Source of the DNA: a virus
IMG/VR virus record: IMGVR_UViG_3300009164_000237
Location: 1-30,284 of that record
DNA: 30,284 nt
Reading direction: 5' to 3' (one strand)
Part shown: piece after piece, positions 1-30,284 of the stretch
Numbering within the stretch: the first letter of the stretch is position 1
Layout of the letters: each line of letters begins with the position of its first letter
Notes under the pieces: generated by a model
The model's input: the letters and a program-made list of their open reading frames with translations, nothing else
Told to the model about the DNA's origin: nothing
Database searches by the model: none
Translations under genes and position numbers: made by a program

Positions 1-666
1 GAAGATATGGGCCGTAAGTATTGGAAAAAGCGTAGTTATGTTTTCCAAGGCTTTGTTACTGAAGATGGTTTGAAAGAAGACCAACATCCAGAAAATCCAA
101 TTCGTCGATTCATTATCGGCCCACAGATCTTCCAATTGATTCGTGGCGCATTGTTGGATCCAGAAATGGAAGACTTGCCAACTGACTTGGTACACGGTGT
201 AGACTTCCGTCTTATCAAGACCAGCAAAGGCGGCTACGCAGACTACAGCACAAGCAAGTGGTCACGTCGTGAGCGTCCTCTTGCAGATGCAGAACTTGAT
301 GCAGTTAAAGCACATGGTTTGTTTAATCTAAAAGACTTCCTTCCTAAGAAGCCAACTGATGCAGAAGTTAAGATCATCAAAGAAATGTTTGAAGCTTCAG
401 TAGATGGTGAAGCATATGACATGGAACGTTGGGGTCAATACTTTAAGCCAAGCGGTGTTAGCCAAAATACTGGTGATCCAGTAGCACAGGCAGCATCACG
501 TGCGGCAGCTCGCCCAGCGGCTCCAGTAGCACAAGCAAGCGTAGATACAGATCCACCATTTGATGTAGATCCTCCAAAGGCATCAGCACCAGCGGCTGAA
601 CCTGTAGCAGGCGGTGACAGTCGTGCCCAAGACATCTTGGCCATGATTCGCAATCGTCAGAAATAA
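1..666 (+). CDS. 32: gp32-like single-stranded DNA-binding protein, 3' part
   Basis: This is the C-terminal 221 codons of a T4 gp32-type ssDNA-binding protein; the frame is open to the window edge, so the true start lies upstream and the ATG at 7 is internal. The visible part has the end of the DNA-binding core (RKYWKKRSYVFQGFV, typical of gp32 of marine T4-like phages), a mixed alpha/beta segment, then a long Ala/Pro-rich linker (about residues 155-205) and a short basic tail ending in IRNRQK. In T4 the gp32 C-terminal region binds replication and recombination partners; here the T4-style acidic domain is replaced by the linker plus tail. The same IRNRQ string occurs near the C-terminus of the helicase gp41 encoded at 15752. 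It leads the uvsX/uvsY group, consistent with joint roles in replication and recombination. Confidence 0.85.
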   Translation, partial: EDMGRKYWKKRSYVFQGFVTEDGLKEDQHPENPIRRFIIGPQIFQLIRGALLDPEMEDLPTDLVHGVDFRLIKTSKGGYADYSTSKWSRRERPLADAELDAVKAHGLFNLKDFLPKKPTDAEVKIIKEMFEASVDGEAYDMERWGQYFKPSGVSQNTGDPVAQAASRAAARPAAPVAQASVDTDPPFDVDPPKASAPAAEPVAGGDSRAQDILAMIRNRQK

Positions 667-667
667 T

Positions 668-690
668 TTAAGGGGGCTTGTCCCCCTTAA
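668..690 (+). terminator. Hairpin after gp32
   Basis: A perfect 9-bp inverted repeat (TTAAGGGGG / CCCCCTTAA) with a 5-nt loop starts 2 nt after the gp32 stop. There is no clear T-run after it, so it may be a weak terminator or a 3' mRNA-stabilising hairpin separating abundant gp32 mRNA from uvsX. Confidence 0.6.
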
Positions 691-723
691 TAACTAAAGC
701 TACAGTACAAGGAGAATACAGCT

Positions 724-1779
724 ATGGCCACAAAAGCCTTCGATTTATCAAAATTTAGAAAAACATTAACTAAGTCTATTGACGGACTTGGTGTTGGATT
801 TAACGATCCAACAGATTGGGTTAGTACAGGCAACTATGCACTTAACTATCTAATCTCAGGTGACTGGGACAAGGGAATTCCTTTGGGCAAGGTCACTGTA
901 TTTGCTGGCGAATCAGGTGCCGGTAAATCATACATTTGCTCAGGCAATATTATTAAACACGCACAAGCACAGGGCATTTATGTTATCTTGATTGATAGCG
1001 AAAACGCACTTGACGAAAAATGGTTGAAAGACCTTGGCGTGGATACACACGAAGACAAGTTGCTTAAACTTAACATGGCCATGATTGATGACGTTGCTAA
1101 AACGATTCATGAATTTATGGACGAGTACAAAGCAATGGCAGAACGTCCTAAGGTCATGTTTGTCATAGACTCACTAGGTATGTTGCTTACCCCCACTGAC
1201 ATTAACCAGTTTCAAGCTGGTGACATGAAGGGTGATATGGGTCGTAAGCCAAAAGCATTAACCTCATTAGTTCGTAATTGTGTTAACATGTTTGGTACTT
1301 ACAATGTAGGTATGGTATGTACTAATCACACATACGCTAGTCAAGACATGTTTGATCCGGATGATAAGATTTCGGGTGGGCAAGGATTCGTTTACGCAAG
1401 TAGTATCGTAGTTGCCATGAAAAAACTCAAGTTGAAAGAAGACGAAGATGGTAACAAAGTTTCAGAAGTAAATGGCATTCGTGCCAGTTGCAAGATTATG
1501 AAAACTCGTTACAGTAAACCGTTTGAAACATTGCAAATTAAAATTCCATATACAACAGGTATGAATCCTTACAGTGGTCTAGTGGACATGTTTGAAAAAC
1601 AAGGACTGTTAAAACAGTCTGGTAATAGACTTGCATGGATAGATCCAGAGACAGGTGAAGAGTTCAAATTCTACCGAAAAGAATGGAAAGATGATAAATT
1701 AGATATGATAATGGCCAAGTTCCATATCAAAGCTAAAACAGAAACTATCATTCCTGAGGAGACAGAAGTAAATGAATGA
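724..1779 (+). CDS. uvsX: UvsX RecA-like recombinase
   Basis: A strand-exchange recombinase of the T4 UvsX (RecA/Rad51) family that forms filaments on ssDNA, with UvsY and gp32 as partners, for recombination-dependent replication and repair. The protein is 351 aa (T4 UvsX is about 390). Walker A GESGAGKS is near residues 62-69, Walker B VMFVIDSLGML near 140-150, and the loop-rich section with SGGQGF follows near 218-223. The start is supported by AAGGAGAA about 8 nt upstream. Its stop overlaps the next gene by 8 nt (ATG at 1772 inside its last codons), so translation is probably coupled. The C-terminus is acidic. Confidence 0.93.
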   Translation: MATKAFDLSKFRKTLTKSIDGLGVGFNDPTDWVSTGNYALNYLISGDWDKGIPLGKVTVFAGESGAGKSYICSGNIIKHAQAQGIYVILIDSENALDEKWLKDLGVDTHEDKLLKLNMAMIDDVAKTIHEFMDEYKAMAERPKVMFVIDSLGMLLTPTDINQFQAGDMKGDMGRKPKALTSLVRNCVNMFGTYNVGMVCTNHTYASQDMFDPDDKISGGQGFVYASSIVVAMKKLKLKEDEDGNKVSEVNGIRASCKIMKTRYSKPFETLQIKIPYTTGMNPYSGLVDMFEKQGLLKQSGNRLAWIDPETGEEFKFYRKEWKDDKLDMIMAKFHIKAKTETIIPEETEVNE

Positions 1780-2008
1780 CAATCAAATTGCAGACGTTTG
1801 GTTATTGTTTAAAGAGTATATTGACAAAAAAGAAGTCGCAGCCATTGCGGAAAAATATGTTGATCTACTTGCAGACTATGGTGTCAAAGACAAAGTATTA
1901 GAAGGTGCTCGTGGTGCTGATGCAGATTTGGATCACGCTATTGAGTATTACTTGGAAGAAGACACTGAAGACCTAGACGGTTACGATGACGAAGAAGAAG
2001 AATATTAA
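1772..2008 (+). CDS. Small acidic protein coupled to uvsX
   Basis: A 78-aa predicted helical protein with a strongly acidic C-terminal third (EEDTEDLDGYDDEEEEY). It overlaps the uvsX stop by 8 nt and its own stop overlaps the next start (TAATG), so three genes are translationally linked. The position between uvsX and a UvsY-like gene suggests a role in recombination, for example binding UvsX or mimicking DNA charge, but no domain was recognised. The function is unassigned. Confidence 0.75.
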   Translation: MNDNQIADVWLLFKEYIDKKEVAAIAEKYVDLLADYGVKDKVLEGARGADADLDHAIEYYLEEDTEDLDGYDDEEEEY

Positions 2009-2460
2009 TGTGGTATAACAAGATTAGTAAGGACATTTCTTACATTCCTGATGCCGTGCTTTATTATGAAGCTGAATTACAAGTAGCAAAAGCCGACGCC
2101 CGCATAGCAGGAAATATAGAAAAGGCTGCTGCCAGTATGCCCGGCATTGTGGAACAAAGATTTGGCCAACTTCAAGAAATTGAAGCTATTCTTGAATACC
2201 TTAATATTGAACTACGTAGGCTTCGCAGCCAACATTTTCGCAAATATTTAGAAAGCTACCAACGAGCTCTTACCAGCCGCGACTGTGAAAAGTATGTGGA
2301 TGGTGAGAGTGACGTAGTAGACTTTGAGAAGATAATTAACGAGTTTGCTCTACTAAGAAACAAGTGGTTGGGTATTACCAAAGCACTTGATATCAAGCAG
2401 TGGCAAATGAGTAACATTATCAAGCTCAGAGTTGCGGGAATGGAGGATGCCAGTCTTTAA
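2008..2460 (+). CDS. uvsY: Probable UvsY-like recombination mediator
   Basis: A 150-aa all-helical, charged protein, close to the length of T4 UvsY (137 aa). UvsY helps UvsX load on gp32-covered ssDNA. Support is the length, the predicted helical character, the position directly after uvsX and the acidic gene, and the C-terminal pattern (LLRNKWLGITKALDIKQW, then NIIKLRVAG), which recalls the last helices of UvsY-type proteins. Basic patches such as LRRLRSQHFRKYL could contact DNA. The start codon overlaps the upstream stop. Sequence identity to T4 UvsY is not obvious by eye, so a structure-based check would be decisive. Confidence 0.5.
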   Translation: MWYNKISKDISYIPDAVLYYEAELQVAKADARIAGNIEKAAASMPGIVEQRFGQLQEIEAILEYLNIELRRLRSQHFRKYLESYQRALTSRDCEKYVDGESDVVDFEKIINEFALLRNKWLGITKALDIKQWQMSNIIKLRVAGMEDASL

Positions 2461-2492
2461 CCCCCAGTAGTTTGCATCTTATTAAATATAGG

Positions 2493-3179
2493 ATGCAGAC
2501 TATTCCTATTTTTATCGGTTACGATCCACGTGAAGCAATAGCATTCCACGTGTGCGCCAACAGCATTATTAGACATGCTAGCCAGCCCGTATCCATTATA
2601 CCCCTAGCACTCAATCTAGTTAAAGATTATACCGAAACTCATACTGACGGTAGTAATCAATTCATATACAGTAGATTCCTAGTACCTCACTTGATGGGCT
2701 ACAATGGGTGGGCTATTTTTATGGATGGTGATATGATTGTGCGTGATGATATTGCCAAACTATGGAATTTGCAAGACCACAGCAAAGATGTAATGGTAGT
2801 CAAACACAAGTACCAAACTAAGATGTCTGAAAAGTATTTAGGTGCTAAGAATGAGAATTACCCACGCAAAAACTGGAGTAGCGTTATACTGTGGAACTGC
2901 GGCAATCATCCCAATCGTAAGTTAACTCCTGAATTTGTGCAAAGTGCAACTGGCGCAGAGTTACATAGATTTACATGGCTTGCAGATGAACGTATAGGTG
3001 AATTGCCTATAGAATGGAACTGGTTACCAGACGAGTTTGGCCCAAATGAAGAAGCTAAACTGTTACACTACACATTGGGTACTCCCAGCTTTCATGAGTT
3101 TGCCAACACCCCACAGGGTGGTGAATGGCATAGAGAAAGAATACTAACAGAGTATTGTCAACAACGGAGTATAGAATGA
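2493..3179 (+). CDS. GT8-like glycosyltransferase (GT-A fold)
   Basis: A 228-aa protein with glycosyltransferase features: an N-terminal beta strand (IPIFIGYDPREAIAF), a Q-F-x-Y-S-R-F segment, and an MDGDMIV motif near residues 77-83 that fits the DxD metal and nucleotide-sugar site of GT-A enzymes. A C-terminal HYTLGTPSFHE segment resembles the histidine/glycine region of GT8-like enzymes. The ATG at 2493 follows AGG and is preferred to an upstream TTG at 2472. A TTAAATATA sequence just upstream resembles a late promoter weakly. The gene starts a block of sugar-modifying genes inserted between recombination genes; its ATG-TGA overlap with the next gene suggests coupling. The acceptor is unknown (virion protein, host surface polysaccharide or DNA are possible). 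Confidence 0.75.
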   Translation: MQTIPIFIGYDPREAIAFHVCANSIIRHASQPVSIIPLALNLVKDYTETHTDGSNQFIYSRFLVPHLMGYNGWAIFMDGDMIVRDDIAKLWNLQDHSKDVMVVKHKYQTKMSEKYLGAKNENYPRKNWSSVILWNCGNHPNRKLTPEFVQSATGAELHRFTWLADERIGELPIEWNWLPDEFGPNEEAKLLHYTLGTPSFHEFANTPQGGEWHRERILTEYCQQRSIE

Positions 3180-4222
3180 TATTGCCAATAGCACTGGCAA
3201 AAGGCACACCGCTTGAAAGATTTCAAACTGGTGATTATGTTGCTGACACCAAAACATCCGCAACAGCCGCTATCAATTTATATTACGAAATAGAAAAATT
3301 AAAAACAGAATTTATAGAGCATGCGGAAGATAAACGTGCCGCTGCACATAACAAACGAATAAGAACAATAATTAAATCCATGGACAGTGATTTATCTAGA
3401 ATAATCAAACATTCTGATTATACTGTAATGACAACAGTGGCATTTGAAAATAGTAAAATTATTCCATATCAACAATTTGACGAATTAAAAGAATCAATAA
3501 CTGAACCTATTTTAGTTAGGGGAATAGCAGCTGGAAAATTCATTGACTATGTTAGGGCTAAGGAACAGGACTATTACTTTATTGAGACTGGTTACTTTGG
3601 AAATTATGTTTGTGAAGGCAATACCGGTGCTAGAAAATTTTGGCATAGAATTGTAAAAAATGAAATGCAACATACTAAAATTATAGATGTGCCAGATGAT
3701 CGGTGGTCTGCTATGTGTAAGTATGATACTAGGTTGGAATGGAAGGGTTGGAAGAAATTAGGCAGCAAAATTTTATTAGTTGCTCCTAGTGAAAAACCCT
3801 GCAAGTATTATGGTGTTAACAAAGATGAATGGATTGCTAGCACAGTAGCAACCCTTAAAAAATATACTGATAGAGAAATTGTAATTAGAGAAAAAGCAGA
3901 CAGAACTGAACGTACATCCGGAAAAGTTATATACGAAGCATTTGATGAAGATGTATTTGCCATTGTCACGTATAACAGCATTGCGGCTGCTGAAGCAGTT
4001 GCTTATGGTATTCCTGCGTTTGCACTTGCACCTACCGCAGCAACACCTGTATGTTTAGATGACCTATCGAAAATAGAATCACCATATTACCCAGATTATG
4101 AATTTGTTAGAAAATGGTTATCATCCTTAGCGTACGGTCAATATAATTTAACAGAAATTATTACAGGCGTCGCTTGGAAAATGGTATTAGAAAATGAACA
4201 ACGACAGACCATTAGTTATTAA
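3176..4222 (+). CDS. Putative GT-B-like glycosyltransferase, family member 1
   Basis: A 348-aa protein starting at the ATG overlapping the upstream stop (ATGA at 3176). The N-terminal half is charged and helical. The C-terminal half has a Rossmann-like layout: KILLVAPSEKP, then IVIREKADR, then VFAIVTYNSIAAAEAVAYGIP. The last part is typical of GT-B capsule or LPS-type transferases, where a Ser/Glu/Gly-rich loop binds the nucleotide sugar. The same C-terminal plan recurs in the proteins encoded at 4194 and 7092. It overlaps the next gene by 29 nt. The fold-level assignment is moderate and the substrate is unknown. Confidence 0.55.
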   Translation: MILPIALAKGTPLERFQTGDYVADTKTSATAAINLYYEIEKLKTEFIEHAEDKRAAAHNKRIRTIIKSMDSDLSRIIKHSDYTVMTTVAFENSKIIPYQQFDELKESITEPILVRGIAAGKFIDYVRAKEQDYYFIETGYFGNYVCEGNTGARKFWHRIVKNEMQHTKIIDVPDDRWSAMCKYDTRLEWKGWKKLGSKILLVAPSEKPCKYYGVNKDEWIASTVATLKKYTDREIVIREKADRTERTSGKVIYEAFDEDVFAIVTYNSIAAAEAVAYGIPAFALAPTAATPVCLDDLSKIESPYYPDYEFVRKWLSSLAYGQYNLTEIITGVAWKMVLENEQRQTISY

Positions 4223-5147
4223 AAGTTATCTAAGTAGTCTGCCCTTAAAAGTAAACACTCAAGAAAAAATAGATGCGTTAACATATTTTGCCGAGGGTGC
4301 TGCCAAGTGCGGAGATAATGCTGTAACTACTAGAGCTACTACTTATGAACCCTGCGATGTAGGCGCAATTATTGGAAATGCGTTTGCATCAAATCCGCAA
4401 AAAGTTCAACTATCACATTACAGAGTTCGTAAAATGGTTATGGAAACCCAAACGAATCTTCATAAGTACTGGCTATCAATTGACAGCAATGTGTTTATAT
4501 ACAAGGACAGTGTCAATCCTCACAAATATTTGCGATACAGTTTCAACGGTGTTTTCCCCAAGACCGGAATATATTGTAATGAAAATCCAGGAAATGAAAA
4601 TTGGGAAAACATCAAACGCCACTACAATATGGATTTGAAGCCTTGGAGAACTTCTGGTAATCATATTTTAATAGCAATGCAACGACCTCTAGGTTGGAGT
4701 ATGCGAGGAGAAGACCTCATGAATTGGTTAAAGCGTACTCTCACACAAATCAAAAGAAACAGTGACCGACCAATTGTCATACGATGGCATCCTGGTGACT
4801 GGAAAAACTTCCCCCAATATAAATCTACGTTAGACAAATTTGGAGTTACAGTAAGCCCACAAGATCGACATATCCTTGAAGATTTAAAAAATTGCTGGGC
4901 ACTTGTATGCCATAACAGTACGCCAAGTGCAGTTGCTCCTATAGAAGGTATACCGGCATTTATTACAGACGATCCCAGTTACAGTCAAGGCGGCGACGTT
5001 GCTAATACAATGTTTAGTTGCTTAGAAAATCCAATAATGCCTGATAGAGAACAATGGGCTAGAAAAGTAGCGCAGTGCCATTGGAGCTTTGAAGACTTAC
5101 GTTCAGGACGTTGCTGGTCCCATATGCGCAATTGGGTTAAAACTTAA
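4194..5147 (+). CDS. Putative GT-B-like glycosyltransferase, family member 2
   Basis: A 317-aa protein. A central block (LKPWRTSGNHILIAMQRP, then a W-L-K/Q-I-K helix and RPIVIRWHPGD) matches, at the same place, the protein encoded at 7092 (LKPWTDTGEHILICGQH, then a kinase-free HPRD-type strand). The C-terminal part has LKNCWALVCHNSTPSAVAPI followed by EGIPAF, a Ser-rich loop and Gly-x-Pro like the donor-binding region of GT-B enzymes. The gene overlaps member 1 by 29 nt and converges with the leftward methyltransferase gene, sharing 11 nt of 3' ends. Confidence 0.55.
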   Translation: MNNDRPLVIKSYLSSLPLKVNTQEKIDALTYFAEGAAKCGDNAVTTRATTYEPCDVGAIIGNAFASNPQKVQLSHYRVRKMVMETQTNLHKYWLSIDSNVFIYKDSVNPHKYLRYSFNGVFPKTGIYCNENPGNENWENIKRHYNMDLKPWRTSGNHILIAMQRPLGWSMRGEDLMNWLKRTLTQIKRNSDRPIVIRWHPGDWKNFPQYKSTLDKFGVTVSPQDRHILEDLKNCWALVCHNSTPSAVAPIEGIPAFITDDPSYSQGGDVANTMFSCLENPIMPDREQWARKVAQCHWSFEDLRSGRCWSHMRNWVKT

Positions 5148-5667
5148 GAAGGTACACCCCAATCTCTTTGCCCACTTCGCTATCGATAATAAAGTTACAC
5201 CAAGTTTCCATAACTTCCTCATGACTCCAATCATCTTTAATATGCTCTTCAAACGGATTATCGTTGATTGCTTCTTGGGGATAATGAATTACTGGAATAC
5301 TAATAATCATAAATTTAGATATTTTAGATATGTTATCAACAATAATGATTGATTCTTCTTTAGTCATATGTTCTAACACGTCACCTGCAATAGTCAAACC
5401 TATACCATTTAATGATTTGTAATTTACTTTACGTGCGTCGTCATTAATAACAACATCATATTTTGAAATTAATTTAAATTGATCTATATAAGGCAACCAA
5501 GCTTCTATACATATAAACTTAGCCAATGGCAATACATTCGCTTTGTGTTTAAGTAGTTTTAAATATGTGCCTTTGCCAGCTCCAATATCTAATACTGAGT
5601 CGATATCATTTAACGATCTTACCCACTCGACTATTTTCCCTTTGCCTTCGTGACTGCTAGCACCCAT
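5137..5667 (-). CDS. Class I SAM-dependent methyltransferase
   Basis: A 176-aa protein with motif I VLDIGAGKGTYLKLL (residues about 25-39), an acidic motif II region (FICIEAW), and a GDVLEHM motif after the IGLTIA strand, a standard small-molecule or sugar methyltransferase layout. The start at 5667 is chosen over an in-frame ATG at 5691 because it forms a TAATG overlap with the upstream gene and has GAGGGG at about 8 nt. It lies in a leftward three-gene unit with two glycosyltransferases, so a sugar or glycan substrate is likely but inferred. Confidence 0.8.
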   Translation of the reverse strand: MGASSHEGKGKIVEWVRSLNDIDSVLDIGAGKGTYLKLLKHKANVLPLAKFICIEAWLPYIDQFKLISKYDVVINDDARKVNYKSLNGIGLTIAGDVLEHMTKEESIIIVDNISKISKFMIISIPVIHYPQEAINDNPFEEHIKDDWSHEEVMETWCNFIIDSEVGKEIGVYLLKF

Positions 5668-6266
5668 TACGACATCCCCTCTAAATTCCAAGTAAAACTG
5701 TTTTCTCTTTTATTTGATTTTTCTTGTAATGTATGTTGTTCAACACAGTTAGATTCATCTAATATTATATCCACAACGTCAAGACCAATATTCACATCGG
5801 CAGGCAAAGCCCCGTTCTGATTCACCCAATCAATTAATTTTCTAGCTGCACTTTGATGTATAATGTAAGCCCTTGCTCCTTCGTACCATTCTCCAGCAGG
5901 CCTTGGTTTCTTTTTATGAAATCCTTCTAACTTAAAAATATTAGAAACTTGAACGTTAGGCAGTGGACTTGAGAATTTTATATCGTGTTCAAAAATTCCT
6001 ATAGGCTCATTTAATTCAACACATAAATTCCATAACTTCCAGTGGCTTAAAAAACAACCTTGTACACCGGGCCTCAACATCATATCTCGACATTTAGCAT
6101 TTGATTGATTAATATCAATTTTAAAATCTGCTAACCCATTAACTGCGCCGTCAACTCCTTCAAACAATTCTAACTCCCAGTTATGATTACGACCGCTTTC
6201 AATTACAGCATTGGCCATCTCTACACTTTTTCTGTATGTTGGAAGATATATTACAAACGATCTCAC
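5667..6266 (-). CDS. GT25-like glycosyltransferase
   Basis: A 199-aa protein with the features of glycosyltransferase family 25 (LPS biosynthesis type): an N-terminal IYLPTYRKSVEMA strand-helix, the characteristic GCFLSHWKLW helix near residues 70-79, IGIFEHDIKF with an acidic E-H-D in place of the ED(D/H) donor site, and ARAYIIHQSAARKL near 132-145. Family 25 enzymes transfer hexoses to LPS or protein glycans. It shares a 4-nt ATGA overlap with the upstream gene and a TAATG overlap with the downstream methyltransferase gene, so the three leftward genes form one unit. Confidence 0.75.
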   Translation of the reverse strand: MRSFVIYLPTYRKSVEMANAVIESGRNHNWELELFEGVDGAVNGLADFKIDINQSNAKCRDMMLRPGVQGCFLSHWKLWNLCVELNEPIGIFEHDIKFSSPLPNVQVSNIFKLEGFHKKKPRPAGEWYEGARAYIIHQSAARKLIDWVNQNGALPADVNIGLDVVDIILDESNCVEQHTLQEKSNKRENSFTWNLEGMS

Positions 6267-7054
6267 TTGTATTTCCTTTGCTCTTCTTTAAAAATTGCAA
6301 GTTCCTTTCTAGGACCTTTGGCACTCCAAATACTGCTTTCAGGTTTCATAGCCCAGTCAATATAACTCATGGGAAGTGAACCTTTAGTATACTTGGGGAC
6401 TAACGTATCTAGAATCAATTGATCTAGGAACCAATACAATTCATTTTGGTTGATATTAGTTTTGATTTCAGCAGCATACTCGTTTAAGAACGTAACGGAT
6501 CCAGCGTTACCAGTAAACAACAATGCACCTGCTAAATGAGTTCCGTCTTTGGGCTTTTCATACAAGTAAAAATCAGCTGGAGGATTGATCTTGTTTGTGA
6601 ACAGCTTGCGTACTAACCCGTCCACATCTATAGCTAGGCAGCTATGATCGGGCTTTAGTATTTCATTCAAACGTATGAATCGAACACACGCATAGTAGGT
6701 CTTTTTAACCAGGTCTAAAAGGAATGGTCTGCCGTTGGCTTTGCCTTTCTTATACATCTGACGCTGTCTTTCGTTGCTGAACGCTGTGCGAGATAGCCAG
6801 TAATTGGCAACCAATTCAAACTGTGTATGGTCAATATATTCATAAGTACACGATACTTTTTGTTTTGAATTACAAAATTCAATTTGATCAGGTCTTGGAT
6901 CGTAGATATGAATATGTACACCGTAATTGGGAGTATTTGCTAGCACACTATTGATTAGTGGTTTAGCATATTCGTCAAAGTACTTTGAATCCGCCGCAGC
7001 AAATATAAAGAACCCTTCTTGTTTTAGATTGCCTTGTATTGTTGTGATGTCCAT
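6263..7054 (-). CDS. GT8-like glycosyltransferase
   Basis: A 263-aa protein beginning with a strand-rich segment (FFIFAAADSKYF) and a helix with PLINSVLANTP, then a SCLAIDVDGLV stretch near residues 138-148 that supplies a DxD motif, and ALLFTGNAG further on. This is the layout of GT-A enzymes of the GT8/nucleotide-diphospho-sugar type. It is first in the leftward unit and is divergent from the gene at 7092. The 37-nt gap between them holds AT-rich TTTATTAAATATA, which could serve as a weak late promoter in either direction. No good ribosome binding site is seen. Confidence 0.6.
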   Translation of the reverse strand: MDITTIQGNLKQEGFFIFAAADSKYFDEYAKPLINSVLANTPNYGVHIHIYDPRPDQIEFCNSKQKVSCTYEYIDHTQFELVANYWLSRTAFSNERQRQMYKKGKANGRPFLLDLVKKTYYACVRFIRLNEILKPDHSCLAIDVDGLVRKLFTNKINPPADFYLYEKPKDGTHLAGALLFTGNAGSVTFLNEYAAEIKTNINQNELYWFLDQLILDTLVPKYTKGSLPMSYIDWAMKPESSIWSAKGPRKELAIFKEEQRKYK

Positions 7055-7091
7055 AACTTTATTAAATATATCTTTTACTTATCGCACCATT

Positions 7092-7952
7092 ATGAAGCTA
7101 TCGCTATTTACAGACTACGGAGCAACTAACTCAACAACAGTTTTTGACGCTTTTTCTGAGGCTGCAAAAAACATGGGCTTCTCAGTGGTTTTTAACACGT
7201 TTGACGCCGATGTATATGTGATTTGGAGCGTTTTATGGCACGGCCGCATGGCTGAAAATAAAACCGTCTGGAAATATGCCAAAGAACACCACAAACACGT
7301 AATAGTACTTGAAGTAGGTGGCTTGGTGCGTAATAAGACATTTAAAGTCGGTTTAGGCGGAATAAACAATTTGGCAGAGTTTGCTAACAAAGAAAACTTA
7401 ATTGCCGGTCGTTCTCAACAGTTAGGACTACGACTCAAGCCGTGGACTGACACTGGAGAACACATACTAATATGCGGACAACATACCAAAAGCGAGCAGT
7501 GGATGCATCGAGGTGACCCAGTTAGCTGGTTGCAATTTTTAGTTAAACAGATACGAGCGTTATCCAAACGTACTATTATATTTAGACCCCATCCAAGAGA
7601 TAGGGCGTGGAGTATTGGCTTGCATCTGCATCATGCAAAAATACACGTTCCATGCAAATTACCAAATACATATGATGACTACGATTTTGATACTGATTTA
7701 AATATGGCTTGGGCTGTTGTAAGTCCTAGTTCAAACCCAGGTTTACAATCAATTATAAACGGTGTACCAGCATTTGTCGATGAAGATAGTTTGGCATTAC
7801 CCGTTGCTAATCAATCAATAATCAAAATTGAAAATCCAAATAGACCAAGCAGAGACTTATGGTTTGAACAACTGTGCCATACGGAATGGACCGTAGAAGA
7901 AATAGCTGCGGGTGTTCCATTAATTCGACTAATTAATAAAATAAACACTTGA
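7092..7952 (+). CDS. Putative GT-B-like glycosyltransferase, family member 3
   Basis: A 286-aa protein. The ATG at 7092 is chosen over an upstream in-frame start because the upstream stretch is antisense to the 6263-7054 gene. The middle block LKPWTDTGEHILICGQH parallels member 2, followed by a W-L-Q-F-L-V-K-Q-I-R helix and RTIIFRPHPRD. The C-terminal MAWAVVSPSSNPGLQSIINGVPAF resembles the donor-binding loop of GT-B enzymes, and the last 40 residues (NPNRPSRDLWFEQLCHTEWT) match member 2 (NPIMPDREQWARKVAQCHWS). The two are therefore paralogues, while the N-terminal acceptor halves differ. Confidence 0.6.
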   Translation: MKLSLFTDYGATNSTTVFDAFSEAAKNMGFSVVFNTFDADVYVIWSVLWHGRMAENKTVWKYAKEHHKHVIVLEVGGLVRNKTFKVGLGGINNLAEFANKENLIAGRSQQLGLRLKPWTDTGEHILICGQHTKSEQWMHRGDPVSWLQFLVKQIRALSKRTIIFRPHPRDRAWSIGLHLHHAKIHVPCKLPNTYDDYDFDTDLNMAWAVVSPSSNPGLQSIINGVPAFVDEDSLALPVANQSIIKIENPNRPSRDLWFEQLCHTEWTVEEIAAGVPLIRLINKINT

Positions 7953-7977
7953 CATTGTAATCCTAGTAGTATATAAT
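7949..7977 (+). promoter_or_regulatory. Perfect consensus sigma70-type early promoter
   Basis: TTGACA (7949-7954), 17 bp, TATAAT (7972-7977): a full consensus match. The predicted transcription start falls at about 7983-7985, i.e. on the ATG of the next gene. The TTGACA overlaps the 3' end of the upstream gene, whose TGA stop (7950-7952) is inside it. Confidence 0.85.
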
Positions 7978-7981
7978 ACTA
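7967..7981. promoter_or_regulatory. Operator-like inverted repeat over the -10 box
   Basis: TAGTAT-ATA-ATACTA is an inverted repeat of 6-bp arms with a 3-bp centre that covers the TATAAT box of the promoter. It could be a repressor site, but half of it is fixed by the -10 consensus, so chance is possible. Confidence 0.35.
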
Positions 7982-7983
7982 GT

Positions 7984-9174
7984 ATGCTTACCATTGATGA
8001 CTTATTAAACAAAATTGAATTACACGGTATTGATCAACTAAGTTCATCTATCCCAAATAAGGATAGACGTATTTTAAAGAACTTGGCAAAGATGGTTAAG
8101 ATGCCTGCGTTTATTACTGAATCACAAGGACGCTTGCTGATTAAAATTTTACAAGAAAATTTAGAATCTTTACATTTTATAGGTTCTGAAATAATTCCAA
8201 GTTTACGTACACCTACTTGGACCAAGAACTTTAGATCTGTTGATTCATCTAGAAAGATATCTATTGTAAAAGATAATGAAGGAAATTCTTTTATTAATAT
8301 AGAATGTTCTTTTAACAAGGATATTAAACGTGCATTACAATCGGTAAACAAAACTATAGATGGATTTCCTTTTAAAACACAAGGAAGGCATTGTCAGTTA
8401 TTATTAACTGAAAAGAATTTATTTAACACCATTAATGAATTGAAAAAGTTTAATTTTGAAAATTCATCGCAAGTTGAGTCTTTGTATAAAGATATACTTG
8501 CCATTGATAAAACCTCTGTAATTAATTCTTTCAATATTGAATATACCACAAACAAAAATATACAGGCACTGATGATTTTTGATTTGGATATTAAAGAGCG
8601 GTCTGAACTATTAATTGCTGACCGTAGTATCAAATATCAATTCAAAACCAATTACAAAATAAACAATGACAACCCAACTTTAAAAGAACAGTTGGCATGT
8701 CGTTCACATCCTAAAGTTTTTGTCAATGCAAATAGTCATTCATTATCGGATTTAACAACAGCATTGAAAAGTCTTAATCGAAACGTTGTATTGGGTATTT
8801 TTGACGAATATGATGTCAAGGCATGTATTCAAAATTTAGAACTACTTCATGTCACGCTTACTGAACTAAACATGAAGCCAAACATTGGTGTATACTTTAG
8901 ATTCCCAAATGAAGGTGATGGTAAGAAATTCAATGAGCTTGTTTCAGAATATGGTTACAATAAACAGTTGGATAAAGATTGTCGAATTGCAATTATTGCA
9001 AATGGAAAATTGCCCAAGTTCTTTTTAAAAACCAAATGGTATCCTGATGCTACAGTTAGTTTTAGCAATCAGTTTAGAAATAATAAAACCAGTATCTATT
9101 GCAATAATTGTGATATGATAGTATACTACAACACCCTAGCGCCGTTAACAGGAGTAGTAGATGCGATTGTGTAA
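7984..9174 (+). CDS. Unknown 396-aa protein before uvsW
   Basis: No family was recognised. The protein is Lys/Asn/Ile-rich and AT-rich at the DNA level compared with uvsW. The first about 170 residues are helical; a beta-rich part follows (SVINSFNIEY, IQALMIFDLDI), then a Rossmann-like run (HPKVFVNANSHSLSD, NRNVVLGIFDEYD, KPNIGVYFRFPNEGDGKKF, CRIAIIANGKLPKFFL). The end has two cysteines (YCNNC). It overlaps uvsW by 14 nt and may therefore act with it in recombination or R-loop processing. The gene follows a perfect early promoter whose predicted start coincides with the ATG, and no ribosome binding site is seen, so a leaderless mRNA is possible. Confidence 0.75.
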   Translation: MLTIDDLLNKIELHGIDQLSSSIPNKDRRILKNLAKMVKMPAFITESQGRLLIKILQENLESLHFIGSEIIPSLRTPTWTKNFRSVDSSRKISIVKDNEGNSFINIECSFNKDIKRALQSVNKTIDGFPFKTQGRHCQLLLTEKNLFNTINELKKFNFENSSQVESLYKDILAIDKTSVINSFNIEYTTNKNIQALMIFDLDIKERSELLIADRSIKYQFKTNYKINNDNPTLKEQLACRSHPKVFVNANSHSLSDLTTALKSLNRNVVLGIFDEYDVKACIQNLELLHVTLTELNMKPNIGVYFRFPNEGDGKKFNELVSEYGYNKQLDKDCRIAIIANGKLPKFFLKTKWYPDATVSFSNQFRNNKTSIYCNNCDMIVYYNTLAPLTGVVDAIV

Positions 9175-10630
9175 ATTGATTATTAAAGATGAAGTCAATA
9201 TCAAACTAGAAGGTTTAGAGATAGAAGCACGACGTAAATTAGCAAACGCATTCAAATATGAGTTACCATATGCTAGGCATCATCCAGCATTTAAGCTAGG
9301 CCGTTGGGACGGTACTGTTAGTTTATTTGGCATTGGCGGTAATGGCTATTTGAGCCAGTTAGAACAGATCATGTCAATCCTCAGTGATATGAAAATTGAG
9401 ATTGGTGACATTGAAGATCTTAGAAAAGCAGTCAAGCTGAAATTTGATGCGGTAACTGAAACATACTGGGCAGATCAAGGTAAGGTATGGCCTAAAGGAC
9501 ATATTGCTGAAGGGCAACCAATTATGTTGCGTGACTACCAAGTTGATGCTGTTAATACATTTTTAGAGAACCCGCAAAGTTTGCAAGAGATTGCAACGGG
9601 CGCCGGCAAAACAATTACAACTGCAACGCTGAGTCAGTTGTGCGAACCATATGGTAGAACAATTACTATTGTTCCTAACAAGTCGCTTGTTGAACAGACA
9701 GAGGAAGATTTTGTTAATGTTGGATTAGATGTGGGTGTGTACTACGGTGACCGTAAAGACCTATACAAAACACACACTATTTGCACTTGGCAGTCATTAA
9801 ATATTTTAGGTAAGAAAAGTAAGAATCAAGAGCACGACATATTGACACTTGCTGAATTTTTAGATGGTGTGGCAGCTGTGATTGTGGACGAAGTACACAT
9901 GGCCAAAGCTGATGTGTTGAAGAACTTGCTAACACAGAACTTGTCCAATGCTCCCATACGCTGGGGATTAACAGGCACTGTGCCAAAAGAAAAGTTTGAA
10001 TATGAACAAATATTTGCCAGCATAGGCCCAGTAGTTGGCGGTATTGCCGCACATGAACTGCAAGACAGGGGAGTGTTATCACAGTGCCATGTAAACATTG
10101 TGCAAATGATCGATATCCCAGAATTTAAAATGTATCAAGAAGAATTAAAATATCTTGTTACAGATGAAGATCGTATGCGTTATATTGGCGCATTGGTAAA
10201 GCAAATTTCCCAGACTGGTAATACGCTAGTCCTAGTCAATAGAATTGACTCGGGGAAATTTTTAATTAATGAAATTGAGGACAGCGTGTTTATTTCAGGT
10301 GAAGTAAAAACGACTACCCGGAAAGAAGAGTATGATGAAGTTAAGACAAGTACTAACAAGGTTATTGTGGCGACTTACGGTGTGGCCGCTGTTGGTATTA
10401 ATATCCCTAGGATTTTTAATCTGGTTCTTTTGGAATCCGGAAAGAGCTTTACAAGGGTTATACAATCAATTGGGCGAGGCATTAGAAAAGCAGAAGACAA
10501 AGACTTTGTCCAGATCTGGGACATCACCAGCACATGCAAGTTTGCCAAACGTCACCTTACGCAAAGGAAGAAATTTTACAAGGATGCCAAATACCCATTT
10601 ACACTAGACAAAGTAGATTGGTCAAAATAA
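9161..10630 (+). CDS. uvsW: UvsW-like SF2 helicase
   Basis: A 489-aa superfamily-2 DNA/RNA helicase of the T4 UvsW type, which unwinds R-loops and branched DNA and switches replication from origin-driven to recombination-driven. The N-terminal substrate-recognition domain contains ARHHPAFKLGRWDGTVSLF; the Q-type motif is LRDYQVDAV, motif I ATGAGKT (about 145-151), motif II VDEVHMAKAD (about 243-252), motif III WGLTGT, and motif VI GRGIRKAED (about 438-446). The ATG at 9161 lies inside the preceding gene's 3' end and has GGAG upstream. Length and order match T4 UvsW (about 500 aa). Confidence 0.93.
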   Translation: MRLCKLIIKDEVNIKLEGLEIEARRKLANAFKYELPYARHHPAFKLGRWDGTVSLFGIGGNGYLSQLEQIMSILSDMKIEIGDIEDLRKAVKLKFDAVTETYWADQGKVWPKGHIAEGQPIMLRDYQVDAVNTFLENPQSLQEIATGAGKTITTATLSQLCEPYGRTITIVPNKSLVEQTEEDFVNVGLDVGVYYGDRKDLYKTHTICTWQSLNILGKKSKNQEHDILTLAEFLDGVAAVIVDEVHMAKADVLKNLLTQNLSNAPIRWGLTGTVPKEKFEYEQIFASIGPVVGGIAAHELQDRGVLSQCHVNIVQMIDIPEFKMYQEELKYLVTDEDRMRYIGALVKQISQTGNTLVLVNRIDSGKFLINEIEDSVFISGEVKTTTRKEEYDEVKTSTNKVIVATYGVAAVGINIPRIFNLVLLESGKSFTRVIQSIGRGIRKAEDKDFVQIWDITSTCKFAKRHLTQRKKFYKDAKYPFTLDKVDWSK

Positions 10631-10634
10631 TAAT

Positions 10635-11141
10635 ATGCAAATTTTAACATTAGACAACAAGTTATTTTCATTGAATAACTTACCAGACGAGGTAGACGAA
10701 AATACTAGATTCGCTGTATTAGATAATAGTGATCCAAAAGAACCAGATTTCTTTTTTATGCCCTTAATCTTTTTAGAATCATTTAATAGTCCAGCAATGG
10801 TTCTCAAAATTGGTAATCAAGAAATTGCCATGCCAATTGATTGGAGCATTGCTGTTGGAGATCCATCAAGCGGATGCGATGTAGAAATACTTCCATTGAC
10901 CAGTTTAAATGACAGAGGGTTTGAAGCATTGATCTTTAATCCATTAAGTAGTTTTAGAGTTGAGTTTAGGAAAATTGAGATTGTGAATTTTTACAATGAC
11001 GTCAAATGGTACTTCCCTAAAATGAAGAACAACCAACTACTTGCCACACCCTTGTCTCACGAACCAAAGCCCGAGTGTGCATATTTTGTTAAAGAGATAA
11101 GTAGACAAAGTGAATTAATCGACGTAAGTAAAATTTTATAA
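10635..11141 (+). CDS. Unknown 168-aa protein after uvsW
   Basis: A protein of alternating beta strands with several Asp/Glu-rich turns (LPDEVDENTRFAVLDNSDPKEPDFFF). No motif was recognised. It begins 4 nt after the uvsW stop and is followed 15 nt later by a zinc-binding small protein, so it belongs to the same rightward transcript. Its ribosome binding site is weak. The function is unknown. Confidence 0.75.
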   Translation: MQILTLDNKLFSLNNLPDEVDENTRFAVLDNSDPKEPDFFFMPLIFLESFNSPAMVLKIGNQEIAMPIDWSIAVGDPSSGCDVEILPLTSLNDRGFEALIFNPLSSFRVEFRKIEIVNFYNDVKWYFPKMKNNQLLATPLSHEPKPECAYFVKEISRQSELIDVSKIL

Positions 11142-11156
11142 GGTAGAGAGGTAGAG

Positions 11157-11363
11157 ATGGCAGATATTATTGATGACTCACAAGAATTGCAAGAGGCACA
11201 AATTGCCGCAGCATTGGCTAAAAGAATGAAGGTTCCAGAAAAAACAGGACTATGTTTAGCTTGTGAAACTCCAGTAACTGTGGGAGTTTTTTGTGATGCA
11301 GATTGCAGAGAGTTCTATGAACGTGCTGAGAGAATTAGAGCTATTAAAGGTAACTCGAAATAA
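11157..11363 (+). CDS. Small four-cysteine zinc-binding protein
   Basis: A 68-aa protein with an acidic helical N-terminus followed by Cys33-x2-Cys36, Cys46-x3-Cys50 and a basic helix (REFYERAERIRAIKG). The pattern resembles the zinc region of small DksA/TraR-like or treble-clef proteins, which can bind RNA polymerase or nucleic acid; the exact family is not certain. A strong ribosome binding site (GAGAGG) precedes the ATG. Confidence 0.75.
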   Translation: MADIIDDSQELQEAQIAAALAKRMKVPEKTGLCLACETPVTVGVFCDADCREFYERAERIRAIKGNSK

Positions 11364-11373
11364 AGGAAAAATA

Positions 11374-11613
11374 ATGGGAACACTTAAGGAAGGTGTAAAA
11401 TACATTTACGAACGAGACGGCGCAATAACATACGCTAGAGAGTTTGGTGCAAGCGAAAGACAACTAATTGGAATGGACTATCCAATTACAGAAACAGTGA
11501 ATTGGCATGACGTAGTAGCAGTTGCAAAATCCAATAAGGCTTTACAGACAGCACTGCACCATGCTATAATGTTGTATAAACTGAGTAAAGAAAATGTCCA
11601 AATTACCTCTTAA
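11374..11613 (+). CDS. Unknown 79-aa protein
   Basis: The ATG at 11374 is chosen because AAGGAAAA precedes it and because the upstream in-frame extension would overlap the previous gene. The protein has a beta-helix start (VKYIYERDGAITYAREFGA) and a helical end with VVAVAKSNKALQTALHHAIMLYKL. The 3' end overlaps the next gene by 20 nt. No family was recognised. Confidence 0.7.
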   Translation: MGTLKEGVKYIYERDGAITYAREFGASERQLIGMDYPITETVNWHDVVAVAKSNKALQTALHHAIMLYKLSKENVQITS

Positions 11614-12058
11614 AGATATTCTAGAAGCTGTTGACCAAGGCGGCAGAGACCTGTGGGATTTGTTTGATGACGAACAAAAGAAAGATGTAAAATTCTTTTT
11701 AATGAATCGTTATGTAAGTGCAGTGCGTACATCAAACCGTGAAGTACAAGAGCATTTTGTACTGGCAACAAACGAATACTTTAACAAACACTTTTTTGCA
11801 TTAACTAAACATCCTAAGTTGTTATGGCAACTACTCTGTGCTTGCGGTTATGAAAATCGTCGAGCTTACGATCACGAGTGGATTGGCAATAAAAAGAAAG
11901 ATGGCGAAGGCAAGAAATTAAAATTTTTAATGAAACTTCACCCTAGCATGAAAATTGACGAGCTTGAGGTAATGGCGGAACTATATACCCCTAAAGAACT
12001 TAAGGCACTTGCTCGTGAACAATGCTGGGATGAAAAAGAGATTGCAAAATACTTTTAA
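11594..12058 (+). CDS. 62: Probable clamp-loader small subunit (gp62-like)
   Basis: A 154-aa helical protein resembling the short gp62 forms of marine T4-like phages: KDILEAVDQGGRDLWDLF at the start, then a VKFFLMNRYVSAVRTS segment, a TKHPKLLWQLLCACG helix, HEWIG, and a C-terminal KELKALAREQ helix comparable to the end of T4 gp62. With gp44, gp62 loads the gp45 sliding clamp on DNA. Neither gp44 nor gp45 is in the window, and T4 gp62 is longer (187 aa), so the call rests on remembered family features. Its stop overlaps the next ATG (TAATG). Confidence 0.6.
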   Translation: MSKLPLKDILEAVDQGGRDLWDLFDDEQKKDVKFFLMNRYVSAVRTSNREVQEHFVLATNEYFNKHFFALTKHPKLLWQLLCACGYENRRAYDHEWIGNKKKDGEGKKLKFLMKLHPSMKIDELEVMAELYTPKELKALAREQCWDEKEIAKYF

Positions 12059-12756
12059 TGTTAGAATTGAAACCGGTAACTCAATCATTTAGCTGTCCTC
12101 ATTGTAACGGTAAGTTCATGAAGGAGAAAACGTTGTTTGTTCATATGTGTGAACAAAAGCGTAGATTTTTGGCTAAAAATGAAAAGCACGTTCAAATGGG
12201 TTATCAAACATTTGTTCGTTTTTATCAAATCACACAGCGGCAAGATAAGATTAAAACTTATGACGAATTCTCAAAGAGCCCTTACTATAACGCATTTGTA
12301 AAATTTGGATCATTTATTAGTAATGTTAATCCGTTATATCCAGACAAATACATTGACTATGTGGTTACTAGCGGAGTTAGGCTTGACCACTGGTGTAGAG
12401 ATGGATTGTATGAACAATACGTATTACATTTAATTAAAACAGAAAATGTTGAGACTGCATTAGATCGAAGTGTCAAACATATGATTGCTTGGGGAGAACA
12501 ACACAAGCAAGAATGGAATGAGTATTTTAATCACGTGAGTACTGGCAGAGCAATGTATGATATTAAAGATGGCAAGATCAGTCCTTGGATAATATTAAAT
12601 TCAGTAAGCGGTAAAAAACTATTAGCTAATTTTGATGATGTACAGTTAATGGCTATTGGTACAACTATTGATCCACAATTTTGGATGCAACGATTTAAAA
12701 AGTTAACAGCGGATGTAGCACTTGCAAAGCAGGTGGCAAAGGAATCAAACCTATGA
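12058..12756 (+). CDS. Zinc-finger protein of unknown role
   Basis: A 232-aa protein with an N-terminal C2HC-type zinc finger (Cys13-x2-Cys16 ... His29-x2-Cys32, in FSCPHCNGKFMKEKTLFVHM) followed by a helical body with conserved-looking parts (YPDKYIDYVVTSGVRLDHWC, KISPWIILNSVSGK, IDPQFWMQRFKK). It starts on the stop of the gp62-like gene and ends overlapping the next ATG (ATGA). The setting among replication genes suggests DNA or replisome binding, perhaps a helicase-loader-like role, but nothing in the sequence proves this. Confidence 0.75.
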   Translation: MLELKPVTQSFSCPHCNGKFMKEKTLFVHMCEQKRRFLAKNEKHVQMGYQTFVRFYQITQRQDKIKTYDEFSKSPYYNAFVKFGSFISNVNPLYPDKYIDYVVTSGVRLDHWCRDGLYEQYVLHLIKTENVETALDRSVKHMIAWGEQHKQEWNEYFNHVSTGRAMYDIKDGKISPWIILNSVSGKKLLANFDDVQLMAIGTTIDPQFWMQRFKKLTADVALAKQVAKESNL

Positions 12757-12929
12757 CAGCAACAGCACAACCAGTTCCATTAGAAATGGAAGTTATCATG
12801 GCAGAAGATGAACTTGCTGTGTATGTCAAGTTTACTGGATTTGATACGCACGAGTTTGCAGAAGAGTATGCCATTAAACTCATGGAAGATCTTCCATTGC
12901 TGTTATTTGAATCAGAGGTTAAACACTAA
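12753..12929 (+). CDS. Small 58-aa acidic protein
   Basis: A 58-codon gene linked by overlaps on both sides: its ATG shares ATGA with the upstream stop and its TAA shares TAATG with the next start. The protein is acidic with a beta core (MEVIMAEDELAVYVKFTGF) and a helical end. No family was recognised. The perfect overlaps and the filled gap between two real genes support translation. Confidence 0.75.
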   Translation: MTATAQPVPLEMEVIMAEDELAVYVKFTGFDTHEFAEEYAIKLMEDLPLLLFESEVKH

Positions 12930-13513
12930 TGCCAGATATTGATATTGACTTTGCAAATAGAGATAATATCTTATCTCGTATTGAACACGTTAGAGCCAGA
13001 GGTAGAAAAGAATCTACTGAAGGTCCAGTATCTCACACAACTGGAATTTATGTTCATAGGATTCCGCATGACCCAGTAACAAATATTGCAGGTATTGATT
13101 ACAAGACCGCAGAAGAGCGTGGCTATTTTAAAATTGATTTTTTAAATGTAGGCATTTACGAAAAAATAAAAAATGAAGCACATCTTACACAATTAATGGA
13201 GACTGAGCCGTTATGGGATTTACTGTTACAAGACGATTTTGTAAACTTGCTGTTCCATGTGAATGGGCATGGGAGTATTCTAAGACAAGTGGAACCAAAG
13301 TCTATAGAGCAGTTGGCCGCAGTACTTGCAATGATCAGACCCGCGAAACGTTATCTGATTGGGAAAGATTGGACTACGGTGATGACGGAAGTATGGATCA
13401 AACCCGAGAATGATGAGTACTACTTTAAGAAGAGTCACGCAGTTGCTTATGCTACAGCGGTGGTGGTGCAGATGAACCAAATCTGTGAAGATATTAGTTA
13501 CGAGTTTAGTTAA
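12929..13513 (+). CDS. Miniature DnaE-like (Pol III alpha palm) protein
   Basis: A 194-aa protein that reads like a condensed bacterial replicative polymerase palm. PDIDIDF at residues 2-8 matches the DnaE PDFDVDF motif (two catalytic Asp, here Asp3 and Asp5). A HTTGIYVHRIPHDPVTN stretch matches the HAAGVVI...PLT segment, and GYFKIDFLNVGIYE (Asp70) matches the KFDFLGL motif with the third catalytic Asp. ILRQVEPKSIEQLAAVLAMI and KKSHAVAYATA match later DnaE segments (LKP...ALFRPG and KSHAAAYA). The PHP, fingers, thumb and clamp-binding regions of the roughly 1100-aa enzyme are absent. T4-like phages replicate with gp43, so this may be a non-polymerase derivative. The start overlaps the upstream stop. 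Confidence 0.7.
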   Translation: MPDIDIDFANRDNILSRIEHVRARGRKESTEGPVSHTTGIYVHRIPHDPVTNIAGIDYKTAEERGYFKIDFLNVGIYEKIKNEAHLTQLMETEPLWDLLLQDDFVNLLFHVNGHGSILRQVEPKSIEQLAAVLAMIRPAKRYLIGKDWTTVMTEVWIKPENDEYYFKKSHAVAYATAVVVQMNQICEDISYEFS

Positions 13514-13881
13514 CGTTTACGGACTAGTTGAACGCTCTTACGTTTAATGCGTCTTACTGTTAGGTTTAGTAAGTTTACTATTGGTCCCAGTAGCACACGG
13601 ACATCTTTACTGTTGAATGTTTTTATACAGTAACGGAATGGTTCGATTTCGTGTCGTAGGAATATGTTAATAGGAACTTGCCTATTTGATTCCCACCACC
13701 AAGTCTCGCCAACCAATAAAAACTGAGCTTTTTCCTCAGGGGTCTTTATGGCATCTATGTCGTAGAAGCTGGTTACATACTGATCTTGATTAATAATAAT
13801 CCCGACATATTCAGCTTCTCCGTAGTTTAATACGCTAATAAACGGTAGGTGTTCTTCTGTAGCTTGTCTTAATTTGGCCAT
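13510..13881 (-). CDS. Conserved-looking T4-like phage protein
   Basis: A 124-aa protein with a beta-rich N-terminus (FISVLNYGEAEYVGIIIN), GETWWWESNRQVPINIF and FRYCIKTF segments, and a very basic tail (VRRIKRKSVQLVRKR). The WWWESNRQ and basic-tail pattern resembles uncharacterised proteins of marine T4-like phages as far as I recall. The ATG at 13881 is preferred over one at 13935, which would run through the opposing promoter and gene start. Its stop shares TTAA with the stop of the mini-DnaE gene. The start codon abuts a rightward late promoter. Confidence 0.75.
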   Translation of the reverse strand: MAKLRQATEEHLPFISVLNYGEAEYVGIIINQDQYVTSFYDIDAIKTPEEKAQFLLVGETWWWESNRQVPINIFLRHEIEPFRYCIKTFNSKDVRVLLGPIVNLLNLTVRRIKRKSVQLVRKR

Positions 13882-13888
13882 ATAAATA
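13881..13888 (+). promoter_or_regulatory. T4-type late promoter TATAAATA
   Basis: An exact match to the T4 late promoter octamer (recognised with gp55/gp33/gp45 in T4), 16 bp before the ATG of the virion-like gene at 13905. It overlaps the first base of the start codon of the opposing gene. Confidence 0.8.
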
Positions 13889-13904
13889 TATACTGAGGCG
13901 TCCA

Positions 13905-14750
13905 ATGCAAAAAATTTCAAGTTATTTATATTCAAACAGAGTCCAACTACTAGCCGATGTGGTTGCGTTGGATGCTGCTTACCCTGTGGAGTGGAAAATT
14001 GTGTACCAAAGACCTATAAAAATCTATAAAGGCGTTGATAACGTCATAACGTTAGACGTTAAGAACGCTGACCAGAAGCGAATTAATATCTTCGGCAAGA
14101 CCATTAGAGTAGTTGTAATGGATCAAACAGAAAAAGAAATTAATACGTATACTGCTACGGTCTTGGATGATGGCAGTACTGTTGATGCATTAACAGGCAT
14201 TGCTACAGTAACCATTTCAGAAAGTGACTTGACCAACTTACAACCACAGTTCTTAAAGTTCAGTGTGTACATGGTCAACAGTGATACCACAAAGACATTG
14301 TTATATGGTGATAGTAAGTATGGTAGTCATGGAACAATTGAATTATTAGGCGGTGTGATACCAAAGCCACGACCAGTTCAAACATATGACGATTTCCAAC
14401 AAGGTACAAACTATCAAGGACATATCCTTGCAGAGCGTATTATCACTCATTACAGCAGTGCGATTCCAGTAAAGTTTTACGAAGGTGAAGCAACAACTTC
14501 AGTAACAGTTGAAGTATCATTGACCAACTTTGTTGGTACAGTCAGTGTGGAAGCAACAAAGAGTCCAGTAATTGGAAACGAAGCGTTCTTAAACCCAGCT
14601 TATGTTGTTAGCCGAATTTATGATGAAGCACACATGAGCAGTGACACTGAAATTGCTACATTTGTAATTGATATAACTGACTACACATATATTAGGGTAA
14701 AGTATACTAATTCTGCCGGATCAGTTGACTCTTTCCAAGTAATCAGTTAA
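13905..14750 (+). CDS. Probable virion structural protein
   Basis: A 281-aa beta-rich protein without signal peptide or catalytic motif: strands such as ITLDVKNADQKRINIFGKTI and a second half with Ig-like strands (TTSVTVEVSLTNFVGTVSVEA, then FVIDITDYTYIRVKYTN). The composition (Thr/Val/Ser-rich, no Cys) and a TATAAATA late promoter 16 bp upstream fit a late-expressed structural protein. It sits between replication genes, which is typical of scattered late genes in marine T4-like phages. The exact virion role (neck, tail or decoration) cannot be told. Confidence 0.75.
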   Translation: MQKISSYLYSNRVQLLADVVALDAAYPVEWKIVYQRPIKIYKGVDNVITLDVKNADQKRINIFGKTIRVVVMDQTEKEINTYTATVLDDGSTVDALTGIATVTISESDLTNLQPQFLKFSVYMVNSDTTKTLLYGDSKYGSHGTIELLGGVIPKPRPVQTYDDFQQGTNYQGHILAERIITHYSSAIPVKFYEGEATTSVTVEVSLTNFVGTVSVEATKSPVIGNEAFLNPAYVVSRIYDEAHMSSDTEIATFVIDITDYTYIRVKYTNSAGSVDSFQVIS

Positions 14751-14762
14751 ACTATAGGCTAC

Positions 14763-15755
14763 ATGAGCCTAATTGCAGATACCTTACTAGCCTACTTACC
14801 TCCAAAGCGTAAACAAACCCCCAGCGGGTGGATCAGCTTTAATGCTCCTTGTTGTGTGCATAACGGAACTAATGCAGACAAGAGACAGCGTGGCGGCTTT
14901 ATCATTAACGGTGGAGATGCTATCAGTTATCACTGCTTTAACTGCGGATTCAAATGCAGTTGGCAACCTGGCAGATTAGTTACTGCGAAATTGAAAAACT
15001 TCATGCGCTGGTTAAACATTCCAGATGATATGATTTCCAAAATGACCTTTGATGCACTTCGTTTAAAAGAAGATGCCGAAGGCGGCAGCAAAGAACAATT
15101 AGTTCCAACCTTTACACATAGAGCACTACCAGATGGCGCAGTTGCCATTAACTCCTTTACTGACAACATTCCAGACAAGTTAGTAAACGTAATGGGTTAT
15201 TTGCAAAACAGAAGTTTATATTTAGATGACTATGAATTTTATTGGACTCCTAAAACTGGATTCAACAACAGAGTTATTATCCCATTCTTTTATCGTCGAG
15301 AAATTGTAGGCTGGACAGCCCGTGCAATTAATGACAATGGCACAAAGTATCTAAGTGAGCAACAACCTGGATACGTGTTTAACCTAGATAGGCAATATTG
15401 GGACCGCAAGTATGTTATAGTAGTAGAAGGTCCTATAGACGCAATCAGTATTGATGGCGTTGCCTTAATGAGTAATGAGATTAAAGCGGGACAGCATTTA
15501 CTGATTAACCAGTTACAACGACAAGTGATCTTAGTTCCTGACAGAGATGATGCTGGAGAAAAGACAGTAGAACAAGCAATCGACTTTGGTTGGACAGTTA
15601 GTATGCCCAATTGGCCTGAAGGTATTAAAGACGTTAATGACGCAGTCAGAATGCTGGGCAAGCCCGCAACATTGTGGCTAATTATTAACTCAGCAATGAC
15701 AACAGAATTAAAAATCCGCTTACAAGCAAAGACATGGTTTAGGAAGGAAGAATGA
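14763..15755 (+). CDS. 61: DNA primase gp61
   Basis: A 330-aa primase of the T4 gp61/DnaG type, which makes RNA primers for lagging-strand synthesis on the gp41 helicase. The N-terminal zinc-binding domain contains Cys30, Cys31, His33 and Cys58-x2-Cys61-x3-Cys65. A TOPRIM domain follows: IVVEGPIDAIS (about residues 219-229) and ILVPDRDDAGE (about 255-265) hold the catalytic acids. Length matches T4 gp61 (342 aa). It overlaps gp41 by 4 nt (ATGA), giving coupled production of the primosome pair. Confidence 0.92.
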   Translation: MSLIADTLLAYLPPKRKQTPSGWISFNAPCCVHNGTNADKRQRGGFIINGGDAISYHCFNCGFKCSWQPGRLVTAKLKNFMRWLNIPDDMISKMTFDALRLKEDAEGGSKEQLVPTFTHRALPDGAVAINSFTDNIPDKLVNVMGYLQNRSLYLDDYEFYWTPKTGFNNRVIIPFFYRREIVGWTARAINDNGTKYLSEQQPGYVFNLDRQYWDRKYVIVVEGPIDAISIDGVALMSNEIKAGQHLLINQLQRQVILVPDRDDAGEKTVEQAIDFGWTVSMPNWPEGIKDVNDAVRMLGKPATLWLIINSAMTTELKIRLQAKTWFRKEE

Positions 15756-17176
15756 GTAAACAAAACACAGACTACGGCTACGATATACAGAGAGTGTATC
15801 TAGAAATGATGCTAGGAGATCCAGTAACGTTTGTACGTTGCCAAAGTATATTTGATGCATCATTGTTTGATAGACGACTACAAAAAGCAGCCGAGTTTAT
15901 GAATACATATGTGGAAGAGCATAGCCTAATGCCCACACAGGATATTTTAAATGCAGCCACAGGCAGTGACTTGAAGATTGCAGTTGATCTTAGAGAAGAA
16001 CATTATGATTGGTTAATGAATGACTTTGAAACATTTATTAGACACAAGGGACTGGAGCGAGCTATTTTGGAAAGTGCTGACTTGCTGGAGAAGGGCGAGT
16101 ATGGTCCAGTAGAAGAAAAGATCAAACAAGCAGTACAAATTGGCCTGACACGTGACATGGGTACTGATTACTTTCTAGATCCACGTGCTAGATTGATGAG
16201 GATCAAAGACAAGAACGGACAAGTAAGCACGGGATGGAAAAGTGTGGATGACAAACTGTTTGGTGGAATGAACAGAGGCGAGCTCAATATCTTTGCTGCA
16301 GGTTCAGGTGGTGGTAAGAGTTTGTTCTTGGCCAACTTGGGCGTTAACTGGGCACTACAAGGACTTAATGTGGTTTACATTACACTGGAGTTGGCCGAAG
16401 AATTGGTCAGTATGCGTATTGACAGTATGATAACTGGCATACCCAGTAGAGAGATTTTTAAAAATATTGATGACGTTGAAATGAAAGTTCGTGTTATTGG
16501 TAAGAAGAGTGGACACTATCAAGTCAAGTACATGCCCAGTGGTAAGACAAGCAATGACATTCGAGCTTACATGAAAGAGTATGAGATCAAGATGGGACAC
16601 AAGATTGATGTACTACTTGTGGACTACTTGGACTTGTTGATGCCAATTAGCAAAAAGATTTCAGCAGAGAACTTGTTTATCAAAGACAAGTATGTGAGTG
16701 AAGAACTGCGTAATTTGGCCATGGAAAAGAAATGTGTGTTTGTCACAGCGGCACAGTTGAATCGTGGAGCAGTTGAAGAAGTTGAGTTTGATCACAGTCA
16801 TATCTCAGGTGGATTGAGTAAGATTCAGACTGCGGATAACGTGTTTGGTATCTTTACCAGCCGTGCTATGCGTGAACATGGACGCTATCAAATCCAATTA
16901 ATGAAAACACGTAGCAGTAGCGGTGTTGGAATGAAGATTGATTTGGCGTTTGATGTGGATACCCTGCGTATCTCAGACTTGGATGAAGATGATGCCACAT
17001 CAACGCAAGTGGGTTCACGTCCAGGAAGCAGTATGTTGGACAATATCCGTAATAGACAAAGCACAGTAACATCGGCGCCAGATGAAGGAGCACCCGCTCC
17101 CAAGATCACTGCGCAAATTGAAAGTACCAAGCTGAGACAGTTATTGAGTAATATTGGTCCCACAGACGACTTGTAA
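15752..17176 (+). CDS. 41: Replicative DNA helicase gp41
   Basis: A 474-aa hexameric 5'-to-3' helicase of the DnaB/gp41 family. The helical N-domain is followed by STGWKSVDDKLFGGMNRGEL and Walker A AAGSGGGKSLFL (about 181-192). IDVLLVDYLDLLMP (about 284-297) is Walker B; a DnaB motif-4-like FVTAAQLNRGA and SGGLSKIQTADNV follow. The C-terminal tail is Ser/Thr/Ala/Pro-rich and contains NIRNRQ, the same string that ends gp32, then IESTKLRQLLSNIGPTDDL. It starts on the primase stop. Confidence 0.93.
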   Translation: MSKQNTDYGYDIQRVYLEMMLGDPVTFVRCQSIFDASLFDRRLQKAAEFMNTYVEEHSLMPTQDILNAATGSDLKIAVDLREEHYDWLMNDFETFIRHKGLERAILESADLLEKGEYGPVEEKIKQAVQIGLTRDMGTDYFLDPRARLMRIKDKNGQVSTGWKSVDDKLFGGMNRGELNIFAAGSGGGKSLFLANLGVNWALQGLNVVYITLELAEELVSMRIDSMITGIPSREIFKNIDDVEMKVRVIGKKSGHYQVKYMPSGKTSNDIRAYMKEYEIKMGHKIDVLLVDYLDLLMPISKKISAENLFIKDKYVSEELRNLAMEKKCVFVTAAQLNRGAVEEVEFDHSHISGGLSKIQTADNVFGIFTSRAMREHGRYQIQLMKTRSSSGVGMKIDLAFDVDTLRISDLDEDDATSTQVGSRPGSSMLDNIRNRQSTVTSAPDEGAPAPKITAQIESTKLRQLLSNIGPTDDL

Positions 17177-17206
17177 TATATTTAACACATAGTTTTATGC
17201 TATGAT

Positions 17207-17215
17207 TAATAAATA
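17207..17215 (+). promoter_or_regulatory. Late-promoter-like AATAAATA
   Basis: TAATAAATA, one base off the TATAAATA octamer, about 27 bp before the ATG at 17242, in the gap after gp41. Plausible late promoter. Confidence 0.5.
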
Positions 17216-17241
17216 CGCATATAACTATACCCAAGGACCAA

Positions 17242-17715
17242 ATGCTAGACCAAATTACTTCTGTTACTGACCCACGCACCAGTATAATCAAAGATGACCC
17301 AGTGCGACCCAACATTGCCATTGAACATAGAATCAATGATAGAGCGGGCATATACTTGTGGACCGAAGAAGATAAAATTCTAGCGGCAGTGTGTGTTAGT
17401 TTATGTGAAGCAGTGCCGGACAGTGAAGTCAGTATGTTGTTACCACAAGAGGGTGATAAAACTGTGGCTGTTGCTTATACCATTTGGAGTTACAGCAGTG
17501 GAGCTGCTCGCAAGCTGATCTTTGCAGTGCGTGATCAATTGCCCACCTCAATCAAGAAGATGGTTACATTGAGTCCCCAAACTGAAATGGCACGTAGGTT
17601 TCATCAAAGCAACGGTGCTACTTTAATCAGAGAAAACCCAGACACTTGGAACTTTGAATACAGTTTAGAAGACTGTGTGAACCGGAACCCAGGCCCACGC
17701 TGCGAAGCAGCGTAG
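17242..17715 (+). CDS. GNAT-like protein
   Basis: A 157-aa protein with an acetyltransferase-like order: the strand KILAAVCVSLCEAV, a helix SSGAARKLIFAVRDQL, and VTLSPQTEMARRFHQSNGATLIRENPDTWNFEY, which resembles the motif-B end of GNAT enzymes (xxFHxxxGA followed by an edge strand). A classical Q/R-x-x-G-x-G/A acetyl-CoA loop is not clear, so it may be an inactive fold member. AAGGA precedes the ATG. A stop-overlapping hairpin ends it. Confidence 0.55.
   Translation: MLDQITSVTDPRTSIIKDDPVRPNIAIEHRINDRAGIYLWTEEDKILAAVCVSLCEAVPDSEVSMLLPQEGDKTVAVAYTIWSYSSGAARKLIFAVRDQLPTSIKKMVTLSPQTEMARRFHQSNGATLIRENPDTWNFEYSLEDCVNRNPGPRCEAA
17697..17713 (+). terminator. Hairpin overlapping the stop codon
   Basis: ACGCTGC / GCAGCGT 7-bp perfect stem with a GAA loop, formed by the last codons and stop of the gene at 17242; no T-run follows closely. 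It lies between convergent genes and may end transcription from either side. Confidence 0.5.
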
Positions 17716-17729
17716 CGCACAGCGAAAAT

Positions 17730-17951
17730 TTAACGGCTCAATCTCTGCGTAGTTAATTCCAACTTAGTATCTAATTCACGTATACGGTTCTTAGCACGGC
17801 TTAACTCGCGCTCTAACATTTCTAACTGTGCTTGCATACGACGGAACATACTACGTTCCTGTTCACTCATGCCCGCACTCGCGTCTAAGTTACTCAAAGG
17901 GCTGGCAGTAGCGCCAGCATCGGATATGTTGTATTGGTCTATAGGTTGCAT
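17730..17951 (-). CDS. Small coiled-coil protein
   Basis: A 73-aa protein whose last 45 residues (MSEQERSMFRRMQAQLEMLE and RELSRAKNRIRELDTKLELT) form a clear leucine heptad coiled coil rich in Arg and Glu, with a disordered N-terminus. It is the last gene of a leftward three-gene cluster under a late promoter at 18376, so a small virion or assembly scaffold role is possible. There is also GTTAAATATT upstream of its own start. Confidence 0.7.
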   Translation of the reverse strand: MQPIDQYNISDAGATASPLSNLDASAGMSEQERSMFRRMQAQLEMLERELSRAKNRIRELDTKLELTTQRLSR

Positions 17952-17959
17952 GGTAATAT

Positions 17960-18187
17960 TTAACGTAGACTAACTACTTCCAAGAGGAATTCTGGATTAG
18001 AGTGAAACAACAAGAGTTTGGTCACATCTCGATCCGCCAGTTCTATAGTGTCATCCGTTAAGCGAGTATAAGCAATACCTGTGGTCAACAAGTCGCACAA
18101 CCATATCTCACGAGCTAAAGAACCTGTTAAATGTGCTAGGGGTTTTAAACGATCATCCGGTACTAAATCTATTAGTACACGACTCAT
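17960..18187 (-). CDS. Unknown 75-aa protein
   Basis: A leftward small protein (VLIDLVPDDRLKPLAHLTGS start; later TIELADRDVTKLLLFHS) with mixed helices and strands. Its ATG lies 1 nt after the stop of the 18189-18350 gene, so translation is likely coupled. No family was recognised. Confidence 0.65.
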   Translation of the reverse strand: MSRVLIDLVPDDRLKPLAHLTGSLAREIWLCDLLTTGIAYTRLTDDTIELADRDVTKLLLFHSNPEFLLEVVSLR

Positions 18188-18188
18188 G

Positions 18189-18350
18189 TTAGGCCACCAG
18201 TTTCAAACTGGGTCGATAAGTGTGTGTCTCAATGCCGCCCCTGTCTTCAACTAGCCGTCCTCCATACATGTTTTGATACATCTCCGCACAAGACTTAACA
18301 TAAAATTCGTAAACTCTACCATTTGCCAGCGTAAGTACATACTTGGTCAT
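18189..18350 (-). CDS. Unknown 53-aa protein, first of a late cluster
   Basis: The start at 18350 is chosen over an in-frame ATG at 18374 because GGGAG lies at a proper distance before it and the 18374 start would lie in the promoter region. The protein is short and beta-rich (MTKYVLTLANGRVYEFYVKS) with Tyr-rich middle. TATAAATA lies 26 nt upstream on the same strand. Function unknown. Confidence 0.65.
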   Translation of the reverse strand: MTKYVLTLANGRVYEFYVKSCAEMYQNMYGGRLVEDRGGIETHTYRPSLKLVA

Positions 18351-18375
18351 AAGAGAACTCCCGGTTGTGGACAAG

Positions 18376-18383
18376 TATTTATA
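18376..18383 (-). promoter_or_regulatory. T4-type late promoter TATAAATA
   Basis: Exact leftward TATAAATA followed by C, 25 bp before the ATG at 18350. It should drive the three small genes down to 17730. Confidence 0.75.
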
Positions 18384-18583
18384 TTACAGATTGATTACAG
18401 CAATGGTAAAGCGGGACAATTTGGCTTTTGCTCAAGAGAATTAGACGACTCTTGAGACTATAGTGAAACTGTAAAAAACTATAGTGTCAGCATCCTTGTG
18501 TGTACAGTTGACCCCGTATAATATTTAAATGGAGTTGACCAAAAAGTATATGCTAGCTTAAAAATTTTCTGCGCAAAAAAATT
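18384..18583. other. Non-coding gap with repeats
   Basis: No convincing gene. It contains an 8-bp perfect inverted repeat CTCAAGAG / CTCTTGAG (18431-18438 and 18449-18456, 10-nt loop), two direct ACTATAGTG copies at 18457-18465 and 18478-18486 (21 bp apart), two GTTGACC copies (18507 and 18534 regions) around TATAATATTTAAATGG, and two AAAATTTT copies at 18561 and 18578. The layout suggests a regulatory or terminator region. Confidence 0.5.
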
Positions 18584-18742
18584 TTACGGGGTACTTATGT
18601 ACCTAGTGGGTTGCTGTGTGCTGTAACGCTCTAGTATGGGATCTAACTTAAATGGCACGGGTTTGCTAGTGTACTGCGCTTGAAACTCAAATTGATCTCG
18701 CCAATTGGGAGAGGGAGTGTATTGAGGTTTAGAATCATTCAT
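18584..18742 (-). CDS. Small 52-aa protein
   Basis: A 52-codon leftward gene whose ATG overlaps the upstream stop (ATGA at 18739-18742) and whose TAA lies in the AT-rich gap. The protein is Pro/Gln/Tyr-rich and unstructured at the start (MNDSKPQYTPSPNWRDQFEF). No family was recognised; support comes from the precise overlap and an uninterrupted frame in otherwise empty DNA. Confidence 0.6.
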   Translation of the reverse strand: MNDSKPQYTPSPNWRDQFEFQAQYTSKPVPFKLDPILERYSTQQPTRYISTP

Positions 18743-18951
18743 ATAGCGTGTCCTGTAGTTAAGTCTAATGACTCATCCACTTGTGTGCATTGTTCACTGA
18801 AGCGTAATAAGAACTCTGTGAGCACTGTGCCATTGGGAACCCAAAAGCGTGTACGGTTTAAATGTACTTCTAGCGTGAGATTATGGTGCTTGATGAATTC
18901 AAATATGTCTTCCAGACATGGGTTTGAGTTCAATACGTAGTAGTGGCGCAT
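18739..18951 (-). CDS. Unknown 70-aa protein after a late promoter
   Basis: A leftward protein beginning MRHYYVLNSNPCLEDIFEF with strand-helix-strand pattern and ending near LTTGHAI. TATAAATA on the same strand ends only 5 nt before the ATG, so either the mRNA is leaderless or the start is elsewhere; no other Met is available in frame. Divergent to the gene at 18993. Confidence 0.65.
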   Translation of the reverse strand: MRHYYVLNSNPCLEDIFEFIKHHNLTLEVHLNRTRFWVPNGTVLTEFLLRFSEQCTQVDESLDLTTGHAI

Positions 18952-18956
18952 GATGA

Positions 18957-18964
18957 TATTTATA
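18957..18964 (-). promoter_or_regulatory. T4-type late promoter TATAAATA
   Basis: Exact leftward octamer, only 5 bp from the ATG at 18951. A weaker rightward AGTAAATA at 18967-18974 faces the divergent gene. Confidence 0.65.
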
Positions 18965-18992
18965 GTAGTAAATACTCTATGTGAGGTAAAAT

Positions 18993-19421
18993 ATGGAAAA
19001 TACTACTGCTATACAAGGCATGCGCCTTATATTGGATGAAACTGTGCAAGCACACGGTTGGACAATACCAGATGCTGTTATGAGCTACACTGTGCGCATA
19101 CTAGCGGAAAAAGTAGATAAGATGCCATGGCAACCAGAACCCAGTTATGCAGAAGCTTACTTGAGCTTGCGTACACCCCGTCAAGCACTGGCATTGGGTA
19201 ACACTTGCTTTTTTACTCGTAGTGTGTTTCCAGAGATTATGCAACGTAGAGGCATTGGAGCAGACTACTATGTACAGTTGGGACAGGGCAGTTATGATAT
19301 GGTGCTTAAACATACAAACATACCACATATAAGAATCATGCGTGATCATTTTGAATTTTTAGCCGAAGTTGTTTATACCAGTGTGAGGTTAAACGGCGAG
19401 TTTCGTAGCATGTGGGAATGA
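18993..19421 (+). CDS. Conserved-looking unknown protein, 142 aa
   Basis: A rightward protein with a helical first half (AVMSYTVRILAEKVDKM) and GIGADYYVQLGQGSYDMVL followed by HIRIMRDHFEFLAEVVYTSVRL. The YVQLGQxSY and FEFLAEV segments recall uncharacterised proteins of marine T4-like phages. GAGG precedes the ATG. It is the last rightward gene before the leftward early region. Function unknown. Confidence 0.75.
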   Translation: MENTTAIQGMRLILDETVQAHGWTIPDAVMSYTVRILAEKVDKMPWQPEPSYAEAYLSLRTPRQALALGNTCFFTRSVFPEIMQRRGIGADYYVQLGQGSYDMVLKHTNIPHIRIMRDHFEFLAEVVYTSVRLNGEFRSMWE

Positions 19422-19630
19422 TCTAGAAAGGGGTCTGCAGGGTTAAAATTTTAGATTAGTAAAAATTTAGTAGAAGTACTTAGAGATCTGGTGGGGGGTT
19501 TTACACTATATGGGTCGTTTTTAGCGGGAGTTTTATTGGTAGAAAAAGGCTTTGCTTGTTGTTTTTTTGCAACACTATTTTGTTTATATAGCCCCCGGTG
19601 GTTATTTTAGCACCACCACATCACCTAGAG
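19422..19630. other. Non-coding gap at the strand switch
   Basis: No gene is seen on either strand. It holds T-runs and a 6-bp hairpin GGTGGT / ACCACC (19597-19617), which may end rightward transcripts where they meet the leftward early region. Confidence 0.5.
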
Positions 19631-19665
19631 TCAAAAAGAAACCTCCGACTGTCGCCAATCGGAGG
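19631..19665 (-). terminator. Rho-independent terminator
   Basis: On the minus strand: CCTCCGA / TCGGAGG 7-bp stem (19642-19665) followed by TTTCTTTTT. It ends the transcript of the 19705-20025 gene. Confidence 0.8.
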
Positions 19666-19704
19666 AAGAGGGAGTCTGAGGCGAGTTGCGTCGACTGCGT
19701 CTTT

Positions 19705-20025
19705 TTAATCTAAGCGTGAGCCTGCGTAGGCTTTCAATCCCAACTGTGTCAAGTACTCTGCGTAAGCGTAAGCACCAGCTTCCTTTACGCTTACGCTTTG
19801 CGTAGGTACCCCAGCTGGATCCCACATGCTCAAGCACTTGGGCTTGTAGTCCTTCTTAAAGCCCGCCTTGATCAGCTCCTGTGCCTGCTTGCTGTTGGTG
19901 CGGTCCACATATACCTCTACCCAACCAAAGCCACAAGCGTCACGCTCGCCTACTCGTTGGTACATGGCTTGTCCCGCTTGCTCTGCAAGTGCCTTACCGC
20001 TACGGATCTGTTCTGCTGTAATCAT
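19705..20025 (-). CDS. Unknown 106-aa early protein
   Basis: A leftward protein starting MITAEQIRSGKALAEQAGQA, then DACGFGWVEVYVDRTNSKQA, KAGFKKDYKPKCLSMWDPAG and an Ala/Tyr-rich helical end. The helix-strand-helix order suggests a compact alpha/beta domain. It has its own promoter (20054-20082), an AAGGAGC ribosome binding site and a terminator. The first residues (MITAE) match the start of the protein at 20338-20574. No family was recognised. Confidence 0.75.
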   Translation of the reverse strand: MITAEQIRSGKALAEQAGQAMYQRVGERDACGFGWVEVYVDRTNSKQAQELIKAGFKKDYKPKCLSMWDPAGVPTQSVSVKEAGAYAYAEYLTQLGLKAYAGSRLD

Positions 20026-20053
20026 TCTCTGCTCCTTAAGTGTTTAAGTGTAT

Positions 20054-20082
20054 AGTATAAGCTCAGTCCTAGCCTTTGTCAA
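20054..20082 (-). promoter_or_regulatory. Early promoter 1
   Basis: Leftward TTGACA (20077-20082), 17 bp, TATACT (20054-20059); drives the 19705-20025 gene. The upstream gene's TGA (20079-20081) lies in the -35. Confidence 0.85.
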
Positions 20083-20273
20083 GCAAAGATTTCCTTGCTT
20101 AGGATCTTGTCCTCTACTAACTGGTTACATGAGTTAAGGGTAAACATGAACACTAGGTTAGCATTGGCTTGCTCTTTAGTGGGCAACTGGGCAATGAAGC
20201 TTTGGATCTCTGCGAGACTTGGGCTAGTGAACAAATTGCTTTTGGGGATGGGGTTCTCGACTACATTGTACAT
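20079..20273 (-). CDS. Unknown 64-aa early protein
   Basis: A small leftward protein (LAEIQSFIAQLPTKEQANAN, then VFMFTLNSCNQLVEDKIL) with its own promoter at 20301. GGAGC lies before the ATG and its TGA is inside the -35 of the next promoter. Function unknown. Confidence 0.65.
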   Translation of the reverse strand: MYNVVENPIPKSNLFTSPSLAEIQSFIAQLPTKEQANANLVFMFTLNSCNQLVEDKILSKEIFA

Positions 20274-20300
20274 ATCAGCTCCTTTAGTGTTCTAGTGTAT

Positions 20301-20329
20301 AGTATAACGTCACTTGACCGTTTTGTCAA
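20301..20329 (-). promoter_or_regulatory. Early promoter 2, with duplicated -35
   Basis: Leftward TTGACA (20324-20329), 17 bp, TATACT (20301-20306). A second TTGACA at 20336-20341 sits in a 12-bp tandem copy (TTGACAAAACGG) and contains the upstream TGA. Confidence 0.85.
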
Positions 20330-20337
20330 CCGTTTTG

Positions 20338-20574
20338 TCAATAGTCTGCTTTGACTGAGCCGTTGCCGGAGTCGTATGTGAGGAACACCTTAGTTGAATC
20401 AGTGCCACCCTCTACATGAAACACCACCCAGTAGCAGAACTGTCCCGCATTGGTAATGCCCAGGAACTTTGCACTAGTGAACACGTCACCCTTGTGGCCT
20501 GCCAAGTTGATAGCACGGGTCAATGCACCCGCTGTGAACGTGGTCAAGGTCTCCAGTCGTTCTGCTGTGATCAT
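20338..20574 (-). CDS. Unknown 78-aa early protein
   Basis: Starts MITAERLETLTTFTAGALT; the second half is beta-rich (FCYWVVFHVEGGTDSTKVFL). Its ATG overlaps the stop of the upstream gene (ATGA), and it is third in the unit from 21042. The TGA lies in the upstream copy of the -35 of promoter 2. No family recognised. Confidence 0.7.
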   Translation of the reverse strand: MITAERLETLTTFTAGALTRAINLAGHKGDVFTSAKFLGITNAGQFCYWVVFHVEGGTDSTKVFLTYDSGNGSVKADY

Positions 20575-20816
20575 GCCAGCACCACTACCTTTCTCACGTC
20601 TGCTCGGTAGTCGCCTGTGTCTTCATCATAGCAGTCTTCATCATCCACCATCTTGTCCATGCGGTGGTAGTCGCTGAACTCCACAACACCTTCACTCACT
20701 TGACTCACACTTGGAGCCACTTCAGTTCTCCAGTGGTCTCCATAGTTGTAGCTGTAATGCACAACTGCATTGGGATCCATGTAACCCAACTGCTCTATAA
20801 GTTCTTGTACGGTCAT
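20571..20816 (-). CDS. Unknown 81-aa acidic early protein
   Basis: Begins MTVQELIEQLGYMDPNAVVH, a pattern common in small phage proteins, and has a very acidic stretch (MDKMVDDEDCYDEDTGDYR) before a hydrophobic end. Second in its unit, 10 nt after the upstream gene with a GGAGC site. Function unknown. Confidence 0.7.
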   Translation of the reverse strand: MTVQELIEQLGYMDPNAVVHYSYNYGDHWRTEVAPSVSQVSEGVVEFSDYHRMDKMVDDEDCYDEDTGDYRADVRKVVVLA

Positions 20817-20826
20817 TTAGTGCTCC

Positions 20827-21042
20827 TTACTTGACAATGACAAAGTCTAATGCTGACAAATTTTGCACTGCTTGTGCGATCAATTTGGGGAGATCTTCCA
20901 CAATGCAGTCCCCTGAAGTGTATACTGCATTCTTGCTGTTGACTCGTTGTGTAGTGTTGAACGCTACATAAAAGCGAGCGCAATCTCGTGCGTGTTTGTT
21001 GGGGCTACGTACTACGCGGACTTGTGCTGTGCTTGTTTGCAT
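20827..21042 (-). CDS. Unknown 71-aa early protein
   Basis: A basic N-terminus with RVVRSPNKHARDC, then strands (CARFYVAFNTTQRV) and a helical end (LPKLIAQAVQNL). First gene of a three-gene unit behind promoter 3. Function unknown. Confidence 0.7.
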   Translation of the reverse strand: MQTSTAQVRVVRSPNKHARDCARFYVAFNTTQRVNSKNAVYTSGDCIVEDLPKLIAQAVQNLSALDFVIVK

Positions 21043-21071
21043 TTGTTACTCCATTTGTTTAGTGTGTATAC

Positions 21072-21100
21072 AGTATAGCGCAGGTCCTAGCCTTTGTCAA
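21072..21100 (-). promoter_or_regulatory. Early promoter 3
   Basis: Leftward TTGACA (21095-21100), 17 bp, TATACT (21072-21077). The upstream gene's TGA (21097-21099) is inside the -35. Confidence 0.85.
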
Positions 21101-21360
21101 CCAATTTCTTTAAAATATACCACTTTGATTGTGCCCTTTGCGCGGTCTTCTACGAACACGTATTCTGCACTTTCTTCAAAGTTAGCACGGGGATCGCTAA
21201 GGACCTTTTTAGCTAGGATCTTGACACTGCGCACACTCACAGCACCCTGCCAGTCTTCGCGTGGCACGCCTTCGTTGTAGCTGTACTTGCCCTTGCATCC
21301 GCACATGCAACCGATCTTGCCCGAATATACTTTGGCTATGTTTCCGATGTTTACTGACAT
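21097..21360 (-). CDS. Unknown 87-aa early protein with Cys cluster
   Basis: Contains VYSGKIGCMCGCKGKYSYN, with three closely spaced cysteines (C-x-C-x-C) that could bind metal, followed by an alpha/beta half ending VVYFKEIG. Single-gene unit behind promoter 4. Function unknown. Confidence 0.7.
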   Translation of the reverse strand: MSVNIGNIAKVYSGKIGCMCGCKGKYSYNEGVPREDWQGAVSVRSVKILAKKVLSDPRANFEESAEYVFVEDRAKGTIKVVYFKEIG

Positions 21361-21389
21361 TGTTTGCTCCGTTTGTTTAGTGTGTTAAC

Positions 21390-21418
21390 AGTATACGTTC
21401 ACTTGTGGGTTTTGTCAA
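21390..21418 (-). promoter_or_regulatory. Early promoter 4
   Basis: Leftward TTGACA (21413-21418), 17 bp, TATACT (21390-21395). The upstream gene's TGA (21415-21417) is inside the -35. Confidence 0.85.
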
Positions 21419-21639
21419 CCAAAAGCATTGTATAACCCTACGAACCCTATGGCCAATGCCACTACATTGACTGTGAACTGAGGCAGGTTCCTTACTCGTA
21501 TGGTCCATGCTAGGAACAGCACCGTACCCAAAAACGCCGCTACAATGTTGTAGGGATAGGCACTGGGACCCATAGCGTTGAGTACGTGCATGGCAATAAT
21601 GGCCACAGCACCCGACCACTGAAGTATGCTGTTAAGCAT
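21415..21639 (-). CDS. Small membrane protein with about three TM segments
   Basis: A 74-aa protein with three hydrophobic segments (WSGAVAIIAMHVL, IVAAFLGTVLFLAW, VNVVALAIGFVGLY) joined by short turns with basic residues (RVRNLPQ). The ATG at 21639 is preferred over upstream in-frame ATGs because GAGGAATG precedes it and it overlaps the upstream stop by only 8 nt. It probably inserts in the inner membrane; the role is unknown. Confidence 0.7.
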   Translation of the reverse strand: MLNSILQWSGAVAIIAMHVLNAMGPSAYPYNIVAAFLGTVLFLAWTIRVRNLPQFTVNVVALAIGFVGLYNAFG

Positions 21640-22030
21640 CTGCACATTCCTCATAAACAGCGGCCACGTGGGCTGGGTCCAAACGAGCAAGCCCTGTGAT
21701 AAACGCGGCCCCTACATCCAAGCTCACATAGTTGTTTGTTTGCATACCTTGTTCGCTGTAGCTTACGTCGTTAGCTTCAGCTTCAGAGAAGCCAATTGTT
21801 TGCAAGTATGCACGGAGCTCCTGCAGGAACAATTTGTCTGTGTATATAAGTCCGTCTGTTTCAACGTCCCACTCGTTTGCTGAGAAGTCGTCTTGTGCAA
21901 AATACACGCACAACTCGCCAAAGTCTTGCTCGTCGTTAATGTACTGTAGGTCCAATTTGACTATGTCCACAGCCGCCGCTGTGCGGCTCCAATAGCCCAT
22001 ACCATTTGTGTGTAGTGTTGTGAAAATCAT
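21632..22030 (-). CDS. Unknown 132-aa acidic early protein
   Basis: Starts MIFTTLHTNGMGYWSRTAAA and is acidic throughout (DLQYINDEQDFGELCVYFAQ, then EWDVETDGL). A helical C-terminus ends EECADA. First of a two-gene unit with the membrane protein gene behind promoter 5. Function unknown. Confidence 0.7.
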   Translation of the reverse strand: MIFTTLHTNGMGYWSRTAAAVDIVKLDLQYINDEQDFGELCVYFAQDDFSANEWDVETDGLIYTDKLFLQELRAYLQTIGFSEAEANDVSYSEQGMQTNNYVSLDVGAAFITGLARLDPAHVAAVYEECADA

Positions 22031-22061
22031 TTACTGCTCCGTTTGTTTAGTGTAAGTGTGT

Positions 22062-22090
22062 ATTATAGCGCGGGTCTTGCCATTTGTCAA
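22062..22090 (-). promoter_or_regulatory. Early promoter 5
   Basis: Leftward TTGACA (22085-22090), 17 bp, TATAAT (22062-22067): full consensus. Confidence 0.87.
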
Positions 22091-22099
22091 GTGCTATGT

Positions 22100-22126
22100 A
22101 GAGACCCTGTTGTTAGTAGGGTCTCT
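22100..22126 (-). terminator. Hairpin after the 22134 gene
   Basis: AGAGACCCT / AGGGTCTCT, 9-bp perfect stem with a 9-nt loop. The minus-strand side lacks a T-run; the plus-strand side has TTACTTTTT. It separates the 22134-22418 gene from promoter 5. Confidence 0.6.
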
Positions 22127-22133
22127 TTACTTT

Positions 22134-22418
22134 TTATGCAATGTCTGCTATAATACGCAAATATGCAACCATATATTTTCGTTCGTAGCCGCCAGTTTGT
22201 CTGCGTGTTACACCTGTTATAGTAACTTTATTACTAATAACTTTTTGCAGTTGTTCTTGTGTTTTATATGCTTCTTGCAAATCGTTAAACAAAAAAACTA
22301 CGCTACGTCTTTTGTGTGTTTTATCACGTTTAATTGTTTTGTCCGTGTACGTTTGTGCAAAAAAACTATTGCTAATTAAACGCACTATTGCGCGGACTTG
22401 CTTTGTGTTTGCTAACAT
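22134..22418 (-). CDS. Unknown 94-aa basic early protein
   Basis: A basic protein (TIKRDKTHKRRSVVFLFND, then GVTRRQTGGYERKYMVAY) with strand-helix alternation, pI clearly high, so nucleic acid binding is possible. Single-gene unit behind promoter 6. More AT-rich than its neighbours. Function unknown. Confidence 0.7.
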   Translation of the reverse strand: MLANTKQVRAIVRLISNSFFAQTYTDKTIKRDKTHKRRSVVFLFNDLQEAYKTQEQLQKVISNKVTITGVTRRQTGGYERKYMVAYLRIIADIA

Positions 22419-22446
22419 TTTAGCTCCTTTTCCTTAGTGTGTAAAC

Positions 22447-22475
22447 AGTATAGCAGAGCTTCTCCAAAATGTCAA
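22447..22475 (-). promoter_or_regulatory. Early promoter 6
   Basis: Leftward TTGACA (22470-22475), 17 bp, TATACT (22447-22452). Confidence 0.87.
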
Positions 22476-22485
22476 GCACAAAGTA

Positions 22486-22514
22486 GAATACCCAACCGTT
22501 TTAGTTGGGTATTC
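22486..22514 (-). terminator. Strong hairpin terminator-like element
   Basis: GAATACCCAAC / GTTGGGTATTC, 11-bp perfect stem, 7-nt loop. The minus-strand tail is TACTTTG. It ends the transcript of the 22616 gene just before promoter 6. Confidence 0.7.
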
Positions 22515-22615
22515 CTTGAATAGGTGAGGGGCCAACTCTCCCGAGTCCCCCTCTGGTTGCGGCCGCGAACTTGCTACTAGGGACACTACCCCCCGGCTCG
22601 GACCTGGAGCAAACT
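22515..22615 (-). other. GC-rich structured 3' region or small RNA
   Basis: No gene fits. A nested hairpin is visible: GAGGGG / CCCCTC (22526-22531 and 22548-22553) enclosing ACTC / GAGT around TCCC. A near-palindrome around GCGGCCGC follows at about 22556-22571. It lies between the 22616 stop and the hairpin terminator, so it is a structured 3' UTR or a processed small RNA. Confidence 0.45.
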
Positions 22616-22891
22616 TTAGGCCACCAGCTCTAACATATTGGCTGGGACCTTGTATCCACCCATTGGGGTGTCTACAATAATATTCTTAATGGCGATCTTG
22701 CGTACTGTGCCCTGGATCACCTGACCACTACGGCTGGAGGTGAACTGGACCTTGCTACCAATGCGAACACTGTACTTGGTCTTCTGTGCTACACGGGCAC
22801 GGGCAAACTTAACAGCGTCAATCATTGACGAGAGTTCGTCGTTGGTAAATGTACCCTGGATGATCGCTGTGTTGATTTGACTTACGTTCAT
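22616..22891 (-). CDS. Small KOW/SH3-like protein
   Basis: A 91-aa protein: a helical start (DELSSMIDAVKFARARVAQK) and a C-terminal barrel-like part (IGSKVQFTSSRSGQVIQGTV, then IIVDTPMGGYKVPANMLE) with the Gly/Lys pattern of KOW or SH3-like domains that bind RNA or protein. It has its own promoter (22922-22950). Confidence 0.7.
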   Translation of the reverse strand: MNVSQINTAIIQGTFTNDELSSMIDAVKFARARVAQKTKYSVRIGSKVQFTSSRSGQVIQGTVRKIAIKNIIVDTPMGGYKVPANMLELVA

Positions 22892-22921
22892 TCTATCGCT
22901 CCTGTGTGTTAATGTTCTTAC

Positions 22922-22950
22922 AGTATACTACCACTCCTGGCCGTTGTCAA
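22922..22950 (-). promoter_or_regulatory. Early promoter 7
   Basis: Leftward TTGACA (22945-22950), 17 bp, TATACT (22922-22927). The upstream gene's TGA (22947-22949) is inside the -35. Confidence 0.85.
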
Positions 22951-23168
22951 CTGTTGATTGTGGCAAACGGATCCATTTCTTCTTTGACAAACGGATACTT
23001 GGTAAGGTCCAAGATGCCACCCATGTCGTCGTTGGAGAGGCCATGCTGTGTGTGCCAAGCTTCAACCATCTCGATAGGAATGTCCAACTCCTTAGCAATT
23101 GCTGGAGAGCTCATGCCCTCGCATACCAGTAGCTCAATATTCCAATCTAGTTCTGCCATTTTACTCAT
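22947..23168 (-). CDS. Small HTH-like protein
   Basis: A 73-aa protein with a possible helix-turn-helix (EGMSSPAIAKELDIPIEMV, then WHTQHGL). This resembles DNA-binding helices of small repressors and sigma-like factors. The start at 23168 has AAAGGAAAA upstream and overlaps the upstream gene by 8 nt, which argues against the earlier in-frame start at 23204. Third in the unit from 23507. Confidence 0.6.
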   Translation of the reverse strand: MSKMAELDWNIELLVCEGMSSPAIAKELDIPIEMVEAWHTQHGLSNDDMGGILDLTKYPFVKEEMDPFATINS

Positions 23169-23322
23169 TTGATTTTCCTTTAAGAGTTCTTGCGCCATTT
23201 GCAAAGATGATTAAACCTAATACACTGAAGAAGACCACTGAACTAGCACTGGCTGAGCTAGGAGTGAAGAACGCCATAATCCCCACAAGGATCAAGCCAA
23301 AAGCCATTTGGAAGGGAGCCAT
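23161..23322 (-). CDS. Small two-TM membrane protein
   Basis: A 53-aa gene with two hydrophobic segments (FGLILVGIMAFFTP and VVFFSVLGLIIFA) and a basic tail. It shares a TAATG overlap with the gene upstream and an 8-nt overlap with the gene downstream, which together support translation. Probably an inner-membrane protein. Confidence 0.7.
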   Translation of the reverse strand: MAPFQMAFGLILVGIMAFFTPSSASASSVVFFSVLGLIIFANGARTLKGKSNE

Positions 23323-23507
23323 TATTCAGCGTCCTTTGCATAGCTGGTGCCAATAGTCAGCATGGCCATACCCACCAGGGCAAATGCCGCAAGGTACACC
23401 CCTTCCATGCTAGCAAGGTCTTGGCACTGTTCAATGCCACCCACTGTGCCCAACAGCATGAGCATGCCAGTTGAGAGAAAGAAGAAAGACTTGTTAATGT
23501 TTGTCAT
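23322..23507 (-). CDS. Small two-TM membrane protein
   Basis: A 61-aa protein with two hydrophobic segments (FFFLSTGMLMLLGTVGG and VYLAAFALVGMAMLTIG) separated by a polar turn with a cysteine. First of a three-gene unit behind promoter 8, with GGAGC before the ATG. It sits beside another two-TM gene, so they may work as a pair in the membrane. Confidence 0.75.
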   Translation of the reverse strand: MTNINKSFFFLSTGMLMLLGTVGGIEQCQDLASMEGVYLAAFALVGMAMLTIGTSYAKDAE

Positions 23508-23539
23508 TTATAGCTCCGTTTGTTTAGTGTCTAGTGTAT

Positions 23540-23568
23540 AGTATAACATCACTCTTAATCAAAGTCAA
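23540..23568 (-). promoter_or_regulatory. Early promoter 8
   Basis: Leftward TTGACT (23563-23568), 17 bp, TATACT (23540-23545); its -35 is in the last codons of the upstream gene. Confidence 0.8.
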
Positions 23569-23737
23569 CCACCCATTTGGTGCCAGTGAACTCTGCTCTA
23601 CATGAGTTGCCTGTGATGTAAGGGTGACTCACGATGGCATAAGGACGATCATAGCCGTCGATCTTGAGGCTTTGCACTTCAACTTCTTTGACACCGTCGT
23701 CTGTGCCGTAGCCTGAATTGATAACGTGTACTTGCAT
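23555..23737 (-). CDS. Unknown 60-aa early protein
   Basis: A beta-rich small protein (MQVHVINSGYGTDDGVKEVE, then RPYAIVSHPYITGNSC) ending WVVDFD. Single-gene unit behind promoter 9. Function unknown. Confidence 0.65.
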   Translation of the reverse strand: MQVHVINSGYGTDDGVKEVEVQSLKIDGYDRPYAIVSHPYITGNSCRAEFTGTKWVVDFD

Positions 23738-23769
23738 TTGTTGCTCCTGTTTTGCTAGTGTATGTGTAT

Positions 23770-23798
23770 ATTATACTGCCAACCCACACAGTTGTCAA
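23770..23798 (-). promoter_or_regulatory. Early promoter 9
   Basis: Leftward TTGACA (23793-23798), 17 bp, TATAAT (23770-23775): full consensus. Confidence 0.87.
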
Positions 23799-23833
23799 CC
23801 AAAAAGACAGGATGTTGTTTTTACGCAACACCC
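23799..23833 (-). terminator. Rho-independent terminator
   Basis: On the minus strand GGGTGTTG / CAACATCC (8 bp, one G-U) then TGTCTTTTTGG. It ends the unit of the 24319 gene, 24129 gene, tRNA and 23840 gene. Confidence 0.8.
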
Positions 23834-23839
23834 TTGACT

Positions 23840-24028
23840 TTATGCTTTGCTGGGAATATACTCTAAGTCTTGGACATGAGGTCGACAGTCCCATCCCATA
23901 TGAGTGTTCAAGTCCCGGCACATCTCTATACCGCCTTGTTCAGCTTCTAGGAATGTGTCGTAAACGCATCCATATATCACTTCACCGTCATCTTTCTCCG
24001 CAATAGCTAAGAATACATTCTTAATCAT
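23840..24028 (-). CDS. Unknown 62-aa early protein
   Basis: A compact protein (MIKNVFLAIAEKDDGEVIYG start; middle EQGGIEMCRDLNTH) with strand-helix pattern, resembling in layout the protein at 24129. Last gene of the unit that contains the tRNA. Function unknown. Confidence 0.7.
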   Translation of the reverse strand: MIKNVFLAIAEKDDGEVIYGCVYDTFLEAEQGGIEMCRDLNTHMGWDCRPHVQDLEYIPSKA

Positions 24029-24043
24029 TGTGTTCCTTGTTAA

Positions 24044-24122
24044 TGGTGGGCCACCCGTGAGTCGAACACGGCACCAATGGATTATGAGTCCACTGCTCTA
24101 ACCAAGCATGAGCTAGCGGCCC
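24044..24122 (-). tRNA. tRNA with CAT anticodon, probably tRNA-Ile2
   Basis: The cloverleaf can be written out: acceptor GGGCCGC / GTGGCCC (one G-U), D-arm GCTC / GAGC, anticodon stem GTGGA / TCCAT with loop CTCATAA (anticodon CAT), T-arm CCGTG-TTCGACT-CACGG, discriminator A, and encoded CCA (24044-24046). The TTAGAGCAG...ACTCATAATC...TTGGT layout resembles E. coli tRNA-Ile2, in which C34 is converted to lysidine to read AUA; elongator Met cannot be excluded. It is transcribed between two protein genes in one leftward unit. Confidence 0.9.
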
Positions 24123-24128
24123 GTAAAC

Positions 24129-24317
24129 CTATTTAACTGTCTCGACTACCTGGAGGTCGCCATTGTCATCTTCTCGATAGATAACGCACTCGGCGATATC
24201 ATCTCCAATGTTGACTAGTGCGATCTCTTTGGCTTCCTTAAGAGACTTCGTCGTTTCAACTAAATCTTCTGAGCCGTCTTTAGCAACGGCCCAGACCTCG
24301 TACAATTCCCAAGTCAT
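24129..24317 (-). CDS. Unknown 62-aa acidic early protein
   Basis: A compact alpha/beta protein (MTWELYEVWAVAKDGSEDLV, helix SLKEAKEIALVNIGDD, strand AECVIYRED). Its ATG lies 1 nt after the upstream stop, so translation is coupled to the 24319 gene. Function unknown. Confidence 0.7.
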   Translation of the reverse strand: MTWELYEVWAVAKDGSEDLVETTKSLKEAKEIALVNIGDDIAECVIYREDDNGDLQVVETVK

Positions 24318-24318
24318 A

Positions 24319-24678
24319 TTAGAAAGGAGCGTCTTCGTCCTCGGTGACCTTAACAGCTTTGGCCTTTGTAGGAGCCTTAACAGCTACAGCTTTCTTAGTT
24401 GCTGTGGGAGCGGACTCTGGCTTACGCTTAGGGGTATTGCGATCAATGTACTCAGCGATGGTGGCTTGAGCAATCACGTCCTGGAACTCGTCCAGCTTGG
24501 CCATTGCAACTACAGCTTCCATCTTGGGCAAGGGAGCATCAAGCTCTGCCAAACGAATGTCTTCGTGACCGCCTTTGGACAGTACTTTGATACGCATGAT
24601 GTCGTTGGCGAAACGAACCTTGTACTCGCCTTCGCGCTTGGAAATTCCTACTACTAGATATTGTTTATCTGTTGCCAT
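24319..24678 (-). CDS. Small protein with an SSB-like acidic C-terminal tip
   Basis: A 119-aa protein: an N-terminal beta-rich part (QYLVVGISKREGEYKVRFAN), a helical middle, then a Lys/Ala/Pro-rich linker and the tip TEDEDAPF. That ending resembles the DDDIPF tip of bacterial SSB, which recruits many repair and replication enzymes. The N-terminal half does not look like an OB-fold SSB by eye. It heads the unit with the tRNA, behind promoter 10 and a 5' hairpin. It may compete for SSB partners, but that is inference. Confidence 0.75.
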   Translation of the reverse strand: MATDKQYLVVGISKREGEYKVRFANDIMRIKVLSKGGHEDIRLAELDAPLPKMEAVVAMAKLDEFQDVIAQATIAEYIDRNTPKRKPESAPTATKKAVAVKAPTKAKAVKVTEDEDAPF

Positions 24679-24708
24679 TGTGTGCCTCTGTGTTTAAAGT
24701 TTAAAAGT

Positions 24709-24727
24709 ATACGACACCTCGTCGTAT
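24709..24727 (-). promoter_or_regulatory. 5'-terminal mRNA hairpin
   Basis: ATACGAC / GTCGTAT 7-bp stem with a 5-nt loop, beginning at the predicted transcription start of the 24319 mRNA (about 24727). It may protect the mRNA 5' end. Not seen after the other early promoters. Confidence 0.55.
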
Positions 24728-24733
24728 GCATTA

Positions 24734-24762
24734 ATTGTACTACTGTTTGGTTCGATTGTCAA
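24734..24762 (-). promoter_or_regulatory. Early promoter 10
   Basis: Leftward TTGACA (24757-24762), 17 bp, TACAAT (24734-24739), inside the 3' end of the upstream gene. Confidence 0.8.
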
Positions 24763-25006
24763 CCATTTTCTTTAACTTTTGGTCAACTTTCTTTACCGTT
24801 TTGAACTCTTTCTTCACATAATAATCGATAAGTTCATTTCGGATCATTATGGTTAAATCGTATCCGATATCAGCAGGACATATGAATCGAACTGGGCATG
24901 AACCCCATCCGCCATATTGCATGAATTCGTGATACCATCTACGGTGTTCTTTGTTCGATGGATTGAACGCTACCAGCGGTCTAGCATAAAATTCAAGTTT
25001 ACTCAT
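24740..25006 (-). CDS. Unknown 88-aa basic early protein
   Basis: A protein with EFYARPLVAFNPSNKEHRRW, an FMQYGGWGSCPVRF segment and a Lys-rich C-terminus (KKEFKTVKKVDQKLKKM). It is the last of a four-gene unit, overlaps the 24999 gene by 8 nt, and its 3' end holds promoter 10. Function unknown. Confidence 0.7.
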   Translation of the reverse strand: MSKLEFYARPLVAFNPSNKEHRRWYHEFMQYGGWGSCPVRFICPADIGYDLTIMIRNELIDYYVKKEFKTVKKVDQKLKKMVDNRTKQ

Positions 25007-25136
25007 GGCCTTTCACCGCCCATAGACGCACGATGGCCTCCAGTTCTTTCCATTGGTAGTTGGGCTGTTTGGGCCGCACCCGCAGGAGTTCCTTCTTATC
25101 ATGCTCCGTGTTCTTCTCGCGATTAGTTTTTGTCAT
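24999..25136 (-). CDS. Small 45-aa basic protein
   Basis: A 45-codon gene with ATG at 25136 preceded by GAGGAAGAAG; the ATG at 25187 would lie deep inside the upstream gene and is rejected. The protein is charged (MTKTNREKNTEHDKKELL) and ends with a helix (ELEAIVRLWAV). It overlaps neighbours on both sides (14 and 8 nt). Function unknown. Confidence 0.6.
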   Translation of the reverse strand: MTKTNREKNTEHDKKELLRVRPKQPNYQWKELEAIVRLWAVKGHE

Positions 25137-25710
25137 TTTCTTCTTCCTCTTGTTTGTTTTCTTCTTCCCACATGGCAACATCTTCACTGATGTTGAACAT
25201 CTCGTCTAACGCACTAGGCAGTTCTTCAGCAATCTGCTCTGCGTTCAATCCACCGTAATCGTAGTAGTCGTCGTGACCATCTTCGTAAATGCCAGCAAAG
25301 GCCATGCCTGGTTCGTAGTAATAAGCACGGATGGTAAAGCCCAAAGCCTCCAACTTGTCGTAGGCTGCAAGCGGCGGAGCCCATGCACTGTCAAATGTAA
25401 GCGTCAAGCGTCCGTCTTCTTGGATTGGATCGCACCCGTCACCACCAATGTCCCACTTGGTGCCCCACTCGTTGACACAGTAATCATACCAGTTGCCGTA
25501 GCCGTAAACCTCTATATTGCGGGCTGTGTCCTCTTCGAGCTTCTTCTGCTCTACTGGATCACCCACGCACCCGGCTACAATATGCAACTCCTTAGGCACG
25601 GGAATGAATTCATTCAAGAATTCTGCACGATTAAAGGCATCGCGAGCTCGTTCAATCATTGCTGGATCTTCGTGGGCCAGCTCGACCACATTGTTACACC
25701 AATTAGGCAT
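25123..25710 (-). CDS. Api92-like / ferredoxin-like-fold phage protein
   Basis: A 195-aa protein starting with MPNWCNNVVEL, the hallmark of the Api92-like family found in phages and mobile elements (ferredoxin-like domain of unknown function). ERARDAFNRAEFLNEFIPVP, GNWYDYCVNEWGTKWD and LTFDSAWAPPLAAYDKLEAL are further typical blocks. The tail is strongly acidic (SEDVAMWEEENKQEEEEND). Second in the unit behind promoter 11, with a shared TAATG upstream. The function in infection is unknown. Confidence 0.8.
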   Translation of the reverse strand: MPNWCNNVVELAHEDPAMIERARDAFNRAEFLNEFIPVPKELHIVAGCVGDPVEQKKLEEDTARNIEVYGYGNWYDYCVNEWGTKWDIGGDGCDPIQEDGRLTLTFDSAWAPPLAAYDKLEALGFTIRAYYYEPGMAFAGIYEDGHDDYYDYGGLNAEQIAEELPSALDEMFNISEDVAMWEEENKQEEEENDKN

Positions 25711-25979
25711 TATGCAATCTCCGTTTCGTATTCGTAAAAGGTTACTGATGGATCCAACTTCTTCAACTGTTTGGCCGCTGTCATCAACTCTCGGTAACGG
25801 CGATTAACTTCTGTGCGGCTCAACTCACCATCGCATGTGAGGTTCTCTGGACTCAGGGCACTGTCAATCATGTTGGCCAGTGCTTGGCGGTCTTTGGCAG
25901 TAGTGAGGCTAAACTGCGGGCCTTTGAAGAAACTATTCCAATGATTCTTCTGTGCTACAAAGTTCTGTAGTGCTTTCAT
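25710..25979 (-). CDS. Unknown 89-aa helical early protein
   Basis: First gene of the promoter 11 unit. Almost all helix (MKALQNFVAQKNHWNSFFKG, then DRQALANMIDSALS and RYRELMTAAKQL). Its stop shares TAATG with the Api92-like gene. Function unknown. Confidence 0.7.
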   Translation of the reverse strand: MKALQNFVAQKNHWNSFFKGPQFSLTTAKDRQALANMIDSALSPENLTCDGELSRTEVNRRYRELMTAAKQLKKLDPSVTFYEYETEIA

Positions 25980-26009
25980 CTATCGCTCCTTTTGTTTAAC
26001 TTAACCTAT

Positions 26010-26038
26010 AGTATAGTGTCACTCCAAACCTTTGTCAA
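26010..26038 (-). promoter_or_regulatory. Early promoter 11
   Basis: Leftward TTGACA (26033-26038), 17 bp, TATACT (26010-26015). The upstream gene's TGA (26035-26037) is inside the -35. Confidence 0.85.
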
Positions 26039-26193
26039 TTGGTTTTTGGATAGACCACACGAAGTTTAGGGTTATTACGGACCACTGTTCGCCACCGCCA
26101 CTTGGCTTGCGTATAAGCCCTACGGCTAAGGGTGAACTTGGGGTCTTGCTCCTTAGCCCATATCACAAAGTTCAACTGCTCTACGGGGCTCAT
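26035..26193 (-). CDS. Small 52-aa basic protein
   Basis: A 52-codon leftward gene with ATGA overlap to the upstream gene. The protein is Trp/Arg-rich and basic (FVIWAKEQDPKFTLSRRAYT, then KWRWRTVVRNNPKLRVVYPK), possibly nucleic-acid binding. Its TGA is inside the -35 of promoter 11. The frame is open and linked on both sides, which supports it as real. Confidence 0.7.
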   Translation of the reverse strand: MSPVEQLNFVIWAKEQDPKFTLSRRAYTQAKWRWRTVVRNNPKLRVVYPKTN

Positions 26194-26393
26194 ACTGCTT
26201 CCTTGGGGGCGAACATCTTGCGGCCCGCCTGCATGAACATGTTGTAAGCCACGCGGTCTTCTTTGTCCAAGTCATCATAGCAGGCTTCCATTTCTTTCAA
26301 ACCCGCTAGGATGTCTCCGCCTGTGTTATTCTGTGCATACTCTTGCACCAGCTCACATGCCTCGCCCAACTCCATGTATAAGGGTGTTCCCAT
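26190..26393 (-). CDS. Unknown 67-aa acidic early protein
   Basis: A helical acidic protein (YMELGEACELVQEYAQNNTG, then EACYDDLDKEDRVAY) with a GGAGC-type site upstream and promoter 12. Overlaps the next gene by 4 nt. Function unknown. Confidence 0.7.
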   Translation of the reverse strand: MGTPLYMELGEACELVQEYAQNNTGGDILAGLKEMEACYDDLDKEDRVAYNMFMQAGRKMFAPKEAV

Positions 26394-26422
26394 TTACTTG
26401 CTCCTTTAGTGTTTAAGTGTAT

Positions 26423-26451
26423 AGTATAGCACAACTCAACCAATTTGTCAA
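26423..26451 (-). promoter_or_regulatory. Early promoter 12
   Basis: Leftward TTGACA (26446-26451), 17 bp, TATACT (26423-26428). The upstream gene's TGA (26448-26450) is inside the -35. Confidence 0.85.
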
Positions 26452-26660
26452 TCGGCCCAGCATTCCGTGGCCAAGCGTGTGGTTATTGTTTCACCACCAA
26501 TGTAGTCGCCTGAGAAACCGTGCTTGTTCTCCAGCACAAGAGCCACACCCGCATAGGTCTTCTTGATCTCTATGATCTGGGCCCATTGCTCAATGTCGCA
26601 TTTGAATGCCACGTTGTCGCCTACCTTAACTTCAACGTCATGTACCATGCATGTCTTCAT
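26448..26660 (-). CDS. Small KOW/SH3-like protein
   Basis: A 70-aa beta-barrel-like protein: VEVKVGDNVAFKC, AQIIEIKKTYAGVALVLENK, and a C-terminal IGGETITTRLATECW. The VGD and lysine pattern resembles small SH3-like RNA- or protein-binding modules. Single-gene unit behind promoter 13. Function unknown. Confidence 0.65.
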   Translation of the reverse strand: MKTCMVHDVEVKVGDNVAFKCDIEQWAQIIEIKKTYAGVALVLENKHGFSGDYIGGETITTRLATECWAD

Positions 26661-26688
26661 CGCTCGCTCCTTTAGTGTTTAAGTGTAT

Positions 26689-26717
26689 AGTATAGCACCA
26701 CTCCTCACTCTTGTCAA
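26689..26717 (-). promoter_or_regulatory. Early promoter 13
   Basis: Leftward TTGACA (26712-26717), 17 bp, TATACT (26689-26694), directly after the T-run of the terminator at 26720. Confidence 0.87.
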
Positions 26718-26719
26718 CC

Positions 26720-26752
26720 AAAAAAAAGCCCCAGGGAGCGAATCCGGGGCTT
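26720..26752 (-). terminator. Rho-independent terminator of the AAA+ gene
   Basis: AAGCCCC / GGGGCTT 7-bp stem (26726-26732 and 26746-26752), extended by two G-C pairs inside, followed on the minus strand by a run of Ts. A second hairpin AAACTCC / GGAGTTT at 26756-26773 precedes it. Confidence 0.88.
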
Positions 26753-26806
26753 CCAAAACTCCAAGCGGAGTTTCTAATGTAGGGTCAGGTATCCTGGGAG
26801 CGAATC
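26734..26806. repeat. Two copies of GGGAGCGAATC
   Basis: 11-bp direct repeats at 26734-26744 (in the terminator loop) and 26796-26806 (just before the AAA+ stop on the minus strand), 62 bp apart. Confidence 0.5.
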
Positions 26807-26808
26807 AG

Positions 26809-27687
26809 TTAACCGCGACGCATACATGTCATTGATGCTACACTTTCCCAACGATCGGGGAAGCTGGCCTTTAGATCAGCCAGTTTGAGCACCATACGTA
26901 GGCTGAGTTCTCTCAGCTTCTTCTTATTTGTTTCAATAAACGTTAACAGCTCTTGTACCGCACCCGCTTCGAAGTCATACTTGTCCAGCATGCCATCTTC
27001 TACAATCTGTTTAATGCGCAACACCTTCTCTCGCTCTGTGTCGATAGTAAGGTCAAGGTAGTGACAGCGTGACTCCAAAGCCTCAAGGTGATCCTTAAGC
27101 TTCTTGCTCTTCACATGTTCAAACTTGATGTTGGTGATAAAGATAGCGCCGCCTTTGAACTCAAAGCTGTTGGGCACACCTTCTGAGCGTAGGAGACGTG
27201 AGTCCGTGTTCCAATGGATCATGCGCTTGTTACCGCTGTCCAAAGCAGCTTTCAAAATATTAAGGCTCAAGTCATCCAACAGCACTGAGTCACAGTCATC
27301 AAACACTAGTATACACTTCTTGTCTGAGAACTCATAGAGCTTGCTGTACAAGCCCAGCGCACTCATAGCACCCTTGACCACTTCGTACTTCTTCAGCTTG
27401 CTGTCATTGGCCACATCAGCCAAGAGGTCATGCTTGCCCAGCACCCGCTCTACACCAAAGCTCTTGCCCACACCTGGAGGGCCAGTTACAATCATACTAC
27501 GTACCTTGCCGGCCTTGACTGCTTTAGTCATGTCGTCAAGTACTGTAAAACGTTCACGCAGACGAGCTTTGATCTCGTCATCAGTCTCATTGAGGTTCTT
27601 CTCAATGGCTTCCATCTCAAGAGTCTTTGTTTCCACTTTGTTCTTTGTCATGCCCGCTAACATTTCCATTGTCATTACTTTAGCCAT
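26809..27687 (-). CDS. AAA+ ATPase
   Basis: A 292-aa ATPase with one AAA+ module: Walker A GPPGVGKS (residues 69-76), Walker B ILVFDDCD (126-133), a sensor-1-like IFITN near 190-194, and a helical lid (LRELSLRMVLKLADLKASFP) near the end. The N-terminal 60 residues form a helical lead. Such single AAA+ proteins are common in large phages and often remodel protein or nucleic acid complexes; the target here is unknown. It has its own promoter 14, a site with GGAG, and a strong terminator. Largest gene of the early region. Confidence 0.85.
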   Translation of the reverse strand: MAKVMTMEMLAGMTKNKVETKTLEMEAIEKNLNETDDEIKARLRERFTVLDDMTKAVKAGKVRSMIVTGPPGVGKSFGVERVLGKHDLLADVANDSKLKKYEVVKGAMSALGLYSKLYEFSDKKCILVFDDCDSVLLDDLSLNILKAALDSGNKRMIHWNTDSRLLRSEGVPNSFEFKGGAIFITNIKFEHVKSKKLKDHLEALESRCHYLDLTIDTEREKVLRIKQIVEDGMLDKYDFEAGAVQELLTFIETNKKKLRELSLRMVLKLADLKASFPDRWESVASMTCMRRG

Positions 27688-27716
27688 CTTGTCGCTCCAC
27701 GCTAAGTTAAAAATTA

Positions 27717-27745
27717 ATTATAACACAAGGACATGTCTTTGTCAA
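27717..27745 (-). promoter_or_regulatory. Early promoter 14
   Basis: Leftward TTGACA (27740-27745), 17 bp, TATAAT (27717-27722): full consensus. The upstream gene's TGA (27742-27744) is inside the -35. Confidence 0.87.
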
Positions 27746-27885
27746 TAGTTTTCCATTAGACTTTTGACATTGCCCTGACCATATTGGGCACCCAGTTGGG
27801 CTTCCGCTTCCCAACGAGTGCTTGCCTGTACAGTTACAGAGATGAGGTTACCCCCAGCCCATACCACTGCTCGCCATACTTGCAT
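27742..27885 (-). CDS. Small 47-aa protein
   Basis: A 47-codon gene whose ATG shares TAATG with the upstream stop and whose TGA lies in the -35 of promoter 14. The protein begins MQVWRAVVWAGGNLISVTVQ, then a helix WEAEAQLGAQYG, short alpha/beta. Function unknown. Confidence 0.65.
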   Translation of the reverse strand: MQVWRAVVWAGGNLISVTVQASTRWEAEAQLGAQYGQGNVKSLMENY

Positions 27886-28316
27886 TATACTTCCACCGTT
27901 TCTGCACAGAACTCCAACATCTCTGCCACAGTACCATCAAAGATCTTTTCGTTGATGTCGCTTTGTGTGAGGCCAAAGAAGTTGCACCCGCGGTTCGTAA
28001 TGCCCACTCGCAACTCCATATCCTTTTGGTAAACATGGTACTCGTAGTCTTGTCCGCAGTCCACAGCTGATGGTGGGTACAAGTAAAAGCCGCCAGCATC
28101 GCTTTTGAAGTTGGCCACTAGTTGAGCAGCCAAACAGCCCATGCCGTTTGCAACCTTGCGTGTCTCTCTAGTGCTCAATCCGTTTACCATTGTGAACGGG
28201 GCGAGGAACTCCGCAAGCTCTGCACCGTGACCCGTAGGGTAGCCGTCATATTGACGGTACATGTTGATGATGACGTCTTGCTCGTCGTATACAAAAGTCA
28301 GTGATCGTGTTCCCAT
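27885..28316 (-). CDS. Conserved-looking phage protein starting MGTRSLTFVY
   Basis: A 143-aa protein with MGTRSLTFVYDEQDVIINMY, MYRQYDGYPTGHGAELAEFL and a block GGFYLYPPSAVDCGQDYEYH. The MGTR(S)LT start and R-Q-Y-D-G-Y-P-T-G-H-G segment recur in uncharacterised phage and bacterial proteins. First of a two-gene unit behind promoter 15. Function unknown. Confidence 0.75.
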   Translation of the reverse strand: MGTRSLTFVYDEQDVIINMYRQYDGYPTGHGAELAEFLAPFTMVNGLSTRETRKVANGMGCLAAQLVANFKSDAGGFYLYPPSAVDCGQDYEYHVYQKDMELRVGITNRGCNFFGLTQSDINEKIFDGTVAEMLEFCAETVEV

Positions 28317-28345
28317 TTATAGCTCCATTTGTTTAGTGTGTATAC

Positions 28346-28374
28346 AGTATAGCACCTCTCAGTGCCTTTGTCAA
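28346..28374 (-). promoter_or_regulatory. Early promoter 15
   Basis: Leftward TTGACA (28369-28374), 17 bp, TATACT (28346-28351). Confidence 0.87.
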
Positions 28375-28377
28375 GTA

Positions 28378-28676
28378 AAAGGGAACCATTGTGCATCTAT
28401 ATCTACTTATAAGAACGTCTCTTATAAGCCTGCACGGTCATTACTTCCTACATGCTCCGCCGCATCTCCAGAGCTCACGCTCCTATTTCATGACCTGGAC
28501 TCGACCAACACCCGTCGGCATTGTCATCTTCCCAGAGCCCTAACGGTGTAGGTAACCCTAATTCGTTTGCTTAGGCAGAGTCTACAAACTCTCTCCGTGT
28601 CCCTTGGTTCCAACCCTTTTTGCATTTCTGCGTGGGTTCTTACATTCGAGGACCGCCTTGCTTTCTTTCTAACTTG
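28378..28676 (-). ncRNA. Candidate structured non-coding RNA, about 300 nt
   Basis: A 300-nt region without a leftward protein gene, behind its own TTGACA-17-TACAAT promoter and ending with a short T-run before promoter 15. Pairings seen by eye on the transcript: a 7-bp closing helix GGAACCA / TGGTTCC (28605-28611 with 28382-28388); AACCC / GGGTT enclosing GCA-GAAA-TGC (28612-28638); AGAGT / ACTCT (28577-28592); ACACCGT / ACGGGTGT with one bulge (28508-28515 with 28543-28549); a junction closed by GGTCAT / ATGACC (28436-28441 with 28490-28495) holding GAGC-GTGA-GCTC and ATGC / GCAT; and GTGCA / TGCAC enclosing CTTATAAG x2 (28391-28435). GAAA and GTGA loops are GNRA-type. No known RNA class was matched; function unknown. 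Confidence 0.6.
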
Positions 28677-28681
28677 TTCTT

Positions 28682-28710
28682 ATTGTAGCTTCACTTCTTG
28701 TACTTGTCAA
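28682..28710 (-). promoter_or_regulatory. Early promoter 16, for the candidate RNA
   Basis: Leftward TTGACA (28705-28710), 17 bp, TACAAT (28682-28687). It lies over the 3' end of the 28691 gene and reads into the gene-free region. No GGAG leader follows. Confidence 0.82.
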
Positions 28711-28957
28711 GCACCCCGCGAATAACCACATTCGCTTCCTGGGTACCTACTAGTTCCATGCGAGCTTCAATCTCTAGCTCACGAGCCAGTACCTTAAGTT
28801 CGAGGCTATAAGCATCCAACAGCTCTTGAGCATAGACCTTGTCGTCTTCATCAGACTGATCCCAAAAGGCTTGGAAGTCATCGCCTTTGGTGTTGAGCAA
28901 GAAGTTCAGGTTGTCCCTGTCCCAGTCGTTTGTTATCAATCCCATTTTGGTTTGCAT
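28691..28957 (-). CDS. Unknown 88-aa acidic helical early protein
   Basis: Predicted almost all helix (DDFQAFWDQSDEDDKVYAQE, then LARELEIEARMELVG). Second gene of the promoter 17 unit, 9 nt after the 28967 gene. Its last codons hold the -35 of promoter 16. Function unknown. Confidence 0.7.
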   Translation of the reverse strand: MQTKMGLITNDWDRDNLNFLLNTKGDDFQAFWDQSDEDDKVYAQELLDAYSLELKVLARELEIEARMELVGTQEANVVIRGVLDKYKK

Positions 28958-28966
28958 GTGAGTTCC

Positions 28967-29194
28967 TTAGTCCAGTAGAGTCATGTATGCTTCAGGGTTC
29001 GCACGGCTAAACCAATCCAGCGCACGGCGCAGACCAGTGTAGTCACCCATCAGCTCGCAGCCTTTGAGGTAGTCGTACACTGCCACTTCTTCTGGACTGA
29101 GTACAGCGGACTCGCCGCTAAAGGGATTCTTCACTGCCACAGGCTCCGTGTCGTACACTTGGATTCCGGGGAAAAGCTGTTTGATAGTTTTCAT
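28967..29194 (-). CDS. Unknown 75-aa early protein
   Basis: A small protein with KNPFSGESAVLSPEEVAVYD and a helix GLRRALDWFSRANPEAYM. The L-S-P-E-E-x-A-V-Y-D pattern appears in uncharacterised small phage proteins. First gene behind promoter 17. Function unknown. Confidence 0.7.
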   Translation of the reverse strand: MKTIKQLFPGIQVYDTEPVAVKNPFSGESAVLSPEEVAVYDYLKGCELMGDYTGLRRALDWFSRANPEAYMTLLD

Positions 29195-29226
29195 TAGGTT
29201 CGCTCCTTTTGTTTAACTTAGCCTAT

Positions 29227-29255
29227 AGTATAGCACCGGTCTAGCCGTTTGTCAA
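29227..29255 (-). promoter_or_regulatory. Early promoter 17
   Basis: Leftward TTGACA (29250-29255), 17 bp, TATACT (29227-29232), starting 5 bp after the upstream stop. Confidence 0.86.
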
Positions 29256-29259
29256 GCAA

Positions 29260-29475
29260 TCAATCTAAAGCCACACCCTTGTCCTGGACTTTGCCTTCCC
29301 AGTGTGCCTTAGTCACGCACAGGGCTCTGATCTTACCGCCTGTGACAATGGGCTTGTCCTGTACAGTTTTCAAGCTCTGTTGACACGTGACACGATCCTT
29401 CTGTACGATGCCATGCTTGCCCATGAAGTCACCACCCGGGCTTAGGAACGCCAGGATCAGGATGTACTCAGTCAT
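29260..29475 (-). CDS. Small protein with hydrophobic N-terminus
   Basis: A 71-aa protein starting MTEYILILAFLSPGG, a possible signal or membrane anchor, then a basic/polar part with two cysteines (TCQQSLKTVQ and ALCVTKAHWEG). The ATG at 29475 overlaps the upstream stop by 8 nt and is preferred to 29490. It could be exported or periplasmic. Function unknown. Confidence 0.65.
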   Translation of the reverse strand: MTEYILILAFLSPGGDFMGKHGIVQKDRVTCQQSLKTVQDKPIVTGGKIRALCVTKAHWEGKVQDKGVALD

Positions 29476-29683
29476 CGTAGGCCTCTTCACCCATTTCGGT
29501 TACTGTTTCGGTTGTAATACCCAAGTCGATGATTCGGGCTGTTTGATCTGCATTGCTGACACCTTGGAAGGCTCCGCGGAACGATTGGTTCTCTGCTAGG
29601 AAGTCGTATACATCATACCGATCCCACGACTCAGGCACCATCAGCTCTTGGTATAGCTCTGTACGCACGATCACCTTCTTCAT
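29468..29683 (-). CDS. Unknown 71-aa acidic early protein
   Basis: The start at 29683 (MKKVIVRTELYQELMVPESW) is chosen for its AAAGGAGC site; an ATG at 29740 would overlap the 54-aa upstream gene. Helical middle (YDVYDFLAENQSF), acidic end (EMGEEAYDD). Function unknown. Confidence 0.65.
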   Translation of the reverse strand: MKKVIVRTELYQELMVPESWDRYDVYDFLAENQSFRGAFQGVSNADQTARIIDLGITTETVTEMGEEAYDD

Positions 29684-29720
29684 ACCTTGCTCCTTTAGTT
29701 TATCGTTCGCACTCGTTTTC

Positions 29721-29885
29721 TTACTTTGAAATCCCGTCATGTTGCACCTCTATTTTAAGATTGGACAAGATAGCTTCCAGCATATCGTATGCCATTTGGA
29801 ACCTATCACCTTCGATGTTATATATCTGGTTGGTGGCATCCTCTAGGGTTGCAATAGCCTCCAAGACCTTATAGTCCTTAATCAT
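29721..29885 (-). CDS. Small 54-aa protein
   Basis: A 54-codon leftward gene with ATGA overlap to the upstream stop. The protein is helical (MIKDYKVLEAIATLEDATNQ, then FQMAYDMLEAILSNL). Frame and overlaps support it. Function unknown. Confidence 0.65.
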   Translation of the reverse strand: MIKDYKVLEAIATLEDATNQIYNIEGDRFQMAYDMLEAILSNLKIEVQHDGISK

Positions 29886-30284
29886 GCTACCTCCTTCACA
29901 CGGATTACGAAGCCACTGTAATCTTTCTTAGCACGACCCTTGGCCTTAAGACCAAGCATCACGCCCTTAGGGTCTAAGAAGCGAAGGTCTGTCTCATCCG
30001 CACTAGGCACACCCGCTGGGATCTGATCGTACACTGCTACCACGCTCATGCCTTGCATTAATGCTTCTGCTACATCAGCATCGTTACCATCAGCCTTGCT
30101 GAACGTCAAGTGGTAGTTGGGGATATGCTTGACCTTACGGCCCAATACCTTAGTGTAGTCATAGAACTGTACATTGGGGAACATCTCAAAGATGTTGTAG
30201 CCTTCGATGACTTCATACTTCTCCCAGCTAAGGTCACTCGTACCGTTTAAGCGGAACACGGGGGTCAAACCCTTGCGCTCTGCA
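29882..30284 (-). CDS. Conserved-looking phage/plasmid protein, 5' end off window
   Basis: At least 133 residues; the frame stays open to the window edge (…AERKGLTPVFRLNG), so the TTG at 30268 is probably internal. Blocks RLNGTSDLSWEKYEVI, NIFEMFPNVQFYDYTKVLGR and NYHLTFSKADGNDADVAEAL, then DETDLRFLDPKG and LKAKGRAKKD, match uncharacterised proteins common in phages and plasmids. Function unknown. It is the first visible gene of a leftward unit that runs to 29260. Confidence 0.75.
   Translation of the reverse strand, partial: AERKGLTPVFRLNGTSDLSWEKYEVIEGYNIFEMFPNVQFYDYTKVLGRKVKHIPNYHLTFSKADGNDADVAEALMQGMSVVAVYDQIPAGVPSADETDLRFLDPKGVMLGLKAKGRAKKDYSGFVIRVKEVA

Follow-up and report, generated by a model that had tools for sequence, protein, structure and literature searches.

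The roughly 300-nt gap at positions 28378-28676 on the leftward (minus) strand of the window, that is, of the whole 30,284-base virus record analysed, carries two modules, named here alpha and beta, which, judging from the changes that link paired positions among their homologues, are almost certainly real and conserved structured RNAs; the reading that we prefer, and to which we give a probability of about 60%, is that two independent RNA modules make up a non-coding transcription unit here, with alpha working in cis and beta as its stable product working in trans. A previous, sequence-only reading had proposed at this place one undescribed structured RNA, independently expressed; the promoter-driven structured RNA has stood up to comparison, its homologues displaying many compensatory changes and Rfam holding no match to it, whereas the single RNA of ~300 nt has given way to two separable modules.

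The gap separates the leftward genes 28957-28691 and 28316-27885 and, as had been noticed, contains no leftward protein gene: every ORF on its minus strand is shorter than 40 aa, and the plus-strand ORFs 28261-28551 and 28567-28725 are antisense to the conserved RNA. The consensus promoter attributed to the gap is likewise present, being a sigma70-type TTGACA-17-TACAAT (28682-28710, minus strand) with 11 of 12 consensus matches, from which a transcript start at about 28676-28675 is predicted; a promoter-like site occupies the equivalent relative place in most of the homologous loci. The gene after beta has a promoter of its own, TTGACA-17-TATACT (28346-28374, minus strand), which begins directly 3' of beta. 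The sigma70-type promoters and the gene neighbourhood are what suggests that expression is early; leftward promoter-like sites number 33 in 10 kb, against 13.6 expected. A terminator for the window transcript was looked for and none was found, and the transcript might continue into the 28316 gene.

Along the minus strand of window positions 20000-30284, near-perfect sigma70 promoters (TTGACA-17-TATAAT/TATACT) occur at almost one per early gene, and the sequence around the promoter of the post-beta gene (28330-28374) recurs at 21056-21100 and 22434-22455 (minus strand) with 84-95% identity; the sole tRNA of the window, a tRNA-Met(CAT), lies among the early genes at 24044-24122. Elsewhere in the window, a gene block (2472-7952), some genes of which run against the main direction, is inserted in the replication/recombination region and includes a glycosyltransferase family 8 match at 2472-3176.

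The folding energy of the region is unremarkable (z -1.45 for the whole minus strand, -1.33 for beta, and -1.16 for alpha), and the plus strand folds better than the minus strand (z -3.0). Since the energy of the single sequence is no better than that of many shuffles, pairings drawn by eye prove nothing by themselves, and the gap taken alone is an observation real yet weak; the proof is to be sought in the comparative evidence.

Relatives were reached through the proteins of the two flanking genes, which led to related IMG/VR contigs; L004 matches the gap over short collinear stretches, and L007, L009, and L010 have an RNA-like gap resembling it. IMG/VR was scanned with a beta motif (GGTTACCNANNCCGNTAGG followed by GTAATG) and with a second, independent motif; a sizeable fraction of the initial pattern matches were due to chance and were discarded by means of the second motif and of the model, and the counts from these exact-pattern scans are to be read as lower bounds. 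Requiring both motifs leaves at least about 90 distinct beta copies; overall, the homologues in IMG/VR contigs include at least 93 distinct aligned beta sequences and at least 38 distinct alpha sequences, alpha being found by pattern in at least 60 contigs. All members are metagenomic contigs, and copy numbers and absences can reflect fragments. The covariance model R1, built from 17 beta sequences with the window among them, gives, at E<=0.01, 59 matches among the initial 100 sources and 48 among the following 100; it scores the window beta, a training sequence, at 179.2 bits (E 2e-52), beta subfamilies outside its training mostly at E 1e-9 to 1e-22, and the L007 beta, also outside the training and with the same gene neighbourhood as the window, at E 7e-14. 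The model R3 scores the window alpha, again a training sequence, at 112.7 bits (E 2e-25); all these E-values are rough, the models being short-calibrated.

No match was obtained by blastn in INPHARED with the window region and members of three subfamilies, nor by blastn in PLSDB, and the scan of GTDB with the beta pattern returned one Omnitrophota contig, which R1 does not match and which is hence due to chance. In five cultured jumbo phages picked by nearest DnaB helicase (PA5oct, Ettore, Phosso, Atu_ph07, and Vibrio 2.275.O), the nearest cultured DnaB helicases being only ~51% identical, R1 and R2 gave nothing convincing, the best score being that of Atu_ph07 (13 bits, E 0.12). A description of these RNAs was not found in the open-access literature, to which the search was confined.

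Module beta (~189 nt; 28377-28565, minus strand), delimited by the R1 match and by covariation in the alignments A1 and A2, folds in the order terminal helix P1, core helix P2 enclosing the P3 domain and the P4 hairpin, P5 with its hairpin P5.1, and back to P1. A1 consists of 17 beta sequences aligned by MAFFT without structure, the structure itself being drawn from those sequences; its 57 pairs are formed in 92.1% of cells, against 36-44% in controls in which the partners are slid, 31 of them are changed on both sides, the covariation score is 0.423, and none of 500 shuffles was as good, save for the count of pair types (3/500). Shuffle controls are inflated by the kinship of the sequences, and greater weight is therefore put on the variety seen at each pair and on the slid controls. 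A2, which contains the 93 listed beta members aligned to the model, is, as the broad alignments in general, model-fitted, and the fitting favours the structure: 93.1% of cells are paired and 49 of the 57 pairs are changed on both sides. In column 30/150 of A2, UA is found 27 times, GC 26, CG 21, GU 11, and AU 5, and such a variety of pairs would be hard to obtain otherwise, despite the leaning of the alignment on the model.

The most conserved letters of beta, GGUUACC and GUAAUG, are located at the P1/P2/P5 junction; CA-GAA and the loop AGA-G are kept too. In GGUUACC (28551-28557, minus strand), GG is the inner end of P1, UUA belongs to the junction, and CC starts P2, with columns 10, 11, and 13-17 at least 95% identical among the 93 listed members; in GUAAUGA (28438-28444, minus strand), placed in the same junction, GUAAUG is at least 95% identical. 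A three-way-like junction had been drawn previously in the gap, and a junction does exist, but the real one joins P1, P2, and P5 of beta. Helix P2 (28447-28552, minus strand; 28552-28542 with 28461-28457 and 28452-28447), whose 5' strand follows the pattern CCNAN..CCRNU, covaries across subfamilies in A2 (column 20/292: CG 61, GC 21, AU 4, UA 3; column 24/273: GC 81, AU 11). In the same alignment, two-sided variation is observed in 8 of 9 outer and 5 of 5 inner pairs of the P3 domain (28492-28539, minus strand), the inner hairpin of which has a GACG-type loop, in all 6 scored pairs of the P4 hairpin (28468-28485, minus strand; GUGA loop at 28478-28475), and in all 16 pairs of the P5/P5.1 domain (28385-28438, minus strand; 28438-28431 with 28395-28391 and 28387-28385), within which the P5.1 hairpin pairs 28428-28421 with 28413-28406 around the loop AGACGUU (28420-28414).

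The terminal duplex P1 measures 19-32 bp (median 22) in 70 of 94 listed members; the window beta does not have the 3' strand of a long P1, because the next promoter starts right after beta, and its P1 score is low. The outer domains are swapped among members: the 3' domains of L084 and L089 are 100% identical, against 54% for their P3 domains, and 14 member pairs are alike in this respect. Such a combination, a near-invariant three-way junction around which the outer domains are freely exchanged, is what a working core should look like.

The length of beta ranges from 137 to 273 nt; its lengths fall in all three classes modulo 3 and the longest sense ORF has a median of 21 aa, which indicates that no ORF is conserved and that beta is not protein-coding. 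A short leader peptide starting at the conserved GUAAUG, with the upstream UAGG as ribosome site and a 12-codon ORF in the window, might be imagined, since UAGG(n2-3)GUAAUG resembles a ribosome site followed by a start and the AUG is nearly invariant; the UAGG, however, is the paired 3' strand of P2, and the frame differs from one member to another, running for 12 codons in the window and for 3 in L111 and staying open in L115; some members, L070 for example, read GUAAUAA. The idea is hardly credible, and a peptide from the conserved AUG was rejected on account of the differing frames and of the GUAAUAA.

Module alpha (about 96 nt; 28568-28663, minus strand), delimited by the R3 match and by the alignment A4, lies in the initial ~110 nt of the gap and is composed of four nested helices and a pseudoknot; the MFE fold of the window alpha corresponds to the A4 structure, pseudoknot aside. 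In A4, which comprises 23 distinct alpha sequences and 26 pairs, the pairs are formed in 99.5% of cells, and 7 of them, pseudoknot included, have two-sided changes. In helix a (28599-28653, minus strand; 28653-28649 with 28603-28599), A-U becomes G-C at 11/65 in 6 of the 23 sequences and U-G becomes U-A at 15/61; in helix b (28612-28638, minus strand; 28638-28634 with 28616-28612), A-U becomes G-C at 26/52, and U-A and U-G at 35/40. Helix b encloses the hairpin GCA-GAAA-UGC, the loop of which (28628-28625), together with the GUGA loop of beta, accounts for the GNRA-type loops previously spotted in the gap, both of which exist. In the helix d hairpin (28577-28592, minus strand; 28592-28588 with 28581-28577), C-G is replaced by A-U in 8 sequences and A-U by G-C in 2, and in the pseudoknot (28585-28606, minus strand; CAA 28606-28604 with UUG 28587-28585) columns 58/79 pass from C-G to U-A in 4 of 23.

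The 7-bp helix supposed to close the gap by joining its two ends (GGAACCA 28611-28605 with TGGTTCC 28388-28382) did not survive the comparison, since of 17 loci with alpha and beta in tandem it is perfect in only 4; the GGAACCA of alpha changes to GTAGCCA or GTAACTA without compensation, and both strands are engaged in other, covarying helices. A single RNA of ~300 nt closed in this way is, although the helix is present in the window MFE, extremely improbable, the more so as the modules occur apart: in L084 and L151 alpha stands immediately before ORFs with no beta present, and roughly one alpha in two is followed by a protein gene, indicating that alpha is not specific to beta, and beta is found without alpha, either preceded by a promoter of its own or within a tRNA array. 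Since they can occur separately, the two are separate functional units. Strongly diverged alphas are detected by R3 150-320 nt upstream of beta in the tRNA-array phages L085, L081, L098, L117, L251, and L163; that of L251 directly follows a TTGACA-17-TATAAT promoter, and the tandem promoter-alpha-beta is thus old. Between alpha and beta in L085 (L085:12936-13060) a hairpin-rich stretch (ACTCTGAG...CTCGGAGT closing; GACCCATG-TCAA-CATGGGTC) is possibly a third RNA; it matched nothing.

Of 24 large records, which range up to 383 kb, 21 contain exactly one R1 match for beta; among the 3 large records without beta, L113 had come in through a chance pattern match. Two different betas in tandem are found at L297:89-516, an exception to the single copy. 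Alpha matches once per record in 18 records and, more weakly, once in that of L098; its one copy per record ruled out that alpha serves early genes as a recurrent cis-leader. To judge from these contigs, both families are kept, usually in single copy, in many giant lake-type phages. For 65 of 93 listed members a promoter-like site precedes beta by 15-145 nt, against 8.4% of random positions (the loci being promoter-rich), and in 47 of 94 a tRNA lies within 700 nt of beta, usually with the tRNA start ~200 nt downstream of GGUUACC, right after beta. A permuted (two-piece) tmRNA is present in 13 of 14 large beta-carrying records (L111, L122, L142, L096, L090, L083, L132, L069, L075, L230, L221, L086, and L073); the beta-type tmRNA matches in L145 and L180 suggest betaproteobacteria as hosts.

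The downstream neighbour of beta varies (tRNAs including tRNA-Glu, various ORFs, promoters), and that of alpha is either beta or differing ORFs. Not being tied to one downstream gene, beta probably does not regulate a neighbour in cis; indeed, neither alpha nor beta precedes one class of gene, as riboswitches or cis-leaders do. The proposal that the RNA is the 5' leader (riboswitch or attenuator) of gene 28316-27885 draws on its location directly upstream of this gene and on the order gene-beta-gene in L007, L009, and L010; nevertheless the gene has its own promoter, beta is followed elsewhere by tRNA-Glu, other ORFs, or promoters, and no conserved expression platform is found, so that we regard the proposal as very improbable.

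With covariation observed in both beta and alpha, the covariance search against Rfam that had been suggested alongside it returned no family: none of the 4,227 families of Rfam 15 matches alpha or beta above the gathering threshold in the window or in ten whole loci, and at E<=10 no above-chance match falls on either module in the window or in four loci. Bacterial RNase P RNA resembles beta in being single copy and in having its ends closed by P1, and would suit a phage with a tRNA array, but its helix order is unlike that of beta, the CR-I and CR-V motifs are not seen in beta, and RF00010 at E<=1 matches 0 of 14 records, compared to 11 of 14 control genomes. The tmRNA (beta-type, permuted) is found in the same phages, is related to translation, and often belongs to the same tRNA array; it is, however, a separate gene, located elsewhere than beta in 13 of 14 records, and beta has no tRNA-like domain, no tag ORF, and no match to the tmRNA model. 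Retron ncRNAs recall beta in their complementary ends (like a1/a2) and their ~200 nt, whereas reverse transcriptase (RVT_1, PF00078) is absent from the 14 beta-carrying records searched, controls being positive, and beta does not qualify as a retron. The group I intron model RF00028 has no match on beta; TROVE (Ro60; PF05731) is found in 0 of 14 records (control positive), with no Rfam match to Y RNA or YrlA, and Cas12f1-like_TNB (PF07282; TnpB/Cas12f omega RNA) in 0 of 14 (controls positive). Membership of beta, in strongly diverged form, in a known class (RNase P RNA, tmRNA, group I intron, Y RNA, retron msr-msd, or TnpB/IscB guide RNA) would fit its single copy and tRNA-array site (RNase P, tmRNA, Y RNA), its terminal-repeat closing helix (retron), and its size, which is in range; given the Rfam result, the separate tmRNA, and the missing protein domains and motifs, we consider it most unlikely.

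ROOL and GOLLD are phage RNAs often found near tRNA islands, the function of which is not established (PMC12286853). Like beta, they are structured ncRNAs of phages and prophages; beta could by analogy be a small, abundant, RNA-only structural or scaffolding particle of this kind, devoid of catalysis and of a base-pairing target, as the shared habitat (phages, tRNA arrays), the single copy, the elaborate structure, and the swappable peripheral domains with GNRA/GACG-type loops would allow. However, beta measures 137-273 nt against ~660 nt for ROOL and >800 nt for GOLLD, a length 3-5 times shorter; it is unrelated to them in secondary structure and sequence and often has its own promoter, and the ROOL/GOLLD covariance models have no match on the ten whole loci; the analogy is accordingly given little credit.

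For alpha the closest parallel is the put RNA of phage HK022, which is ~70 nt long and closely follows an early promoter (PMC9378689). Alpha lies at the very 5' end of the predicted transcripts, and a -10-like site lies 13-25 nt before its start in 29 of the 38 listed distinct alphas, so that, like putL and putR, it is a compact folded RNA of similar size placed right after a phage early sigma70 promoter. The put RNAs have, on the other hand, two stem-loops and two copies per genome, compared to the ~95 nt, the four helices with pseudoknot, and the one copy of alpha, which does not show the two-stem-loop put architecture. HK022 put suppresses pausing and termination via the zinc-binding domain of the RNA polymerase beta' subunit; alpha is likened to it by position and size only, and a put-like action of alpha is a possibility that we would advance with caution. 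If extended to beta, the same precedent leads to a picture in which both modules are cis elements of the nascent RNA, modifying the polymerase for read-through of untranslated early or tRNA-array regions; the promoter-proximal position, the host-type promoters, and the untranslated transcripts are compatible with it, but beta also occurs inside tRNA arrays, far from any recognised promoter, the long terminal duplex closing beta is unlike a nascent-RNA tether, and there is one alpha per genome although early promoters are many. We consider this picture unlikely.

According to the preferred reading, of a cis-acting alpha and a trans-acting beta, the host sigma70 RNA polymerase would start at ~28675; alpha, transcribed first, would fold at the RNA exit and act in cis, either in a put-like manner on the polymerase or by protecting the 5' end, thereby helping the untranslated transcript to reach completion. 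The product would be beta, a compact and stable RNA that probably acts in trans, and the P1/P2/P5 junction, with GGUUACC and GUAAUGA, would be its putative active or binding site; where the 19-32-bp P1 exists, beta could be released from tRNA-array transcripts by RNase III-type processing of that duplex. Since beta is found in tRNA arrays, in phages which bring a tmRNA as well, there is a weak hint that it works with the translation or tRNA equipment of the phage, and a translation-linked role is accordingly put forward as a tentative suggestion. The fuller scheme, in which beta is a catalytic or trans-acting RNA of jumbo phages working on their own tRNA and translation set (tRNA maturation, quality control, or ribosome reprogramming may be examples) and is started by an RNA-polymerase-modifying alpha, is a good deal more speculative.

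To our knowledge, the classes of large structured ncRNAs in phages are few (ROOL, GOLLD), and those too are without established function. Two folded RNA families absent from Rfam, instead of a protein, occupy this early-gene gap, and they add to the list two families with strong covariation, present as a rule in one copy per genome, among uncultured giant phages equipped with tRNAs and a tmRNA, whose contigs reach 383 kb. The covariance models and the coordinates make both families directly testable: if beta is catalytic or related to translation, the short list of RNA machines would be extended, and an action of alpha on RNA polymerase would make it a new RNA antiterminator.
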